This document shows, piece after piece, positions 1 to 57,960 of a stretch of DNA of 57,960 nucleotides; within the stretch, counting starts at the first letter, position 1, and the number at the start of each line of letters is the position of its first letter. Made by a program: the position numbers and the translations under genes. The notes under the pieces were generated by a model. The model did not search any database and was not told the origin of the DNA. It worked only from the letters and a program-made list of their open reading frames with translations. Where the stretch lies: IMG/VR virus record IMGVR_UViG_3300037156_000027, positions 1 through 57,960 of that record; one strand, written 5' to 3'. The stretch comes from a virus.

Positions 1-127
1 AGCTAGGCGGTAATACTGGGGGCGGCGCGAGCTATACGGTGCAATATAGTCCCGATGATCCTTATGCATCCTACGCCACAGATTATAACACGAATGCGAA
101 CTGGTATAACCATCCAACGCTAGTGAC
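1..127. repeat. Terminal direct repeat, left copy (circular overlap)
   Basis: Bases 1..127 are identical to 57834..57960. An exact overlap of one typical maximum k-mer length (127) is what assemblers leave on circular or circularly permuted molecules, so the two copies most likely represent one genomic segment. A true short terminal repeat of the virion DNA is the alternative. A gene runs straight through the joint in frame, which supports circularity. Confidence 0.93.
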
Positions 128-254
128 ATTGGCTGCTGATGGCGTTGACCAACTTGCCGTTCCTGCCCGTGCTGTGCGCTTGGTAACTAATACTGCGGGT
201 ACTGGCGGTACCGCTGCTCCTAGACTCGTTGTGATTCAAGCAGGTGTAAGATGA
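1..254 (+). CDS. Structural/tail-associated protein, 3' part of a gene crossing the circular joint
   Basis: The reading frame is open from the first base. It continues the gene that starts at 57734, so the whole protein is 117 residues. The C-terminal part is rich in Gly, Thr, Ala and Val, including a WYNHPT stretch, and looks beta-structured. It overlaps the next gene by ATGA at 251..254. Its place just upstream of fibre-like genes suggests a small virion or tail protein, but I do not recognise the family. Confidence 0.75.
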   Translation, partial: LGGNTGGGASYTVQYSPDDPYASYATDYNTNANWYNHPTLVTLAADGVDQLAVPARAVRLVTNTAGTGGTAAPRLVVIQAGVR

Positions 255-904
255 TAAAGAAACTCGCACTTTTTGCATTACTGCTTTCTTCCGCCTATGC
301 ACAAGCGCAAAGTATTTCCCCTAATGATGTGAATGGCCCTGTACGTCAATATGGTTCCATAACTGTAGGACACTGCGCCTCGTGGACTTCAAATAATACG
401 ATTCAAGATGCGGGGGCTTGCGGCGGTGGCGGTGGCGGCTCCGGTACAGTCACCTCTGTCACCTTCACTGGTGATGGCACAGTCCTGTCGTCAACCCCAT
501 CGAGCGCCGTAACGACATCCGGCACGCTAACAGCCACACTTGCAAATCAAACAGCCAATACGGTTCTCGGTGCGCTGACGGCGACAACTCCTTCTGATTT
601 GGCATTGCCGTCATGCAGTGCAGCGACAAGCGCACTGACATGGACATCAGGAATAGGCTTCGGATGTCATACCATCGCCGGTGGAGTTACATCTGTTTCT
701 GGCGATGGGAATCTGGTGAGCAATTCATCATCGACCGGCGCCGTGGCGTTGACCCTCGCAAATGCGGCGGCTAATACTGTATGGGGTAACAACACATCAA
801 GTTCGGCAGCACCGGGCTATCAGACTATGGTTATGGCGCAGGAACCAGCTTTTACACAAGCAATGACGGCATCGGTCGCAATTCTGAACTACGGAGGTTT
901 GTAA
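251..904 (+). CDS. Tail-fibre-like protein with N-terminal signal peptide
   Basis: 217 residues. The N-terminus (MIKKLALFALLLSSAYAQAQ) is a textbook Sec signal peptide: two Lys, a hydrophobic core and an AxA-type cleavage site near residue 18. The mature part has a Gly run followed by GTVTSV and VTSVSGDG-type strings and many Thr/Ser/Ala repeats, as in phage fibre and receptor-binding shafts. It overlaps both neighbours by a few bases. A secretion signal on a virion protein is unusual because virions assemble in the cytoplasm. Function is inferred from composition and position. Confidence 0.75.
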   Translation: MIKKLALFALLLSSAYAQAQSISPNDVNGPVRQYGSITVGHCASWTSNNTIQDAGACGGGGGGSGTVTSVTFTGDGTVLSSTPSSAVTTSGTLTATLANQTANTVLGALTATTPSDLALPSCSAATSALTWTSGIGFGCHTIAGGVTSVSGDGNLVSNSSSTGAVALTLANAAANTVWGNNTSSSAAPGYQTMVMAQEPAFTQAMTASVAILNYGGL

Positions 905-1065
905 TGCCAACGCCAGCCTATTATACAACGCCGGATGGTTTTGTTCTGAGAACCTCGGACGGAGCAATGATTCCCGTCGATGAAACCAATCAAGATTATA
1001 TCGTTTTTGCTCACTGGGTTGCCGCTGGCAACACAGCCCCTCTCTATCCCGCACAAGGTGAATAA
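904..1065 (+). CDS. Small tail-fibre-associated protein
   Basis: 53 residues, starting at the ATG that overlaps the previous stop (TAATG). The sequence includes YYTTPDGFVLRTSDG and ends YIVFAHWVAAGNTAPLYPA. The Y-x-x-W-x-x-GN-x-P ending is common in short phage proteins and in domains next to fibres. It is packed between two fibre-like genes with one-base spacing, so it is very likely co-translated. No enzymatic motif is visible. Confidence 0.65.
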   Translation: MPTPAYYTTPDGFVLRTSDGAMIPVDETNQDYIVFAHWVAAGNTAPLYPAQGE

Positions 1066-1066
1066 C

Positions 1067-1552
1067 ATGAAAAAACTTCTTCTCGCTCTCGCGCTGATAT
1101 TTATGGCCACGCCAGTGTTAGCGGCAGTCACAGCCAACAATATCGTGACCGCGCAAATACCTTTGTCGGCGCATGTGCAGTTCCTTCAAGGCACAGATGC
1201 CGCTGGTACATACAAAACAATTGTTACTGGCGGGGCAAATACAAGCAAGATTTCCGGCTTGTGGGTTAATGTGAATGATGGCACGGCAACGCACCTTGTA
1301 ACGTGCGAGGTTGTGGCGTCGGCAGTATTCTACGGCGGCGCGGCTGCGACGACTGCCCTTAGCTCTGGTTATGCCAATGCGGTTGGTGCTGTTAACATGC
1401 TGTCGGCAACAGTATGGCCAGGACTTCCTATAGACGGAAACGGCAATCCATATATTTATCTAAATAGCGGGGACACCCTTCAATGCACCTTCGCTACGGC
1501 TCTAACCGCTGCAAAATGGATTAACGTAAATGCAATGTATGCGAACTTTTAA
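1067..1552 (+). CDS. Secreted-type beta-rich protein, tail region
   Basis: 161 residues from the ATG at 1067. The N-terminus MKKLLLALALIFMATPVLA is a strong signal peptide with cleavage after ALA. This start is preferred over an upstream in-frame ATG at 980 because of the signal peptide and the one-base spacing from the preceding stop. The mature part is beta-rich, with one Cys pair separated by about 60 residues. It is the second of three signal-peptide proteins in a row in the fibre region. I do not recognise the family. Confidence 0.7.
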   Translation: MKKLLLALALIFMATPVLAAVTANNIVTAQIPLSAHVQFLQGTDAAGTYKTIVTGGANTSKISGLWVNVNDGTATHLVTCEVVASAVFYGGAAATTALSSGYANAVGAVNMLSATVWPGLPIDGNGNPYIYLNSGDTLQCTFATALTAAKWINVNAMYANF

Positions 1553-1553
1553 A

Positions 1554-2576
1554 ATGAAAAAACTTCTCACCATAGCATTCATGCTGCTCTGCCTTCCGGC
1601 TATGGCGCAGGATGTTGAGCCTGATCAGACAGGGCATCCTATTGTTAGGGGAGTGCAGTTTACTAAGAGTGGGGCGACTTCGACTATTCAGGCAATTGGG
1701 GCCAATCAAACAATAAATCTTACCCCCACAGGGACTGGCTCATTAACCCTTCCTGCAACCGCCACTATAAATTTCAACGGCAATAACTCCATTACTTCTC
1801 CATCAAATGGCACTATGCACTTTGGTGCTGCCAGTAGTGGCATTGGCATAGCATTTAATACTATTACACTAGGCGGTCCGCCGGGAACTAGCATTATCAG
1901 CGAAGTCCTTGGCATTCAGAATGCGGCATTCGGGGCCAATATAGCTGGTGCTAATTTTACTATCCAAGGAAGTCAAAGCACCGGCACAGGTTTAGGTGGC
2001 CCCATTATATTTCAGACGACACCAGCCGCTGGTGGCTCAAGTTCTACGGGCAACACCTTTGTTGCAGCGATGAAAATAATGGGGAGTGGTCTTATTGGGA
2101 TGGGAACGACTACGCCGCAATCCGAACTCGACGTGTACGGCAACGTCGCAATAGGCACAAGCTATGCTGGCGTTACGGCGGCTCCGACGAATGGGTTGAG
2201 TGTGCAGGGGGGTGTTGGGATTGGAACAACGGCAAACGCAGCCAACACCAGCTTAGATGTGCGTGGCGCAATAGCAACAAACGGCCTAATCGGAAACGGC
2301 ACAAAATTTACCATAACTGGTTGTAGTGCTGATACGACAGTGGGCGCAGCAACAGTTGGGAAATTCACGTCACGAACAACAGGAACCTGCACCGTTGTCA
2401 TCACTATGAACGGCGCGACGGGATTAACCGCACCAACTGGGTGGGATTGTCACGCCAATGATCTCACCACGCCAGCAAACCTTATCGACATGAGCGCAAG
2501 CACAACGACGACAGCCACCATCACCGGAACAACGGTTACGGGTGATGTGGTGAGCTTTAGTTGTACGGGGTACTGA
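1554..2576 (+). CDS. Tail-fibre-like protein with signal peptide
   Basis: 340 residues from the ATG at 1554, in the same ORF as an ATG at 1530 that lacks the signal peptide. MKKLLTIAFMLLCLPAMAQ is a clear Sec signal. The body has fibre shaft strings (LTPTGTGSLTLPA) and the repeat IGMGTTTPQSELDVYGNVAIG, which is followed by a second VQGGVGIGTTANAANTSLDVRG unit. This is a pattern typical of trimeric fibres and tailspikes before their C-terminal domain. Its first bases nearly repeat the start of the preceding gene (ATGAAAAAACTTCT), which suggests duplication of the leader. Confidence 0.75.
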   Translation: MKKLLTIAFMLLCLPAMAQDVEPDQTGHPIVRGVQFTKSGATSTIQAIGANQTINLTPTGTGSLTLPATATINFNGNNSITSPSNGTMHFGAASSGIGIAFNTITLGGPPGTSIISEVLGIQNAAFGANIAGANFTIQGSQSTGTGLGGPIIFQTTPAAGGSSSTGNTFVAAMKIMGSGLIGMGTTTPQSELDVYGNVAIGTSYAGVTAAPTNGLSVQGGVGIGTTANAANTSLDVRGAIATNGLIGNGTKFTITGCSADTTVGAATVGKFTSRTTGTCTVVITMNGATGLTAPTGWDCHANDLTTPANLIDMSASTTTTATITGTTVTGDVVSFSCTGY

Positions 2577-2647
2577 GAGAGAGATTTACTTGATAGGCAC
2601 AAGATGGTATGCTTCCCACACTACAACCCCTTGCAAGGACAAAACAA

Positions 2648-3055
2648 ATGACAACATCTTTCAAGCAATTTGAGAACTGGGTTTCAGAAGAGATCACGGA
2701 AATCGAAGCAAAGTTCACTTCTGAAGAAGCGGCGGTTATGAAATTTCTGGCTCCTCTGGGCGCACAGATATTGGCTGCCGCTAAGGCACTAGGTAAGGAA
2801 TCCATAAAGGAAGGCATCGAAGTCCTCAAGTCCTCTGCAACACTCGCTGTAGCGGCGGGCGCTGCTGCTGAGGCAAGCGGGGGTGATGCCATCAAGGCCG
2901 CTGAAGAGGCGTTCCTTGGCTCGGCTGGGGCTGGTGGCGCAACGGTTATTCATAATGCCGAAGCGGGCGCTATCAAGGCGGCGGTTGCCATTGCTCAAGC
3001 GGCTATTGTTGAGGCTGCTCAAGCGGAACCCGCTGTAGATACCGTGGTGTCGTAA
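2648..3055 (+). CDS. Alanine-rich helical phage protein
   Basis: 135 residues from the ATG at 2648, preceded by AAGGA. A further in-frame ATG at 2609 has no good ribosome site. Residues 1-60 are amphipathic helix rich in Glu/Lys. The rest is almost wholly Ala/Gly/Glu (AAAEASGG, AAVAIAQAAIVEAAQAE). It lies between the fibres and the lysis genes. It could be a small structural or lysis-accessory protein; no family is recognised. Confidence 0.6.
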   Translation: MTTSFKQFENWVSEEITEIEAKFTSEEAAVMKFLAPLGAQILAAAKALGKESIKEGIEVLKSSATLAVAAGAAAEASGGDAIKAAEEAFLGSAGAGGATVIHNAEAGAIKAAVAIAQAAIVEAAQAEPAVDTVVS

Positions 3056-3131
3056 ATGAACCTGCCGCCATTTCGCTTTATGATCCGTGTGAATCTATTA
3101 GCGTTATGGCGGCGTTTCTTTGGAGGTAGTG

Positions 3132-3449
3132 ATGGCTAATGCAATGTTACCAGCAAACCTAAAGGGGACGTTAGCCGGTGTCGCCGCTACGTTCGCGGTA
3201 GGGTTTTTATCCAACGCGGGGTATCTTTCCATAGCAGCAACGGCATTAGGCATCCCAGAGGCTACAATAGGCGTTGTTGCTATGGCGGTTATTGGCGGGG
3301 CGGTTAATTTTGGCGTCACGCATATCGCCCTTATCAAATCCATCAATGATTTATATGGCGCACTTCCTACTATGTATGCCGAATATCCCGGAGACCCCCT
3401 TCCCATCGTTAATACGAATCTTACTAGCGGCAACCCCTCCCCAGAATAA
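3132..3449 (+). CDS. Small membrane protein, holin candidate
   Basis: 105 residues. The ATG at 3132 is chosen because GGAGG lies five bases upstream; a TTG start at 3120 would include that site in the coding sequence. Two hydrophobic segments are visible, around residues 14-40 and 45-68, followed by a polar, Pro-rich tail. It is the first of three consecutive membrane proteins before the endolysin, which is where phages usually place holins. The role is inferred from topology and position. Confidence 0.6.
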   Translation: MANAMLPANLKGTLAGVAATFAVGFLSNAGYLSIAATALGIPEATIGVVAMAVIGGAVNFGVTHIALIKSINDLYGALPTMYAEYPGDPLPIVNTNLTSGNPSPE

Positions 3450-3458
3450 GAGGCCGAT

Positions 3459-3710
3459 ATGTCCGAACTGAACGATGTTTCCGTAGCAATCGGCGGTCTC
3501 CAATCGGACGTTAAAAACGTCAATAACAACGTCGAACATCTCATAGTCTATATCAAAGAAAACATCGCTGCCACGCAGAAAAAGCTGGAAGAGCATGACG
3601 CGCAGATTTCAGAATTACAAACCTTCCGCAATAAGGTTTATGGCATCGCAGCGGCTATAGGTGTCGTGACGAGCGCGGTCGGACAGTATTTGTGGAGAAA
3701 GACGACATGA
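3459..3710 (+). CDS. Coiled-coil protein with C-terminal membrane anchor (XhlA/DUF1515-like)
   Basis: 83 residues. Residues 5-58 form a heptad-rich coiled coil (VNNNVEHLIVYIKENI, QKKLEEHDAQISELQ). Residues 62-79 form one hydrophobic segment (VYGIAAAIGVVTSAVGQYL) with a basic WRK tail. This coil-then-anchor design is shared by haemolysin XhlA-type lysis proteins and DUF1515 phage proteins. It overlaps the next gene by ATGA. A lysis helper or holin partner is the likeliest role. Confidence 0.6.
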   Translation: MSELNDVSVAIGGLQSDVKNVNNNVEHLIVYIKENIAATQKKLEEHDAQISELQTFRNKVYGIAAAIGVVTSAVGQYLWRKTT

Positions 3711-3871
3711 TCCTCGCCGCGATACTCTTCCTCCTCTGGCTTGTCATCGGCGCGATGGTCCGCACTATAATCGGCATTCTCATACCGAACTGGGTTTCAT
3801 ACAACGGCACGATGCTTGTGTTCGAGATAGTTGCTTGGCCTTGGACGGTGTGTGTGGCGGTAAGATTATGA
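3707..3871 (+). CDS. Two-segment membrane peptide, lysis cassette
   Basis: 54 residues (starts MILAAILFLLWLVIG). The ATG overlaps the stop of the previous gene and its TGA overlaps the start of the endolysin, so it is embedded in a translationally coupled chain. Almost the whole protein is hydrophobic, with a short polar turn (IPNWVSYNGT), consistent with two membrane helices. Holin or antiholin is plausible. Confidence 0.6.
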   Translation: MILAAILFLLWLVIGAMVRTIIGILIPNWVSYNGTMLVFEIVAWPWTVCVAVRL

Positions 3872-4284
3872 CCGCCGACCTGACTCTCCTGCATCCAGCC
3901 ATTGCCCCTCTCTGCGCCAGATTAATGACCGATCTGGAAGCCTGCGGATACCGACAGACAGGCAGCAGGGGATTTGCAAAGGTCACGACAACCTACAGAA
4001 CCCCGGCAACAGAAAACGCGCTACCCTCATCCGTGACGGCTGTAACAGGCAGCACCAGCAAACACTGTTTCACGATAGACAATAAACCAGCATCCAAGGC
4101 GTTCGACATAACCTTCTTTAATGCCGATGGCTCTATGGTCAATGATGGCTCAGATCATCGTTACGCGGACGCTGGGGCGTTCTGGTCGAGGTATGCGGCA
4201 GAATCAGAAAATAGATCACTCGGACTCACGTGGGGTGGACTATGGCACAAGCCGTACGACCCCGGTCATTTTCAGATAATGTAA
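3868..4284 (+). CDS. Endolysin, L-alanyl-D-glutamate peptidase type (M15)
   Basis: 138 residues. The C-terminal half carries the M15 pattern: SKH (His66), KAFD (Asp80) and DPGHFQ (Asp131, His134), with the TWGGLW signature just before it. In the phage T5 endolysin the zinc ligands and catalytic acid lie in the same order and at nearly the same residue numbers. The gap between His66 and Asp80 is longer than usual, from a short insertion (CFTIDNKP). It cleaves peptide cross-stem bonds in peptidoglycan at the end of infection. No signal peptide is present, so a holin should release it. It is the last gene of the rightward transcript. Confidence 0.88.
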   Translation: MTADLTLLHPAIAPLCARLMTDLEACGYRQTGSRGFAKVTTTYRTPATENALPSSVTAVTGSTSKHCFTIDNKPASKAFDITFFNADGSMVNDGSDHRYADAGAFWSRYAAESENRSLGLTWGGLWHKPYDPGHFQIM

Positions 4285-4369
4285 GGCACGCCTTTGGGCC
4301 GTATCATTAACGGTTTCACTTCGACTTCTCCTTCTGTGCATTTTCTGGGGTTAGTGGTCAAAGCCGAGA

Positions 4370-4393
4370 GGCGGCGAGATTTCTCCCGCCGCC
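4370..4393. terminator. Hairpin between convergent transcripts
   Basis: GGCGGCGAGA and TCTCCCGCCGCC form an imperfect GC-rich stem with a two-base loop. It lies between the endolysin gene (+) and the gene ending at 4413 (-), where both transcripts must stop. A short pyrimidine run (CCCTTCCC) follows on the + strand. There is no clean T-tract, so efficiency is uncertain. Confidence 0.45.
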
Positions 4394-4412
4394 CTTCCCG
4401 ACCAAAGGAAGC

Positions 4413-4832
4413 TCAGTCAGCTACGCGAACCCAACCTTGAACAGTTTGTTCTTCGCGCAGACCTCGAATGTATTCGCCAGCAGGAAGAATGAAGCCACCA
4501 TGAGTGTCAAACTCCCGCAGATGAATGATCTGGCATGGTTCACTTAGCTTAAGTTCGACAAAGCTATCGTTAGCCGCATCGATCAAAGCGGTGGCGGCTT
4601 TTGAGATATGCACATTCGGACGGACAGCCTCAAGAACATGGTGATGCCCAGACTCGCTGTGACCGAGAATAAGCTGTCCTTTTTCCAGTTTCATATCCTG
4701 CATGTTCTTAAGCTTGGCGACCCCTTCAAGAACGGCCTTGGGCGCGAATTTCTTCATCCAGATAAGCACCTCTCCTTGTGCGACGGGTTTGCCGCTTGAG
4801 AACATCGCTTCAGTTAATTGTATGGTCGTCAT
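4413..4832 (-). CDS. Phage protein with GHSExGHHHVL motif
   Basis: 139 residues, preceded by AAGGAGAG. The central motif LGHSESGHHHVLE (about residues 57-69) recurs in small beta-rich phage proteins of unknown function; the three adjacent His residues could bind metal. A Gly/Glu turn region near the C-terminus (FILPAGEYIRGLREEQ) resembles the beta-hairpin ending of these proteins. It lies directly downstream of the DUF6745 gene, a pairing I recall from other phages and that may mean a joint role. No enzymatic function can be assigned. Confidence 0.65.
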   Translation of the reverse strand: MTTIQLTEAMFSSGKPVAQGEVLIWMKKFAPKAVLEGVAKLKNMQDMKLEKGQLILGHSESGHHHVLEAVRPNVHISKAATALIDAANDSFVELKLSEPCQIIHLREFDTHGGFILPAGEYIRGLREEQTVQGWVRVAD

Positions 4833-4854
4833 AGTTTCTCTCCTTGGTCAGTTG

Positions 4855-6186
4855 TTACGATCTTGCAAAAGGTATGTAATCTTCTGGGTTCCCTTTGCCT
4901 CTGAACCCATTTCCTCCGGCATTCGCCTTCAACGCCGTATTAAAGCTTTTATCATTAACACTTTCGGCAAAAAAACGCCCAGTTCCGCATTGATATTTAA
5001 GAAACCATTGTTCTGGCGCATCAGGCAAATCAACCTGAATAAGGGTGCCAATATGAGGTTGGTCTTTATCGATAATCTTAGGGTGTAGGCTTGGATGTTC
5101 AAGAACATTCGCCCAGCCCAAGAGTTCGCAAGCGGCGCGACGTTGCTCAACATTTTCCCATTTTAAAGCAATTTCTGGCGTTAACGCCTTCCGGTTTTCA
5201 ATCCACCATGCTGGTATTCTAACTCCGTGGAACGAATATAGCGCCGATCCATCGCGCCATTTGCAGAATGGGCCTGTTTCGCAATGGGGACGGTTCTGAT
5301 CGTCTTTTAGCAAAAGCATAGGTCGGTCACTAATCATGCAGAATTTCTCGTGCATGATTCGTGGGCCGCTGTGTTCAGATAGTTTCTCGAAAGCATCAAA
5401 CTTTGAATAGTCCAAAGGAAGTTTTGCAACATACCGGAAGAATGTGAGAAACGCAGACCATCCAGACCACTGATTTCCGCCTTGATACATTTTCCAGTAG
5501 CATTTAACGGCACATTCTAGCCCGAACTTTCCTACACCCAAAGTTTTGGAAAGGTTGACCATGCTAGAAATATCAAGGTTAAACCAATTTTTATTTGCCG
5601 TGGCAGCATCCGTGGCAGCATACATGGCAGCACGCGTGGCATCACGCGTGGCAGCATCCGTGGCAGCACGCGTGGCAGCATGCGTGGCATCATCCGTGGC
5701 AGCATACATGGCATCACGCGTGGCAGCATACGTGGCAGCACGCGTGGCAGCACGCGTGGCAGCACGCGTGGCATCATCCGTGGCAGCACGCGTGGCAGCA
5801 TCCGTGGCAGCATCCGTGGCAGCACGCGTGGCATCATCCGTGGCAGCATCCGTGGCATCATCCGTGGCATCATCCGTGGCAGCACGCGTGGCAGCATCCG
5901 TGGCAGCACGCGTGGCATCACTTTTGCCATTTTTCCTAAAATACCATATGGCACTCGCGAAACCAGATGCAAACCGCAGAACAAACGGCGATGGCACAAA
6001 CATAATCCGGTGGTCCGGGGGTGGCTCCAAATTTGCAGAGCGATACATGGATTTTACGGCATCACGACAAATAGCTTTTTCTTCATCATCCATTGGCTTG
6101 GTGGACATGGCATTGTCAATCCATTTATCGCGCCACGATGGGAATTGCGCTTTGTGTTCTTCGGTGAGGGTGTATTTCTTAGCCAT
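4855..6186 (-). CDS. DUF6745-like protein with long tetrapeptide repeat
   Basis: 443 residues, preceded by AAGGAA. The N-terminus (LTEEHKAQFPSWRDKWIDNAMSTKP) and the C-terminal half (DGSALYSFHGVRIPAWWI and EQRRAACELLGWANVLEH) match the pattern of DUF6745 proteins. Between them, residues 90-197 are about 27 units of a four-residue repeat (A/D)AT(R/D/Y/H), encoded by 12-bp units. Homologues carry comparable repeats of varying length at this place. Later residues TLIQVDLPDAPEQWFLKYQCGTGR complete the C-terminal domain. Function unknown; the repeat probably forms an extended helix or rod linking two domains. Confidence 0.75.
   Translation of the reverse strand: MAKKYTLTEEHKAQFPSWRDKWIDNAMSTKPMDDEEKAICRDAVKSMYRSANLEPPPDHRIMFVPSPFVLRFASGFASAIWYFRKNGKSDATRAATDAATRAATDDATDDATDAATDDATRAATDAATDAATRAATDDATRAATRAATRAATYAATRDAMYAATDDATHAATRAATDAATRDATRAAMYAATDAATANKNWFNLDISSMVNLSKTLGVGKFGLECAVKCYWKMYQGGNQWSGWSAFLTFFRYVAKLPLDYSKFDAFEKLSEHSGPRIMHEKFCMISDRPMLLLKDDQNRPHCETGPFCKWRDGSALYSFHGVRIPAWWIENRKALTPEIALKWENVEQRRAACELLGWANVLEHPSLHPKIIDKDQPHIGTLIQVDLPDAPEQWFLKYQCGTGRFFAESVNDKSFNTALKANAGGNGFRGKGNPEDYIPFARS
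5596..5919. repeat. 12-bp tandem repeat array inside the DUF6745-like gene
   Basis: About 27 tandem copies of GTGGCAGCACGC-like units (+ strand reading). Variation is confined to a few positions: GCA or ATC-type substitutions in the middle and CGC, TCC or TAC at the end. The unit length is a multiple of three, so copy number can change by slippage without shifting the frame. Because the array has period 12, several reading frames stay open across it; only the - strand DUF6745 frame has meaningful flanks. Confidence 0.95.
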
Positions 6187-6210
6187 GGGTGTGTTCCTTT
6201 TTGGTCGGGG

Positions 6211-6489
6211 TTAGAGTGAATCAATAAATTGGGTCAGTTCTTCCTTCATCTTCTCAAGGTGTACGACACATCCAAGCTTTGCCTCATCTAGGCTTAGGTA
6301 ATGTTTCCATCTATCGAAATCATGCCCCTGATTGCCGTGCCAAAAGCATGTGCGGAATGTACCGTCCTCTAGGCGTATCGAATATCTTGATGGGGCATAG
6401 TTTGATCTGAGCCACGATAGTTTTAAAGACCATTCCCCATTTCTGGTCAGCGGATCGTTTTTATCAGTCGTCTCTTTCCACATGGTCAT
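6211..6489 (-). CDS. Hypothetical protein
   Basis: 92 residues; a second in-frame ATG six bases in (6483) is equally possible. No Shine-Dalgarno sequence is visible: the start is preceded by CTAACCCCAAAAT, an element repeated in front of the gene at 7464. Trp-, Arg- and His-rich, with GTFRTCFWHGNQGHDFDRW in the middle. No family is recognised. Confidence 0.55.
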   Translation of the reverse strand: MTMWKETTDKNDPLTRNGEWSLKLSWLRSNYAPSRYSIRLEDGTFRTCFWHGNQGHDFDRWKHYLSLDEAKLGCVVHLEKMKEELTQFIDSL

Positions 6490-6490
6490 A

Positions 6491-6502
6491 TTTTGGGGTT
6501 AG
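6491..6502. repeat. TTTTGGGGTTAG element, copy next to 6489 gene
   Basis: The 12-mer TTTTGGGGTTAG occurs here and, identically, at 7476..7487. Looser forms lie at 6197..6214 (TTTTGGTCGGGGTTAG) and 4341..4354 (TTTTCTGGGGTTAG). Three of the four sit immediately upstream of leftward genes. It may be an operator or an mRNA leader element of this operon. Confidence 0.6.
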
Positions 6503-6511
6503 GGGTTACAT

Positions 6512-6528
6512 CCCCCGCTTCGCGGGGG
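6512..6528. terminator. Strong GC hairpin between 6489 and 6551 genes
   Basis: CCCCCGC and GCGGGGG form a perfect 7-bp stem with a three-base loop (TTC). It sits in the gap downstream of the leftward HNH-AP2 gene and upstream of the next leftward gene. No T-tract follows on either strand, so it may act as an attenuator or RNA-stability element rather than a full terminator. Confidence 0.5.
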
Positions 6529-6550
6529 CAGGAAGAAAATGATTGAATGA

Positions 6551-7027
6551 TTAAATGACTAACTCCACCCGGCTTCTGAAACTGGCGAAAAGTTCTTCGG
6601 CCTTGATGGTGTATGCCTTCGCTGCATCGTCTTCCGATGGAAAGAAGCCAAGACTATATTTCTTTCCATCTTTATAGATTTGTGCCTTCCATTTATTGCT
6701 CTGCTTGTCCCAGAATACGCCTTTATATTTGCTGGTTGAATTAATTTGAGACTTTTTATTCATTTGATTCTGGGCTGTCGTGACAGATCTTAAATTCAAC
6801 CGTCTATTATTAAGCGTATCTCTGTCTATATGGTCTGTTTCTATGCCATCCGGTGTCTTATTGATAAGGCGGTGCATGTAGGTGGGCGCATCTCTTTTTT
6901 TAGCGCCATTTCTTTTTCCGCTACTGAGCGCATAGCCTTTATGAAAATACCATTTGCGTTTTTGTATTAACTCAAAATCTGCGTCATCGATGACGGCGAA
7001 TTTGCTCTGTGTTAATTCTATACGCAT
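6551..7027 (-). CDS. HNH homing-type endonuclease with AP2 DNA-binding domain
   Basis: 158 residues. Residues 50-90 are an HNH nuclease core: YMHRLI, then TDHIDRDTLNNRRLNLR with Asp65-His66, Asn73 and Asn78. Residues 100-150 are an AP2-type domain: YKGVFWDKQSNKWKAQI, then YSLGFFPSEDDAAKAY. This architecture is typical of free-standing phage homing endonucleases. The start overlaps the end of the DUF1566-like gene by 10 bases, consistent with insertion between neighbours. Confidence 0.88.
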   Translation of the reverse strand: MRIELTQSKFAVIDDADFELIQKRKWYFHKGYALSSGKRNGAKKRDAPTYMHRLINKTPDGIETDHIDRDTLNNRRLNLRSVTTAQNQMNKKSQINSTSKYKGVFWDKQSNKWKAQIYKDGKKYSLGFFPSEDDAAKAYTIKAEELFASFRSRVELVI

Positions 7028-7464
7028 AGTTCTACCCTAACAACGCGGCTAGACAGGCGACAGTTGCCCTTAAGGTTCCACTCGTCGTCACCGTCCGCGA
7101 AGTCAACGTTGTACACGACGTCCGAGTTGTCGCGACGCTCCGTGCAAGACCAGTACCAGTGGGCGAGGACGGAGCCGCTAGCGGTTCTGTATGAGGCGTC
7201 CTTATTATCGTACATCTTCAGCAACAGATCCTTCGGCGGAATAAACCAGCCTCCGTTGTATGTGCCATTCTCGAACGCTGCCATAAGTTCTGCTTCGTTC
7301 TTGAAATCGCATCCGTCAAAGCCATGCCAGTTTTTCAATGACGCGACTTTCTTGACGGCGTCATTATAGGTCAACAGTTCGCCCAAATCTTCCGGTGCAG
7401 GAATAGCCTCAAGAAGTTTGACTTCTGGTTGACGAGATTCTTTGAGTTTGAATGCGTAGGTCAT
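7018..7464 (-). CDS. DUF1566/Lcl-like C-type-lectin-fold protein
   Basis: 148 residues, the first gene of the leftward operon. The second half follows the DUF1566 pattern: NGGWFIPPKDLLLKMYDN, YWSCTERRDNS and a final RVVRVE strand. These domains are often attached to surface or receptor-binding proteins. Here there is no signal peptide and no fibre gene nearby. No reverse transcriptase is present, so it is not evidently a diversification target. Confidence 0.6.
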   Translation of the reverse strand: MTYAFKLKESRQPEVKLLEAIPAPEDLGELLTYNDAVKKVASLKNWHGFDGCDFKNEAELMAAFENGTYNGGWFIPPKDLLLKMYDNKDASYRTASGSVLAHWYWSCTERRDNSDVVYNVDFADGDDEWNLKGNCRLSSRVVRVELCV

Positions 7465-7511
7465 TGGTACTCACATTTTGGGGTTAGGGATTTTTCGGCA
7501 AAACAAAACAC

Positions 7512-7540
7512 TTGATCTGCCATTACCGATACTGTATATC
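7512..7540 (+). promoter_or_regulatory. Rightward promoter for the 7571 operon
   Basis: TTGATC, 17 bases, TATATC: matches the sigma-70 consensus at 4/6 and 4/6 with optimal spacing. It would start near 7547, about 24 bases before the ATG at 7571. Its -10 box overlaps that of a leftward promoter. Confidence 0.5.
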
Positions 7541-7561
7541 TATTAGCGAATTAGCTGTCAA
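7533..7561 (-). promoter_or_regulatory. Leftward promoter for the 7464 operon
   Basis: On the - strand, TTGACA (7556..7561), 17 bases, TATACA (7533..7538). The -35 box is perfect and the -10 box matches at 4/6. Its -10 overlaps the rightward -10 at 7535..7540, so one polymerase would exclude the other. Confidence 0.5.
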
Positions 7562-7570
7562 GGAAAGAAA

Positions 7571-8071
7571 ATGAACGCAGACAAAATAATTTCTATCTTG
7601 AAAAAAGAATGTGAAAAATCAGGCAGCCAAAAGGCGTGGGCAAAGGACAATGGTTTGTCGCAAGCCTATGTATGTGATGTTCTGCAAGGCAAACGCGGAA
7701 TAGGGGAATCAATCGCTAAAGCTCTTGGATACGAGCAGATCGTAAGTTATCGCCGATTTGGTGGTAGAAAAACTTATGGCGAAGGGAATACGGATATGAC
7801 GCCACATCGCGTCCAGCGTAAGCGTGTGAAGGGCTGGAAGATGCCTCCCAATACGGTCTATGTCGGGCGTCCTACGGCATATGGCAACCCTTTTTCTGTC
7901 GGGCGTGTGGGTGGTGCGGCAAAGGCTGTGGCTGACTACCGCGAATGGATAAAAACGAATTACGATCAGTCACAGATCGAGCAACTGCGCGGTAGAAATC
8001 TTGCTTGCTGGTGTGCGCTCGATCAACCCTGTCATGCCGATGTTTTATTGGAGGTAGCCAATGCCGAATGA
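7571..8071 (+). CDS. HTH-DUF4326 fusion protein
   Basis: 166 residues, start preceded by AAGGAA at five bases. Residues 1-58 form a Cro/C1-like helix-turn-helix (SGSQKAWAKDNGLSQAYVCDVLQGKRGIG). Residues 87-165 are a DUF4326 domain: GWKMPPNTVYVGRPTAYGNPF, then LRGRNLACWCALDQPCHADVLL with the CWC and CHAD cysteine/histidine set. The ATG at 7796, preceded by GAAGGGA, could start the DUF4326 part alone. The gene lies at a divergent promoter, so it may regulate both operons. The catalytic role of DUF4326 is not established to my knowledge. Confidence 0.75.
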   Translation: MNADKIISILKKECEKSGSQKAWAKDNGLSQAYVCDVLQGKRGIGESIAKALGYEQIVSYRRFGGRKTYGEGNTDMTPHRVQRKRVKGWKMPPNTVYVGRPTAYGNPFSVGRVGGAAKAVADYREWIKTNYDQSQIEQLRGRNLACWCALDQPCHADVLLEVANAE

Positions 8072-8276
8072 ATCACCAACGACTCTATTCGACATCATCA
8101 AGCGCGGCATTCTCGATCAAGATGTGCAGACTGTTGCGGATGCACTTACGGCAGTAAAGTATCTTCAGGATGCTTTCCAGAGAATAGATGCCATCTGCTC
8201 TCTTAATTCTGAGGACTACCGAGAAGGTTTCTCAGACATTGGAAATCTTGCAGGAGGCATTCTCAATGGAATATAA
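8061..8276 (+). CDS. Small tagged protein (leader NESPTT)
   Basis: 71 residues, overlapping the previous gene by 11 bases. It begins MPNESPTTLFD, the first of the shared x-Thr-Thr leaders (DNA CCA ACG ACT). The remainder is an acidic amphipathic helical protein. No family is recognised. Confidence 0.65.
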   Translation: MPNESPTTLFDIIKRGILDQDVQTVADALTAVKYLQDAFQRIDAICSLNSEDYREGFSDIGNLAGGILNGI

Positions 8277-8493
8277 AATAACAATTATTCTGGCCGCGCT
8301 ATTGCTCTTATCAGGCTGCAAAGTCTGTGACCACGAGACCAATCAAGACAAGCGACATGCTTATTTTGAGGAGTGCATTAAAATTTCCGGCGCACAACCG
8401 GAACACAATCATGAAGATAATAACGGCGATCTCGTGAAGGCTTGCGATGATGCCGCCTATTATCAAGCACAGGAGAAAGTCTGCCATGAGTGA
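8266..8493 (+). CDS. Small lipoprotein
   Basis: 75 residues from the ATG at 8266, with AGGAGG eight bases upstream. MEYKITIILAALLLLSGC is a lipoprotein signal with lipobox LLSG-C (Cys18). The mature part is short, charged and has further Cys residues (CDH, ECIKIS, ACDD, VCHE). It should be anchored in a membrane. It is one of the few genes in this block without the Thr-Thr leader, as expected if a secretion signal occupies the N-terminus. Superinfection exclusion or an outer-membrane spanin-like role is possible but not shown. Confidence 0.7.
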   Translation: MEYKITIILAALLLLSGCKVCDHETNQDKRHAYFEECIKISGAQPEHNHEDNNGDLVKACDDAAYYQAQEKVCHE

Positions 8494-8791
8494 ATCTAAA
8501 ACGACGCCATGGCAGTTGATTGAGACTGCTCCACATAACAAGAAAATAATCGTCTACTATAAAAACGGGTGTGACAAGGGAAGAACCGTTTTCGCTGTGT
8601 ATATTGATAAGTTCACCGAGGAAGATACCGGCGAGTGCGACATGGATACGGACTACAGCGAAGAAAAAGATTGTTACTATTGGCCGGAAGGTTGGTACGA
8701 GCAGATAGACAATTGGGATGACTACTCAGCCGTTCGATTTCACTATAAACCAACTCATTGGATGGAGTGCCCGGAATGTCCCAAACGGTAA
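8486..8791 (+). CDS. DUF551-like protein 1 (leader SESKTT)
   Basis: 101 residues. The start at 8486 overlaps the lipoprotein gene by 8 bases. After the MSESKTT leader comes the DUF551 pattern: PWQLIETAPHNKKIIVYY and the final FHYKPTHWMECPECPK. DUF551 proteins are short phage proteins of unknown function with W..IETAP at the front and HW.P at the end. Two more members lie at 10486 and 11735. Confidence 0.72.
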   Translation: MSESKTTPWQLIETAPHNKKIIVYYKNGCDKGRTVFAVYIDKFTEEDTGECDMDTDYSEEKDCYYWPEGWYEQIDNWDDYSAVRFHYKPTHWMECPECPKR

Positions 8792-8967
8792 CGACACCCA
8801 CATGGGAAATTCTAGCCAGAGCAGACGCCCCAATAAGGCTATCCGAGGCAGCATCTACCGCGCAGAAGGTTTTCAATCTGAACCGGACATCTGACCGCGC
8901 CGCAGAGATAGCATTCAAGACGCTAGAGCAAGCGCAGAAACTTTTAGTGGAGGCGGAGAATGGATAA
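8776..8967 (+). CDS. Small helical tagged protein (leader SQTVTT)
   Basis: 63 residues from the ATG at 8776 (an earlier in-frame ATG lies at 8758). It begins MSQTVTTPTWEIL with the shared leader. The rest is a single long helix rich in Ala/Glu (DRAAEIAFKTLEQAQKLLVEAE). It overlaps both neighbours. Confidence 0.6.
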   Translation: MSQTVTTPTWEILARADAPIRLSEAASTAQKVFNLNRTSDRAAEIAFKTLEQAQKLLVEAENG

Positions 8968-9142
8968 ATCACCAACGACGCCGGAAGACTGCGGTGCGCA
9001 TTTGTTTCACCCTATAACGCAGTTTTGTAGGAACTGCGGAATGGCAAGAACAGGGGCTTTAGAAAATTATCTGGCTTTCATGCAAAGATATACAGACAGA
9101 CTTCAACGCCTTGAAGCTAAAGTATTCGGAGAAGCACCATGA
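8960..9142 (+). CDS. Small zinc-finger-like tagged protein (leader DKSPTT)
   Basis: 60 residues beginning MDKSPTTPEDCG. Cys11, His14/His17 and the FCRNCG knuckle could bind one zinc ion. A short helix follows (YTDRLQRLEAKVF). It overlaps the neighbours by 8 and 4 bases. Function unknown. Confidence 0.62.
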   Translation: MDKSPTTPEDCGAHLFHPITQFCRNCGMARTGALENYLAFMQRYTDRLQRLEAKVFGEAP

Positions 9143-9165
9143 CTGAAACGACGAGCAAGCCATGA
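9139..9165 (+). CDS. 8-residue leader ORF (MTETTSKP)
   Basis: ATG ACT GAA ACG ACG AGC AAG CCA TGA. Its start overlaps the stop of the 8960 gene (ATGA) and its stop overlaps the ATG of the 9162 gene (ATGA). It is too short for usual gene finders, but it carries exactly the shared leader. The next gene lacks a leader of its own, so this may be a detached leader acting by translational coupling. Confidence 0.45.
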   Translation: MTETTSKP

Positions 9166-9398
9166 GAGCAACGGTTTTTACGGAGGATGAAGCCAAAGAA
9201 CGCGCCTGTTGCGGTTCTGGCAATCGTCCTGCCAATAACGGCCCCTGCATAGGCTCGAAGTGCATGGCTTGGGAATGGGTGATCGAGGCAGCTATGCCTG
9301 AAGGCGAGAAGAATGTTTACGACATAACGCCGCGAAACATGATTAAACCTATCAAGGTCGAACGTGGTTATTGCGGATTAAGCAAAGGAGATAATTAA
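9162..9398 (+). CDS. Cys-rich conserved small phage protein
   Basis: 78 residues. It has the pattern FTEDEAKERACCGSG, CIGSKCMAWEW and GYCGL, which recurs in many small phage proteins of unknown function. The spaced Cys residues suggest metal binding. The start is coupled to the 8-residue leader ORF. It overlaps the next ATG by one base. Confidence 0.68.
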   Translation: MRATVFTEDEAKERACCGSGNRPANNGPCIGSKCMAWEWVIEAAMPEGEKNVYDITPRNMIKPIKVERGYCGLSKGDN

Positions 9399-9742
9399 TG
9401 GATAAAGATTCAGTAACCACTCTTGAGGAAGAGAATTTGGACTTGCTAAAGATGGTTGATGCATTCGGGAATTTTGTTCGTGCTTATGCCGATGGAGCAG
9501 ATCGGCTGCTAAGTGAGCACACAAAAATCATGCAAAAAATAGCGGAGATGGGGGAAGCGAGAAACTTGCTGATCGATAATCCACAAACGACGCCCGACCT
9601 GATTAAAGCGATCCGCACAGAACTTTATGACATCGGCTATGGCTCTCCTATGCGTGGGGATTATCAAATTGGCTTCAATGATGCTCTGCAAAGAATGGAT
9701 TGGGTTTTAGAACGTATGGAGAAACAAAATGAAACAGCCTGA
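9398..9742 (+). CDS. Two-module tagged protein (leader DSVTT, internal DNPQTT)
   Basis: 114 residues. It begins MDKDSVTTLEEENLD, then a helical first module to about residue 59. A second leader copy, DNPQTT, sits at residues 61-66 and is followed by TPDLIKAIRTELYDIGYG. The DNA of the internal copy (GATAATCCACAAACGAC) is identical over 17 bases to the start of the 12143 gene. This looks like a fusion of two formerly separate tagged genes. Function unknown. Confidence 0.65.
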   Translation: MDKDSVTTLEEENLDLLKMVDAFGNFVRAYADGADRLLSEHTKIMQKIAEMGEARNLLIDNPQTTPDLIKAIRTELYDIGYGSPMRGDYQIGFNDALQRMDWVLERMEKQNETA

Positions 9743-9923
9743 ATCCCAAACGACGAAACGCATTTCCTATTCACTTTTTGCGGCACTTCTTATTCCGCTT
9801 CTGGCATGGTGTGCTGGATATGACTTTGACAAGCGCGGAGCGGTTGCGTGTTTCATCTGCGTCTATTCAATCCTCCTATTCCTTTTTGTCTGGTTTGCAC
9901 CTTGGTGGAAATATGACCGATAA
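9729..9923 (+). CDS. Two-helix membrane protein with leader (ESQTT)
   Basis: 64 residues: MKQPESQTTKRISYS, then two hydrophobic segments (about 14-29 and 36-55) ending APWWKYDR. The presence of the leader on a membrane protein shows that the leader is not tied to one fold. It overlaps neighbours at both ends. Confidence 0.62.
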   Translation: MKQPESQTTKRISYSLFAALLIPLLAWCAGYDFDKRGAVACFICVYSILLFLFVWFAPWWKYDR

Positions 9924-10053
9924 TCCTCAAACCACAATCATCCAACGCCTCCTGACGTTTCTATTCCCGTACAAGCGTCCGTCTATCATCGGACATATCC
10001 TTGTCCGCAATGGTTCGGTTACGGGATGTCCGGGGAGTGCGCTTAGATCATGA
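9913..10053 (+). CDS. Small basic tagged protein (leader DNPQTT)
   Basis: 46 residues from the ATG at 9913, which overlaps the preceding stop by 11 bases. It begins MTDNPQTTIIQRLLTFLFPYKRP; a hydrophobic-basic stretch follows. The stop overlaps the next ATG by 4 bases. No family is recognised. Confidence 0.5.
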   Translation: MTDNPQTTIIQRLLTFLFPYKRPSIIGHILVRNGSVTGCPGSALRS

Positions 10054-10247
10054 CATTCCGCGCATCACGCCATTGTTCGCCAAGCAAATTCATGTCGCCA
10101 AAAGGAATGCCGCAACGCAAGTCCGAGCTACTCGCATTGCATGCTGAGGGGAAGACGACATCGGAAGCAGCAGAGTTGCTGGGGATGTCTCTTAGCGCGG
10201 TTCGGCAAGCATGCGTTACTTATGGGGTTAAGTTGCGGAGGGGGTAG
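10050..10247 (+). CDS. Small HTH protein
   Basis: 65 residues. The C-terminal half is a helix-turn-helix: RKSELLALHAEGKTTSEAAELLGMSLSAVRQACVTYGVKLRRG. This resembles the homeodomain-like HTH found in short phage regulators. It is the last rightward gene; its stop is six bases from the end of the convergent leftward gene. It is likely DNA-binding, with unknown target. Confidence 0.65.
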   Translation: MTFRASRHCSPSKFMSPKGMPQRKSELLALHAEGKTTSEAAELLGMSLSAVRQACVTYGVKLRRG

Positions 10248-10253
10248 GTGGTT

Positions 10254-10499
10254 TTAGATTCTTGCGGCATTGGCTGCATCCTTTCCCTCGACTGCTAGAA
10301 CATAAGTTCTATATGCCTCAACAACGCGAATGGCTTTATATTTGTCATCCATCAAGCAGCGGCATCCTGCATTCGTGTGCATTCCTATCGGGGTCTGAAT
10401 GCGACAGCCGCCATTTGAACAACCACCAATCTCTTTCAGGCGATTTTGGAGTGCTTGGAGTGGTTCAGATAAAGTCGTTACTGATTCATTCTTCGGCAT
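10254..10499 (-). CDS. Cys-rich small phage protein (leader NESVTT)
   Basis: 81 residues beginning MPKNESVTTLSEP. The middle has GGCSNGGCRI, PIGMHTNAGCRCL: a Cys-rich pattern conserved in small phage proteins of unknown role, probably metal-binding. It is the last gene of the long leftward early region and overlaps its upstream neighbour by 14 bases. Confidence 0.68.
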   Translation of the reverse strand: MPKNESVTTLSEPLQALQNRLKEIGGCSNGGCRIQTPIGMHTNAGCRCLMDDKYKAIRVVEAYRTYVLAVEGKDAANAARI

Positions 10500-10734
10500 G
10501 GGGAACCTCCGGTAATGGATGCCAATGAGAGATCGGATAAATGTCTTTGTAATCAGTTCCCCAATCTCCCTGATTTTCGATCACACGCGAACCGTCGCAC
10601 ACAGGAACAAAACTACCCCCACGATATTCGGCTGTGCTGATCTCTGTATAGCGCGACCAAACCAAAATGGTTGTGCCGTCCTTTGGCGCAGTCTCAATGT
10701 CCCGCCAGAGAGTCGTTACTGATTGTTCGGCCAT
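10486..10734 (-). CDS. DUF551-like protein 2 (leader EQSVTT)
   Basis: 82 residues: MAEQSVTTLWRDIETAPKDG, TILVWSRYTE and the ending YPISHWHPLPEVP. This is the clearest DUF551 member of the three in this genome. The leader is fused directly to the domain. Function of DUF551 is unknown. Confidence 0.78.
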   Translation of the reverse strand: MAEQSVTTLWRDIETAPKDGTTILVWSRYTEISTAEYRGGSFVPVCDGSRVIENQGDWGTDYKDIYPISHWHPLPEVPHAEE

Positions 10735-10883
10735 AATGCCTCCGATGCTATTTGGTGAGCTGTTTTACCGCTGCGAAAACACTTGCGGCCTTCCCGATCT
10801 CCAATTTCGACTATCTGCCCCAAGGCTTCGTATAGCCTTTGGTGGTCTAAACGGAGACGTTCACATTCTTCATTTCTTTCCAT
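10716..10883 (-). CDS. Small helical protein
   Basis: 55 residues from the ATG at 10883, chosen because AAGGAG lies seven bases upstream. A longer frame starting at 11009 would overlap the whole zinc-ribbon gene and lacks support. It begins MERNEECERLRLDHQRLYEAL, a charged amphipathic helix. It has no Thr-Thr leader. Confidence 0.6.
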   Translation of the reverse strand: MERNEECERLRLDHQRLYEALGQIVEIGDREGRKCFRSGKTAHQIASEALWPNNQ

Positions 10884-11013
10884 AACGGCTCCTTGAATAA
10901 TATATCGGACGACATTCAATGCAGAGAGGCGGCCCTGAGTCTTTGCCGCATTCAACACACCGATGGGCTGAATTGTTGTTTGCGGGCTTCGTGGTTGTCG
11001 GTTGGTCAACCAT
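10870..11013 (-). CDS. Minimal zinc ribbon (leader DQPTTT)
   Basis: 47 residues from the ATG at 11013 to TGA at 10872..10870. It begins MVDQPTTTKPANNN and then has two Cys knuckles, CVECG and CIEC, separated by eight residues. The ATG overlaps the stop of the upstream gene and its 3' end overlaps the ATG at 10883. A one-zinc ribbon of this size may bind nucleic acid or a protein partner. Confidence 0.62.
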   Translation of the reverse strand: MVDQPTTTKPANNNSAHRCVECGKDSGPPLCIECRPIYYSRSRYGKK

Positions 11014-11173
11014 TCGTTGCACCTTTCAGAGCCAATTCTGCGGCGCTATAAGCTGCGCTCCAACGCTTGCCGATCTGCCCGGAACAAGAATGCGATTTCC
11101 CTGATAAGCGGTATTCTGGAACTATCGCGTCCGCGATCTCGCAAGGTGTTTTCGTCGTTTTAGATTCAGTCAT
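11006..11173 (-). CDS. Small tagged protein (leader ESKTT)
   Basis: 55 residues from the ATG at 11173 to TGA at 11008..11006. It begins MTESKTTKTPCEIADAI and ends SAAYSAAELALKGATNG. The leader DNA is nearly identical to that at 8486 (GAATCTAAAACGACG). Overlaps with both neighbours make it part of the coupled chain. No family is recognised. Confidence 0.58.
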   Translation of the reverse strand: MTESKTTKTPCEIADAIVPEYRLSGKSHSCSGQIGKRWSAAYSAAELALKGATNG

Positions 11174-11348
11174 AGGGCTGCACCCCCTTAAAAATTGCGT
11201 TGTATGATCTGCCGCCAGCGTCGATGTAGTCTTTGGGTTTTTTCCATTGCTTCTTTTTGCGGCTAATGACTTTCTTGTCGTTTTGATCTGTATAGCTGTC
11301 CGTCTTTGCGGCGCATAAGCGACCCTTTAAATTCGTGGTTTTAGTCAT
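11166..11348 (-). CDS. Small very basic protein (leader MTKTT)
   Basis: 60 residues: MTKTTNLKGRLCAAK, then a Lys-rich stretch (KKVISRKKKQWKKPKDY). The charge suggests nucleic-acid contact. It overlaps the downstream gene by 8 bases. Confidence 0.58.
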   Translation of the reverse strand: MTKTTNLKGRLCAAKTDSYTDQNDKKVISRKKKQWKKPKDYIDAGGRSYNAIFKGVQPYD

Positions 11349-11514
11349 GCAGCTTTCCTCCTAAATAGCACCAAGCGTTGAGCAGAACATTCTGCGGAAT
11401 TTTGGTGTCGAAATACATGCCCATGATAAGAGCCTCGCGCACTTCGTCTTGCGTCATTAACTTGCGCTGCAAGACGCGCTCTTTTATCGTTAATTCCGTC
11501 GTTTGTGTTGTCAT
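11341..11514 (-). CDS. Small tagged protein (leader MTTQTT)
   Basis: 57 residues from the ATG at 11514, which overlaps the stop of the upstream gene (ATGA) and has GGAG eight bases upstream. An ATG at 11526 is less well placed. After the leader come two amphipathic helices (IKERVLQRKLMTQDEVREALIMG). No family is recognised. Confidence 0.6.
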   Translation of the reverse strand: MTTQTTELTIKERVLQRKLMTQDEVREALIMGMYFDTKIPQNVLLNAWCYLGGKLHD

Positions 11515-11738
11515 GTGTGTCTCCAATGCACGGGATGTTCAGGATTTTTCAAATGCTCTTTAAGGCCGCTCGCCAAATTACCAGCGACCGCACGAATGCC
11601 GCCCAAACAACCAGCCGATAATTCTGGGTGATCTTTCAAAAGCACGTCGGCATCCTCGATGATGTCTTCGGCTAGACCAATGTAGCCTTGCAACCATTCA
11701 AGGTTGATCGTTTTCGTCGTTACTGTTTTGTCGGTCAT
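11511..11738 (-). CDS. Small tagged protein (leader DKTVTT)
   Basis: 75 residues from the ATG at 11738; the ORF extends upstream, but that part overlaps the DUF551 gene in another frame. It begins MTDKTVTTKTINLEWLQGYIGLAEDIIEDADVL. An acidic helical body follows, with one Cys-Gly-Gly turn. No family is recognised. Confidence 0.62.
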   Translation of the reverse strand: MTDKTVTTKTINLEWLQGYIGLAEDIIEDADVLLKDHPELSAGCLGGIRAVAGNLASGLKEHLKNPEHPVHWRHT

Positions 11739-11965
11739 CCTGTTTTCTCCGGTAAATCGGTTGGCATCCAATGGGTGATTGCGTGATCGAAGAAGGCCGA
11801 CCAATGCTGCCACACATCGCCATCCCAATAAGCGAGAGATGCTTCTTGTTTGCGCCCCTTTATTGTTGAGGTGACAACATAGGTTCCGTTCTTTGGTGGC
11901 GGTACAAGCTGCCATGCAACCGGGGTATTTACCTCCTGTAGAGTGGTTGCTGATTTATCAATCAT
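11735..11965 (-). CDS. DUF551-like protein 3 (leader DKSATT)
   Basis: 76 residues from the ATG at 11965. MIDKSATTLQEV is followed by VAWQLVPPPKNGTYVVTSTIKGR, YWDGDVWQHWSAFF and AITHWMPTDLPE. This follows the DUF551 plan of PxxG, Trp-rich middle and HWMP ending, although the ETAP motif is lost. It is the most divergent of the three paralogues. Confidence 0.68.
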   Translation of the reverse strand: MIDKSATTLQEVNTPVAWQLVPPPKNGTYVVTSTIKGRKQEASLAYWDGDVWQHWSAFFDHAITHWMPTDLPEKTG

Positions 11966-12143
11966 GGGCGTTCTCCTCACAGTAACGAGCCATATCCTCT
12001 GCTAATCCTAAACGGCATTCATACGGCATGTCGTGAACGATCTTTGAGAACGAGGCCGGGGTATCTGGCGAAAGGTTAGCAAACAAAATTGCCTTACATC
12101 TCAATTCGCTGAATTTGAGAGTCGTTTGTGGATTATCGGTCAT
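11958..12143 (-). CDS. Small tagged protein (leader DNPQTT)
   Basis: 61 residues from the ATG at 12143: MTDNPQTTLKFSELRCKAILFAN. Its leader DNA is the same as the internal copy in the 9398 gene over 17 bases. The rest is a mixed helical protein with two Cys. Overlaps at both ends. Confidence 0.6.
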   Translation of the reverse strand: MTDNPQTTLKFSELRCKAILFANLSPDTPASFSKIVHDMPYECRLGLAEDMARYCEENAHD

Positions 12144-12483
12144 CGTCTGTCGTCCCTTCTTCAATGTGTCGCAACACTTCAGGAATTGAGCCTTCGGATA
12201 CGTTCATCTCCTGCAAATGAGCAATAATGCAGTTTTGCAGTCGTTCGATTTTCAGGCTCATATCGTTCATTTTATGGGCTGCCTTAAGTGCTGAAAGGAT
12301 TATGGGTATTTGCTTGTATCCTGTCCCACATACCAATAACTCAGCGTAAGTAGATTTAGCGAGTACGCTCAGAGCTTTTTCTGTCGTTTGTGTCGGAGAT
12401 GCTGCGCCGCACTTTGTGCAGATAACGCCATTGTTGGCATATCCGCATTGGCCGCACAGCCATTCTTTGGTGGTTTGTGTCAT
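12133..12483 (-). CDS. Zinc ribbon plus helical module (leader MTQTT, internal TQTT)
   Basis: 116 residues from the ATG at 12483. Residues 9-26 are a zinc ribbon (CGQCG, CTKCG). At residues 30-35 a second leader copy, TQTTEK (DNA CAA ACG ACA), marks the start of a helical module with a coiled coil (DMSLKIERLQNCIIAHLQEMN). Like the 9398 gene, it looks like a fusion of two tagged units. Confidence 0.66.
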   Translation of the reverse strand: MTQTTKEWLCGQCGYANNGVICTKCGAASPTQTTEKALSVLAKSTYAELLVCGTGYKQIPIILSALKAAHKMNDMSLKIERLQNCIIAHLQEMNVSEGSIPEVLRHIEEGTTDDDR

Positions 12484-12755
12484 TTTGTTATCACTCCCTT
12501 CGCCCATTCATCCAATTTGCTTTCGAGAGCCTGAATTGTAGCCCACTTTCCCGACGGAAAAAGATCGTCGTTGTCGGGCATCTGCCGCATGAGGAAAAAC
12601 ATTTTTGCCCAATCTTCGAGCGGCATATTATCGGCATCAGCAAGATCATACGTTCTAACAATCTCTTCGATGCCGCGCCGAGTTAACGGAATGAATTCGC
12701 GTAGGCTAATAAAGTCGCGGCGATAGGTGGTCGTTGGTGATTCAGGCTTGGACAT
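12480..12755 (-). CDS. Small tagged protein (leader PESPTT)
   Basis: 91 residues: MSKPESPTTTYRRDFISL, then helices rich in charged and aromatic residues (EDWAKMFFLMRQMPDNDD, ESKLDEWAKGV). It overlaps both neighbours. No family is recognised. Confidence 0.62.
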   Translation of the reverse strand: MSKPESPTTTYRRDFISLREFIPLTRRGIEEIVRTYDLADADNMPLEDWAKMFFLMRQMPDNDDLFPSGKWATIQALESKLDEWAKGVITK

Positions 12756-12924
12756 TTTTCAGCCTCCAAAAGTCTATGAACTTGTCTGTCATCTCCCGCG
12801 CCTTTTCCTCGCCGAACAACCCAACGTAGTAGAAATAGGCGTTCACGCGCAGGATGCTTTCCTCGAATGGTCTATCCATTCTGGGCTTCGGAAAGCAGAT
12901 GACATTTGTCGTTTCAGTTGTCAT
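12742..12924 (-). CDS. Small tagged protein (leader MTTETT)
   Basis: 60 residues from the ATG at 12924, preceded by GAGGG and overlapping the upstream stop. It begins MTTETTNVICFPKPRMD and continues with an aromatic helical part (NAYFYYVGLFGEEKAREMTDKFIDFW). No family is recognised. Confidence 0.6.
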   Translation of the reverse strand: MTTETTNVICFPKPRMDRPFEESILRVNAYFYYVGLFGEEKAREMTDKFIDFWRLKNVQA

Positions 12925-13172
12925 AAATTGCCCTCCATATATTCCTTGTCGTGAACGATAGCGTTCGATGCAATGGCCTCGACGCCGTACCAATTGGTCA
13001 TGTCCCAAAGAGCGTCACAAACATTTTTAAGGGATTGTTTCTTTGCAGGATCGGTTTCCTTATCACATAGATGATTGAGTTCGTAGTGAGCATGGCGAAT
13101 ATCGCCTTGATCCAGCACCTTGACCATTACAGTCAACCTTTCAGTTTCGTAGGTGGTTTTTGAATCAGTCAT
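12921..13172 (-). CDS. Small tagged protein (leader DSKTT)
   Basis: 83 residues: MTDSKTTYETERLTVMVKVL, then a His/Cys/Asp-containing helical body (YELNHLCDKETDPAKKQ). Overlaps of 4 and 8 bases with neighbours. No family is recognised. Confidence 0.62.
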   Translation of the reverse strand: MTDSKTTYETERLTVMVKVLDQGDIRHAHYELNHLCDKETDPAKKQSLKNVCDALWDMTNWYGVEAIASNAIVHDKEYMEGNL

Positions 13173-13356
13173 TTGGAATAAATCCTTTCAAGTTATTGTC
13201 GATCCTGTACTTGGCGTGTTTTACGGATAGCCTCATTATCTTTTCTTCTCTGTCTGTGAAATTGCTGGTGTCCAAGTCTCCACAAACATCGTCGTGAACC
13301 CAAATTTGCAGTTCTGCCAAAATTTCATCTGGCGTGGTTATTGGTTTATCCTGCAT
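13165..13356 (-). CDS. Small tagged protein (leader DKPITT)
   Basis: 63 residues: MQDKPITTPDEILAELQIW, then an acidic loop and a basic helix (REEKIMRLSVKHAKYRI). No family is recognised. Confidence 0.62.
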   Translation of the reverse strand: MQDKPITTPDEILAELQIWVHDDVCGDLDTSNFTDREEKIMRLSVKHAKYRIDNNLKGFIPND

Positions 13357-13552
13357 TTAGTTTCCTTTCTTCCTCATCCGCAAACTTCTTTGCCTGTTCG
13401 ATAATGCCGAGCCACATAATCCTGCGATAGTCTGCATCCTTGAAAACATACTCAATCTCTCCCTTCACGGGAGCGAGAAGGTTTATCGCCCTATCGCGGA
13501 TTAGCATCGCTATCTGACCGGGCGATTTCGTGGTTTGTGAATCTTTAGTCAT
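13346..13552 (-). CDS. Small tagged protein (leader KDSQTT)
   Basis: 68 residues: MTKDSQTTKSPGQIAMLIRD, then helical with VKGEIEYVFKDADYRRIMW and a charged C-terminus. It overlaps neighbours by 11 and 8 bases. No family is recognised. Confidence 0.62.
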   Translation of the reverse strand: MTKDSQTTKSPGQIAMLIRDRAINLLAPVKGEIEYVFKDADYRRIMWLGIIEQAKKFADEEERKLNAG

Positions 13553-13754
13553 CGAAAGCCATCCTTCCTACGCATAAGGATGCCCATGCCATTTGTTGTC
13601 TTGTGCATTCAAAGTGTGCCGTCTCACAAGCACCGTCATCGTGAAATGTCATTATGATGACGTTCTTAACGGTTGGATCAGCCATTGCCTGAGAGAGCAA
13701 AGACGAAACGGATTTGTGTTTACCTCCAAGGGCGACAACTTTGCTTTCATTCAT
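13545..13754 (-). CDS. Small protein with decayed leader (MNESKVV)
   Basis: 69 residues. It starts MNESKVVALGG, which resembles the ESKTT leader, but with Val-Val and the DNA GTTGTC in place of the conserved motif. The rest (VKNVIIMTFHDDGACETAHFECTRQQMAWA) has alternating strand and helix with two Cys. It may mark what happens when the leader loses its constraint. Confidence 0.58.
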   Translation of the reverse strand: MNESKVVALGGKHKSVSSLLSQAMADPTVKNVIIMTFHDDGACETAHFECTRQQMAWASLCVGRMAFDD

Positions 13755-13951
13755 AAGATGCCCCTTTCTATCGCCAGTTTCTCAGACATCATAATTTGGT
13801 CAGGCTCTCCAAACCCAATCTTCACAATCTTAAATTCAGAGCGGTCAAACCATGCGCGTCCAATATCAGCTTCGATCAGAGCCTTATTAGGAGCATCGTC
13901 TATTATTTTACAATTAAGCAACAAGTCCGTGGTTTGTGGATTAGTATTCAA
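13751..13951 (-). CDS. Small tagged protein, TTG start (leader TNPQTT)
   Basis: 66 residues from the TTG at 13951, which lies in the end of the upstream gene (TTGAATACTAA) with GAGGTG six bases before it. The ORF runs further upstream, but only this start puts the leader (LNTNPQTTDLLLN) at the N-terminus like its neighbours. The body is a mixed alpha/beta protein (ADIGRAWFDRSEFKIVKIGFG). Confidence 0.52.
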   Translation of the reverse strand: MNTNPQTTDLLLNCKIIDDAPNKALIEADIGRAWFDRSEFKIVKIGFGEPDQIMMSEKLAIERGIL

Positions 13952-14186
13952 GACACACCTCAAATTGTTTGCTGCATTTAGGGCACAACACTTCAACATT
14001 TTTTGTCCTATCGGTGTTATGCTCGGCAAGATCAAATCTATGGTCTTCCCAGAAGTCATCGGCATCCAAAAGGTCCACATATGCTTCACAGTGCGGACAT
14101 TCACACCAAAGCTCTATCGTCCAAGATGCAAATACTCTTTCAGCCTCCTTAGGCGTCTCTTCGGTCGTGGTTACTGATTCAGCCAT
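13941..14186 (-). CDS. Zinc-ribbon protein (leader ESVTT)
   Basis: 81 residues from the ATG at 14186; an upstream ATG at 14225 would add a Gly-rich part that belongs to the neighbouring frame. It begins MAESVTTTEETPKEAERV. Two Cys pairs, CECPHC and CPKC, separated by an acidic region, can form one zinc ribbon. Confidence 0.63.
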   Translation of the reverse strand: MAESVTTTEETPKEAERVFASWTIELWCECPHCEAYVDLLDADDFWEDHRFDLAEHNTDRTKNVEVLCPKCSKQFEVCLEY

Positions 14187-14446
14187 ATCACCACCCCCAA
14201 CAACCCAAATATAAACTCCGCGCACAGGATGAATCCGATGCCAGATAGGAAGCCGGATTCTCGGCCCTCGGTGTATCCTTTCTCATGTCCGTGCTTGTGT
14301 CCCAATATATACCCATCATCATGAGCATATTGACGGACTTTAACGTGGTGCTTGTGTAACTCAGCTAAAGCCTTCGCCTGATCCTCGTCGCTCACGTACC
14401 CATCGGGGACTTTGCAGAACGCGCCCTTATGTCTGGCCTTGCTCAT
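14171..14446 (-). CDS. His-rich protein with C-terminal membrane anchor
   Basis: 91 residues. A charged N-terminal half contains the His/Gly-rich stretch HDDGYILGHKHGHEKGYTEG. The C-terminal 25 residues (GFILCAEFIFGLLGVVIWL) are one transmembrane helix. No Thr-Thr leader. Unknown function; the His cluster may bind metal. Confidence 0.62.
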   Translation of the reverse strand: MSKARHKGAFCKVPDGYVSDEDQAKALAELHKHHVKVRQYAHDDGYILGHKHGHEKGYTEGRESGFLSGIGFILCAEFIFGLLGVVIWLNQ

Positions 14447-14634
14447 GGCTGTATCTCCGTTTTAAGATTATCCATCATGTTGTGCAGTAGGTCAGACATG
14501 GAGTGGCACAGGCTGGCTTTGTCTTTATATGACAGAGGCGAGGCAATGAATGTGATTAGCTTGTCAAGAGCCGTCACATTTGATGAATGCACCAACCCAA
14601 CGAGTTCCGGCTGGATGAGCTTGTGGACGTTCAT
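14443..14634 (-). CDS. Hypothetical small protein
   Basis: 63 residues (MNVHKLIQPELVGLVHSS), helical, with no motif. Its ATG overlaps the stop of the 28-residue membrane peptide upstream, and it overlaps the next gene by 4 bases. Confidence 0.55.
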   Translation of the reverse strand: MNVHKLIQPELVGLVHSSNVTALDKLITFIASPLSYKDKASLCHSMSDLLHNMMDNLKTEIQP

Positions 14635-14717
14635 CTAAACACCATAAGCAGCATAGAGGCCCAGAACGCGAGACATGCGGCAAGCATAAGTAGCCAGTCG
14701 AATAGGTTTAATGGCAT
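14631..14717 (-). CDS. 28-residue membrane peptide
   Basis: MPLNLFDWLLMLAACLAFWA and eight more residues, from the ATG at 14717 to TGA at 14633..14631. GGGAG lies nine bases upstream and the stop overlaps the ATG at 14634. It is almost entirely one hydrophobic helix. A tiny phage membrane peptide is plausible; evidence is position, ribosome site and coupling. Confidence 0.45.
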   Translation of the reverse strand: MPLNLFDWLLMLAACLAFWASMLLMVFR

Positions 14718-14719
14718 GG

Positions 14720-14962
14720 TTAATCACTCCCGTATTGTTTATATTCCTGTACCGCAGCCAGCATGTAAGCCGCGTTCCGTTCTTCCTGCGATTCATAACC
14801 GCCAGATACCTCATGATTTTCCAGCATCTCATAGGCGGCTTTGAGTTGCTCGATCTCGGCATCGGTTCCGGACTCCTTTGCCAAGCAGATAGCAATTTTT
14901 AGTGCTTGTTGAATTTGGGGAACTTCATCGTAGCGGGTTAGGTTGATGGTGTAGGGGATCAT
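14720..14962 (-). CDS. Small helical protein
   Basis: 80 residues, mostly helix (DEVPQIQQALKIAICLAKESG, EIEQLKAAYEMLENHE). It overlaps the HTH gene upstream by 4 bases. No family is recognised. Confidence 0.58.
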   Translation of the reverse strand: MIPYTINLTRYDEVPQIQQALKIAICLAKESGTDAEIEQLKAAYEMLENHEVSGGYESQEERNAAYMLAAVQEYKQYGSD

Positions 14963-15141
14963 CTGAACCTCGGATATTTAAGGGTTGATAGAGCAAGCAG
15001 AATAGGTTCCTTGACTGGCGTTTTTCCTGACACCCAATTCCTGACCGTCCTATCTGTGACGTTCAAAAACTGCGCCATTGGCGTTTGCCAGTTCTTGCCC
15101 CAGATTCGAAGGCCTTCTTTTTTTAGCTGTGCGATGGGCAT
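14959..15141 (-). CDS. HTH DNA-binding protein
   Basis: 60 residues. Residues 18-42 (NWQTPMAQFLNVTDRTVRNWVSGK) form a helix-turn-helix like those in YdaS/Cro-type phage regulators. It is the first gene after the promoter at 15166..15194, so it may control the downstream cluster of tiny genes. Confidence 0.7.
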   Translation of the reverse strand: MPIAQLKKEGLRIWGKNWQTPMAQFLNVTDRTVRNWVSGKTPVKEPILLALSTLKYPRFR

Positions 15142-15165
15142 TTAATCTCCGTTGTTGGTAAAAGT

Positions 15166-15194
15166 ATCCTAGGAAAGTTTTTCTATGATGTCTA
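15166..15194 (-). promoter_or_regulatory. Leftward promoter before the HTH gene
   Basis: On the - strand, TAGACA (15189..15194), 17 bases, TAGGAT (15166..15171); matches 5/6 and 4/6. It lies in a 76-base gap, the largest in this part of the leftward region, and would drive the HTH gene and the tiny genes below it. Confidence 0.42.
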
Positions 15195-15217
15195 TAGAAT
15201 ATTGAATAATTTTATTG

Positions 15218-15400
15218 CTATCTTGCCTCTGCCAATTTCATGCGAGACCGCCGATTAGCCGCCCTCCATTGCTTGCTCGTGTTGTCGTCTTTCCGCGCAT
15301 CGTAACAAGGCCAGCATATCCAGTATTGCTTAACCTCAGTTTTCACTTTGACCTCATATGGAGTCTTGGGTTTTTTACAGTCTGGACATACGTATTTCAT
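15218..15400 (-). CDS. Zinc-ribbon protein
   Basis: 60 residues: MKYVCPDCKKPKTPYE, then ICWPCYDARK. Two CxxC knuckles 21 residues apart form a zinc ribbon. A very basic C-terminus follows (WRAANRRSRMKLAEAR). It overlaps the GcrA-like gene by 4 bases and may bind nucleic acid. Confidence 0.65.
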   Translation of the reverse strand: MKYVCPDCKKPKTPYEVKVKTEVKQYWICWPCYDARKDDNTSKQWRAANRRSRMKLAEAR

Positions 15401-15843
15401 CTCGTCACCGGAAACCGAACCTTCTCAAAACAAGCCGTGTGATGCCCATCGCAGTATTGGCTCCCAGACTTCACTGAGGCTCCGCAGCAACGCATCTGGC
15501 GAACCTCACCGATAATATACCCGCAAAGCCCAAACGCCGGAGGCCACGGAATGGGCTTTCCCGACGGCACTCCCTGAGCTTCAGCCACGCGCTCCCTGCT
15601 CTTGGCGACAACAGCCTTAATCTTAACCTTGCGGTTATTCGCAGCTTCCACAGATGCCTTCTTGCGGTTCACACGGCTATGCGGGTGTGGCTGGGACGCG
15701 AAACCTTGCATGGGTATCTTGAGCCTATGCAGCTTGCCGATAACCGCGTTCTTTGTCTTGCCGACGATCTCAGCTATCTGCGCGGTGGTGTGCGTTGATG
15801 CGAGAGTTTGGATTTGGAGGATTTTGGCGGGTGTCCATGTCAT
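15397..15843 (-). CDS. GcrA-like cell-cycle regulator
   Basis: 148 residues. Residues 1-43 match the GcrA helix-turn-helix (TAQIAEIVGKTKNAVIGKLHRLKIP). The C-terminal part has FGLCGYIIGE, MRCCGASVKSGSQYCDGHH, resembling the Cys/His C-terminal domain of GcrA. In alphaproteobacteria GcrA works with sigma-70 at promoters carrying methylated GANTC sites. A phage copy could redirect host polymerase to phage promoters or disturb the host cell cycle. The middle linker is unusually basic. Identification is by motif only. Confidence 0.72.
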   Translation of the reverse strand: MTWTPAKILQIQTLASTHTTAQIAEIVGKTKNAVIGKLHRLKIPMQGFASQPHPHSRVNRKKASVEAANNRKVKIKAVVAKSRERVAEAQGVPSGKPIPWPPAFGLCGYIIGEVRQMRCCGASVKSGSQYCDGHHTACFEKVRFPVTR

Positions 15844-16004
15844 GGCCTATCCTCCCACGCATATTGCTTCAAGGTCGCGGCGATGCGGGCATTCTCCTTC
15901 GCAATAATCTCCGCTTGCGAAAGATCGGACTTTATTGATGGCGCGGGCTTCTTCTTTGTCATGTGTCGGTGGCAGGGATTCCGATGGTTGGTGTGGGTTG
16001 GCAT
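15840..16004 (-). CDS. Small His/Lys-rich protein
   Basis: 54 residues from the ATG at 16004, with AAGGAA nine bases upstream. Other in-frame starts exist at 16049 and 15962. It begins MPTHTNHRNPCHRHMTKKK; a helical part follows (LSQAEIIAKENARIAATLKQ). It overlaps the GcrA-like gene by 4 bases. No family is recognised. Confidence 0.48.
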   Translation of the reverse strand: MPTHTNHRNPCHRHMTKKKPAPSIKSDLSQAEIIAKENARIAATLKQYAWEDRP

Positions 16005-16061
16005 ATTGGCGTGTTCCTTGTCGGACAAAAAAAGGGCGGCACGTTGCATGCCGCCTGTAGG

Positions 16062-16319
16062 TTATTTGCATTCGCCTTGATAAGGGATACACGATAGCCC
16101 CCCATCTTTGGAATCCGCGTCTAGAAAACAAACAGTTGGATACCCATCTGGGTGACATACAGAATAAATCCCAGACATAGTTACATGCCGTCTGAATGCG
16201 CCCGGTCCGATACCTATGATGATGCGCCCAATCCAGAGGCAGAACACCATGACTATGGCGATGCAGGCTGTCACAAAGATTATATGAACCAGCTTAATTC
16301 CCTCATCAAACACCTTCAT
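16062..16319 (-). CDS. Small membrane protein with Cys-containing tail
   Basis: 85 residues. One transmembrane helix around residues 10-37 (LVHIIFVTACIAIVMVFCLWIG) precedes a tail of about 45 residues with three Cys. No signal cleavage site is clear. Unknown function. Confidence 0.58.
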   Translation of the reverse strand: MKVFDEGIKLVHIIFVTACIAIVMVFCLWIGRIIIGIGPGAFRRHVTMSGIYSVCHPDGYPTVCFLDADSKDGGLSCIPYQGECK

Positions 16320-16513
16320 TTAGGCCACCACAATTCAACTTCCTTCCGCGCACCAGCAAAGAAAGCATACATCTTGGTGTCGTTGGTAATCATAATCATC
16401 AATCCAATGACGGCAATCCATGTGCTCGGCAAGAATATCGCGCCCAATGCGATGATAAGCCCGAACCATGTCGAGGCTTGGGTAAGCTGGCTGATAACAA
16501 AATCACGAAACAT
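16316..16513 (-). CDS. Two-helix membrane protein
   Basis: 65 residues from the ATG at 16513, with AAGGAG six bases upstream; the longer ORF from 16612 runs back into the vWA gene. Two hydrophobic segments (about 15-28 and 31-44) are followed by a cytosolic basic tail. Overlap of 4 bases with the next gene. Confidence 0.6.
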   Translation of the reverse strand: MFRDFVISQLTQASTWFGLIIALGAIFLPSTWIAVIGLMIMITNDTKMYAFFAGARKEVELWWPK

Positions 16514-16529
16514 CTCATTCTCCTTGGTG

Positions 16530-16559
16530 AAAGAAATGGGGATAGCCGAAGCCATCCCC
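16530..16559 (-). terminator. Terminator downstream of the vWA gene
   Basis: Reading the - strand, GGGGATGGC, TTCG loop, GCTATCCCC with one mismatch, then ATTTCTTT. A stable stem with a UUCG-type loop and a T-rich tail just after the vWA stop codon suggests a partial Rho-independent terminator. Confidence 0.58.
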
Positions 16560-16566
16560 ACTTTGG

Positions 16567-17220
16567 TTAAGCAGCAGCTTGTACGTGACCGCCTTCGATA
16601 GCATTCGAGCAAGCTGTCATGAAATCAACATCTTCCAGTTTGCTGACATCGATGATGTCGTACTTCGCGCCCGTGAGATGTTCATCGAGATCATTCAGCC
16701 ATTGGTCAAGTTCGGCAGAACGATCACCGACCGTCAGAATAGAGATTCGGAACTCCATTTCGCTCTTCACATCATTGGTAATGTCGATAACGGTCTTCTT
16801 AACCGCGTCTGGGTCGGAAGGTTCGCCATCAGTGAAGAGAATGAACAGGGTCTGTGCAGAACCCTTGCTCTTATGCTCGGTGTACGCCGCCTTGATAACC
16901 TTATCAGTAGCCGTGCTACCGCCAAGATGAATCTTCTTCAGCAGGGCGTCTACCTCTTCAATGGTGCTGACATCGGGATGCTGATCGACATTATTGGCGA
17001 AGGAATAGAATGAGACGCCATCAGGATCGAGCTTCGCGGCTTCACGTACGAAAACCTTGAAGGTTTCCATCGTGTACTTAAAGCGGTTTTCACCAGATGG
17101 TGTATCAGTGTTTTGCATCGAACCCGAAGTATCAACTGCGAGAATGAATTGATCTCCCTTGTGAACCTCAAAGTTGTTTGCATTATTCTTATTGTCCATA
17201 GCTGCTTGTGTAGGCTCCAT
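16567..17220 (-). CDS. von Willebrand factor A domain protein
   Basis: 217 residues, start preceded by AAAGGAGAT. The MIDAS motif is complete: DTSGS at residues 30-34, a Thr in GGSTATDK near residue 103, and Asp131 in FTDGEPSD. Such domains bind Mg2+ and a protein partner. There is no signal peptide or membrane segment, so it acts in the cytoplasm. It is flanked by a terminator downstream and the GapR gene upstream. Stand-alone vWA proteins are uncommon in phage early regions, and its partner (often a MoxR ATPase in bacteria) is not encoded here. Confidence 0.85.
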   Translation of the reverse strand: MEPTQAAMDNKNNANNFEVHKGDQFILAVDTSGSMQNTDTPSGENRFKYTMETFKVFVREAAKLDPDGVSFYSFANNVDQHPDVSTIEEVDALLKKIHLGGSTATDKVIKAAYTEHKSKGSAQTLFILFTDGEPSDPDAVKKTVIDITNDVKSEMEFRISILTVGDRSAELDQWLNDLDEHLTGAKYDIIDVSKLEDVDFMTACSNAIEGGHVQAAA

Positions 17221-17291
17221 AGTGATCTCCTTTGGTTGTTAAACATTCTTATCAACGCCGTGAATGTCAGTACGGCAATCCCTCGCGGGAA

Positions 17292-17603
17292 TTATTCCAT
17301 CCCTAAAGATGACATGTATAAACTCAGCAACTCCTCATTCTCGCGCCGTTTCTCAAGTTCCGTTTTTCTGAGCTTGATAACTTGGCGAATGATCTTGTTG
17401 TCGAATCCGACGCCTTTGCTCTCCTCATACACAGATTTTATATCTTGGGCGACTGCGGCTTTATCGGATTCGAGCCGTTCAATTCTTTGCACGAAAGACC
17501 GTAACCGTTCGCCGGAGATGCCGCCTGAATTATCGCCAACCCCGCGCAAATGTTCCGCGCCCTTTTTGATGATCTCGCCTTCTTCTCTTGAGAATGCTGG
17601 CAT
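17292..17603 (-). CDS. GapR-like (DUF2312) nucleoid protein
   Basis: 103 residues. The stretch GISGERLRSFVQRIERLESDKAAVAQDIKSVYEESKGVGFD, followed by KIIRQVIKLRK, matches the GapR/DUF2312 family almost throughout. GapR binds overtwisted AT-rich DNA ahead of replication forks and polymerases in alphaproteobacteria. A phage copy may help replication or transcription of phage DNA. The start overlaps the stop of the upstream gene by one base. Confidence 0.88.
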   Translation of the reverse strand: MPAFSREEGEIIKKGAEHLRGVGDNSGGISGERLRSFVQRIERLESDKAAVAQDIKSVYEESKGVGFDNKIIRQVIKLRKTELEKRRENEELLSLYMSSLGME

Positions 17604-17875
17604 TATAACCGTCCAATCATTGACTGAGCCTGCTTCTTCAACCCGCTCAACGTTACCTGAATCTCATCCCGCTTGGCAGACAGCTTCTTGATCTGCTCCA
17701 TAAGCATGTCGATGGTGATTTCTTGTGGTGGGTCTTGGGTGATTTCTGGCGTGTCTTTCGGTACAGAGTGTTCGGCGTGCGTCACGTTATTCTCCTTGTT
17801 GCGTTGCAGGAATGTTGGCATCGGAGGCATTACTACCTCGGTTAGGTCTTGTGTGAGAGCGGCGGCGTTTGACAT
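17603..17875 (-). CDS. Coiled-coil protein
   Basis: 90 residues, with AAGGAG seven bases upstream. The N-terminal half is polar and Pro-rich. Residues 50-88 form a coiled coil (MLMEQIKKLSAKRDEIQVTLSGLKKQAQS). It is coupled to the GapR gene. No family is recognised. Confidence 0.6.
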   Translation of the reverse strand: MSNAAALTQDLTEVVMPPMPTFLQRNKENNVTHAEHSVPKDTPEITQDPPQEITIDMLMEQIKKLSAKRDEIQVTLSGLKKQAQSMIGRL

Positions 17876-17966
17876 TCATCATCTCCTTGTACCAGTAAGT
17901 TAAAGCTTTTGTTTGCCCTGCTCCGAGTAGGTGCCAGAGCAGCAAGTCATACTGCTGGCGCGTCAT
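17787..17966 (-). CDS. Possible small overlapping protein
   Basis: 59 residues from the ATG at 17966: MTRQQYDLLLWHLLGAGQTK and on to KALTYWYKEMMN. It fills the gap between the 18573 and 17875 genes and then overlaps the latter in another frame for about 89 bases. The N-terminal 35 residues look protein-like; the rest is Arg/Ser/Asn-rich. Its reality is uncertain. Confidence 0.3.
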   Translation of the reverse strand: MTRQQYDLLLWHLLGAGQTKALTYWYKEMMNVKRRRSHTRPNRGSNASDANIPATQQGE

Positions 17967-18573
17967 CTTCTGCATCAGAACATCCTTCTGTTGGAGATTC
18001 GGCAGATTTATGACCGTCAGCTATTCCCGCAATCTCTTTTAGTTCAGCGAGATTAAGCTGCTTCTGTTGCGCAGGAGTTAGCTTGCCCCAATAGGTTTTT
18101 AGCGGCTCGGTGCCTTTTGCGGCTTCCAGTTTGGCGGCTTCGATCAAGGCTGTGCTGGGGGTGTGAACGACAACCAAAGTCAGCGGCTTCACAGTAAATA
18201 TCTTGCGAACGGTTTTTGATTCCGTGAGAGATAATTTCTTCTCGCCGTCTATATGCGACATATGAGAGATTCGGATGCCCCCTACCTTCTTGCCCCCGAA
18301 TATCACATCCTCATCGCCGTACAGCGTCAGGCTCTTGCCAACATAGTTTACGGAGGCCAGACCCCACAATCTCGCCAGAACCCTAGACATAGTTTTGCAT
18401 GGCTTCCAAGGCTTACCGTTATCGCCCTCAAAAAAGATAGATACCTTCTGCTGAGGATCATTATTCTTGATGACAACCTTGGTAATCGTAATGGTTTTCG
18501 ATATTCCACAGGCGATGTCATCATAATTCAACTGGTCTGACTTCGGCTCTATTGCTACGGACATATCGTTCAT
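17947..18573 (-). CDS. Recombination-associated protein next to YqaJ exonuclease
   Basis: 208 residues. It contains KPCKTMSRVLARLWG, YVGKSLTLYGDEDVIFGGKKVGGIRISHMSHID, a pattern I know from phage proteins encoded beside YqaJ-type exonucleases. The beta-rich core suggests a nucleic-acid-binding fold. Residues 140-180 are a Lys-rich helical segment (EAAKLEAAKGTEPLKTYWGKLTPAQQKQLN). Its ATG overlaps the exonuclease stop by 4 bases. A single-strand annealing or exonuclease-partner role is inferred from context only. Confidence 0.6.
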   Translation of the reverse strand: MNDMSVAIEPKSDQLNYDDIACGISKTITITKVVIKNNDPQQKVSIFFEGDNGKPWKPCKTMSRVLARLWGLASVNYVGKSLTLYGDEDVIFGGKKVGGIRISHMSHIDGEKKLSLTESKTVRKIFTVKPLTLVVVHTPSTALIEAAKLEAAKGTEPLKTYWGKLTPAQQKQLNLAELKEIAGIADGHKSAESPTEGCSDAEDDAPAV

Positions 18574-19247
18574 ATTATGTCTCCTTCAATCCTGCGTTCG
18601 GTTGGATGTAGTCGCAAGGTTTTGTCTGCGATTCGTTGCCGATAAATCTCAAAGTTCTCGGCAAGTTTTTTCTCAAATATCGTTGCCGCCGCGACTATCG
18701 CATCTTGCACAACGGGGTCAGGCAACACGCGCAACGTCAACATAGGCAAACCACCGGAATATGAGATAAAGTCCCACCATTTCCGCTCAGACACTAATAG
18801 GCATGTCTGAACCTGAATAACAAAGTCATCCGGCATCTTCTGTTCGACGATAGTTTGCACCTGAAATTTTTGTGCGCGTGATTTCACCTCAAGACCACCA
18901 GCCTCTGCGATTAGGGAGTCTGGCGAACATCCGAGTGTGAACCCGAATTTATCGTTCGTTATGAACCCAACATCCTGAAGCGGTGCGTATTTCTCATTGT
19001 AGATGATTTTGGCTTCCAATTCGTCATCATGACCGCGCAACATCGCATCGCTGACATATTGCGGCTCTACATATTTAGAAATACGCTGCGATAGCAACTC
19101 CCACATATGGCTGCGCGATTTGTCATTATCGGCGACTTTCAGGGTTGGGGTGATGATTAGCTTCATTTGGGAAGCTGTCAACAATCCGGCTCTGGCAGTA
19201 ATCCACGCATCACTGCCCTGATCAAAATTCTCATGATAGGTTATCAT
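18570..19247 (-). CDS. YqaJ-type viral exonuclease
   Basis: 225 residues, AAGGAG seven bases upstream. The PD-(D/E)xK nuclease core is visible: ARAGLLTAS (19-26), RGHDDELEA with Glu76/Glu78 (71-79), GCSPD (Asp110), GGLEVKS (Glu120, Lys122) and IQVQTCLL (144-151). This is the lambda-exonuclease-like family that resects double-stranded ends for recombination. It pairs with the downstream gene. It is transcribed away from the + strand promoter at 19309. Confidence 0.88.
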   Translation of the reverse strand: MITYHENFDQGSDAWITARAGLLTASQMKLIITPTLKVADNDKSRSHMWELLSQRISKYVEPQYVSDAMLRGHDDELEAKIIYNEKYAPLQDVGFITNDKFGFTLGCSPDSLIAEAGGLEVKSRAQKFQVQTIVEQKMPDDFVIQVQTCLLVSERKWWDFISYSGGLPMLTLRVLPDPVVQDAIVAAATIFEKKLAENFEIYRQRIADKTLRLHPTERRIEGDII

Positions 19248-19308
19248 CAGTCTCTCCTTGCAAAGTCACCATATGGTTTCTTTTAGTCTTGATCCATCTG
19301 ATTCTCCG

Positions 19309-19337
19309 TTGACTTAAGAACGATATTCCTATATAAA
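19309..19337 (+). promoter_or_regulatory. Strong rightward promoter of the two-gene island
   Basis: TTGACT, 17 bases, TATAAA: 5/6 and 5/6 at ideal spacing, the best sigma-70 promoter I see in the window. Transcription would start near 19344 and run against the surrounding leftward early genes. Confidence 0.62.
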
Positions 19338-19356
19338 AGGGAAATCAAGAGAAAAA

Positions 19357-19533
19357 ATGGGGTTTATAAAAATAATGTCTCGTCCAAAAGACACACAGGG
19401 TTTAACTACCGATATGCCAATGGATATGTATGAATCTTTCATGGCGTATTGCAAGGAAAGAGATATAAAGGCGGCTCAGATTATCCGCGCTCACATCCGC
19501 AATCTTTTGGCGAAGGCATCCAAAAAGAAATGA
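19357..19533 (+). CDS. Small DNA-binding-type protein (ribbon-helix-helix-like)
   Basis: 58 residues from 19357 or 52 from the in-frame ATG at 19375; neither has a clear ribosome site. The pattern LTTDMPMDMYESFMAYCKERDIKAAQIIRAHIRNLLAK (strand, helix, turn, helix) fits a ribbon-helix-helix repressor. It sits directly behind a strong promoter and opposite to the early genes, so autoregulation or control of recombination genes is plausible. Confidence 0.52.
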   Translation: MGFIKIMSRPKDTQGLTTDMPMDMYESFMAYCKERDIKAAQIIRAHIRNLLAKASKKK

Positions 19534-19787
19534 CCTCCTACCGCCTCCGCATCGATCTCAAGAAGCCATATTTCAAGGCTCTAACCGCCCTAGAAACCCC
19601 CACCGAAAGCGTATCCTATCACGCCAGATTAGCCGTCCACGAATACATAGCAAGAAAGCGCGAGAAGGACATCTCCCACAGGGTTAAGTCTCTGGCGGAG
19701 TCCCAGCAGGGCAGGGCGTTGCTGGTGATGATAGAGGATTTGTTGCGACATCATGATCTCGGCACGGGATGTTCTCGCGGCGAATGA
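19530..19787 (+). CDS. Second small protein of the + strand island
   Basis: 85 residues from the ATG at 19530, overlapping the previous stop (ATGA). It begins MTSYRLRIDLKKPYFKAL, a strand-helix opening, then VSYHARLAVHEYIARKRE and helices. It may share the ribbon-helix-helix plan of its neighbour. Its last 104 bases overlap the end of the convergent VRR-NUC gene. Confidence 0.5.
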   Translation: MTSYRLRIDLKKPYFKALTALETPTESVSYHARLAVHEYIARKREKDISHRVKSLAESQQGRALLVMIEDLLRHHDLGTGCSRGE

Positions 19788-20301
19788 TTTCTTTCAGTTC
19801 GTCGATCCCACCAGCCAAAGTATAAACAGCAAAGCCTTGCGCTCTCAGTCTCGCGCCAACCTCTATTTGCGCGTCACTAGTTACGCCTCCTTTTGCGCGT
19901 TTCTTCTCAATGAAAATGCAGCGCGATGGAAACCATGTCAGGCGCAAGTCTGGATCGCCGGTCAGTAATCCACGGTTCTTCAGTTTGTTCATCCATCCGT
20001 AAAACCTTCCTTTGTCAATCTGCTGCGAAAGAGGCCATAGTTCGCCGTTCGCGCTCGATGACACAAGAACAGACGGACAGCATTGGCGCAAGTATCGGAC
20101 AATCTCGGCCTGACTATCGTGCTCCTCATGTTTGTTTTTTACTCCTGGCGCACGAACTGCGCGGGGCGTTTCTTCGAGGAACGGAATCGGAAACTTAGAC
20201 TCCGCATTGACGAAGCCGCTTGGAGCTTGAGACATCACCGATAACTGCGCATCCCTCAACGATAACTTTGACTTGCCGAAAGACTTAGGTTTCCGTGGCA
20301 T
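19684..20301 (-). CDS. VRR-NUC family nuclease
   Basis: 205 residues. The core is HDSQAEIVRYLRQ (61-73), ANGELWP, KNRGLLTGDPDLRL with GDPD at 115-118, FIEKKRAKGGVTSDAQ with Glu132-x-Lys134 and Gln145, and QGFAVYTLAGGIDEL. This is the PD-(D/E)xK VRR-NUC family, which includes structure-specific and junction-resolving nucleases. The Pro-rich C-terminal tail overlaps the convergent + strand gene and may be a late extension. Confidence 0.82.
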   Translation of the reverse strand: MPRKPKSFGKSKLSLRDAQLSVMSQAPSGFVNAESKFPIPFLEETPRAVRAPGVKNKHEEHDSQAEIVRYLRQCCPSVLVSSSANGELWPLSQQIDKGRFYGWMNKLKNRGLLTGDPDLRLTWFPSRCIFIEKKRAKGGVTSDAQIEVGARLRAQGFAVYTLAGGIDELKEIIRRENIPCRDHDVATNPLSSPATPCPAGTPPET

Positions 20302-20587
20302 TTTTCAACCTCTTGATTTTCATTTTGATATTTTGCTCAATTATCTCAGCGTCAATACACGCCGCCTTCACCTGATTGCAGTCCGAATGACATAGACGGA
20401 GATTCCAATCATCGTCAGAACCGCCAAGCGAAACCGGATAAACATGATCTATGGTAATCCTGTCGTCCTTGTAAGCATTCTCATCAAGATACTCGCCGCA
20501 CAGGTAGCATTTATCGCCGTCACGGACGCGCAACCATTCCTTTAGATAAACCTGCTCATCGAAAGGCATTAGTCTACGGTTTGCCAT
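20285..20587 (-). CDS. HNH endonuclease
   Basis: 100 residues. CYLCG (Cys27, Cys30), then ITIDHVYPVSLGGSDDDWNLRLCHSDCNQVK with Asp47-His48, Asn62 and the second Cys pair. This is the zinc-stabilised McrA-like HNH fold. It is embedded in the recombination/replication region rather than beside the terminase. It may be a homing enzyme or process DNA during replication. Confidence 0.85.
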   Translation of the reverse strand: MANRRLMPFDEQVYLKEWLRVRDGDKCYLCGEYLDENAYKDDRITIDHVYPVSLGGSDDDWNLRLCHSDCNQVKAACIDAEIIEQNIKMKIKRLKNATET

Positions 20588-20882
20588 GTAGCTTCTCCCA
20601 TTTCCTTTGCTCGGCGATTAGCTCTTTGCCCTTGCTGTTAATCCGTTTCCAAAAGTCTTTTTCGGCGGACTCGTATTCAAGTGTGAGCAAAAGCATGAAT
20701 ACATAAAATAATTTCTTGTCGAGCCACCAGCTTTCGACCTGCATATGTTCGAGCGGGTAGTAAATATCGGCTAGATTCCGCTGAACCGACAGCATAGCAA
20801 CGATTCGAAGCTCATCGGACAATCGTTCATCGATCAACATCATGCGGCGGACTTCTTCGGAAGCGCGAAAATCAACGGTCAT
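20574..20882 (-). CDS. Hypothetical helical protein
   Basis: 102 residues, with two long helices rich in Leu/Glu/Trp (LFYVFMLLLTLEYESAEKDFWK, GKELIAEQRKWEKLHG). It overlaps the HNH gene by 14 bases and its upstream neighbour by 4. No family is recognised. Confidence 0.6.
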   Translation of the reverse strand: MTVDFRASEEVRRMMLIDERLSDELRIVAMLSVQRNLADIYYPLEHMQVESWWLDKKLFYVFMLLLTLEYESAEKDFWKRINSKGKELIAEQRKWEKLHGKP

Positions 20883-21178
20883 TGATTCGCCTTTTTATCG
20901 TGTTTTTCTATGTATTGTATAAAATCACTTTCACAATCAAAATCTGCCTCATTGGGGATATGAATTTTGTTAGTCCCCATTATCCTTATGCCCACTCTTT
21001 CGATCTCTGTTCCTTCTGCTGTTATAGGCAGGACGCTGGCATGGACATCATCCCCCGATGAATACTCAGTTATCTGCCACGCAATAATAGGGAGCCAAAA
21101 AACAAATTTCTTTGCATTCTCATTAATCATCAAGTGACCGCACTCCATGCCTGACGCAGGCACATAAGAAGTTTTCAT
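20879..21178 (-). CDS. Hypothetical protein
   Basis: 99 residues, mixed beta/alpha (FVFWLPIIAWQITEYSSGDDVHASVLPITAEG). It follows the helicase gene directly, with its ATG adjoining that stop. A replication accessory role is only a guess. Confidence 0.55.
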   Translation of the reverse strand: MKTSYVPASGMECGHLMINENAKKFVFWLPIIAWQITEYSSGDDVHASVLPITAEGTEIERVGIRIMGTNKIHIPNEADFDCESDFIQYIEKHDKKANQ

Positions 21179-22855
21179 TTAATCCCCCAGTTGATGTTGA
21201 TATTCAGTTTCCAGCGGTATTCCCACACATCTATCCGATGTCACAAACCTGCGTGTTGTCGGCGAAACGATAGAGCCGATGATGCACTTCAAAGTGTGCG
21301 ACCACCTGCCCGTCCACTCGCTATGCCTCAATCTCTCTTTAATCCATGAGTTTGTATTTGATACCCAAACATAGCCTTCTTCTACACAGAAGCCTTTTCG
21401 CTTTAATTCCGTATCTGCCATTGTCTTAGAAATACCATCTGTCCACAATCCATCGGCGGAGATGTTTATTAGATCAAGAATAGTGCGGTTTTTCATCCCG
21501 TGTTCAGTATCAACCTTGATTTCGCTCTCCTGCAAGAATCTCCATAACTTGCCGTGGCTGCTATCGTCCGTTGTTTCTTTCTGTTGCGGCCATTCCCGCT
21601 CTTCCAGAAACTTCTTGGCTGCCTCTGGCTCAATTAAATCAGGACTGTGAAGCGAGTACAGCCCTGCCAGGATACCGCCCAGTTGATCGCCTTGGCGACG
21701 ACTGCCGAAATGAATTGCCGCAACTTGGGCGAATGTTTCTGCGTTTGCCTTGATTGTCGGAATGAGGCTAACCGTTCGCGCCAGCAACCCACCTCTCCAT
21801 TTGGCGTTTATTGTTTCCGCCGCCAGTCGTTGCAGTTTGCCAAAATTCTCGGCCTCATATTTAGCATCTTTGGATGGCTGTTTAAGTTTCAAAATACTTG
21901 TGCGCGTTTCATCTGCGTGACGCTGCATGCTCATATTGATTGACGCAAAGGCAAAAACAGAGCGCAACAGAAATGCCTTGCCGGATTGGTCGGCGGTTCC
22001 TTTGTGTATCGGGCCTGCCTCTCCATTAAATGCGGATCGCGCTAGATCAAATATCTCTTGTAGGCGCACCCTGTCTTGTATTTCTTCTGCCTCGGCCTCA
22101 TCAAATATCACAGGCAACGCATCAGACTTCAACGCTTGGCGAATACCTGCGGCGGTTGATTTTGATGTTGTGACGAAAGCTGTCTTGCTAAGGATTGCCC
22201 TAATAATTTCCTCCATCACCCATGACTTGCCGGATGTTGCGGGGCCAAGAACGTATATATGCGGCCTGTATGTCAGTGCTCCGCATATTGGTGCTATAAC
22301 AATCCAGCCAGCCAGCAACTCTCCGCTTATCTTTTCCTCCCAGCGCACCAATCGGCATATTTCCAGAAGTTTATAGGCTTCTTTCGATGTCAATTTCTCC
22401 GCATAATCAACATTCATGGAAAGGCGTTTCTCATACAGGTATTTGCTTTTGTGGTTGTGCAATTCCGTTACCTTGCCGCCAACCATAAGTTTGTCGCCAA
22501 CATGCAGAACTGCGGTTCCGTTATCATCCCACGCGCCGCGCCCACGACAAAATCCGTGGTCAAATAAGCCAATTCTGTAAGATTGCTCAATCAGCATATT
22601 GGCGACTGGGGTCGTTTTGATGTTCCCGGCCTCGCTTGTCATTCCGTTGGATTTCCACCATGTCAGTGGGGCAAGCTGCAATAGTGATCCGGCGTTGGTT
22701 ATGGCGGATCGTGAAATATCAATTACAGCCTCAGCAGAGTAGGAATAGAAATAGAATAAGTTTCCGCTATATCCGAGATACCGGAAAGGCATCGGCAAAT
22801 CCGGCTCATACGCAGGTGGGTAATCAGGCTCAAAATTTGGGGAAGGTATGTTCAT
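21179..22855 (-). CDS. Primase/helicase-type replication ATPase (DUF927-like)
   Basis: 558 residues. Walker A GPATSGKS at 204-211 (after HIYVLG), Walker B LPVIFDEAEAE near 247-257, and a sensor-like FAFASINMS around 307-315. The order and the N-terminal region before the ATPase (CRGRGAWDDNGTAVLHVGDKL) resemble DUF927 and archaeo-eukaryotic primase-linked helicases. With no phage polymerase visible, this is the main replication protein: it likely unwinds the fork and recruits the host replisome. No primase catalytic motif is apparent. Confidence 0.75.
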   Translation of the reverse strand: MNIPSPNFEPDYPPAYEPDLPMPFRYLGYSGNLFYFYSYSAEAVIDISRSAITNAGSLLQLAPLTWWKSNGMTSEAGNIKTTPVANMLIEQSYRIGLFDHGFCRGRGAWDDNGTAVLHVGDKLMVGGKVTELHNHKSKYLYEKRLSMNVDYAEKLTSKEAYKLLEICRLVRWEEKISGELLAGWIVIAPICGALTYRPHIYVLGPATSGKSWVMEEIIRAILSKTAFVTTSKSTAAGIRQALKSDALPVIFDEAEAEEIQDRVRLQEIFDLARSAFNGEAGPIHKGTADQSGKAFLLRSVFAFASINMSMQRHADETRTSILKLKQPSKDAKYEAENFGKLQRLAAETINAKWRGGLLARTVSLIPTIKANAETFAQVAAIHFGSRRQGDQLGGILAGLYSLHSPDLIEPEAAKKFLEEREWPQQKETTDDSSHGKLWRFLQESEIKVDTEHGMKNRTILDLINISADGLWTDGISKTMADTELKRKGFCVEEGYVWVSNTNSWIKERLRHSEWTGRWSHTLKCIIGSIVSPTTRRFVTSDRCVGIPLETEYQHQLGD

Positions 22856-22862
22856 GGCGTTT

Positions 22863-22898
22863 CCCGGTTAGAAAAGGTGGCGGCTCGACATAACCGGG
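22863..22898. promoter_or_regulatory. Inverted repeat upstream of the replication ATPase gene
   Basis: CCCGGTTA (22863..22870) and TAACCGGG (22891..22898) form a perfect 8-bp inverted repeat with a 20-base spacer, directly before the ATG at 22855. A second, smaller one, ACGCT-CGCGA-AGCGT, lies at 22915..22929. They may be operators or an mRNA fold controlling the helicase start; its ribosome site (GGGA) is at the edge of the first repeat. Confidence 0.45.
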
Positions 22899-23017
22899 AG
22901 GAAATATCGACGAGACGCTCGCGAAGCGTACCGCCGCCGAGCATATTATCCATGTATGGGGATTGAGCAATATCAAATCGGCATATGTGAATATGTCGGA
23001 AGCGGAAAGAAATATAA

Positions 23018-23410
23018 TTATTCGCCAAGAACAGGCAACTTGTTTTCCAATTGCTCCATCAAGATTACAGTCTGCGCTGACGGTTCCCGGTCAAAGTGTT
23101 CATATCTGTTAATGGTCATCTTGCGGTGCTTCCCCGTAAATCCGAGAGCCGCCCCAAATGCCGCCTGTGACATGCCCAACCGATGCCTGAGCGCCCTAAT
23201 CCGCGCCGCAGTCCATATGGGGTGTTCGCGCTTCTCTGGGCGTTCCCTAAGCAACGGCTCGGACGTCAGCATGCTGGCGTGCGCCTCGGTTAGTCCGATG
23301 TCCGGCGTGGCGTAGGTATACGGGTTGATGCGCGGCGTGTTGGGAACGAATTGATAGTATTTTGCGCGGTCGGTTATTTCGCCTTTGGTGTGGCGGCGGT
23401 CTTCGGTCAT
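23018..23410 (-). CDS. HTH protein with C-terminal Cro/C1-like domain
   Basis: 130 residues from the ATG at 23410, overlapping the previous stop (ATGA). Residues 66-127 form the HTH: WTAARIRALRHRLGMSQAAFGAALGFTG, then MTINRYEHFDREPS and LMEQLENKL. The N-terminal part is basic and unfolded-looking. It precedes the replication gene and the inverted repeats at 22863..22929, which could be its operators. Confidence 0.68.
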   Translation of the reverse strand: MTEDRRHTKGEITDRAKYYQFVPNTPRINPYTYATPDIGLTEAHASMLTSEPLLRERPEKREHPIWTAARIRALRHRLGMSQAAFGAALGFTGKHRKMTINRYEHFDREPSAQTVILMEQLENKLPVLGE

Positions 23411-23583
23411 TTTTCTTCCATCAATCTTTCTTGATGCTCCATATATCGCCTCTCGGCACAATTCTCGCACAGATATTCAGGCGGAACGCTGAACGGTGCC
23501 ATTGTGGTTATGTCGTACACGTCTGGCGTGGTTGCGCCGCAGTTTTCGCATTCGCGGGGTTTATCGTTTGCCATATCTGTCAT
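23407..23583 (-). CDS. Zinc-ribbon protein
   Basis: 58 residues, from the ATG at 23583 to TGA at 23409..23407. CENCG and CENC knuckles are separated by about 21 residues, followed by a charged helix (ERRYMEHQERLMEEK). The ATG overlaps the stop of the upstream gene and its TGA overlaps the next ATG. It has no Thr-Thr leader. Confidence 0.6.
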   Translation of the reverse strand: MTDMANDKPRECENCGATTPDVYDITTMAPFSVPPEYLCENCAERRYMEHQERLMEEK

Positions 23584-23753
23584 GGCAATTCCTTCAATTT
23601 ATCGAAGTGATAAAGCGGCGTGAATTTCTGATCGTTGTATTCTGCGTCATGTCCTGTTTCATATATTATCAGACCAGCGGTATCCTTTCCGACAATCCAT
23701 ACTTTCTTGCCGTTCACCAATGCCCAACGTGGCGTGGTTTCAGTTTGTGCCAT
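23580..23753 (-). CDS. Small tagged protein (leader QTETT)
   Basis: 57 residues from the ATG at 23753 to TGA at 23582..23580. It begins MAQTETTPRWALVNGKKVW and is mostly beta (IVGKDTAGLIIYETGHDAEY). The leader has DNA GAA ACC ACG. It overlaps neighbours at both ends. Confidence 0.58.
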   Translation of the reverse strand: MAQTETTPRWALVNGKKVWIVGKDTAGLIIYETGHDAEYNDQKFTPLYHFDKLKELP

Positions 23754-23913
23754 GCTTTAGCTCCTTAGATATTTCCTGATTACGGTTCTGCAATTCTTCG
23801 CAGGACATTACACTTGTAAATGGCGTCTTCCATCGGCCACAATTCACACAGCTAAGTTGCGTCCCATTGGCTCTAGTTATGCGCCATACGTGAGTGGTTG
23901 GTGATTCAGTCAT
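23740..23913 (-). CDS. Small tagged protein (leader ESPTT)
   Basis: 57 residues from the ATG at 23913, with GGGAGG four bases upstream: MTESPTTHVWRITRANG. It contains LSCVNCGRWK and MSCEE, a possible zinc site. A further in-frame ATG at 23961 also has AGGAGG before it, so a form 16 residues longer is possible. Confidence 0.58.
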   Translation of the reverse strand: MTESPTTHVWRITRANGTQLSCVNCGRWKTPFTSVMSCEELQNRNQEISKELKHGTN

Positions 23914-23962
23914 TTTACCTCCCGCAGTCGCAAGCAGCGTGTCCGGCTTTATAGGCGTCATC

Positions 23963-24188
23963 CTATTTCCTCCTCAATGCGGTTTCAGGGATAGCTGCCG
24001 CTAACTGCGCCTCAATCTTTTTAATTTTCGCGGTATGGGGTAGCGGTATAAACGCAGGCTGATAAACCGTCACAGGCTTTACCGTCACCCTTTCGGGTTG
24101 CAGATTTAACGCTATGCCGGATTCCATGCCAAGCAGAAATATGATGCCGAGGGATAGGATTTTTGCGGTTGTGGGGGTGCGTGGTCAT
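23963..24188 (-). pseudogene. Small membrane protein gene with apparent +1 frameshift
   Basis: The ATG at 24188 overlaps the upstream stop (ATGA) and begins MTTHPHNRK. After the five-base T run at 24160..24164 (A run on the coding strand) the sensible frame is one base off: KILSLGIIFLLGMESGIAL, then VTVKPVTVYQPAFIPLP and IEAQLAAAIPETALRRK, ending TAG at 23965..23963. Removing one base of the run gives a 74-residue protein with a membrane segment, similar in plan to the upstream gene. It may be a broken gene, a homopolymer assembly error or a programmed shift. Confidence 0.5.
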
Positions 24189-24418
24189 TTTGACACCATT
24201 TTAAGGGCTGAGGCGGGAATAGTCGCCGCAATGCGGTTGATCTGTTCCCCGTAGTATTTCTTGGCAGTCTTAACGGGAACATACACAGGAACATGCTCGG
24301 TTATGAAAACGTCATGCGTCACGATCTTGGGCGGTTGGCGCACCTGCAAGCCAGCATAGAAGCTGCCAGCGCAACAGGCTAAGAGGGTGACGAGGCGTAG
24401 TTTGGTTCTAAACTTCAT
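24185..24418 (-). CDS. Small protein with N-terminal membrane segment
   Basis: 77 residues from the ATG at 24418. Residues 7-24 (LRLVTLLACCAGSFYAGL) are a membrane anchor or signal. They are followed by a Val/Pro-rich stretch (VFITEHVPVYVPVKT) and a helix (GEQINRIAATIPASALK). The downstream ORF has the same plan, so the two may be duplicates. No family is recognised. Confidence 0.55.
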   Translation of the reverse strand: MKFRTKLRLVTLLACCAGSFYAGLQVRQPPKIVTHDVFITEHVPVYVPVKTAKKYYGEQINRIAATIPASALKMVSK

Positions 24419-24618
24419 GATATTTTTCCAATCGCCACGGTGGTTTCGCAAACCTCTTCTTTCACGATCTGCCCCAGGAATTCATGCGTCGCCACATAGC
24501 GGATTTTAACAAGGTCGCCTGCGTTGTTGTAGGTCTTTAGAATATCCGTCACGGTGCAGAGTCGGGATACTTTGCCACGGGTTTTGAATTGGTGTCCTAT
24601 GGGGAAGTTGGGGGTCAT
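24415..24618 (-). CDS. Small beta-barrel-like phage protein
   Basis: 67 residues. The pattern FPIGHQFKTRGKVSRLCTVTDI, VKIRYVATHEFLGQIV occurs in small phage proteins of unknown function. It overlaps both neighbours by 4 bases. Confidence 0.62.
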   Translation of the reverse strand: MTPNFPIGHQFKTRGKVSRLCTVTDILKTYNNAGDLVKIRYVATHEFLGQIVKEEVCETTVAIGKIS

Positions 24619-25595
24619 TGGGTTAGCTCCTTATATTTCTCAAACATCGGATTGGTCAAAACCCTATGAGTTAAGACGACCTCGGCATTCGCGGTTAACT
24701 GGCGCTGCCAAGCTTTAAATCGTGGCGACCATTTGAAACCGTTAGACTTCAAGAATGACCGTTCGGCTTCCTCTGGCTTGCCGTCGAAAAGCAATTGTAA
24801 GCGATCCTCTTGCAGATTGCGGACAATCTCCAGTCCATTAAGTTTTTGCTCGGTCGTTGCGGCTTTCTCGAATGTTGAAAGCCTTTCTTCCAGTGCTTTG
24901 ATCTTGTTGTTAACGGATGTTAGGTGGAAGCCCTCATAACCAAAACCTCCCCAGCAATTAGGAATGATGCAACGCTTATTGTATTCCGTAATTGCTTGAA
25001 CCTCTTCAGGATAAAAGGCGGCGTAAAGAGCCTTTAACGCCTCTTGATCCTGTTTTCTTAAGAGTGCATTAACCTGCTTTGCAAAAACTTGGTATTCTTT
25101 CATTTTCTTAAGCTGGGTTTCAGCAACACCTAAAACGCTTTCTTTCGGCATAACGTAGCTTAAAGACTTCTCGGCATAGCGGAACATTGCCTTTTCAAGC
25201 CCGATAAGTTCGCCCATGCGGTTATGCTCTGAGTTGTTGGCCTTTTCTGCACGACGAACAGGAAAGTTTGCAGGCCCAGTTATCATTGACGATATGCAGC
25301 GCGATTTAGCACTCAGCCAATTCAGCGTCTTGGCTTTGTATTTCTCGCGCAGGCGGTCAAAAACTTCCTGGGCGATTGCCTTCTGCCTTTCGTCCTTCGC
25401 GTTTTCGGTAATGTGATCGGCAAGTGCCGTTAGAACCTTGACATAATCGGCAATGATTCCCTCGGCGCGTTTCTCTGGACTAAATGAAACATTGTTATAA
25501 GCCCAAATTGCCTGTTGACGGGGAATGTCGGTTTCGATGTTTTGAAGGTTAATCATGGTGCGTTCCTTCTCGAATGGTTGATTGCAGGGTTTCAT
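24615..25595 (-). CDS. DUF3560-like phage protein
   Basis: 326 residues from the ATG at 25595 (GGAGG upstream); an internal ATG at 25556 also has GAAGGAA. The middle part (LNWLSAKSRCISSMITGPANFPVRRAEKANN) and the C-terminal FLKSNGFKWSPRFKAWQRQLTANA recur in DUF3560 and related phage or plasmid proteins. A coiled-coil section spans residues 225-275. It is one of the first genes transcribed after the leftward promoter, so it may counter host defences or modulate the host, but the function is unknown. Confidence 0.62.
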   Translation of the reverse strand: MKPCNQPFEKERTMINLQNIETDIPRQQAIWAYNNVSFSPEKRAEGIIADYVKVLTALADHITENAKDERQKAIAQEVFDRLREKYKAKTLNWLSAKSRCISSMITGPANFPVRRAEKANNSEHNRMGELIGLEKAMFRYAEKSLSYVMPKESVLGVAETQLKKMKEYQVFAKQVNALLRKQDQEALKALYAAFYPEEVQAITEYNKRCIIPNCWGGFGYEGFHLTSVNNKIKALEERLSTFEKAATTEQKLNGLEIVRNLQEDRLQLLFDGKPEEAERSFLKSNGFKWSPRFKAWQRQLTANAEVVLTHRVLTNPMFEKYKELTQ

Positions 25596-25789
25596 TATTG
25601 CACCTCCACCGGCTCGAACCCGCGTCCGCGAGAAACAATCCCGCCGTCGATAACCATAAGGCCGAGGTTTGCCATATCCGCCAGATAGCCCTGTACGTTT
25701 GCAGGGAAGGCATCAAGAGCAACCGGTATTGTTAGCGCGTCATAAAGCGATTTATAGACGTTTGGGTAGATGGTGAGTTGTTGTGTCAT
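25595..25789 (-). CDS. Small hypothetical protein
   Basis: 64 residues: MTQQLTIYPNVYKSLYDAL, then a compact alpha/beta sequence. GGGAGG lies upstream. It is the second gene of the early leftward transcript. No family is recognised. Confidence 0.58.
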   Translation of the reverse strand: MTQQLTIYPNVYKSLYDALTIPVALDAFPANVQGYLADMANLGLMVIDGGIVSRGRGFEPVEVQ

Positions 25790-25790
25790 C

Positions 25791-25862
25791 TTATTCCTCC
25801 CCTACTGGCAATTCAGCGACAAAGATTGCAAGAGCGGCGGCGATGATTATTAGGATTGTCAT
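25791..25862 (-). CDS. 23-residue membrane peptide, first early gene
   Basis: MTILIIIAAALAIFVAELPV plus three residues, from the ATG at 25862 with GGAGG seven bases upstream. One hydrophobic helix. It is the first ORF after the leftward promoter. The ideal ribosome site and position support it; homologues would be hard to detect at this size. Confidence 0.45.
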   Translation of the reverse strand: MTILIIIAAALAIFVAELPVGEE

Positions 25863-25883
25863 GTTGTAACCTCCATGTGAGTC

Positions 25884-25897
25884 AGCCGAAGTCGGCT
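25884..25897. promoter_or_regulatory. Leader hairpin of the leftward early transcript
   Basis: AGCCGA-AG-TCGGCT, a perfect 6-bp stem with a 2-base loop, within the 5' leader between the promoter at 25909 and the first ATG. It may protect the mRNA 5' end or bind a regulator. Confidence 0.35.
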
Positions 25898-25908
25898 TGT
25901 TGATTGAG

Positions 25909-25937
25909 ATAGTAGTCCAATGGCCTATGCAAGTCAA
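25909..25937 (-). promoter_or_regulatory. Leftward early promoter
   Basis: On the - strand, TTGACT (25932..25937), 17 bases, TACTAT (25909..25914); 5/6 and 4/6. It drives the long early region starting at 25862. The nearest GTGAC repeat lies 40 bases upstream. Confidence 0.58.
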
Positions 25938-25976
25938 TTGCTATATTTGGTGTGTTTTTGATATATTATTGCTCTT

Positions 25977-26247
25977 GTGACGTTTTGGCTCGTTAACTTG
26001 TCACAATTAACCATCTAAGTTATTGATTTTCCACGTGTGACAATGTGACGGTGACAATGCCCATAGAGGCATATATAAAGATATAAATAATAGTAGTTAT
26101 ATTAGTACTTAAATATACAAAATCATATGGGTATATATATATAATTTTGTCACTTTTTTATATATATAAGAGAAACCCCAATATTCATTGAATTAAAAGC
26201 GTGACAATTTTTGTGACAATCGCGTGACAGGAGCGTCACAACGTCAC
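25977..26247. other. GTGAC/GTCAC repeat array with AT-rich core: candidate origin or operator region
   Basis: Eleven GTGAC or GTCAC pentamers, most within (T)TGTGACAA(T). Forward copies start at 25977, 26037, 26045, 26051, 26201, 26213 and 26224; reverse copies at 26000, 26149, 26235 and 26243. Copies at 26201, 26213, 26224 and 26235 are spaced 11-12 bases, one helical turn. Between the two clusters, 26070..26170 is almost pure A/T with TATATATATATA runs. Iterons beside an unwinding element suit an origin; the flanking divergent promoters equally suit a master operator. This is the only stretch over 300 bases without a gene. Confidence 0.6.
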
Positions 26248-26262
26248 TAACCGCAGCAATAT

Positions 26263-26281
26263 CGATCATCGGGGTTGATCG
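26263..26281. promoter_or_regulatory. Small inverted repeat
   Basis: CGATCA and TGATCG with a 7-base spacer. A perfect 10-bp palindrome TGTTATAACA follows at 26298..26307, immediately before the -35 box of the terminase promoter. Both could be repressor sites for the rightward promoter. Confidence 0.4.
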
Positions 26282-26310
26282 TGGCGTTAGGGTGTTATGT
26301 TATAACAGGC

Positions 26311-26339
26311 TTGAAAGTAATCGAATGTAATGTTATATT
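26311..26339 (+). promoter_or_regulatory. Rightward (late) promoter before the terminase genes
   Basis: TTGAAA, 17 bases, TATATT: 5/6 and 5/6. Start near 26346, 27 bases before the ATG at 26373. A palindrome (26298..26307) abuts the -35 box. Confidence 0.6.
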
Positions 26340-26372
26340 GTTTCAGTAGCAAATAGTTAAGGATTAGTCCTT

Positions 26373-26777
26373 ATGGTCTTCCAACCAGGGCAAGCAGCAA
26401 ACCCTTCCGGTCACAATGGGCGCAAGGTGTTTATAGATGCCTTGCAAACGGTCATTTCCCGCCCGTGGGACGCTTCCAGAGAGATCGACCTATCCGACCT
26501 ACCAGCCAAGCCGACAATCGCCCACGCAATGGCCTATAAGCTCGTGAGGGGTGCGTTGCGCGATGACTGGAAGCCGGGCGAGTCGCTGGCGTATTTGCAG
26601 GAGATTTGCGATAGGGCGTATGGCAAGGCTGCGCAGACCGTGGCAGTGACCCAAACCAACATCAACCTGAACTATTTCAAGCTATCGGCGGAGACTGATT
26701 CGGCGATGGATAGCATCGACAACATACTAGAGCATGATCCGGTCAAAGGCGTTGCTGCCATTGAGCGGATTGAATGA
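26373..26777 (+). CDS. terS: Terminase small subunit
   Basis: 134 residues. It opens FQPGQAANPSGHNGRK, the DUF5681-type opening found in many small terminases and related phage proteins, followed by a helical domain (YLQEICDRAYGKAAQTV). It lies directly upstream of the large terminase. The ribosome site AAGGA (26359..26363) pairs with TCCTT (26368..26372) next to the ATG, so the start may be folded away until needed. Confidence 0.75.
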   Translation: MVFQPGQAANPSGHNGRKVFIDALQTVISRPWDASREIDLSDLPAKPTIAHAMAYKLVRGALRDDWKPGESLAYLQEICDRAYGKAAQTVAVTQTNINLNYFKLSAETDSAMDSIDNILEHDPVKGVAAIERIE

Positions 26778-26859
26778 AACCCTGTATAAAATGGGGTAGT
26801 AATCTGGGGTATGTCCAAATGCGTAAGCGAGCTTCGTTAACAATATCAACCACTTATCC

Positions 26860-26896
26860 AATGAGTTCGATACCTTCCATAGGGATCGAACTCATT
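26860..26896. promoter_or_regulatory. Perfect 12-bp inverted repeat between terS and terL
   Basis: AATGAGTTCGAT (26860..26871) and ATCGAACTCATT (26885..26896) with a 13-base loop. No T-tract follows, so it is not an ordinary terminator. It could limit terL expression, stabilise mRNA, or be a packaging-related site. Confidence 0.55.
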
Positions 26897-26933
26897 CCAC
26901 GCCCCGTTCGCCGCGCTCTCTCGTCGTGTAGCA

Positions 26934-28484
26934 ATGGCGGTTAAGCTCTACGCGAACAGGCTGACGTATCACAATTCGGCGGCTGCAACTGACTTGCTGC
27001 GAGAGCTGGACAAACTCCCGCCGGAGCAACAGAGGGACGCCTTCCGCAAGCGTTGCCGTGGCGATCTGTTCTTCCTGCTGGTGTACGGGCTTGGTCGGCG
27101 TTTCGCTGACACGGATTGGTTCTTTGCGCGATGCCGGGAGGTGCAGGCGTCACCTGAAAACCACATTGACCTTTGGGCGCGTGAACACGGCAAATCCTTA
27201 GTAATCACCGTTGCCAAGACAATTCAAGACATTCTAATCGATCCTGAAATCACGGTCGGCATATTTTCCCACACTCGCGCTATGGCAAAGTCTTTCCTGC
27301 GCGTCATCAAGCGCGAGTTTGAAACCAACGTGCTGCTCAAGGGCGCGTTTGATGACATTCTGTGGGATAACCCGCAGCGCGATGCCGCAAAGTGGTCAGA
27401 GGATGACGGCTTGATCGTCAAGCGCAAGGGCAACCCGCCCGAATCAACCGTCGAGGCTTGCGGCTTGGTCGAGGGTATGCCAACGGGTCGACACTATGGC
27501 TTGCGCGTCTATGACGATATTCTAACGGCTGAATCTGCTTCGTCGCCAGATCAAATGCAGAAGGTTCTTGACGCGCTGGACATGTCGCAAAACCTCGGCA
27601 AGATTGGCGGCGTTGCTCGCATGATAGGCACGAGGTACAAGCAGGGCGACCCGTACGAGGTTTACATCAAGCGTGGGCAGTTCAAGGCGCGGATTAAGCC
27701 TGCCACGGATACGGGGCGCGTTGACGGTAAGCCCGTTTACTTCACGCAAGAGGTTTGGGATTCCAAGGTTGCGGGAATGTCTGCCGCGATCATCGCGTCC
27801 CAGATGCTTCAAAATCCTATGGCTGCGGACTCGGTTATCTTCCAGCCGGATTGGTTTAACTTCTGGCCTAGCGATAAGCCGCTGCCTTCCTTTGAAGCTA
27901 TCTATCAGTGTTTCGACGGCGCAACATCGGCAAAGCAAACGGCGGACTATTCCTGTTTGCTGACGTTCGGCATTTTCAAGGTTGAGACTAAATTCTCTTG
28001 CATGATCGTTGATTGCTTCATGGAGCAGTGGGCTTATCCCGATGTGCGCGATGAGATACTGCGCCAGATGGGGAACAAGTTCGGCGCGACAGATCGATCC
28101 GTTGACGGCATTATCATCGAGGACAAGTCCAGCGGGTCTGTGATGATACCGGAACTGCGCCGTGCGGGGATTAATGTCATTCCGTTTAATCCCGGCAAGC
28201 TGGACAAGATCGCTCGTGCTAATCTGGTGTCGCCTCTGGTGCGTGATGGGCGCGTATGGTTGCCGGAGTCTCGTGCGCCTAACCGTAAGGGGATGCCTAT
28301 GAGTTGGTTGTCTATGCTGTGGGAGCAAATACAGTATTTTCCTCAAACCAAACATGACGATGGGATTGATTGCTTAACAAGTTTCCTTGCGGTAATGAAC
28401 AAAACCGGATTCTTGGTAAATAAAGGACTTCCCGTGAAAGAATCCTACTGGCGGCGTCAAATGAAGGGTAGCCCTTACGGATAA
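26934..28484 (+). CDS. terL: Terminase large subunit
   Basis: 516 residues. ATPase: Walker A variant WAREHGKS (81-88), Walker B RVYDDI (191-196), coupling motif MIGTRYKQGD (230-239). Nuclease: FDGA (Asp328), IIEDKSSG (Asp397) and HDDGID (475-479). It packages DNA into the prohead and cuts it. No clear ribosome site precedes the ATG; the perfect inverted repeat lies 37 bases upstream. The first 25 residues are variable, and the start could be slightly different. Confidence 0.93.
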   Translation: MAVKLYANRLTYHNSAAATDLLRELDKLPPEQQRDAFRKRCRGDLFFLLVYGLGRRFADTDWFFARCREVQASPENHIDLWAREHGKSLVITVAKTIQDILIDPEITVGIFSHTRAMAKSFLRVIKREFETNVLLKGAFDDILWDNPQRDAAKWSEDDGLIVKRKGNPPESTVEACGLVEGMPTGRHYGLRVYDDILTAESASSPDQMQKVLDALDMSQNLGKIGGVARMIGTRYKQGDPYEVYIKRGQFKARIKPATDTGRVDGKPVYFTQEVWDSKVAGMSAAIIASQMLQNPMAADSVIFQPDWFNFWPSDKPLPSFEAIYQCFDGATSAKQTADYSCLLTFGIFKVETKFSCMIVDCFMEQWAYPDVRDEILRQMGNKFGATDRSVDGIIIEDKSSGSVMIPELRRAGINVIPFNPGKLDKIARANLVSPLVRDGRVWLPESRAPNRKGMPMSWLSMLWEQIQYFPQTKHDDGIDCLTSFLAVMNKTGFLVNKGLPVKESYWRRQMKGSPYG

Positions 28485-28528
28485 AGCGTGATATTGAATC
28501 CGCTCAACCATTGCCGAAAGGGCATAGC

Positions 28529-28672
28529 ATGTCTTATCTTGACCCATACGAATATCCACGGAATGAATACGAACCCAAGACAAAGCTCGGTCGGTTCTTT
28601 TGGTGGCTGTGTAAGGTTGCGTTGTTTCTTCTTGCCGGTGCTGCGGCGATTGGCGCGGTGAATCGGTTATGA
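28529..28672 (+). CDS. Small membrane protein between terL and the head genes
   Basis: 47 residues: MSYLDPYEYPRNEYEPKTKL, then one transmembrane helix (ALFLLAGAAAIGA). AAAGGG lies seven bases before the ATG and the TGA overlaps the next ATG. Unknown role. Confidence 0.55.
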   Translation: MSYLDPYEYPRNEYEPKTKLGRFFWWLCKVALFLLAGAAAIGAVNRL

Positions 28673-29091
28673 ATGAGGATGAATTCAGATTTAAAGACAG
28701 TCGTATTTCTAAATATGGCAATCAATTCTATATCACACGCCAGTATAATCCCATGATTGAGCATAAGCCGCTAAAGCCATCATTGTTTGATCGTATCAGT
28801 GGATTATTTAATCCCAGATACAGAAGGCTTTCGCAAATGTCATATGCGCAGATAAATGCTGCGATAAAAGAAACGCAAGATGTTATGGCGGCGAATGTTT
28901 TGAATACGACGTCGCTGTTAAGCGGCCCCGATCTTCATAACGGGATCAATCCAGTATTCGATACTGCTGGTGAGAAACAATACACAGACATTCTACGTGA
29001 ATCTTGGAATGCCCCCGGTGGTGGTCGGGAACATGTGGAAAAGTGCGCTGCTGATAACTTCCAAAAATTTATCCTTGACAACAATCCCTAG
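28669..29091 (+). CDS. Hypothetical protein in packaging module
   Basis: 140 residues. A basic N-terminal region (HKPLKPSLFDRISGLFNPRYRRL) is followed by helices and an acidic tail. It is coupled to the preceding membrane protein. No family is recognised. Confidence 0.6.
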   Translation: MNEDEFRFKDSRISKYGNQFYITRQYNPMIEHKPLKPSLFDRISGLFNPRYRRLSQMSYAQINAAIKETQDVMAANVLNTTSLLSGPDLHNGINPVFDTAGEKQYTDILRESWNAPGGGREHVEKCAADNFQKFILDNNP

Positions 29092-29192
29092 CGGTATATC
29101 CTGCCAATCAATGCCAGTCCTTGGCATGTTGCCCGTCTGTGGCGACTGATGGGAACGGCGAGTACGTTTGCGATTAACGGCTTGCGGTTAAA

Positions 29193-31712
29193 ATGTCTGA
29201 CGATACCCAAACAATCGAAGTAGATCATGACGCATTATCTGGCACACCGCCGGATGTTGTGGATAATGGAGATGGTTCTTCGACCGTGACTTTAGATGCT
29301 GACGCCGCACCTGCACAAGGTAGCGGCGATTTTTATGACAATCTGGCTGAAAGTCTTCCCGACAATGAGTTGCAGGACTTAGCGCTGCGATACTTGCGGC
29401 TTATCGAACAAGACGTGGAATCCCGCAAGGATCGGGACAAGCAATACGCCGAGGGTCTGAAGAAGACGGGCATTGCCGAACCTGCGCCGGGCGGGGCGAA
29501 TTTCGAGGGCGCGTCGCGGGTAACGCATCCGGCCTTAACCGAGGCGTACATAGACTTTTCCGCATCGTCGATTAAGGAACTGTTCCCGCCGAATGGCCCC
29601 GTAAAAACCAAGATTGACGGCAAGGCCAATCCCGACAAGGTGAGTCGCGCCACTCGCAAGGCTGCCTTCATGAACTGGCAATTGACGAGCCAGATGCCGG
29701 AGTATCGCTGCGAGTTGGAGCGGCTTTTGACACAGCTTCCGGCTGGTGGAACTCAGTTTATGAAGTTCTACTGGTCGGAAGATGCCGATAGGATTGAAAC
29801 CGAGTTTGTGCCGATTGATAATTTCATCCTGCCATACAATGCGCGTAACTTTTACAATTGCCAACGCAAGTTTCATCGGATGGAAGTCAGCCCGATGTTG
29901 GTTAATCGGAAGATAGATTCCGCTGTCTGGCGTGATTGGGATATGCCGGATGCGTCGGGAGCTAGTTTCACGGAAACCGAGACGGCAAAGCATAACGCGA
30001 AGATCGAGGGTAAAAGCGAGGCTGGATTTCTAGAAGATCAAGATAGGACGATTTACGAGGGGTGCATATTCGAGAAACTTGAGGGCGATGATAAACCTGT
30101 CCCGTATCTGATAACGATTGATGAGGAAACGCAGAACGTATTGTCTCTTTATCGGAATTGGGATGAGGGAGACGACAAATGCAAGGAATTGGAATGGATA
30201 GTTGACTATACGTTCATTCCGTGGCGTGGGGCTTATGGCTTAGGGTTAGCGCAGATCATTGGTGGGTTGTCCGATGCTGCTACCGGCTCGTTAAGGGCGT
30301 TGCTGGATTCCGCGCTTATCTCAAATTCAGCGACAGCCTTGAAGCTCAAGGGTGGGCCGAGTGGCAGCAACAACTCGATTGAGATAACGCAGGCGACCGA
30401 GATCGATGCGATGGGCGCGGATGACATTCGCAAGATAGCGATGCCGTTGCCGTTTCCAGGGCCATCTCCTGTTTTGTATCAGTTGCTTGAGTTTCTGACG
30501 GCGGCGGCCAAAGGCGTTGTCGGGACTGCGGAAGAGAAGATTGCCGATGCATCGAACAACATGCCTGTTGGCACTGCGCTGGCGTTGATCGAGCAGGGGT
30601 CTAAGACATTCAGCGCGATACATGCGCGGCAGCACGATAGTCAGCGGCGTGGGCTGGAGATTATCCACCGGCTGAATAAGAAGCACCTTCCCGCCAAGGT
30701 GCAGTTTGGCTCTGATCCTGACGATTATGTTACGCCGCAGGATTTTGAAGGGCCGATGGACGTTCATCCGGTCAGTGATCCGAATATATTCAGCGAGACG
30801 CAGCGGTTCGCGCAGACGCAGGCGATTATCCAGCTTGTGACGCAGCTTGGAACATTGGGGCCGAATCTGGCGCCGATACTACAGGCGACGGGAATTCAGC
30901 TTCACCCTTTGATTAAGCACAGTCTTGAGCAGATGAAATATCCGTACATCGCGGATGTTCTGCCAGATCAACCGGCGGCGAATCCCATTGATCCATGCAG
31001 CGAGAATGTCGCGCTGGCGATGGGCAAGCCAGTGAAGGCCTATGAGGGGCAGGATCATCAGGCGCACATTCAGGTTCATGCTGACTTCTCGCAATCGCAG
31101 TTCTTCGGACTATCTCCTGCGATGTCGCCGCAGTTTATGACGAACATGCTGAACCATGTTCAGGATCATCTGTTCAACTATTATCAGGAATTGATGAAGC
31201 AGGATTCTGGCGTGGCGATGATGGACAATTCCCCAGATACGGCTGAGAAGTTGGCGAAGTCATCCGCGACGGTTGAGAAAGCGATGGGGATAGCGTTCGA
31301 CAAGATTCCTCCGCTTATGCAACAGGCGTTGCAGCACATCCAAGCCAATCAACCGAAGCCCCCGCAAGACCCAATGGCAGCGGTTGCCATGCAGAACGTC
31401 CAGGGACAGCAGAAGATTGCGCAGGGCAAGCTAACTCTGGCGACGCAGCAGCACATAGACGACATGAAGATGAGGGCGCAGGAGTTGGCGGCAGAGGCGA
31501 AGAAGGCCGAGCAGGATTATCAGCTTGAGCTGCAGAAGGCCGGTCTTGACGCTCATACGGAAATTCAGAAAACCGACATGACGCAACGCGCGGGGCTTGA
31601 GAAGTCGGCGGCTGATATCCGTGCGGAGAAGGAAATCACGGCTATGAAAATCTCCGGTGAGCATGCGGCGCATGTCATTGGGGCACTTGTGGATCGAAAG
31701 GAAGGCGACTGA
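29193..31712 (+). CDS. Portal protein (head-tail connector)
   Basis: 839 residues. The string GGANFEGASRVTHPALTEAYIDFSASSIKELFPPNGPVKTKI is typical of large podovirus-type portals; so is the middle IDEETQNVLSLYRNWDEGD, FIPWRGAYGLGLAQIIG. The last 150 residues form a long coiled coil (QQKIAQGKLTLATQQHIDDMK and onwards), probably the barrel. It forms the ring through which DNA enters and leaves. The position after terL fits. Confidence 0.87.
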   Translation: MSDDTQTIEVDHDALSGTPPDVVDNGDGSSTVTLDADAAPAQGSGDFYDNLAESLPDNELQDLALRYLRLIEQDVESRKDRDKQYAEGLKKTGIAEPAPGGANFEGASRVTHPALTEAYIDFSASSIKELFPPNGPVKTKIDGKANPDKVSRATRKAAFMNWQLTSQMPEYRCELERLLTQLPAGGTQFMKFYWSEDADRIETEFVPIDNFILPYNARNFYNCQRKFHRMEVSPMLVNRKIDSAVWRDWDMPDASGASFTETETAKHNAKIEGKSEAGFLEDQDRTIYEGCIFEKLEGDDKPVPYLITIDEETQNVLSLYRNWDEGDDKCKELEWIVDYTFIPWRGAYGLGLAQIIGGLSDAATGSLRALLDSALISNSATALKLKGGPSGSNNSIEITQATEIDAMGADDIRKIAMPLPFPGPSPVLYQLLEFLTAAAKGVVGTAEEKIADASNNMPVGTALALIEQGSKTFSAIHARQHDSQRRGLEIIHRLNKKHLPAKVQFGSDPDDYVTPQDFEGPMDVHPVSDPNIFSETQRFAQTQAIIQLVTQLGTLGPNLAPILQATGIQLHPLIKHSLEQMKYPYIADVLPDQPAANPIDPCSENVALAMGKPVKAYEGQDHQAHIQVHADFSQSQFFGLSPAMSPQFMTNMLNHVQDHLFNYYQELMKQDSGVAMMDNSPDTAEKLAKSSATVEKAMGIAFDKIPPLMQQALQHIQANQPKPPQDPMAAVAMQNVQGQQKIAQGKLTLATQQHIDDMKMRAQELAAEAKKAEQDYQLELQKAGLDAHTEIQKTDMTQRAGLEKSAADIRAEKEITAMKISGEHAAHVIGALVDRKEGD

Positions 31713-31960
31713 TGGCAGGGCAGCCCGATGTTGCGGTGATGAAAGACGCGTTGCCAGAGAAGTTATCTGAAGCAGAAATCATCCAACTTAACACCAAGGC
31801 AGAACAGGAGATTAAGATGTCAAAGAAGAAAAGTGAAGGTGAACAAGGCGGCAAGGAAACCAACATGCACAAGCGTATTGCCATGGGTGAGAAAGTCACC
31901 GGCATGAAGGAGGGCGGCAAGGCTTGCGCTATGAAAAAGGGCGGCAAGGTTAAGAAATGA
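31712..31960 (+). CDS. Small Lys-rich protein
   Basis: 82 residues overlapping the portal stop. A second start at 31817 has AGGAG seven bases upstream and would give 47 residues of Lys/Gly-rich sequence (MKEGGKACAMKKGGKVKK). Lys/Gly-rich tails of this type occur in minor virion proteins. Start uncertain. Confidence 0.52.
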   Translation: MAGQPDVAVMKDALPEKLSEAEIIQLNTKAEQEIKMSKKKSEGEQGGKETNMHKRIAMGEKVTGMKEGGKACAMKKGGKVKK

Positions 31961-32139
31961 GAATTGAGACTGTGGTCAAGTTGCTGAAAGAGCGACAGGC
32001 TGCGATGAGGGAGTCCGTTTTTAACAAGGATGGATTCGATGAGGTAGCGTTCGCCAAGACTCAGGGTCGATATTTGGGTCTTGGCGACGCTCTAACGATT
32101 ATCAGCGATGAAATGAGGAAAGAAGGCAATGAAGATTAA
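31957..32139 (+). CDS. Small helical protein
   Basis: 60 residues (MRIETVVKLLKERQAAMRES, then KTQGRYLGLGDALTIISDEMRK). This helix-turn pattern is widespread in small head-module proteins. It overlaps both neighbours. Confidence 0.6.
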   Translation: MRIETVVKLLKERQAAMRESVFNKDGFDEVAFAKTQGRYLGLGDALTIISDEMRKEGNED

Positions 32140-32590
32140 ATCCAATGTGCCTGCGGCGACGCAGGCCGAACTTGATAAGGCGTTTCCAAATGTCGAGCCC
32201 GGATTTTTCCCTCTTGGGAGTCGGGTTATCGTTCAGCTTCGCAGCCCGAAACTTAGTACGGCTGGCGGCATTAAACTCCCTGATGAAGTTATTGAAACCG
32301 AAATGTGGAATACGCAAATCGGGAAAATTCGTGCTCTTGGCGCGTTGGCGTTCAAGAACAGGGAGCACATGACGGATTGGCCTGAGGGCGCGTGGGCGCA
32401 GGTGGGCGATTATGTCAGGATACCCAAATTCAATCAGGATAAATGGTTTATCGACGTTCCATGCAAGATCAAGGGACTAAACGGGAAAGAATATGACTCG
32501 GAAGAGCGCATTCTTTTCATGTTGATTAACGACCTTGATTTGCTGGCGTTGAAAGTCGGGAATCCACTTGAAGTCAAAGCTTACATTTAG
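32129..32590 (+). CDS. GroES-like (Cpn10) co-chaperonin
   Basis: 153 residues. LGSRVIVQLRSPKLSTAGGIKLPDEVIETE is the Cpn10 opening, with a mobile-loop-like segment; GAWAQVGDYVRIPKF matches the core beta-barrel, and the ending MLINDLDLLALKVGNPLEVKAYI fits the final strand. Phage co-chaperonins adapt host GroEL for capsid folding. The position between portal and scaffold agrees. Confidence 0.72.
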   Translation: MKIKSNVPAATQAELDKAFPNVEPGFFPLGSRVIVQLRSPKLSTAGGIKLPDEVIETEMWNTQIGKIRALGALAFKNREHMTDWPEGAWAQVGDYVRIPKFNQDKWFIDVPCKIKGLNGKEYDSEERILFMLINDLDLLALKVGNPLEVKAYI

Positions 32591-32595
32591 GGGAG

Positions 32596-33588
32596 ATGCT
32601 TATGCAAGACGGCGAAGATGACCAGCAGGTTGATGCGATTGGAACTAAGGCAGATGTGGCCGTAAAGAAGGATGAAACAGAAGAGGTTATTCCTGATTAT
32701 GAGGTTGTTGAGGAATCAGATGATAAGGTAACGGCAAAATCAGATGATGACAAAAAGCTATCATCGACAGACGGCGGGGATTCATCTGAAGAGACCCGTT
32801 TAAAAAACCGCGAGAAGCGCCAACTCAAGAAGAAAAAACTTGCTGAGAAGTTCGATGCGAAGGATTCGGTTATCCGTCAGCAGCAAGAACGTCTTGATGC
32901 GCTTCAGTCGCGTCTTAATGAAGTTGATGGTCGTTTATCGACGTTCGATCAGGCGAATTTCACAAATACATGGAATTCTTCTGTCGAGGCGTTTAACGCG
33001 GCAGAAGCTAAGCACGCGGAGGCATTTACTGCGGGAGATGGAGCGGCGGCAACCGCAGCCATGCGAGAGATGTACCAGGCGCAGAAGATGATTGATCGTT
33101 TGGAAGAAATTAAGGCTCGTGCTCCCGCACAACCACAGCGCACTCAGCCTGATGGTAGGGCGATGAACAAGGCCATTGCGTGGGCAGCGAAGAATGAATG
33201 GTTCAAGCCGGGCGGCGGAAGCGAAGATAGCATCATAGCCGATGCTATTGCGACCGCACTTGTCAAAGAGGGTTATGATCCAAAGACGGACGATTATTTT
33301 GACGAACTTGATGAACGGTTGGAAAAGAAAAATATAGGTATGCGTCATATGGAACAAGAAGACGATGACGATGAGGAACCAATGCCAGCCCCAGTTCAAA
33401 AGCGCAAGAGCCCTCCTGTGGGGGGCGGCGCTGGACGCGGGGATCTCGGCAATGGGAAGGTGAAGGTAACATTGCCGACGGAGTTTATTAATGCGCTGAA
33501 GCAGAATGGCTACTGGGATGACCCTGTAATGAAAAATAAGATGGTTGCCGGGTATCTTAGGGGAGTCAAGGAACGGGGGAACGCATGA
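32596..33588 (+). CDS. Scaffold-like head assembly protein
   Basis: 330 residues. The acidic N-terminus (1-65) is followed by a basic helix (RLKNREKRQLKKKKLAEKF), a coiled coil (QQQERLDALQSRLNEVDGRL) and a disordered region with an acidic run (EQEDDDDEEP). Charged, helical and placed just before the capsid module, it fits a scaffold. Identification rests on composition and position. Confidence 0.65.
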   Translation: MLMQDGEDDQQVDAIGTKADVAVKKDETEEVIPDYEVVEESDDKVTAKSDDDKKLSSTDGGDSSEETRLKNREKRQLKKKKLAEKFDAKDSVIRQQQERLDALQSRLNEVDGRLSTFDQANFTNTWNSSVEAFNAAEAKHAEAFTAGDGAAATAAMREMYQAQKMIDRLEEIKARAPAQPQRTQPDGRAMNKAIAWAAKNEWFKPGGGSEDSIIADAIATALVKEGYDPKTDDYFDELDERLEKKNIGMRHMEQEDDDDEEPMPAPVQKRKSPPVGGGAGRGDLGNGKVKVTLPTEFINALKQNGYWDDPVMKNKMVAGYLRGVKERGNA

Positions 33589-33812
33589 GCCACGCCCTAT
33601 CTAACCCCTACGAATTGACGGCTGGTGGGATTACTTGCAAGACATCTCCGTTTGATAATGGGTTCTTCATAGCCAATTCGGATATAGAGAATCTTGCGAA
33701 TTCCAAGCGGTTTCTCGATGCGCTGTTCCTGCTTTATGACGCACAGCAAAGCCGAGAACTTGGTGGGATTAAGGTTTATGGACTGAAACAGAAGGAGAAA
33801 GACAATGGCTAA
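33585..33812 (+). CDS. Hypothetical head-module protein
   Basis: 75 residues (MSHALSNPYELTAGGITCKT, then NSDIENLANSKRFLDALFLLYDAQQ). It overlaps the scaffold gene (ATGA) and the next gene by 8 bases. No family is recognised. Confidence 0.58.
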   Translation: MSHALSNPYELTAGGITCKTSPFDNGFFIANSDIENLANSKRFLDALFLLYDAQQSRELGGIKVYGLKQKEKDNG

Positions 33813-34014
33813 ATTAACTGCAAAAACACGCAATGCTCTTCCAAAGTCTGAATTTGCGCTACCAAAAGAAAGGAAATTTCCCATTCCCGACGCCAGCCAT
33901 GCCGCCAATGCAAAGGCCCGCGCAACACAGGCGGTAAAAGCCGGGCGTATGTCGGTCAGCACAGAAAAGAAAATTGACGCCAAGGCCAACGCCAAGCTTG
34001 GCAAGAAGAAATAG
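33805..34014 (+). CDS. Small basic protein, phage conserved
   Basis: 69 residues: KTRNALPKSEFALPKERKFPIPDASHAANAKARATQ. This pattern is common in small phage proteins and in domains fused to capsid-assembly proteins. It ends with a Lys/Ala-rich tail. Its role is unknown. Confidence 0.66.
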   Translation: MAKLTAKTRNALPKSEFALPKERKFPIPDASHAANAKARATQAVKAGRMSVSTEKKIDAKANAKLGKKK

Positions 34015-34017
34015 CAC

Positions 34018-34761
34018 ATGACTGACATGCCGTATCTGATGATAGCGACGCCGTGCAAGGATGGGACGGTCGATCTAAATTATGCTCTATCGTTGACGGC
34101 GACATGTCAGGTTCTGACGCACGCTGGCATTAAATATCAGATGGCGCACGTCTGCACATCGAGCATAGATAATGCGCGGAATATTCTTGCGACGCTGTTT
34201 GTGAAGAGTGAGTGTACGCACCTTCTGTTTGTTGATGATGACATGGCGTGGGCATCTGATTTGCCTTTGAGAATGCTGAATGAGAATGTGGACATTGTCG
34301 GCGTTCCATACAGGAAGAAGAAAGCCGAGCCCGAATTTACTATATCCCACTCGCGAGAAGTCGCTTCGATAGAGGGTCGCCCATGGATGATGCTGGCTGA
34401 CGGCCTTGGCATGGGCATGACGCTAATCGCGCGACGGGTTTTCGATGCTCTGGTCGATGAGGTTCCGTCCTACCATTGCTACAGTTCAGAGCTGAACAGA
34501 CCACAGTCCATGTTCTTCCGGCACCAGCTAGTGTCCGATAAAGATGGGATGATGAAATACGAGTCGGAGGATTTCCACTTTTGCCGATTAGCGAAAGCAA
34601 AGGGCTTCGAGATATTCGGGTATATTGATGAGAATGTGCCGCACATAGGGCGCAAGGCATTCTCTGGGGCATATAGTGATTATATCGGGGCAGGGACTGC
34701 CCACGGATTTTCATCTGAACGTGAGCGTCTATTTGCGAATGTGGCGGGAGTTGAGAGTTGA
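34018..34761 (+). CDS. Glycosyltransferase-like protein 1
   Basis: 247 residues. A GT-A-like fold is suggested by YLMIATPCKDGTVDLNYALSL at the start, SIDNARNILATLF, and a DxD motif in HLLFVDDDMAWASDL. Later, GMGMTLIARRVFDAL and YESEDFHFCRLAKAKGFEIFGYID complete the acceptor side. Such enzymes may decorate virion proteins or host surface sugars. It overlaps the next gene by 4 bases. Confidence 0.78.
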   Translation: MTDMPYLMIATPCKDGTVDLNYALSLTATCQVLTHAGIKYQMAHVCTSSIDNARNILATLFVKSECTHLLFVDDDMAWASDLPLRMLNENVDIVGVPYRKKKAEPEFTISHSREVASIEGRPWMMLADGLGMGMTLIARRVFDALVDEVPSYHCYSSELNRPQSMFFRHQLVSDKDGMMKYESEDFHFCRLAKAKGFEIFGYIDENVPHIGRKAFSGAYSDYIGAGTAHGFSSERERLFANVAGVES

Positions 34762-35597
34762 AGATTGCTGTCGCTATACCGTCATATTGGAATCCTGCGG
34801 GGCTAATCGCTGGCGTGAAGAATCTGCATGATCTGGCAGCGCATCCTGAGAATCTCACATTCCGCATTGGCCTAGACTTTGATGATGGGGCCGGGCATGA
34901 GGCGGTTAAACATCTTGGGTTTGCCAAAGTAGAGGTTGTCGATTTCCCTCATGGTATGCCTCATTCTGAATTCTGGAACAAACTTTGTGTCCCTGATGCG
35001 GCAGATTATTATGTTCTTTATAGCGATGATGCCGTTTGCCTGACCCCACATTGGGATGTGGTTCTTGCAGAGACTGCCAACCCAATGCCGTTCTGGAATG
35101 TTGTGAATCAGCCGGGTGGTGCGCTTGCTTGCTTTGTGTCGAATGCTTGGCTAAAGACTTGCGGGTATGCGCTTCCGCCTTATTTCCCGTTCTGGTTTGG
35201 CGACACATGGATCGATGAACTGCGTGCATTTGTAACAGGCCGTCCGTCTGGGATTGTGCCGGAATTGAAGTTATATCTCCCCCAAGGGAAGACAACGGGC
35301 ATGAAGGATTTGGATTACTGGTGGGGGTTCTTCAATGCCACGCGCCCGCTACGAATTCAAAAAGCATGGAAGATATTCAATGGGCTGCCTCTGGCAGAAG
35401 AAAGCTTTATGAGGCGGTGTGCTAAATTGTCAGAACCCATGCGAATGCGTGATGCTTATTATCGTGCAAGAATAACCGATCTTGAGGCTGGCAATACCGA
35501 GCCGGGCGAAGCCAAACTTGAGCGGCATCGCAAATGTCGTGCGCTTGCTGATGCGCTGATGCAAGAGAATGGCTTGGAATTGTGGGGCGATATATGA
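34758..35597 (+). CDS. Glycosyltransferase-like protein 2
   Basis: 279 residues from a TTG start that overlaps the previous stop. MKIAVAIPSYWNPAGLIAGV, a DDG turn and YYVLYSDDAVCLTPHWDVVL (DDA in place of DxD) indicate a GT-A type fold. A C-terminal helical part follows (residues 200-279). Two adjacent enzymes of different sequence suggest successive transfer steps. Confidence 0.7.
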   Translation: MKIAVAIPSYWNPAGLIAGVKNLHDLAAHPENLTFRIGLDFDDGAGHEAVKHLGFAKVEVVDFPHGMPHSEFWNKLCVPDAADYYVLYSDDAVCLTPHWDVVLAETANPMPFWNVVNQPGGALACFVSNAWLKTCGYALPPYFPFWFGDTWIDELRAFVTGRPSGIVPELKLYLPQGKTTGMKDLDYWWGFFNATRPLRIQKAWKIFNGLPLAEESFMRRCAKLSEPMRMRDAYYRARITDLEAGNTEPGEAKLERHRKCRALADALMQENGLELWGDI

Positions 35598-35761
35598 ATG
35601 ATAATGGAGATAAAGTGATTAATTTTCCAGCCAGATGGCCTGCACCGAATGATGGACTTCAGATCAACATCGTACATGATGTTGAACAGAAGAAAGTAGG
35701 CATTGTTGTATCTGGATTTTCCAGCGTTGAGGCTGCGATTAAATTCCTAGAGGATGATTAA
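35594..35761 (+). CDS. Small protein after the glycosyltransferases
   Basis: 55 residues from the ATG at 35594, overlapping the previous stop, to TAA at 35761. It has INFPARWPAPNDGLQINIVHD and GFSSVEAAIKFLEDD. Compact beta-alpha plan; no family is recognised. Confidence 0.55.
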   Translation: MNDNGDKVINFPARWPAPNDGLQINIVHDVEQKKVGIVVSGFSSVEAAIKFLEDD

Positions 35762-35768
35762 TTAGAGG

Positions 35769-35797
35769 TTGACTTCCTTTTATTTTTGTGTTCTTAT
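35769..35797 (+). promoter_or_regulatory. Internal promoter before the capsid operon
   Basis: TTGACT, 17 bases, TCTTAT: 5/6 and 4/6. A GCCCC-gatagt-GGGGC hairpin follows at 35807..35822 in the leader. The 150-base gap to the next gene is large for this region, supporting a separate capsid transcript. Confidence 0.5.
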
Positions 35798-35912
35798 GCG
35801 AAACATGCCCCGATAGTGGGGCTATGGATAGAGTGCCCAAAGGCATTCGTTTTAACTCCAAAATGCTTGCGATACAGCAGGAATTTCGTCCAACTCAATT
35901 GGAGAATTCCCT

Positions 35913-36482
35913 TTGTCGCACAATCACCATGATGAAAAAATTGCCAAGCGTTCTGATGATGGACGCGGCTCTCGCCTGTCAGAAGAACGGGCTGTCACCG
36001 AAAATCGTGAAGCGTCCGATGCCGATAGGTTGGCTGAAAAGCTGTCCATCCTGCGCGATGTGAACACGAAGTTACCAACTCCGCCCTCTATCCCCGGCTA
36101 TCATATGTGCTGGTTGACGACAAACAACCAGTCTGATCCTTTGGAGCATCGTTTCCGTTTAGGATATGAGCTTGTTAAGCCGGAAGAATTGCCTGGCTTT
36201 CAAATGCAGACCCAGCAATCGGGGACAGTTGCCACCGATAGGATCGCCATTAATGAAATGGTTCTCGCAAAGATCGACACCCCCACATACCTCGCCTACA
36301 TGAAGCACCTTCACCATGATGTACCTCTTGAGCAAATGGACTCCTTGAGGAACTCCGTTGAAATTACTCAGGATGGTCGTGGTCGGAATGTCGCCTACAC
36401 TGGCGGGGAATTCGTCAACGGCAAATCTGATGGCTACCAGCGCGGGACATCTCGCGCTCCTTCTTTCGTGGGTATTTCGTAA
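35913..36482 (+). CDS. Capsid-adjacent structural protein
   Basis: 189 residues from a TTG start with GGAG eight bases upstream. The N-terminal 45 residues are charged; then IPGYHMCWLTTNNQSDPLEHRFRLGYELVKPEELPGF, a pattern I associate with capsid-neighbour proteins of similar phages. The C-terminus is Gly/Arg-rich. A head accessory role is likely. Confidence 0.6.
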   Translation: MSHNHHDEKIAKRSDDGRGSRLSEERAVTENREASDADRLAEKLSILRDVNTKLPTPPSIPGYHMCWLTTNNQSDPLEHRFRLGYELVKPEELPGFQMQTQQSGTVATDRIAINEMVLAKIDTPTYLAYMKHLHHDVPLEQMDSLRNSVEITQDGRGRNVAYTGGEFVNGKSDGYQRGTSRAPSFVGIS

Positions 36483-36500
36483 CTTTTTTGGAGATAAACG

Positions 36501-37079
36501 ATGTCAGCAACTTCGCAGCCCTTTGGATTAATTCCCTCTTATGCGCCGGGTCATTTCGCGCAGGCTCGTCGTTATGACAACGGCATTGCCTCCGGTTATG
36601 CGAGTGGCATCTTGCAGTATCAGCCGGTAGCCCTGAATTCCAGTGGCAAGATTGTTGCCGCGACCACGGCTTCTGATTTCCTTGGGTCTTTTGCTGGTGT
36701 GACCTATTTCGATGCGTCCGGCATCCCCCACACTCAAAATCAGTGGATCTCTGGAACTGTTATTCAGGCTGGACAGCCTCTTTGGGTCTGGGTTTATGAT
36801 GGTCCAACTATGGAATATATGATTCAGTGTGATGGATCTCTGGCTCAAAGTAATGGCGGTCAACTTGATCTTACAGCGGCAAATATCGCTGCTGGTTCGA
36901 CCGTTACTGGGCTATCGACCGCGACCGCACAGGCTTCGTCTCTGACAACGAGCGGTCAGGCACAACTTCGTATCACGGAACTTGATCTGTCTATCGGCAA
37001 CGCATGGGGTGATGCCTACACAATCGTTAAGGTTCAGATTGCTCGTCATCAACTGGTTGCGAATAAAGTCGCTGTATAA
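36501..37079 (+). CDS. Head decoration-type structural protein
   Basis: 192 residues, GGAG upstream. It opens PFGLIPSYAPGHFAQARRYDNGIASGYASGILQYQPV and has a beta-rich, Thr/Ser/Ala-rich body with QPLWVWVYDGP. This is the layout of decoration or hexamer-complex proteins found directly upstream of capsid genes. Functional call is by position. Confidence 0.65.
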   Translation: MSATSQPFGLIPSYAPGHFAQARRYDNGIASGYASGILQYQPVALNSSGKIVAATTASDFLGSFAGVTYFDASGIPHTQNQWISGTVIQAGQPLWVWVYDGPTMEYMIQCDGSLAQSNGGQLDLTAANIAAGSTVTGLSTATAQASSLTTSGQAQLRITELDLSIGNAWGDAYTIVKVQIARHQLVANKVAV

Positions 37080-37105
37080 ATAATTATAACTGAGGGAGAA
37101 ACTCC

Positions 37106-38026
37106 ATGGCCGTCAATATTATGCGCAACACCAACTTCCGCGCTGTCGTTGAGCCGATTCTCAACGAAGTGTTCGATGGTGTCTATGACCAGCGGAAGGA
37201 TGAATTCCTCCAATGCTTCAAGGTCAGGACTGGTATTCCCCGCGACCGTCACGAAGAGCCCATGCTGTCTGGTTTCGGCCCCGCGCCGGAGTTGCCAGAA
37301 GGCATGCCTGTCACATATCAAGCTGGCGGCACTCTGTGGCTGAAAGAATATTTCTACAAGCGTTACGGTCTGGCCTTTGCCCTGACCTCGACCTTGGTTG
37401 ACGACGGCGATCATATCCGCATCGGTGCTACATATTCCGAGCATTTGGCTCAATCTCTGATCGAAACCAAGGAATTGCTCTGCGCCAACGTCCTGAATAA
37501 TGCGTTCAACAGCGCGTATCCTGGGGGTGACGGTGTTTCGCTCATCAACTCCGCGCATCCGTTGGCGGTCGGTACGGCATCCAATACGATCGCAGCTTCT
37601 GCGCTTTCGCAAACGTCTGCCGAGCAGATGCTTATCCAAATCCGTAGCAATGGCGTGGATAACAATCAGAAGAAAATCCATCTTGACCCTGCCGCACTGA
37701 TTGTTCCGCCTGCTCTTGAGTTTCAGGGGGAAGTGATCTGTAAGTCCATTCTTCGCAGTGGCACGGCCAACAATGATCTGAACGCGATTAAATCGCGCGG
37801 CTACCTGAATAAGGGCGTTGCGGTTATCACGCGCCTGACAAGCTCAACGAATTGGTTTGTCCATATCGACAACATTCCGAAGGGTCTGTCGTTGATTATG
37901 CGTAAGCCTCTCGAAAAGAGCATGGAAGGCGACTTTGAAACAGACTCATGGCGCTACAAGGCTATCGAGCGTTATGACGTTGGATTTACGGATTTCCGTG
38001 GGGCTTTTGGGAATTCTGGACAATGA
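37106..38026 (+). CDS. Major capsid protein
   Basis: 306 residues. FKVRTGIPRDRHEEPMLSGFGPAPELPEG, LWLKEYFYKRYGLAFALTSTLVDDGDHIRIGATYSEHLAQSL and the ending RYDVGFTDFRGAFGNSGQ have the look of a Mu-type or HK97-fold head protein, including a long spine-like helix. It has a strong ribosome site (GAGGGAGA) and central position in the head operon. It is the best candidate for the most abundant virion protein. Confidence 0.83.
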   Translation: MAVNIMRNTNFRAVVEPILNEVFDGVYDQRKDEFLQCFKVRTGIPRDRHEEPMLSGFGPAPELPEGMPVTYQAGGTLWLKEYFYKRYGLAFALTSTLVDDGDHIRIGATYSEHLAQSLIETKELLCANVLNNAFNSAYPGGDGVSLINSAHPLAVGTASNTIAASALSQTSAEQMLIQIRSNGVDNNQKKIHLDPAALIVPPALEFQGEVICKSILRSGTANNDLNAIKSRGYLNKGVAVITRLTSSTNWFVHIDNIPKGLSLIMRKPLEKSMEGDFETDSWRYKAIERYDVGFTDFRGAFGNSGQ

Positions 38027-38072
38027 AATGCTTCGCGTGAGTCAGTAAAACGCATCAAATGGAGTACCTAAA

Positions 38073-38807
38073 ATGCCTTTAGAAGATGACATCTACCTCG
38101 GAACCGGCTCCACTGGCACAGGCGCGGCAGGTTATCCTGTCGGTGCAGCCAATGTCGGCGTTGGCCCCACGGGTCGCATCTATGTGTATGACATCGTTCC
38201 TCTGGTGTTATCCGCAACCAATCTGGCTACCTCGCAATCTCCAGGAACTTCAACGGCACCATTGACGCTGACGAAGGGTACGGGGATTACGGCGGCGACA
38301 ACCAATAGTCAAAGCGTTCTTCGCTTGGATGTTCCGCGCAATCTGCGCTTTACGTCCGGTGGTAATGATACAGGCATCACGTTTAATGTTGCTGGCTACG
38401 ACCAATATGGTCAGGCGATGTCTGAAAATGTGACGGGTGCAAGCGGCGGAGTCGCAGCTGCTGTCAAGGCTTGGTACGACATTTTCTCGATTACGCCGAG
38501 CGGCACGACTTCCACGACGATCACTGTTGGCACTGGTGATGTGTTCGGTATGCCGATTGCGGTTCCCAATAAGGCCTATGTATCCTCTGTTGGCTGGGCG
38601 AATGAGCTTATCAAGGATACTGGCACGTTCACGACGGCTGTCGTTACAACGGCAACCGCGACGACCGGCGATGTCCGTGGCACGTTTGCTCCGCAAGCGA
38701 ATGCTTCGGATGGTGCGCGGAGGCTTGTCGTAAGCATTCTTCTCTCTTCGGCACAAGCGGGATCGGCTGCAACCCGCGCCGCAACTCTTGGCGTGACACA
38801 GGCGTAA
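38073..38807 (+). CDS. Structural protein, paralogue A
   Basis: 244 residues, beta-rich. It shares with the next protein the blocks GRIYVYDIVPL, TSGGNDTGITF, GYD and ITPSGTTSTTITVGTGDVFGMPIAV, and a similar ending. The two tandem genes are clearly duplicates. Position after the capsid suggests decoration or head-fibre proteins. Confidence 0.72.
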   Translation: MPLEDDIYLGTGSTGTGAAGYPVGAANVGVGPTGRIYVYDIVPLVLSATNLATSQSPGTSTAPLTLTKGTGITAATTNSQSVLRLDVPRNLRFTSGGNDTGITFNVAGYDQYGQAMSENVTGASGGVAAAVKAWYDIFSITPSGTTSTTITVGTGDVFGMPIAVPNKAYVSSVGWANELIKDTGTFTTAVVTTATATTGDVRGTFAPQANASDGARRLVVSILLSSAQAGSAATRAATLGVTQA

Positions 38808-38816
38808 GGTGAAATA

Positions 38817-39545
38817 ATGACTCATCATTCTGATAATCTGCATATTGGCCCGGCTCAAACTAACATTGGCTCAGCAAGTGTTGCTGGTGGGTTTGGGTTT
38901 GGCCCCATCGCCAGAACGTATGTTTACGATATTGTTCCTCTGACCCTTAACGCATCTGGATTTGCTGCTTCTCAAAGCCCCGGCACTGCGGCTCTGACGC
39001 TTACTGCTGGAACCGGTGTTACTGCGGTTGTTGATGCCTTGGGCGTAACGCGTTATACGGCTGATGTGCCTCGCGCAGTTACTGTTACGAGTGGCGGCAA
39101 TGACACTGGGATTACCTTTCTGATTAGCGGGTATGATTTCTATAATGTCAAAATGACGCAAAAGCTGACTGGCGCAAGCGGCGCAGCGGCTACGACCACC
39201 AAGGCATTCAAGAGCGTTACGGGCATCGTTCCAAGCGGCTCAATCTCCACCACGGTGACGGCTGGCACGGCTGATGTATTTGGCCTTCCTGTGGCGGTTC
39301 TGGACGCCGGATATGTGACTCATGCGGCATGGAATAACGCACTGACGGCTGATGCTGGCACGTTTGTCGCTGGCGTAACGACAAGCCCTGCCACTAATCT
39401 GACGGGCGACACTCGCGGGACTTATCTTCCCTCGACTGGCGCATCGGATGGCACAAAGAGGCTTGTTCTGACGATTGCCTTGTCGGACGTAAATATCGGG
39501 GCAACTCAAACTCTCAAGGGCGTCGTCGGCGTTCCACAAGTTTAA
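38817..39545 (+). CDS. Structural protein, paralogue B
   Basis: 242 residues. Matching blocks with paralogue A: IARTYVYDIVPL, SQSPGT, TSGGNDTGITF and IVPSGSISTTVTAGTADVFGLPVAV. The N-terminus differs (MTHHSDNLHIGPAQTNIG). Divergence at the N-terminus with conserved core suggests different attachment sites on the same shell. Confidence 0.72.
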   Translation: MTHHSDNLHIGPAQTNIGSASVAGGFGFGPIARTYVYDIVPLTLNASGFAASQSPGTAALTLTAGTGVTAVVDALGVTRYTADVPRAVTVTSGGNDTGITFLISGYDFYNVKMTQKLTGASGAAATTTKAFKSVTGIVPSGSISTTVTAGTADVFGLPVAVLDAGYVTHAAWNNALTADAGTFVAGVTTSPATNLTGDTRGTYLPSTGASDGTKRLVLTIALSDVNIGATQTLKGVVGVPQV

Positions 39546-39561
39546 ATAAAGGGGTAAGACA

Positions 39562-39900
39562 ATGGCAATTATCAAAGGACACGGTTTTCATCCCAAAAAT
39601 GGATTCACCGGCTCGGCAAATCCTGGTGCCAGCATGGCTCCTGCTATTCCTGGCTTCAAGCGTGGCGGCATGGAGCATGAAAGCGCGGCCGAAGAGCGCA
39701 GAGAAGAAACCGGTCATCACACCCGCACCAAGCTCGGCAAGACCGATGCACGGGATCATTTTGGTGAACACAAGCACGTTGACCATGACGGTGAAATGCA
39801 CCAGAGCCATGCTGCCTATGACGAGCATGGGTTTCAGCATCTCGCCCACGGCGGGAAGTCTGCCAAGCATCATGCGAAGAAGCATGAGGGCAAGGAGTAA
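39562..39900 (+). CDS. His-rich small virion-region protein
   Basis: 112 residues. An N-terminal part with GFHPKNGFTGSANPGAS is followed by a very His/Lys/Glu-rich C-terminal half (DHFGEHKHVDHDGEMHQSHAA, SAKHHAKKHEGKE). It could bind metal or DNA. No family is recognised. Confidence 0.6.
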   Translation: MAIIKGHGFHPKNGFTGSANPGASMAPAIPGFKRGGMEHESAAEERREETGHHTRTKLGKTDARDHFGEHKHVDHDGEMHQSHAAYDEHGFQHLAHGGKSAKHHAKKHEGKE

Positions 39901-39931
39901 TGTGCCGAAGCTCGTCAGAAACAGGTGATTT

Positions 39932-41035
39932 ATGGCGGCTTCAACATCAGGAACGGTCGGCGTACAAACCCTAGACGTAATATCTCTCATCACAATTGCC
40001 GTGCGCCGTTGCGGTCGTCTGCCCGGCTCATTGAATGCAGAAGACCTCGACACCGCGAAAAACGCCATATTCGTAGGGCTGGCTGCTCTCGTTAATCAGG
40101 GAATCCCGCTTTGGACGATTGAGAAGATTGTCCTCGGACTGAACCTCAACCAGTATCTGCTCCCATTTCCCTCTGGCACGATTGATGTCAGGAACGTCCT
40201 CTATCGTCAGAACGTGCTTCCATCTGGCGGCACTCCAGCATCAAGCGCAGGCGGCGCAGCGGCAAACGCCTTCGATGGGATCGGGACAAATCCCTGCATC
40301 CAAACTGCTCCGAATGGCAATATATCATACAATTTCGGGCAGAAATTGGTGATCCCGTTCGTGGGATTCCTCAATAACTCGACGGAAACGCTGTCACCTG
40401 TCTGGGAATGGTCGAACGACAACGCGACATGGACGCAACTGGCTGTCGGCTCAAACGCTGGCGGTCAAACTGGCTCATTCGGCTCTCAGCCCTATGTCGC
40501 CGGTCAATGGTACTGGCAGGATGTAACGCAGCCCGTTACAGCGCAGTATTATCGCCTCCGTGAGACAGGCGGCGGTACGCTGAATGTGCTTCAGGTGGTG
40601 TTCGGACAACCCGCGCCGGAGATCAGCATTGCGCGGTCGAATGCCGATGATTACCAGAATTTGCCGTACAAGAACCAGCAGGGCGGTTCAGGCCGCCCAC
40701 TGCAATACTGGTTTGATCGGCAGATCGTGCCGCAGGCGTGGTTATGGCCTTCGAGCGGTTTCCTGTTTAATACACTCGTCTGCTACTGTAGGCGCATGAT
40801 TCAGGATGTGGGCGGATACACGAATATAATTGAGTGCCCACAACGTGCATATGATATGGTAATAGCCGATCTTGCTTGTCGTCTGTCATATGAGTTGCAG
40901 GGAGTTCAGCCAGCACGGATTCAAGTATTGGAAATGAAAGCGGCGCAAACAATGAAGCAGTTCTGGGCAGAAGAGAGAGATGCATCGCCTTTCCTAATAT
41001 CGCCATCGATTGGCTGCTATACTCGTGGACGCTGA
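39932..41035 (+). CDS. Tail adaptor protein (gp11-like) with inserted domain
   Basis: 367 residues. The helical N-terminus (VISLITIAVRRCGRLPGSLNAEDLDTAKNA) and the C-terminal EISIARSNADDYQNLPYKNQQGGSGRPLQYWFDRQIVPQAWLWP follow the T7 tail tubular A/gp11 pattern. Between them, residues about 95-230 are an extra beta-rich insert (WEWSNDNATWTQLAVGSN, YYRLRETGGGTLNVLQVVFG) resembling a discoidin-type sugar-binding fold. It connects head and tail; the insert could face outward. Confidence 0.75.
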   Translation: MAASTSGTVGVQTLDVISLITIAVRRCGRLPGSLNAEDLDTAKNAIFVGLAALVNQGIPLWTIEKIVLGLNLNQYLLPFPSGTIDVRNVLYRQNVLPSGGTPASSAGGAAANAFDGIGTNPCIQTAPNGNISYNFGQKLVIPFVGFLNNSTETLSPVWEWSNDNATWTQLAVGSNAGGQTGSFGSQPYVAGQWYWQDVTQPVTAQYYRLRETGGGTLNVLQVVFGQPAPEISIARSNADDYQNLPYKNQQGGSGRPLQYWFDRQIVPQAWLWPSSGFLFNTLVCYCRRMIQDVGGYTNIIECPQRAYDMVIADLACRLSYELQGVQPARIQVLEMKAAQTMKQFWAEERDASPFLISPSIGCYTRGR

Positions 41036-41071
41036 CATGAGAAAGAATGGAAAAATCATTTCGGTGAAATC

Positions 41072-41743
41072 ATGCCGTTCCAATTAAGTTACACAAGTCT
41101 TGTTCAGACTCTTCAGAACTATTTGCAGCGCAATGATGCGCTTGTGATAAACCAAATCCCCCAATTCATAGAATTGGCGCAACAGAGGATCGTCCGCGAA
41201 CTTAAAATTTTGGGAACAAGAACCGAAGTGACTGGCACATTCGACGGCACCACCCAATCCACCGGCATCATGGCTAAGCCTTCCGATTGGCGCAAGACCA
41301 TCTCTTTCTATGTGGGTACAGGCGCAGGAAATAACACGCACACGCCAATCTATGAGCGCACATATGAATTTATTCGCACGGTTTATCCTGATCCTACTGT
41401 GCAGGGAACGCCTCGTTATTACGGTGATGCGGATTGGAATCATTGGCTGGTTCAGCCTTCTCCTGCTTCGGGATTGCCTTTCAAGATACCGTATTACGGG
41501 ACGCTAGTATTCCTTGACGCTACTACCTCAACGAACTGGCTGACCGTAAATGCGCCAGACTTGTTGTTGTATGCCTGTTTGATGGAAGCGATTCCGTTCC
41601 TGAAGACGGATGAGCGAATTCCTGTGTGGCAAGGGATGTACCAAAATGCTAAACTGGCCTTGCAAGCGCAGGAGCTTGAGGGATTGTATGATTCACAACA
41701 GATTGCAGCACTTCCAGAGCCACAGCCTGCGCCGGGGAGATAA
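41072..41743 (+). CDS. Head-tail adaptor protein
   Basis: 223 residues. SYTSLVQTLQNYLQRNDALVINQIPQFIELAQQRIVRELKI is the usual N-terminus of phage adaptor proteins of the DUF6682 type, and PDLLLYACLMEAIPFLKTDERIPVWQGMYQNAK is typical of their C-terminal helices. It lies between adaptor and fibre genes. Confidence 0.78.
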   Translation: MPFQLSYTSLVQTLQNYLQRNDALVINQIPQFIELAQQRIVRELKILGTRTEVTGTFDGTTQSTGIMAKPSDWRKTISFYVGTGAGNNTHTPIYERTYEFIRTVYPDPTVQGTPRYYGDADWNHWLVQPSPASGLPFKIPYYGTLVFLDATTSTNWLTVNAPDLLLYACLMEAIPFLKTDERIPVWQGMYQNAKLALQAQELEGLYDSQQIAALPEPQPAPGR

Positions 41744-41746
41744 GAG

Positions 41747-43852
41747 ATGACAAGTTCCTTTACGGATACCTTTGGCGGGAGTGCCGTCAATCCTTCAGAT
41801 GTTGCGTATGCCGCCTATTCTTTTGGCGCGGCGACCTCTCTTGTGTGGCCTTCCTTCTCAGCCGGGAATACGAATGTTGCTGCACGGTTTATGAGCATAA
41901 CTGCTACCGTTTCAAACATAAATATCTCGATGCCGGATGCGACGCTCAATAGCGTTGGTTATGATGCAATTATATTCAATGCCGGTTCGGACAGTTTCAA
42001 TGTCGTTGATTTTAATGGCGGCGCGATTGCTACGATCACGACAGGACAAACATATTATCTGATGCTGACCAGTAATGCCACGCAAGCCGGAACATGGCAG
42101 ACGATTCAGTTCGGTGTCGGGACTGGCTCGGCAAACGCTTCGGCTCTCGCGGGCTATGGATTGCTTGCCGTCGCAGGAGTGCTGGACGTTAATTTTGTCG
42201 TTAATCCCTTTACCGGAAACTTCAATCTGCCTTCGACGGGTCGGGCGCAGCTTTATAACAACACCGGCGGATCAAACACGATCACGCTTCCTGCTGCGGC
42301 GACTGTCGGCAATGGCTTCTTCTTTATGCTGGCGAACAACGGTTCTGGGGATGTTACTGTTGCTCCAATCGGGGGAAGCACGATTGACCTGAATTCGACA
42401 TCGACGTTCCACCCGACGCAATCAGGTTTTATTATTTCTGACGGCTCGAATTGGGAAACTGTCGGCAAGGGTATCGAGAATACGTTTGCCGTGACGCTTA
42501 TAAACTTGAATGTTGCTGGTGGCGTTGATGTTACCGAAACATCCGCGCAGGCTCAAAACCTCATTCAGCAATATACGGGTGTTCTGACTGGGAATATCAA
42601 CGTCATTATGCCGACCACGGTTCAGCTTTATTTCTGCAATAATCTCACGACAGGCGCACACACCCTGACTGTAAAGACGGCGGCGGGGACGGGTATTCTT
42701 GTGCCGCAAACGTCGTCTCTTATTCTGTATTGCGATGGGACAAATATCGTCAATGGATTCACTGCTACGATCACAAGCAACCTGTCTTTGCTCGCTGGAT
42801 CAGCGACAACGCCGAGTTTGAGTTTCTCGGCATCTACCAGCACGGGGATATTTGCGCCAGTTACGGGGGACTTGTCTGTTGCATGTATTGGCACGGAAGT
42901 AATTAGATTCTCCGCTCAGGCTGTTGCGGTAAATTATTTTGGTGCTGTGGCATCGGCATCGGCGGCGGCTCTGGCCTTGGGGGCGGTTGGCACGGATACA
43001 AACATCAGCATAAATATCGTTCCTAAGGGGACAGGCACAGTGACCTGTGGCTATCTAGATGGGACGATCATAGGATCGAATACGGCGGCTGCTGGCACGT
43101 TCACGACATTGGCAAGCGCAGCGCATACAATTACATCTTCATCGGCAACGGCTTTCACGGTTGGCGCGAATGGGGCAACCAATCCCGTTCTGGCAGTGAA
43201 TGCTAATACGGGGACTGTCAAGACTGGTCTGAGTATAACGGGAGCGGCGACGGGCGGCACAACCGCCTTGGCTGTCACTGATAGCGGATCAAATGCCAAC
43301 CTGACGATTGATGCCAAAGGGTCGGGCACTATCGGCATCGGCAGCGTCAGCACTGGGGAGGTTACGATCACGCCTGCGACGATACTAAGCTCAACATTGG
43401 CTGTAACTGGACACACGACATTTGAGGGTGTGACATCCACGGGTGCTACGGGGACGGGAAAGCTTGTTTATGATACCTCTCCGACCATTGCTGGTTATGC
43501 TCAATTGGCGGTAGCTCAATCTTTCACGGCATCACAGGGTGCGACGCCTGTTGTTTTGACGAGTTCCAGCAACTCGACTGCTATAAATTTTTCCTTGAGC
43601 AATAATTTCTCTGCCACCCTGAGTGAGAATACAACATTCGCCAATCCATCTAATATCGTGGCGGGAAAAGTCTATAACATCGCTATTGTGAATGGCGCGG
43701 GGCCATACACCGTGGCCTATGGTTCGTATTTCAAATTTCCTGGCGGCACGGTTCCATCGGTCACAGCGACGAACGGCGCGAGTGATATTCTGGTTTGTTA
43801 TGCGCGGACGACTACTTTCCTCGAAACCGTTATGATTAAAGGATTCGCGTAA
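41747..43852 (+). CDS. Large tail-fibre shaft protein
   Basis: 701 residues, almost all beta. Repeated strings include TGTVTCGYLDGTIIGSNTAAAGTFTTLAS, a hallmark of phage fibre proteins, with LTIDAKGSGTIGIGSVSTGEVTI and many Thr/Gly/Asn repeats. The C-terminal domain ends FLETVMIKGFA. A trimeric receptor-binding or side fibre is likely. Its stop overlaps the next ATG. Confidence 0.8.
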   Translation: MTSSFTDTFGGSAVNPSDVAYAAYSFGAATSLVWPSFSAGNTNVAARFMSITATVSNINISMPDATLNSVGYDAIIFNAGSDSFNVVDFNGGAIATITTGQTYYLMLTSNATQAGTWQTIQFGVGTGSANASALAGYGLLAVAGVLDVNFVVNPFTGNFNLPSTGRAQLYNNTGGSNTITLPAAATVGNGFFFMLANNGSGDVTVAPIGGSTIDLNSTSTFHPTQSGFIISDGSNWETVGKGIENTFAVTLINLNVAGGVDVTETSAQAQNLIQQYTGVLTGNINVIMPTTVQLYFCNNLTTGAHTLTVKTAAGTGILVPQTSSLILYCDGTNIVNGFTATITSNLSLLAGSATTPSLSFSASTSTGIFAPVTGDLSVACIGTEVIRFSAQAVAVNYFGAVASASAAALALGAVGTDTNISINIVPKGTGTVTCGYLDGTIIGSNTAAAGTFTTLASAAHTITSSSATAFTVGANGATNPVLAVNANTGTVKTGLSITGAATGGTTALAVTDSGSNANLTIDAKGSGTIGIGSVSTGEVTITPATILSSTLAVTGHTTFEGVTSTGATGTGKLVYDTSPTIAGYAQLAVAQSFTASQGATPVVLTSSSNSTAINFSLSNNFSATLSENTTFANPSNIVAGKVYNIAIVNGAGPYTVAYGSYFKFPGGTVPSVTATNGASDILVCYARTTTFLETVMIKGFA

Positions 43853-44598
43853 TGGTGTTTTCTAATGCAATGATGATGGGGGGAAGTTTCTTGGCCAATG
43901 GCATTAGTTATTATAATGGCGGAAGCGGGAATAATTATCTATCGACGGCGGGTTTAAGTGGAGCATCGAATAGCTATACGGGATCGATGAGTCTGTGGGT
44001 TAAGTGGGGAAGCGACGGCGTTGATTATGGTATTGCTGGATTCAGAGGAAGGGGAATCCAGATAATAAGAACTGTCTCCAATGATCTTCAAGTCTATCTA
44101 TGGAACAACGCAGGGGGACAAGTCTTAGAACTTGCTTCGAGCTCTGGACAGGCTACAGGAGCTAATGTATGGCATAATATATTAGCTTCATGGAGTACAA
44201 ATTTCTCGGCGGGCAATAAAATCGGCAGACTATATCTTGATGGGGTGAACATTAATGATTCTCAGGCAGATGGGGGAGCAGCATCTCAAATTGCTTGGAG
44301 CGGAGTTACCGAATACCTCCCATCCTTTTCTTCTCCTTACAATACTAATCAGAATCTTGCTCTTTCGGAAATATGGTTGAGCACGGCGTCATACATTGAT
44401 TTTAGCAACTCAGCAAATCGTGCGCTGTTCTATAATTCAGGACATCCCGTTGATCTCGGAAGCAATGGCAGCACCCCGACCGGCAGCTCTCCCGATGTTT
44501 TTCTTAACCAGCCCTCCGCTCTTGCTGGGAATAATCAGGGAACTGGTGGGAACTTTACTATCCACGGAACATTGACCGATGTTACACCACCATCATAG
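43852..44598 (+). CDS. LamG/concanavalin-like tail protein
   Basis: 248 residues. SYTGSMSLWVKWGSDGVDYGI, WHNILASWSTNFSAGNKIGRLYLDGVNIND and LALSEIWLSTASYIDFSN follow the laminin-G/concanavalin jelly-roll plan. Such domains bind glycans, which fits a fibre tip or accessory receptor-binding protein. It is coupled to the large fibre. Confidence 0.72.
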   Translation: MVFSNAMMMGGSFLANGISYYNGGSGNNYLSTAGLSGASNSYTGSMSLWVKWGSDGVDYGIAGFRGRGIQIIRTVSNDLQVYLWNNAGGQVLELASSSGQATGANVWHNILASWSTNFSAGNKIGRLYLDGVNINDSQADGGAASQIAWSGVTEYLPSFSSPYNTNQNLALSEIWLSTASYIDFSNSANRALFYNSGHPVDLGSNGSTPTGSSPDVFLNQPSALAGNNQGTGGNFTIHGTLTDVTPPS

Positions 44599-44607
44599 GG
44601 AGACATC

Positions 44608-45186
44608 ATGTACACTGACCACACTCTCCTACCGATATACGACAACTCTCCTTACATCGCGGAAGGCGGAACGCAGTATCCGGGCAATTATCCAAAAGAT
44701 CAGATCGAGGGGCTGTTCAAAGTCACGGAAACGGCGCAACCGACAGACCCGACGTTGGTGGTGATGGGGTTCACGATTGACAGCACCCATACGCAGGTCT
44801 GGACGACGCGTGCACAGACGGAATCAGAGGTGGCGGCGACGGCGGCTCAGAACGTCATCAAGCAAGCATCGGCGGCTCTAGCGGCAGGCATGGCACTAAC
44901 CTCGACTGGCACCCCCGCACTCAACGGAACGTACAGCCTAACGCCTCAATCTGTGTCCAATGTGAACGCCACGGTGACGTATATCCTACTCAATGGGGCA
45001 TTCTTTGGCGGAAGTTCAGTAATGCCGTGGGCGGATATGTCGGGGGCGATGCACACCTTTCCAAGCATTGCCGAGTTCAAGTCATTCGCTACTGCGTTCG
45101 CCAGCCTGATCGCGCAGATTCAGCTATATGCCGATAGCGGCGGTGCTGTGGGCAGCATTCCCTCGAATCAGGTGACAATAGCGTGA
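44608..45186 (+). CDS. Tail-fibre-associated protein
   Basis: 192 residues, AGGGAG upstream. The C-terminal half contains a block common in phage fibre-assembly proteins: MPWADMSGAMHTFPSIAEFKSFATAFASLIAQIQLYA. The N-terminus has YPGNYPKDQIEGLFKVTETAQP. Likely a fibre component or chaperone. Confidence 0.65.
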   Translation: MYTDHTLLPIYDNSPYIAEGGTQYPGNYPKDQIEGLFKVTETAQPTDPTLVVMGFTIDSTHTQVWTTRAQTESEVAATAAQNVIKQASAALAAGMALTSTGTPALNGTYSLTPQSVSNVNATVTYILLNGAFFGGSSVMPWADMSGAMHTFPSIAEFKSFATAFASLIAQIQLYADSGGAVGSIPSNQVTIA

Positions 45187-45461
45187 GCCTTCTCAAAACA
45201 TTCCTTGGAATACTGATCGCGGAGGATGAGGCGGCAAATGTTGCGCTTGGTTCAGTTGATGGCGTTTCTGCAGCAGCAAATCCGCATTATACCCTTTCTC
45301 AGCGATGGGCTTTCGAGCGCCAAAAAGGTAACAAGCAAGCCTGCGTTATATGTAAACTGCTAACTATTATCTTTAAACCATTTAATCCAAGTATTAAAAA
45401 TTATGACCATTGCTCACAAGCTATTTCTGGATTTTCAGATAACTTGCCGACGGATGGTTAA
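45183..45461 (+). CDS. Hypothetical protein in tail region
   Basis: 92 residues from a GTG start overlapping the previous stop. NPHYTLSQRWAFERQKGNKQACVICKLLTIIF has two Cys and a short hydrophobic stretch. No family is recognised. Confidence 0.55.
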   Translation: MSLLKTFLGILIAEDEAANVALGSVDGVSAAANPHYTLSQRWAFERQKGNKQACVICKLLTIIFKPFNPSIKNYDHCSQAISGFSDNLPTDG

Positions 45462-47042
45462 ATGCCAGAAGCCCTAAAACTTTTCCCCCTGCGCGGAAAT
45501 CCGGGAATAAAAAAAGACGGGACTGATACGGAGGGCGGCTATTGGTCGGACGGGAACTGGGTTCGTTTCTATCGCGGACTTCCTCGCTCTATGCTCGGCT
45601 ATCGTTCACTATCTGAGTCCTTTCCAGGCCCATCGCGTGGTCTGCTGGTCAATCCTATCGGCAACGGATATATCAATATATTTTCTGGTTCGGCGTCGAC
45701 ACTAACCGTCGGGCAATCCAATATAGGCGGTGTCGGCGCATTCCCAACGGATATTACGCCCTCAGGATTTGCGCCGAGTGCCAACAATGTCTGGCAGCTT
45801 GACAGCCTATTTAACGGAAGTGGCGGCGGATATGTCTCGATCTGCGCCCATGCGGCTCCAAATCTTGCGGACATAAGCAGTTCGGTTGCTGAGCCTATTT
45901 ATACCGGAAACATAAATGCCGCTGTTGCGCTTACCGCCTCCGTGAATGATGCGATGTCTCCTGCTGTGGTCAAGGTTTCCGGCGGCGTTATGGCGATGTC
46001 GCCATTTCTCGTTGCGTATGGAAGCGACGGACTTTTCATGTGGTCAAACTTGAATGATCCAACTGTGTTCCCTATAGCAAATGCTGCGAATGTTTGCGCG
46101 ACCAAGATTGTAAAAGGTCTTGTGATACGCGGGGGCAGCACCAATCCATCGGCGTTGCTGTGGTCGCTGGACAGCCTTATTCAGGTGTCGTTCGTTGGCA
46201 GCACGGCAATATGGAATTTTAATACGCTGTCCGATCAAAGCTCGATTCTTTCGTCGTCGGGCGTCGTGGAAATGGATGGTATTTATTATTGGGTTGGTAT
46301 TGATAGGTTTCTGACGTTCAATGGCGTTTTGAAGGAATTGCCGAATACGATGAATCTTGACTTCTTTTTTACCAATCTGAATTTCGCACAACGGCAGAAG
46401 GTTTTTGGATTCAAGGTTCCGCGATGGGGAGAAATATGGTTCTGTTTCCCGACGGGGACAAATACCGAATGCAATCATGCCGTGATTTATAATGTTCGTG
46501 AAGGATGCTGGTACGATACGCCGCTGCCCCTCGACGGTCGGTCCGCCGCAGCTTTCGCCCAGACATTCCCGTTCCCGATTATGGGATCGGCTTATGGAGT
46601 AACGCCGATAGGAAAGAGTTCGGGGACGGTTTATCCGCTGTATCAGCATGAATATGGATACGATAAAGTCAGGGGGCTTGATGATGACGCGATTGACTGC
46701 TGGATTTTGAGTTCGAGCTTGGCATTGGTGGGCGGCGGTTTAAGCTTGTGGAATAGTCCCGCTGCTGCGCCTGATGATTTATGGACTGAGCTTGCGTATT
46801 TGGAGCCGGATTTCAAGTTCAACAACAATCTCACCTTTACCGTTTATGGTCGTGAATACCCACAGGATGATGATGCCGTTTTAACAACGACGACCATCAC
46901 TAAGCAACCGATGAACAATAAATTTGATCTTCAGGTTCAGGCTCGTTATCTGAGATGGAAGATTTCTTCAAATGAAATGAATGGATATTTTATAATGGGT
47001 CAGCCGTTAATCAGCTATCGCCCCGGAGATAAATCACGATGA
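45462..47042 (+). CDS. Tail hub protein (beta-propeller, gp12/gp10-like)
   Basis: 526 residues. GYWSDGNWVRFYRGLPRSMLGYRSL at the N-terminus and repeated blade-like strings (MAMSPFLVAYGSDGLFMWSNLNDPT, GIYYWVGIDRFLTFNGVLKELP, EIWFCFPTG, AVIYNVREGCWYDTPLP) match the beta-propeller tail-hub family of podoviruses. It closes the connector before injection. Confidence 0.8.
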   Translation: MPEALKLFPLRGNPGIKKDGTDTEGGYWSDGNWVRFYRGLPRSMLGYRSLSESFPGPSRGLLVNPIGNGYINIFSGSASTLTVGQSNIGGVGAFPTDITPSGFAPSANNVWQLDSLFNGSGGGYVSICAHAAPNLADISSSVAEPIYTGNINAAVALTASVNDAMSPAVVKVSGGVMAMSPFLVAYGSDGLFMWSNLNDPTVFPIANAANVCATKIVKGLVIRGGSTNPSALLWSLDSLIQVSFVGSTAIWNFNTLSDQSSILSSSGVVEMDGIYYWVGIDRFLTFNGVLKELPNTMNLDFFFTNLNFAQRQKVFGFKVPRWGEIWFCFPTGTNTECNHAVIYNVREGCWYDTPLPLDGRSAAAFAQTFPFPIMGSAYGVTPIGKSSGTVYPLYQHEYGYDKVRGLDDDAIDCWILSSSLALVGGGLSLWNSPAAAPDDLWTELAYLEPDFKFNNNLTFTVYGREYPQDDDAVLTTTTITKQPMNNKFDLQVQARYLRWKISSNEMNGYFIMGQPLISYRPGDKSR

Positions 47043-47278
47043 TCGTCACCCCCACGCGCGACACGACATTCGAAGAATGGGCGGCGTCTCTGCGATTGTT
47101 GCGACCAGATATTGAAATCCAGCCCATGAATCCGTCTGAGAACGGATGGAAGGAATGGGGAAACCAAGTCGCACAGAGTCAATCCTGTCAAAAGTATTCC
47201 GTCCCGCGCACGGACGGGTTCGAGACATGGCAAAAATGGGTATTTGCGTTTATTCAGGCGTTTGGCACGAATGCTTGA
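47039..47278 (+). CDS. Small tail-region protein
   Basis: 79 residues: MIVTPTRDTTFEEWAASLRL and a Trp-rich end (FETWQKWVFAFIQAF). It overlaps the hub gene by 4 bases. Small proteins of this type sit after the hub in related phages. Unknown role. Confidence 0.6.
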   Translation: MIVTPTRDTTFEEWAASLRLLRPDIEIQPMNPSENGWKEWGNQVAQSQSCQKYSVPRTDGFETWQKWVFAFIQAFGTNA

Positions 47279-47374
47279 CTTTCCGCGATAATTTATCTAC
47301 ACTTCTCCAATCCCAAGCTTTGCAGGACTTTGCGTGCGAATAACGGGCGTTTTAACGGAACGCACGGTTTATTC

Positions 47375-47806
47375 ATGTCCTCGTACAGTTGGCGCATCGC
47401 CACCCAAGAAGATTTCCATAAAGTATATTCGTTAATCGTCAATTCCCCCGACGCGCCGCATTGGAACCTTGAACAGGTTCGTCGCCGCGTCAACATTCCG
47501 CTATTCCTTGAACAACTCATAATCTTTGAAAAGTCCAATAAAGCATGTGGTTTTTTAACCTACGCGCTAATGGACGGTCAATCCGCATGTCATCAATCGA
47601 CTGTCGGAACGCTTCCGGCTGACTGGCGTTCGGGGGATCAGTTGTGGGTGGTGGATTTTCTCGCGCATGGTGGTGACGGCGCGAAGATGTTCTCGAAACT
47701 CAAAGAAGATTTGCGCGATGCGCTGCAAGGGCCGGTGCGGTTCTTTCGGTTGAAGCACAAGCGTGTCAGACGGGCGTCAGTCATTAATGTGGAGCAAAAA
47801 TCATGA
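47375..47806 (+). CDS. HlyC-like toxin-activating lysine acyltransferase homologue
   Basis: 143 residues from the ATG at 47375 (a TTG at 47330 would add 15). SWRIATQEDFHKVYSLIVNSPDAPHW, ACGFLTYALMD, STVGTLPADWRSGDQLWVVDFLAH follow the RTX-toxin acyltransferase pattern (GD.LW..D). HlyC transfers fatty acyl groups from acyl carrier protein to lysines. In a phage tail module it may acylate a virion protein. The usual catalytic His cannot be assigned with certainty. Confidence 0.62.
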   Translation: MSSYSWRIATQEDFHKVYSLIVNSPDAPHWNLEQVRRRVNIPLFLEQLIIFEKSNKACGFLTYALMDGQSACHQSTVGTLPADWRSGDQLWVVDFLAHGGDGAKMFSKLKEDLRDALQGPVRFFRLKHKRVRRASVINVEQKS

Positions 47807-49149
47807 GCGGTGGTGGTCTTGGCGGTGTGCTGGGCGCGACTCTTGGAACGGTTGCTGGGGCAGCTCTCGCACCTGAAACGGGCGGTTTATCTCTTGCGAT
47901 TCCTATGGCTATGGGGGCAGCAGGAGGCGCATTTGGCGGCGGCGTTGGCTCTGCCGTAACGGGGCAAGGAAATCCTTGGTCGTCGGCTCTCAGCGGCGGC
48001 ATAGGCGGAGCGGCAAGCGGTTTGATGAGCGGCGCACTCTCTGGATTGATGGGCGGCGCAGACAGCGCGACATCAGCCGTTGGCGCAGATATGTCTGCGG
48101 GTGCAGGAGTTGATGCTTCTGGGGCTGGCGTACAGGCGGCGACGGGCGTAGATGCAGCGTCGGGCGCATTCCCATCGGGCGGCATGTCATATGCGCCGGG
48201 TTCGTTTCCATCGGGCGGTATGTCCACGCCCGCTGACTTTAGCGGGGCCTCAGGCTTCGGCGGGGCAGTTGCGCCTTCTGCCGATGCTGCCGCGCCATCA
48301 AGCGGCGGCGGTAGTTTAGGTGGCAATCCTTCCGCAACACCAACCCCTTATATGAATGCCAACGGTGCGCCGCTACCTCCTGCCGCAGCCAAGGATTCTG
48401 GTGGACTGAGTTCATATCTCCTACCCGCTGGCCTCGCGCTTGGTGCGGCTGGCGCGTTCATGCCGTCTGGCAGCAATCCGGTCAACACGTCGGCGGCAAC
48501 GGCGGCGCAGAACAACTTTAATCAGCCATTGCCTCAGTACAAATACACCAGCACCCAAGCGCCTCCCAGTGGCAGTTGGTACACTTATGGGCAGCGCCCA
48601 CAAGCCCCGATGATTACCAATACCGTTACACCCTTGAAGCACGGCGGCCTCGCAGGTTATGCGCGTGGCGGCATGGTTCCTGCCCTGCAAATCCCGATGT
48701 CGAAAATGCCTGTTCGCAAATTGGCGGATGGTGGATTGCCAATGAACGCCCCCATGCAGGCTCCCGCGCAGCCAGCGATGCTGCCTCGTCCGGCAGGGAT
48801 GCCTCAACCGCAAATGAAACCGAATCCAGCGCAACAGGCGGCGCAGTTCGCCATCGGTCAGAAGATCGGCGCAGCTGTACGTAAGCACATTCAAGGGAAA
48901 ACGCCCGATGGCATGGTTGCTGGCGGCGGCAAAGGGCAGGATGACGCGATTCCGGCGAAGTTGTCGCAAAACGAATACGTGGTTCCAGCGGATGTCACGT
49001 CGATGCTCGGCGACGGATCATCCAACGCTGGAGGCAAGGCTCTCGATCAAATGGTTCATGCCGTTCGCGCTCATAAAACGAGCAAAGGAGCGGGGTTTCC
49101 GCCAAAGGCTAAGGCTCCGACGGCATACATCAAAGGCAAAAAACCATGA
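47803..49149 (+). CDS. Gly-rich internal virion/ejection-type protein 1
   Basis: 448 residues. The first 260 residues are Gly/Ala/Ser with membrane-like stretches (GGVLGATLGTVAGAALAPETGG). The middle has HGGLAGYARGGM repeats, and the C-terminus VAGGGKGQDDAIPAKLSQNEYVVPADVTSMLGDGS is a motif found in many phage tail or ejection proteins. It probably enters the host membrane during DNA delivery. It overlaps both neighbours by 4 bases. Confidence 0.68.
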   Translation: MSGGGLGGVLGATLGTVAGAALAPETGGLSLAIPMAMGAAGGAFGGGVGSAVTGQGNPWSSALSGGIGGAASGLMSGALSGLMGGADSATSAVGADMSAGAGVDASGAGVQAATGVDAASGAFPSGGMSYAPGSFPSGGMSTPADFSGASGFGGAVAPSADAAAPSSGGGSLGGNPSATPTPYMNANGAPLPPAAAKDSGGLSSYLLPAGLALGAAGAFMPSGSNPVNTSAATAAQNNFNQPLPQYKYTSTQAPPSGSWYTYGQRPQAPMITNTVTPLKHGGLAGYARGGMVPALQIPMSKMPVRKLADGGLPMNAPMQAPAQPAMLPRPAGMPQPQMKPNPAQQAAQFAIGQKIGAAVRKHIQGKTPDGMVAGGGKGQDDAIPAKLSQNEYVVPADVTSMLGDGSSNAGGKALDQMVHAVRAHKTSKGAGFPPKAKAPTAYIKGKKP

Positions 49150-51560
49150 GCGGCGGCGGCGGAAATAGCGGCGGCGGCGGTTCGTCAGCTCCATCGAACA
49201 CGACTGCCAACAACACCGAAACCGTAATCAATCAGGTTCCACAGTACGAAGAGTCGTACATGAGCAACCTGCTCGGTCAAGCCGCGACCGAGGCTGCACA
49301 GCCATATCAGCAATTCCCCGGCCCGCAAGTGGCTGGATTTGATCCTCAGCAAACTCAGGCATTCCAGAATATTAGCAATCTGATTGGTAGCGGCGCGGCG
49401 GGTGCTGCCGGAACTGCTGCGACCGGACTTGCTACGGATGCTGGAAACACAGCAAGCGGTATTTCTGGTGCTGGCTCACCGTGGCTGACTGCAGCTGGGG
49501 CATACAACCCTGCTGCGGCGGCAGCACCTTATTCGATGGCATCAGCGGCAACAAATACGCCCCAAGGCATATCTGCGTTTATGTCGCCCTATTTGCAGAA
49601 TAATATTGCTGGACTTGAATCGGCGGCACATCAGAACTGGGATCAGTTTACTGCGCCCGGCGTGAATAATTCGTTCATAAGCGCAGGTCAGTCTGGATCA
49701 GGTCGAAATGAACAAGTTTTGGGGCAACAGGCAAATCTAGCGAATCAGTCGTTGACCGGACAGATTGCCGCTGCCGAGAACCAAGCATACACAACGGCTG
49801 GGAATCAGGCTGCATCTGCGGCATCGAACCTTAGTGGTCTTGGAAGTCTCGCCGGAACGGCGGCTGCATCCGAGGCGTCTAATCTGCAAAACATCGGGAC
49901 TGGACTTGGAAACCTCGCATTGACACAGGCGGGAGCGCAAGGCACGGCAGGGGCGAACCTAGCGAACGTTGCCAACACGGTTCAGAACACGGGCATCACT
50001 GGCGACGCGGCATTGCAGGCGTCTGGGCAAACACAGCAGAACCTCGCGCAGACGAACCTCAACGCGGCGATGACGAATTTCCAGAACCAGAACTTGTGGC
50101 CTGAGCAGCAGGCTGGGTTCATGAGCAATATTATTCATGGGTTGCCGTCTGCGGGGACATCCGCGACGACTTCGGCGCAAAGTCCTGCCACGACCAATCA
50201 GATCGGCAGCTTATCGCCATTGAGTTCATTGGCTGGTAGTTTTATCGGTGCCGGGGCGGCGCTCGGGCATAAACAGGGTGGGTTGATTAAAGGTTATGCG
50301 GATGGAGGGCAGGTTAATCCCGACGTTGATCCCGATAGCTTTGCCGCCAAGCACCCACAATACACCCCGACATATACGGGTCCGTCACCTATTACTGCGG
50401 CTGTGAATTATATGATGTCGCCCCATAATAGCAATCCCGCGCCCGGTGCAGCAGAAACACGGGCCTTTTTGTCATCTCTGTTCGGAGGAAATTCCGATCC
50501 ACAAGCACCCCCGATGCCATCCGGTGCTTCTGGCACATGGGATGCCCAACCCATTGACACCAGCAACGGCATTCCAATCAGCAGTAATGCGCCAATAAGC
50601 GATGCCATTAATCCGCCAAGCACAGCACAAATCGAAGCGGCAGCACAATCGGCAATGCCTCGGGGGTCTGGTGTCCCCGCCTCTGCCCTTAATCCTCCAT
50701 CGCCTTTGCCGCAAGCACCCGCCCCACCACAATCCAGCATAACTGGCTTGATGGGGCATAGCGATGCAATGCCGGCGCAGCAAACGCAAAGCTCCGGCGC
50801 ACCCTCTGACGGCAGCACAGACTATGAGCGCAACCTGAGCGCATCCATAATGACTCCCGCTCAATCGCGCAATTATCAGCTTCTGATGATGGCGAAGGGA
50901 TTCCTGACGCCAGCGCATTCCGGCGCGGAGGCTCTTGGTAACGCCATTGGGAATTATGGGCAGTCGGGAATGGAAGCGCATAAACTCCAAGTTCAGCAAC
51001 AAGAAGCCCTTGCTCGATTGGCGGACACAAAGGCGTATCGACAGGGTATGCTGCAAAACAAAGCGACACAGGTAGCTAATCAAGGGCAACATTGGAACGC
51101 CCAAACGCAAAGATGGGAAGATCAGAGCGGCACGGACACGGCTAAGGTTGGGATTTTACAGCAGAATGCAAATACCAACGCAGGTCGGCTTGCTGTGGCG
51201 CAACAGAACGCGAACACGGGCGCGGCGCGGGAACAGGCATACGCGAATATGACGGCTAGTTTTGGTGGCACGAAAATGTCGTTGGCGAGTATTGCCCAGA
51301 TACGCGATGAATCCACCGATCCGGCGCAAAAAGCGGCGGCGGATGCGGCTATCAATTCGGCATTGCAGCAATCTGTACATCCGGCGGCTACCGTTAATCA
51401 GGCGGGGCAAACGAGAGCGGCACCGTCTGTTGCCCCGGTTGCCCCGAAAATCCCATCATCTCTTGCTGGTATGAAGGGCGTTCAATATAGTCCGACACGG
51501 CAACAATACCGTGATGCTGATGGAAACAATTACGATGCAAGCGGAAACCCCGTTAAGTAG
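49146..51560 (+). CDS. Internal virion/ejection-type protein 2
   Basis: 804 residues. It starts with Gly/Ser repeats, then Gln/Asn/Ala-rich helices (QQANLANQSLTGQIAAAENQAYTTAG), the linker HKQGGLIKGYADGGQVNPD shared in type with its neighbour, and a Pro-rich part. A C-terminal region ends QQYRDADGNNYDASGN. Large low-complexity helical proteins between tail hub and a giant protein fit ejection proteins. Confidence 0.68.
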   Translation: MSGGGGNSGGGGSSAPSNTTANNTETVINQVPQYEESYMSNLLGQAATEAAQPYQQFPGPQVAGFDPQQTQAFQNISNLIGSGAAGAAGTAATGLATDAGNTASGISGAGSPWLTAAGAYNPAAAAAPYSMASAATNTPQGISAFMSPYLQNNIAGLESAAHQNWDQFTAPGVNNSFISAGQSGSGRNEQVLGQQANLANQSLTGQIAAAENQAYTTAGNQAASAASNLSGLGSLAGTAAASEASNLQNIGTGLGNLALTQAGAQGTAGANLANVANTVQNTGITGDAALQASGQTQQNLAQTNLNAAMTNFQNQNLWPEQQAGFMSNIIHGLPSAGTSATTSAQSPATTNQIGSLSPLSSLAGSFIGAGAALGHKQGGLIKGYADGGQVNPDVDPDSFAAKHPQYTPTYTGPSPITAAVNYMMSPHNSNPAPGAAETRAFLSSLFGGNSDPQAPPMPSGASGTWDAQPIDTSNGIPISSNAPISDAINPPSTAQIEAAAQSAMPRGSGVPASALNPPSPLPQAPAPPQSSITGLMGHSDAMPAQQTQSSGAPSDGSTDYERNLSASIMTPAQSRNYQLLMMAKGFLTPAHSGAEALGNAIGNYGQSGMEAHKLQVQQQEALARLADTKAYRQGMLQNKATQVANQGQHWNAQTQRWEDQSGTDTAKVGILQQNANTNAGRLAVAQQNANTGAAREQAYANMTASFGGTKMSLASIAQIRDESTDPAQKAAADAAINSALQQSVHPAATVNQAGQTRAAPSVAPVAPKIPSSLAGMKGVQYSPTRQQYRDADGNNYDASGNPVK

Positions 51561-51565
51561 GCGAT

Positions 51566-54500
51566 ATGGCGCAAGCAGAACAAGATGATTGGCAGCCAGT
51601 GTCATCATCGGCTCCGGTCGATGATTGGACGCCTGTTAGTGCTGCGCCTAAGGGCGAGGTCGATGATTGGACACCTGTTGGCGGTAATGCAGAAAAGACT
51701 TCTGTTGCCACACCCAAAGAAAAAGAACCCTCTGTCGCAGCCGATGTCGGAAAAGGCCTAATAACTGGCGGCATTAAGGGTGGCGCGAATCTTGCTGCAT
51801 CTGCCGCTGCGAATACAAACCCGATTACTGGCATCCCATTTGATGTTGCGATGGGAACAAAATATTTAGTTCCTGCCGTGGAAACGGGCGCGAAGTATCT
51901 GGCAAAAGACGTAATGGGAGACAAGGAATATAACGATTATGCTGCCAAATTTGTCCAAGAACATCCTGAGTTAGCGAAATATGATCCCGCGACATTGGCT
52001 GAGAAAATACCCTCTCCCGCAGATTTGGTGTCGAAGTTGGCAACCGCAGCCGGACACCCACTTCCAGAGCCGGAGACGGCGGCTGGTCGTATTGCCGAGG
52101 GAGTCCCTGAATTCGCGGGACTTGGTGGGTTGGGTGCATTAAAGGCAGCTATTCCCGCCGTGGGTTTTGTCACTGCTCCTGAAGTTGTTAAAGCCCTTGG
52201 TGGGAACGAGCAGGCGCAATTCTGGGGCGGTATCGCTGGCGCTGGTGCTGGCATGAAGGCTATGCCGCATGAAGCACCCAAGGTTGCCGAGGTTAAGCCC
52301 CCGACTGATGTGCCTCCCCCGCCATCTCCAACAGAACCAGAGCCCCCTTCTGCGGCCCCCACGGGCGCATCCGAGCGTTTTTCCCCAACCGATATGTCGG
52401 TCGTGCCTGACGCGCAAGGCTTCAACATCCACGACAGCCAAGGACTGCCTGTTGCCAGCGGGTTTGACAGTGCGGACGAGGCGCGACAACACATCGAAGA
52501 TATGGCCGCTGAGAAGAACCTGATTGAGCCGAATATCCCGCCGCTAGTTCCTCCGGTATTGCCAGAGGAAACGCCAGCCCCCATTGAATCGCCGCCTCCT
52601 GTTGAGCCGCCAGCAGCAGAGCCTGAGCCGCCTCCCGTTACCCCACCTGAACCTCCGCCTGTTGCGCCGGAGGACATTCAGAAACACGCGGCGCACATGC
52701 AAAGCACGATTGCTGACATCCTGAAAAGTAATGGCTTGCCGGATGTGTCAAAGGAAGCTGCGGCGGAACAGTCGAGAAACATCCAAACGGCGATGCAGAA
52801 TGCGCCTGAGCGGACGCCGAATGTGCCGTTTCCAGCGAGTTACGATGAGCCGGAACTGACGGCAAAGCAGATCAAAAACCTGCCAACGCAGGCAGGGATT
52901 AACAAAAGTCAGGCCGCCAAGACCAAAAACATACCGCCGCCGAACAATATCTTTGAGAGCATCGCCCAAGCTGGCGGACTGAAGGATGAGGGGAATTGGC
53001 TTAAAAACGCCGATATGCGGAATATCAGAACCCCCAATTATGGGCGGCTCTATAATCCAAAGGGCATGTCTTACGATGACGCATTGCAACATGCGATGGA
53101 TAAGGGCTGGATTAACCCAGAAACAGACAATAATAACCCATCGCAATCAGTCCACCAGAACCTGTTTGATGCCCTTGAACGGGAGAACGACAAGCCTACT
53201 CGAAAGCGCGGCATTACCGATGAAGATGCTTATGCACAGCGTTATGGCACAGAACCGGATGAGACGCCATTAGCGCATGAGACGGAAACTGCGGCAAAAG
53301 ATTTCTCGCCAGACAATGAGCTTGAACGGGAATTGATGCAGGCGCATTATCCAGATGAGGATGACCTACCGCCTTATGACAGGGAGCATGAAAATGACCA
53401 AGGAGCGCCTAGCGAGGTTGCGCCGAAGGCTGGTGAAGCTGTTCAAGATCAAGGACGACCTGCGCTTGCCGGAGAGCCTGCGCGTGAGGGGACAAAAGTA
53501 TTACCTAGCAGTGAAAGCGGAACTGGACGCGCACAAGCAGAGGAATTCACCAACGAAGGCAACCAAGCCGTAATCCCGGGCGCGGAACGTATCACTGACC
53601 GCCAACTGCAAGAACGCCAGATGGAGGGCGGCTCGAAAGCTAAGGTTGCTCAGAAGCCAGCCGATGAGGGATTGTTCGATGTGGCTGGGCGTGGACAGGG
53701 GGATTTGCTTGCTCAGGAAGAGCTGGGAGAACACGGCGAACCGGGTAAATTCCAATCTGATCGTGCGATGTTCGACCGATTCACGCAAGGCAAGGCTGGC
53801 GAGGATATGCATAACGCTATCCGCGATTATCTGATTGGGCGCGGAAAAGAAACCGGCAATGAGCATTTGGTAATTTACGATTCTCGCACAAAGAGTGTGA
53901 TGGAATCCGGCACAAGTGGGCAAAACAATAAGGTTTCATTTTCACCAGAAGTTAAAAAACTAATTAACGATCCCAATAACGATTTGGCGATTCACCACAA
54001 TCACCCGGCTGACAGGGCGTTAAGCAATAAGGATTTGCAGTCCCTTGCTGGAAGAGGGGTCGGTTCTATTGTGGCGCACACACATGATGGGAATTTTTCT
54101 TCTGCAACACTTTCTGGTAAGGCGAGAGAATTTTTCCATAGCATCCCTCAAGTGTGGGCGCTTTCCCACCTTAGAACAATAGGGGATAGCACGTTTTCTG
54201 CTGTCCATGAATTCCTAGAAAGAGGGATTAATCGCGGTATTTTATCAAAGGAAGATGCTGTTGGTGCCGAAAGAGACATTGCAAATCGCAGCCTAGATCG
54301 CGCAGGAATTATTCAATACTCCACGTCACACAATATGGAAGGCAATAAGGACTTTCATGAATTTGTTGAGAATGCTATAAAACAAGGGGCTAAATCTGCA
54401 CAGAATGCCGCTGATGCTGCTGGTCTGAAATTAGGGAGAATGAAAAATGGCGAATCTGGACAAAGAGGTGTGGGGACTGATCGACTTGCCCGATCCCCCG

Positions 54501-57364
54501 TTATGTCCCACGAAGAAGGAATGTCAGAACTATTTAGACATTCTCCTGAAGAATCGGGCGGAGTTCAAGGCGAAGGGGGACGTAATGCCGAGTCTGGACA
54601 AACTAATAACGGCGGCAAGGAAGAATCTGATGGCCTTGAAGGATTAAGAAACGATGACGAAGATGAACGCAATGTGGTGGCCGGGGGAAATGAAACGAAG
54701 GGTTTCAGTGAAAGAACCCCAGAAGACGCCAAGCGCGAATGGCTCCTCCGCAAGCCGATAACCGCCATTGAGGGTTTCCTTGGGCAGAAGCTCAAAGGAA
54801 CGGTTATGGACAAGGCGGCGCAAAGCTATGTCAAACTGATTCAGCCGGAACTTGTCAGCCCCATATCGAAGCGGTTTGAGGCGAGGACGGCGACATATAA
54901 AGTCAGGCTTGCTGAAGCAAAAGACAATATCGCCAAAATGGGCGAGGACGCGCAGCGCACACAGCAAAAGTGGGGCAAAGAGCGGAATTACCAAAATATC
55001 GATGATCTACAACGCGGCATAATCAATGGCGACAAATCCCCCGCTGGTGATGAGTTTGCAAGAGCGCGACTCGATGCGACGAGCGAAGAGGAAGCAAAAG
55101 TCGTTGGAGTTGAGCCGTCGCGCTATTACAGGGAAAACTATTTCCCCGGCATGTGGAAAGACCCAGAAAAGGCACAGGCATTTTTCCGTAGCCCTGAGTT
55201 TCTCAAGAAGTTCGGCAACGATTGGTTTAACAAAGAAAAGAAAATTCCCTTTATCAGCGAAGGCATAAAGGCAGGATTAGAGCCTGAATTCCATACGAAA
55301 GAGGAGTTTGTCCAAGCTCGATTAGTCGCCGGGGCTGATCTGATGGAGCGCATGAGGCTTCTCAAGAATATGCAAGATGACGGCATGGCGACGCGTGCGG
55401 GAGCGTACAGCATAGACAAGCGCACAGCAGCGACACAGGACATGCTGACAAAGACCAAAGCCAAACTTAAGGCGTGGAACGATAAGGTCAACGACCCGAA
55501 GCAGCCGGAGTTTGATTTTGCCAATCCGATTGTCAGAAAACATGCCGTTGATCTGCAAGGCAGAATCGACTCACTCACCAAACGCGCCGATGAGTTGGCA
55601 AAAGAAAAGACAACCCACACTGCACCGCCGGAAGTTTTGAAATCCTTACTCGGCAATAGCTTTCGTGTTCTCGGCCCCGATAACAAGGTGTGGATGATTC
55701 ATAATGACAACGGCGCGTTGTGGAAAAACGCGATGGATATAGCCGGTGACTTTGGTCGTGGTCTACGCGGCAATCAGGGCGTTACCGGCAGCGCATACCG
55801 CCTATGGATGGCTGGCAAGAACACATGGGTTCCGCTCAAGCTGGCGGCATCCTTATTCCACCCCCTGCATGTGGCGACCATCCACCTCGCTACGGGGTTT
55901 GCCACGGCAGCGGAGAATTCCATGAAGGGCGGAAGCCACATGGACTCCGTTAAAGCCATCGGAGAATCGCTCAAGGATGCGTTTGGAATACAGTCCATGA
56001 TAAGGGGCGCAACAAGAGGTGAAAACCCATACCTTAAGCCTTCGCCAGAAAATCGTCAGACAATGGAAGAGGGCGGGTATCGTCCACAAATGTCTGAAAC
56101 TGAGTTGTCGCAGGGTAGGCTGGCGTTCTATCGTGCGCTCGATCAGAAGGAGTTTCATAAACTTCCAATCCCTGCGGCGCAAATGGCATTACGAGCTATG
56201 GCGTCCCCGATATTCGAGCATTGGATTCCAAACGTCAAAACGCAAGCATATTTGCAACGGTGTGAACTGGCGGTCAAACGCGATCCATCCCTAGCGTCCG
56301 ATGAAAATACAGGCAAACGCTCCGAGGTCTTCACCCAGATTCGCAAAGACACCGAGCGCACCTATGGCGAAATGAACTACGACAATCTGTTCTGGAACAA
56401 GAGCGTGAAGGATGCCTTTCAAGCATCGTTTCTCTCGGCTGGATGGAAGCTCGCGCAGTTGAATTATTACAGGGGATTGGCTGAACCGGCAAAACTTGGC
56501 TATGAAGCCCTAAAGACAGGCGAATTTAACCCCAAGCAAGCCTCATATAATATGCTGTTCTCTTACGTTTATGGCGGCATGGCGTTGACGATGGGTGCGA
56601 TTATCGCACGACAATTGACAGGTCAGCCAAGCGATTCGGATGACATGGTTTTCCCGCGCACTGGCGAGAAAGCCCCAGATGGCACGGATATTCGCATGAA
56701 GCTTCCGTTCTTCAATAACGAAGCGATGGCTCTGGCGCATGATTACACGACAAAGGGATTGCTTGGCGGAATTACCTCGTTTGTTGCCGATCAGACCCTT
56801 TGGAAAAACGCATGGAATACGATCAACAATCGGGATTATTACGGCAAACCATTGGTGCGCGATTTTACTAATTTGCATGAAGTCGCTCATGCCGCATGGG
56901 ATTCCGTGTCTCCGATTACATTCAGCAATATGGCTAGGGCGGAATCCAAGGGCAGTAATATCGGCAAAGACCTTGCCTATACAGGACTTTCCCTCGCTCC
57001 ATCCTATGCTGGACAGAGCGCGTTTGTCCAAAAGGTCACAGCAAAATATGATGAGGAGAATCCGAGCAAGGGAACCGGCTATCAGGATTATCTTAAAAAG
57101 GAATACAAACAAGCCAAGACCACTGGCGATACGGCAAAAATGGATGACTTGCGGAAACAGATGTCCGACGAGGGGATAACACCAAAACAAGTCGGGAACA
57201 TTGGGCATAATTACTCGGAGCCATTCGTTAATAATGCTTGGAGGAAGCTAACGCCACAAGACCAAGCCGATCTTATAAAATCGGCAACCCCAGAGGAAAA
57301 GCAGAAGTTTATGGCAACTGCAAAACCACAAACCCGCATAATGATAAGGGATAATTCACCTTGA
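51566..57364 (+). CDS. Giant internal virion protein with possible JAMM-like domain
   Basis: 1932 residues, the largest gene. The N-terminus has three repeats of the type DDWTPV. A Pro-rich linker covers about 230-380. Near residues 800-850 is HHNHPADRALSNKDL, similar to the HxHP-S-x-x-D metal site of JAMM/RadC-type domains but one residue short, followed by VAHTHDG. The C-terminal 900 residues are helical with WLLRKPITAIEGFLGQKLKG and hydrophobic stretches near 1650. It is likely ejected into the host with the DNA; I see no lysozyme motif. Confidence 0.68.
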   Translation: MAQAEQDDWQPVSSSAPVDDWTPVSAAPKGEVDDWTPVGGNAEKTSVATPKEKEPSVAADVGKGLITGGIKGGANLAASAAANTNPITGIPFDVAMGTKYLVPAVETGAKYLAKDVMGDKEYNDYAAKFVQEHPELAKYDPATLAEKIPSPADLVSKLATAAGHPLPEPETAAGRIAEGVPEFAGLGGLGALKAAIPAVGFVTAPEVVKALGGNEQAQFWGGIAGAGAGMKAMPHEAPKVAEVKPPTDVPPPPSPTEPEPPSAAPTGASERFSPTDMSVVPDAQGFNIHDSQGLPVASGFDSADEARQHIEDMAAEKNLIEPNIPPLVPPVLPEETPAPIESPPPVEPPAAEPEPPPVTPPEPPPVAPEDIQKHAAHMQSTIADILKSNGLPDVSKEAAAEQSRNIQTAMQNAPERTPNVPFPASYDEPELTAKQIKNLPTQAGINKSQAAKTKNIPPPNNIFESIAQAGGLKDEGNWLKNADMRNIRTPNYGRLYNPKGMSYDDALQHAMDKGWINPETDNNNPSQSVHQNLFDALERENDKPTRKRGITDEDAYAQRYGTEPDETPLAHETETAAKDFSPDNELERELMQAHYPDEDDLPPYDREHENDQGAPSEVAPKAGEAVQDQGRPALAGEPAREGTKVLPSSESGTGRAQAEEFTNEGNQAVIPGAERITDRQLQERQMEGGSKAKVAQKPADEGLFDVAGRGQGDLLAQEELGEHGEPGKFQSDRAMFDRFTQGKAGEDMHNAIRDYLIGRGKETGNEHLVIYDSRTKSVMESGTSGQNNKVSFSPEVKKLINDPNNDLAIHHNHPADRALSNKDLQSLAGRGVGSIVAHTHDGNFSSATLSGKAREFFHSIPQVWALSHLRTIGDSTFSAVHEFLERGINRGILSKEDAVGAERDIANRSLDRAGIIQYSTSHNMEGNKDFHEFVENAIKQGAKSAQNAADAAGLKLGRMKNGESGQRGVGTDRLARSPVMSHEEGMSELFRHSPEESGGVQGEGGRNAESGQTNNGGKEESDGLEGLRNDDEDERNVVAGGNETKGFSERTPEDAKREWLLRKPITAIEGFLGQKLKGTVMDKAAQSYVKLIQPELVSPISKRFEARTATYKVRLAEAKDNIAKMGEDAQRTQQKWGKERNYQNIDDLQRGIINGDKSPAGDEFARARLDATSEEEAKVVGVEPSRYYRENYFPGMWKDPEKAQAFFRSPEFLKKFGNDWFNKEKKIPFISEGIKAGLEPEFHTKEEFVQARLVAGADLMERMRLLKNMQDDGMATRAGAYSIDKRTAATQDMLTKTKAKLKAWNDKVNDPKQPEFDFANPIVRKHAVDLQGRIDSLTKRADELAKEKTTHTAPPEVLKSLLGNSFRVLGPDNKVWMIHNDNGALWKNAMDIAGDFGRGLRGNQGVTGSAYRLWMAGKNTWVPLKLAASLFHPLHVATIHLATGFATAAENSMKGGSHMDSVKAIGESLKDAFGIQSMIRGATRGENPYLKPSPENRQTMEEGGYRPQMSETELSQGRLAFYRALDQKEFHKLPIPAAQMALRAMASPIFEHWIPNVKTQAYLQRCELAVKRDPSLASDENTGKRSEVFTQIRKDTERTYGEMNYDNLFWNKSVKDAFQASFLSAGWKLAQLNYYRGLAEPAKLGYEALKTGEFNPKQASYNMLFSYVYGGMALTMGAIIARQLTGQPSDSDDMVFPRTGEKAPDGTDIRMKLPFFNNEAMALAHDYTTKGLLGGITSFVADQTLWKNAWNTINNRDYYGKPLVRDFTNLHEVAHAAWDSVSPITFSNMARAESKGSNIGKDLAYTGLSLAPSYAGQSAFVQKVTAKYDEENPSKGTGYQDYLKKEYKQAKTTGDTAKMDDLRKQMSDEGITPKQVGNIGHNYSEPFVNNAWRKLTPQDQADLIKSATPEEKQKFMATAKPQTRIMIRDNSP

Positions 57365-57389
57365 TTTTTCCGATTGTCAAGCATAGAAT
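57361..57389 (+). promoter_or_regulatory. Promoter for the distal tail and lysis genes
   Basis: TTGATT, 17 bases, TAGAAT: 4/6 and 5/6, starting on the stop codon of the giant gene. A perfect hairpin CTCGTG-tggccgcc-CACGAG follows at 57394..57413. It would transcribe the genes from 57443 across the circular joint to 4284. Confidence 0.42.
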
Positions 57390-57442
57390 ACCCCTCGTGT
57401 GGCCGCCCACGAGCAGCCCTTCAATAGTAGGAGGGCGTTCGC

Positions 57443-57724
57443 GTGGGATATTCAGATAGATGCGCCATAGCGATTTGCGACAGGTGTAATTTCAAGAAGA
57501 AATACACCGAGCTTCGCGCTGATGGAAATTCCCCAGGCTTGCGCGTTTGTGACAGTTGCTGGGATCCAAAGAATCCTTGGCGACTTCCCGCCATTCAGCC
57601 CGACAACATCCTCTTGAAATATCCGCGCCCGGATACCTTGCTTGTGGCTGGCGATATTTCCTATCCAGACCTCACTAATCCAGCGAATCCCGTTCCTCCC
57701 AACGAGGGCGATTACCCAACATAA
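57443..57724 (+). CDS. Zinc-ribbon phage protein
   Basis: 93 residues from a GTG start with GGAGGG seven bases upstream. AICDRCNFKKKYTELRADGNSPGLRVCDSCWDPKNPW carries two Cys pairs and is common in phages of alpha- and betaproteobacteria. LKYPRPDTLLVAG follows. Position upstream of fibre genes suggests a tail-related role, but the function is unknown. Confidence 0.75.
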   Translation: MGYSDRCAIAICDRCNFKKKYTELRADGNSPGLRVCDSCWDPKNPWRLPAIQPDNILLKYPRPDTLLVAGDISYPDLTNPANPVPPNEGDYPT

Positions 57725-57733
57725 GGAGCCGCC

Positions 57734-57960
57734 ATGCGTCCCGTATATATCGCAGCGAAAGCCACATCTGGAAACAGCGCCGCTTGTATTTTAGATCAAT
57801 ATCTGACCCCTACTGATGCTCTTTTGGCAGTTGAGCTAGGCGGTAATACTGGGGGCGGCGCGAGCTATACGGTGCAATATAGTCCCGATGATCCTTATGC
57901 ATCCTACGCCACAGATTATAACACGAATGCGAACTGGTATAACCATCCAACGCTAGTGAC
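57734..57960 (+). CDS. Structural/tail-associated protein, 5' part of the gene crossing the joint
   Basis: The ATG at 57734 has AAGGAG six bases upstream. It begins MRPVYIAAKATSGNSAACIL, and the frame is open to the window end, where it continues at base 1 (counting the shared 127 bases once) to TGA at 254. The full protein is 117 residues. The small phage tail proteins that share this opening are of unknown function. Confidence 0.75.
   Translation, partial: MRPVYIAAKATSGNSAACILDQYLTPTDALLAVELGGNTGGGASYTVQYSPDDPYASYATDYNTNANWYNHPTLV
57834..57960. repeat. Terminal direct repeat, right copy
   Basis: Identical to 1..127. Counting one copy gives a circular genome of 57,833 bp. No cohesive end or terminal protein sequence is evident here, so the joint is likely where the assembler opened the circle rather than a physical end. 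Confidence 0.93.

Follow-up and report, generated by a model that had tools for sequence, protein, structure and literature searches.

An in-frame Thr-Thr tag near the starts of small phage genes as a likely joint for the exchange of gene cassettes

The whole stretch of viral DNA analysed here, the 57,960-nt window of IMGVR_UViG_3300037156_000027, carries an array of small genes on each strand. All 27 tagged ORFs (27/27) share x-Thr-Thr within codons 4–9, coded nnA-ACS-ACn, which we call the tag. Every one of the 27 starts named in a preliminary description of this DNA is present, with refinements at 9139, 11013 and 13951; that description did not list the internal tags at 9586 and 12388. Some genes within the window array have no tag. 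Below, a hyphen separates leader from body where both are written out.

8061–8276, plus: tagged MPNESPTT-LFDIIKRG; body also in two array phages, with different leaders
8073–8083, plus: tag core TCACCAACGAC; mosaic joint, G008-like to the left (7985–8083) and G006-like to the right (8074–8506)
8074–8506, plus: exchanged segment, 95% identical to G006 50159–49727
8266–8493, plus: lipoprotein gene without tag, within the exchanged segment
8486–8791, plus: tagged MSESKTT-PWQLIETAP, DUF551-like; leader shared with G006 MSESKTT-KSNDQKL, whose body differs
8776–8967, plus: tagged MSQTVTT
8960–9142, plus: tagged MDKSPTT, zinc-ribbon-like
9139–9165, plus: orphan leader, 8-aa ORF MTETTSKP; DNA homology to G007 spans the leader MTETT and ends there
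9398–9742, plus: tagged MDKDSVTT; second in-frame tag DNPQTT at 9586; probable fusion of two cassettes
9729–9923, plus: tagged MKQPESQTT, membrane protein
9913–10053, plus: tagged MTDNPQTT
10220–10270, minus: 16-aa ORF MPQESKTTYPLRNLTP, an orphan leader where the minus array ends, absent from the earlier list
10254–10499, minus: tagged MPKNESVTT; leader resembles G004 MPKPDTT, with a DUF551 gene upstream of both
10486–10734, minus: tagged MAEQSVTT, DUF551 (PF04448)
10870–11013, minus: tagged 47-aa ORF MVDQPTTT, zinc-ribbon-like
11006–11173, minus: tagged MTESKTT
11166–11348, minus: tagged MTKTT, basic
11341–11514, minus: tagged MTTQTT
11511–11738, minus: tagged MTDKTVTT
11735–11965, minus: tagged MIDKSATT, DUF551-like
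11958–12143, minus: tagged MTDNPQTT
12133–12483, minus: tagged MTQTT, zinc ribbon; second in-frame tag SPTQTT at 12388; probable fusion of cassettes
12480–12755, minus: tagged MSKPESPTT
12742–12924, minus: tagged MTTETT-NVICFPKP; leader shared with G011 MTTETT-PIFIDDVE, whose body differs
12908–13167, minus: exchanged one-gene cassette, 78% identical to G011 7054–7313, with tags at both ends
12921–13172, minus: tagged MTDSKTT; body 85% identical to the G011 MPSESETT gene
13165–13356, minus: tagged MQDKPITT
13346–13552, minus: tagged MTKDSQTT; body homologous to the G004 MDDSKTT gene
13751–13951, minus: tagged NTNPQTT, TTG start
13941–14186, minus: tagged MAESVTT
18570–19247, minus: YqaJ-family viral exonuclease (PF09588), candidate recombination function
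23580–23753, minus: tagged MAQTETT, apart from the main array
23740–23913, minus: tagged MTESPTT, apart from the main array

The preliminary description had stated that an A precedes the first Thr codon (Thr1), that Thr1 is ACG or ACC and that the second Thr draws on all four ACN codons; all three statements are true, the first two in 27/27 genes. In an automatic list Thr1 was ACS in 26/27 entries against a background of 0.55 (p=2e-6), and the single non-ACS entry lies in another reading frame and has no tag. The third base of the x codon is A in all 27 genes, with 12.5 expected from the amino acids. AACSAC occurs within the first 36 nt of 27/27 genes, whereas codon-order shuffles, the control that had been proposed, gave a mean of 0.7 of 27 (maximum 5), and synonymous redraws with the codon usage of the window genome gave a mean of 6.2 of 27 (5,000 draws, sd 2.1, maximum 15). 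Across 686 small genes from array phages, counted without conditioning on the peptide, the motif lay in the Thr frame of the first 36 nt 117 times and off frame 15 times. The proposed constraint on the tag as nucleic acid is thus backed by the wobble, frame and redraw counts alike.

The conserved core measures ~6–10 bp with two free positions, its information content is limited to −9..+8, and upstream of the start there is only a diffuse ribosome-binding signal. M, T and T are the only invariant columns across 26 tagged proteins; the tag prefers the peptide [S/T/P]-x-T-T, lies 3 to 8 codons from the start and, in a predicted model of low-to-moderate confidence, forms a coil, with a helix beginning directly after TT. 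Pfam, PHROGs and PADLOC named almost no tagged protein except DUF551 and zinc ribbons. The untagged lipoprotein gene had been taken to mean that a signal peptide excludes the tag, an argument that fails, as another array phage encodes a lipoprotein starting MPESQTT-ILLAALVLLAGC. GANTC, present in some leaders at E/D-S codons, was first suspected to be a CcrM site and was found in only a minority of tags. Outside tags, AACSAC occurs 46 times in the window against 46.9 expected and is near expectation in the array genomes as well, with no genome-wide over-representation, and a Chi-like hot spot was rejected on these counts.

A search of other phages for tagged small ORFs, likewise suggested earlier, yielded arrays in at least ten further phages in IMG/VR scans (11 with the window phage), with 43–60% GC, up to about 38 tagged genes per phage and, in several, unrelated virion modules. 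Their hosts are probably Alphaproteobacteria. Phages closely related by terminase and portal (G001, L002, L004–L006, Caulobacter phage RW and MW202545) have no arrays, and the small genes of array-less relatives have AACSAC in 1/68, 0/59 and 0/31 cases. Bacterial genomes from 84,980 species gave 94 pattern matches, all isolated genes and no arrays, and DNA searches of INPHARED and PLSDB returned no array phage; the one 81-bp match there lies in a Mycobacterium prophage that lacks TT and reflects conservation of a DUF4326 gene which overlaps the following start.

Comparison between array phages yielded eight homology blocks, and for 10 of their 16 ends a tag core is no more than 15 bp away in each of the two genomes (mean 0.17 and maximum 3 in 5,000 shifts). 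Each end of segment 8074–8506, which covers the body of the 8061 gene, the lipoprotein gene and the RBS, ATG and leader belonging to the following gene up to AAAACSACG, falls ≤5 bp from a tag core in both the window and G006, and the block matching G008 (7985–8083) terminates at the tag where the G006 segment begins. Since shared segments begin and end at the tag, it looks like a common connector at which small genes have passed between phages.

We then compared leader and body, as the preliminary description had proposed, and homologous bodies carried leaders no more alike than random ones. In 15 body-homologous pairs with up to 94% identity, leader identity was near the 0.40 background, leader length agreed in 3/15 (background 0.22), and the upstream DNA was homologous in none. 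The 8061 body, for which only the G006 and G007 carriers were returned, follows MTTQTT in G006 (LFDIIKLG, 94% body identity) and MKIEPQTT in G007 (KFDTIKRG, 59%). Pairs with homologous upstream DNA usually retain the leader and differ in the body: two between-genome pairs have identical leaders and different bodies after TT (PWQL vs KSND behind MSESKTT, NVIC vs PIFI behind MTTETT), and in one G007/G013 pair the leader length differs. The history of a leader is that of the gene before it rather than that of its own body, and RBS, ATG and leader therefore travel with the upstream gene. The protein families do not themselves include the tag, because homologous bodies exist without it (G008 MKKIVTEV, a G007 DUF551 gene and the window gene at 24415).

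From these breakpoints and leader histories we consider it likely that phages exchange small-gene cassettes in mosaic fashion, with the tag as a phase-fixed joint embedded in coding sequence. A cassette would comprise Thr-Thr, body and stop of one gene, followed by RBS, ATG and leader of the next, and would be exchanged among phages of a common host pool; bodies would be spliced on at Thr-Thr while the resident RBS, start codon and leader stay. The joint phase is constant (nnA|ACS|ACn), so that an incoming body would be fused in frame and expressible at once. Exchange may proceed by short-homology or annealing recombination during co-infection; besides the YqaJ exonuclease of the window, three other array phages encode Sak4-like AAA_24 proteins. 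The core would be conserved because only matching, phase-matched joints let cassettes spread. The orphan leaders (10270, 9139) and internal tags (9586, 12388) fit cassette assembly. Exchange events are few, as there are only eight blocks, three of them sharing one gene, and since mosaicism naturally proceeds gene by gene, some blocks should end near starts in any case; what discriminates is a breakpoint inside an ORF together with a leader that accompanies the upstream gene, and this is seen at about five junctions. A 6–10 bp core with two free positions is short for homologous annealing and odd for pure base-pair homology, and recombination alone does not explain the G/C alternation at Thr1, where A and T are rare.

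Of the four readings first offered for the motif, the block ends and leader/body data directly back the recombination joint, while translation control, an RNA-protein binding site or an N-terminal tag may still explain its conservation. It is quite possible that the tag is primarily an expression or protein signal, such as an early-codon translation enhancer, an RNA-binding-protein site or an N-terminal peptide for a host factor; selection would then keep it gene by gene, and recombination would occur there merely because it is the only sequence that small genes share. The wobble constraint is independent of GC content: ACS makes up just 17% of Thr codons in G003, yet its three tags use ACG, and in G013 (60% GC) nearly every tag is ACC after an A-ending codon. 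The two free bases resemble recognition rather than homology, the leader pair by descent MPNESPTT/MAKETVTT keeps TT and the preceding A while other bases change, and the peptide preference points the same way. An RNA site, however, would not need a strict frame, and the variable start distance, the untagged genes in the window array and the untagged homologues also argue against a signal.

Rather doubtful is a gene-capture system, in which a host- or phage-encoded factor would recognise in-frame nCAnnAACSAC and splice small accessory bodies from a common pool onto resident leaders in lytic phages; if true, small accessory genes would form an open library, much like that of an integron, shared by otherwise unrelated phages of one host group. 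A site-specific enzyme, recombinase or nuclease, dedicated to joining cassettes at this sequence, as an integron integrase does with attC, appears unlikely. It would suit the precise joints, the degenerate core and two cases in which leaders are identical through AAAC and first differ at the G/C base, but the search gave no recombinase that the arrays share: tyrosine recombinases (PF00589) were absent from the 12 records profiled, with positive controls, and a serine recombinase (PF00239) occurred in G004 only. Nor were there attC-like inverted repeats at the joint, or information beyond −9..+8. Recent duplication of leaders inside each phage, with no exchange between phages, would account for the many copies per genome and is very improbable, being contradicted by inter-phage blocks that end at tags, by the leader/body comparison, by the same leaders in phages with unrelated virion modules and by a fixed A and S next to free positions (the two bases before the A and the second Thr wobble). 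Chance or an A-rich codon ramp near starts, where early codons often end in A, can practically be dismissed, as the redraws reach only 6.2 of 27, a ramp would favour the ACA avoided at Thr1, and array-less relatives lack the tag.

The tag arrays bear on the open question of how phages come by a constantly shifting complement of small accessory genes. To our knowledge, the sequences at phage mosaic junctions are usually not found; here the proposed exchange joint can be seen as a short sequence, present dozens of times and common to phages with unrelated virion modules, and exchange can therefore be traced and tested gene by gene. The tag may also serve as a search key for small accessory genes, and annotators should consider that a conserved N-terminus of a small phage protein may reflect the history of the neighbouring gene.

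We found no published description of such arrays, and a literature search on shared N-termini or cassette exchange in phages returned nothing relevant. In integrons, a short shared site lets promoter-less bodies be captured beside resident expression signals. Tag arrays resemble this in outline, as capture next to resident expression signals, but have neither an integrase nor attC-like inverted repeats, and their joint gives a protein fusion. At mosaic phage junctions, short conserved boundary sequences have been described and homologous recombination proposed (PMC3029335). As there, a short sequence is kept at module junctions across phages, homology switches partner at it and its two sides have different histories; boundary sequences, however, lie between genes or modules, whereas the tag lies in frame within the ORF at codons 4–9, a few codons after the ATG and always in one phase, and recurs in as many as about 38 genes of a phage and across unrelated virion modules. 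The SAS of Cluster K mycobacteriophages (GGGATAGGAGCCC), whose function is unknown, is likewise a short conserved element at the starts of many unrelated small genes (PMC3203893), and no similar site was seen upstream of tagged starts. SAS lies upstream of the start and is untranslated, and ESAS remains with its gene family (PMC3203893), whereas the tag is translated and its leaders part from their bodies.

The tag, an x-Thr-Thr motif at codons 4-9 of small genes (nnA-ACS-ACn with S = G or C; core AACSAC), was present at all 27 starts listed in the preliminary description; in every case the first Thr codon was ACG or ACC and the preceding base A. The wobble constraint claimed there held against both kinds of control: codon-order shuffling yielded AACSAC in the first 36 nt of only 0.7 of the 27 genes, and synonymous redraws from the genome's own codon usage in 6.2 of 27 (sd 2.1, maximum 15). 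The wobble base of the x codon was A in 27 of 27 genes against 12.5 expected, and the first Thr codon was biased toward G or C endings (background 0.55, p=2e-6), a bias not found at the second Thr (first versus second, p=3e-5, all tags). When the peptide was not conditioned on, 117 start-proximal copies of AACSAC in 686 small genes matched the Thr frame and 15 were out of frame. M, T and T were the sole invariant residues when 26 of the tagged proteins were compared. The gene caller fills the block with overlapping short ORFs, each with an RBS, and additional tags were located at the following positions:

10270, minus strand: orphan 16-aa ORF
9586 and 12388: in-frame tags internal to genes

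Pattern scans of IMG/VR led to ten further array phages, i.e., phage records with tag arrays:

G003: 15.9 kb
G004: 69.9 kb, with roughly 38 tags and a MuF-fused portal
G005: 40.6 kb, tail protein resembling that of BPP-1
G006: 51 kb
G007: 58.7 kb
G008: 53 kb
G009: 26 kb
G010: 55 kb
G011: 20 kb, with G012 as a second record of this phage (99.99%)
G013: 25.5 kb, 60% GC

Several of these are not close kin, because the window portal was found in G009 (49% identity) but not in G003-G008. Some scan patterns included AACSAC, which biases the bait tags; in one scan, neutral at the wobble positions of x and the first Thr, array tags were again CAA-ACS, and isolated chance matches were often CAG. No array was found in the window's virion-gene relatives (tag core in 1 of 68, 0 of 59 and 0 of 31 small genes) or, with one pattern of modest recall, in the genomes of 84,980 species of bacteria and archaea. 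A single MSKDTQTT start (CAG ACG ACT) occurs at 12813-12968 in the virion region of L003, a relative otherwise without tags. Nested leaders, e.g., K-T-V-T-T and K-T-Q-T-T, occur in G004, G005, G007, G009 and G010 and resemble a leader joined onto a leader.

The window, 57,960 bases long and a single IMG/VR virus record, carries a perfect 127-bp direct terminal repeat (1-127 and 57834-57960) and is probably a complete genome; G006 also has a 127-bp direct terminal repeat. In its virion genes it is near Caulobacter phage RW (portal identity 43%) and the Pelagibacter HTVC023P group (32%). Alphaproteobacteria use GcrA and CcrM, the GANTC methylase, as regulators, and the window phage encodes a GcrA homologue:

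15397-15843, minus strand: GcrA cell-cycle regulator homologue (PF07750, E=1.2e-7)

Because of this homologue and the strong GANTC depletion in several array phages (G013, 2 vs 79 expected; G010, 43 vs 210; G004, 97 vs 273), the hosts are probably Alphaproteobacteria. The window gene at 4855-6186 (minus strand) contains a long run of short near-identical repeats (ATDDATRAAT...), with akin DNA repeats in genes of G001 and G007. The HTH plus DUF4326 gene at 7571-8071 (plus strand), which overlaps the next start at its 3′ end, shares an 81-bp stretch of 81% DNA identity with Mycobacterium prophage prophi62-2; the prophage has no TT tag.

In 15 pairs with homologous bodies, the leaders (N-terminal residues through Thr-Thr) were no more alike than random leaders, had the same length in 3 of 15 (background 0.22) and were preceded by homologous upstream DNA in none. 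Where the upstream DNA is homologous, identical leaders precede different bodies in window/G006 and window/G011, leaders are alike in length and register before differing bodies in window/G008, and related leaders precede different bodies in window/G004 (MPK...) and G004/G005 (DNA alignment); G007/G013 is an exception. As read from these alignments, leaders go with the upstream gene. Tagless homologues exist, namely MKKIVTEV in G008 versus MPKPDTTLNNQPKENT-MKKIVTEV in G004 (89%), one DUF551 in G007, and window gene 24415 versus MSNVSGTT-PRYLPG in G006; therefore the tag is not characteristic of a family, nor does the body require it. The DNA of the 8-aa ORF at 9139 aligns with the leader of one G007 gene and no further, and this ORF looks like a leader that lost its body. 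With cassettes of body n plus leader n+1, the minus array should end in an orphan leader, as found at 10270. A Val/Gly-rich repetitive ORF adjoins the MKKIVTEV gene in both G004 (49766-50299) and G008 (24170-24350).

Homology blocks also end at tags. Window 8074-8506 matches G006 (95% identity, 433 bp), starting ≤5 bp from a tag core and ending ≤5 bp from the core of the next tagged gene in both genomes; it runs from the body of gene 8061 through the lipoprotein gene to the next gene's RBS, ATG and leader, ending at AAAACSACG. Past 8506, the common leader MSESKTT is followed by a DUF551-like body in the window and an unrelated body in G006. Window 7985-8083 matches G008 across RBS, ATG and leader, and because this match stops at the tag where the G006 block begins, the tag at 8073-8083 is, judged by its alignments, the junction of two histories. 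Exactly one cassette is common to the window (12908-13167) and G011 (78% identity), comprising the body of gene 13172 and the leader MTTETT, beyond which the bodies diverge. Altogether, 10 of the 16 ends of eight inter-phage blocks, which are partly non-independent as gene 8061 is involved in three, lay ≤15 bp from a tag core on both genomes (shifted tags: mean 0.17, at most 3).

We consider it fairly likely that the history of the tag is that of a cassette joint. The tag would be a joint of fixed phase sited within the ORF, at which an incoming body without its own promoter, RBS or start codon would be spliced onto the resident leader. Known recombinases fail to account for this joint, because no tyrosine recombinase was found in 12 records, a resolvase occurs in G004 only, and no inverted repeats flank the core, the information being limited to -9..+8. 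Recombination might instead proceed via phage annealing or exonuclease systems, a plausible route: the window encodes YqaJ, and G004, G005 and G008 encode AAA_24 proteins, which we take to be Sak4-like. The core itself is kept at 43-60% GC and counter to local codon usage, with the two bases before the A free; in a leader pair related by descent, the first Thr codon swaps ACG and ACC while the preceding A is unchanged, and the first difference in both identical-leader pairs (window/G006 and window/G011) is the same G/C base. If homology were the sole need, a contiguous identical stretch would be expected; the core could be held by protein recognition or by a translation effect of its codons, recombination then being secondary. 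A separate role of the tag in expression or protein function is conceivable, if somewhat doubtful, and is compatible with a cassette-joint history.

A literature search, covering few subscription journals, found no account of a translated joint of fixed phase. The start-associated sequences of Cluster K phages lie upstream and are untranslated, and in the extended form they remain tied to the gene family (PMC3203893). In contrast, the array-phage tag is translated inside the ORF, and its leaders keep to the upstream gene. We class it under boundary-sequence mosaicism, as a variant form.
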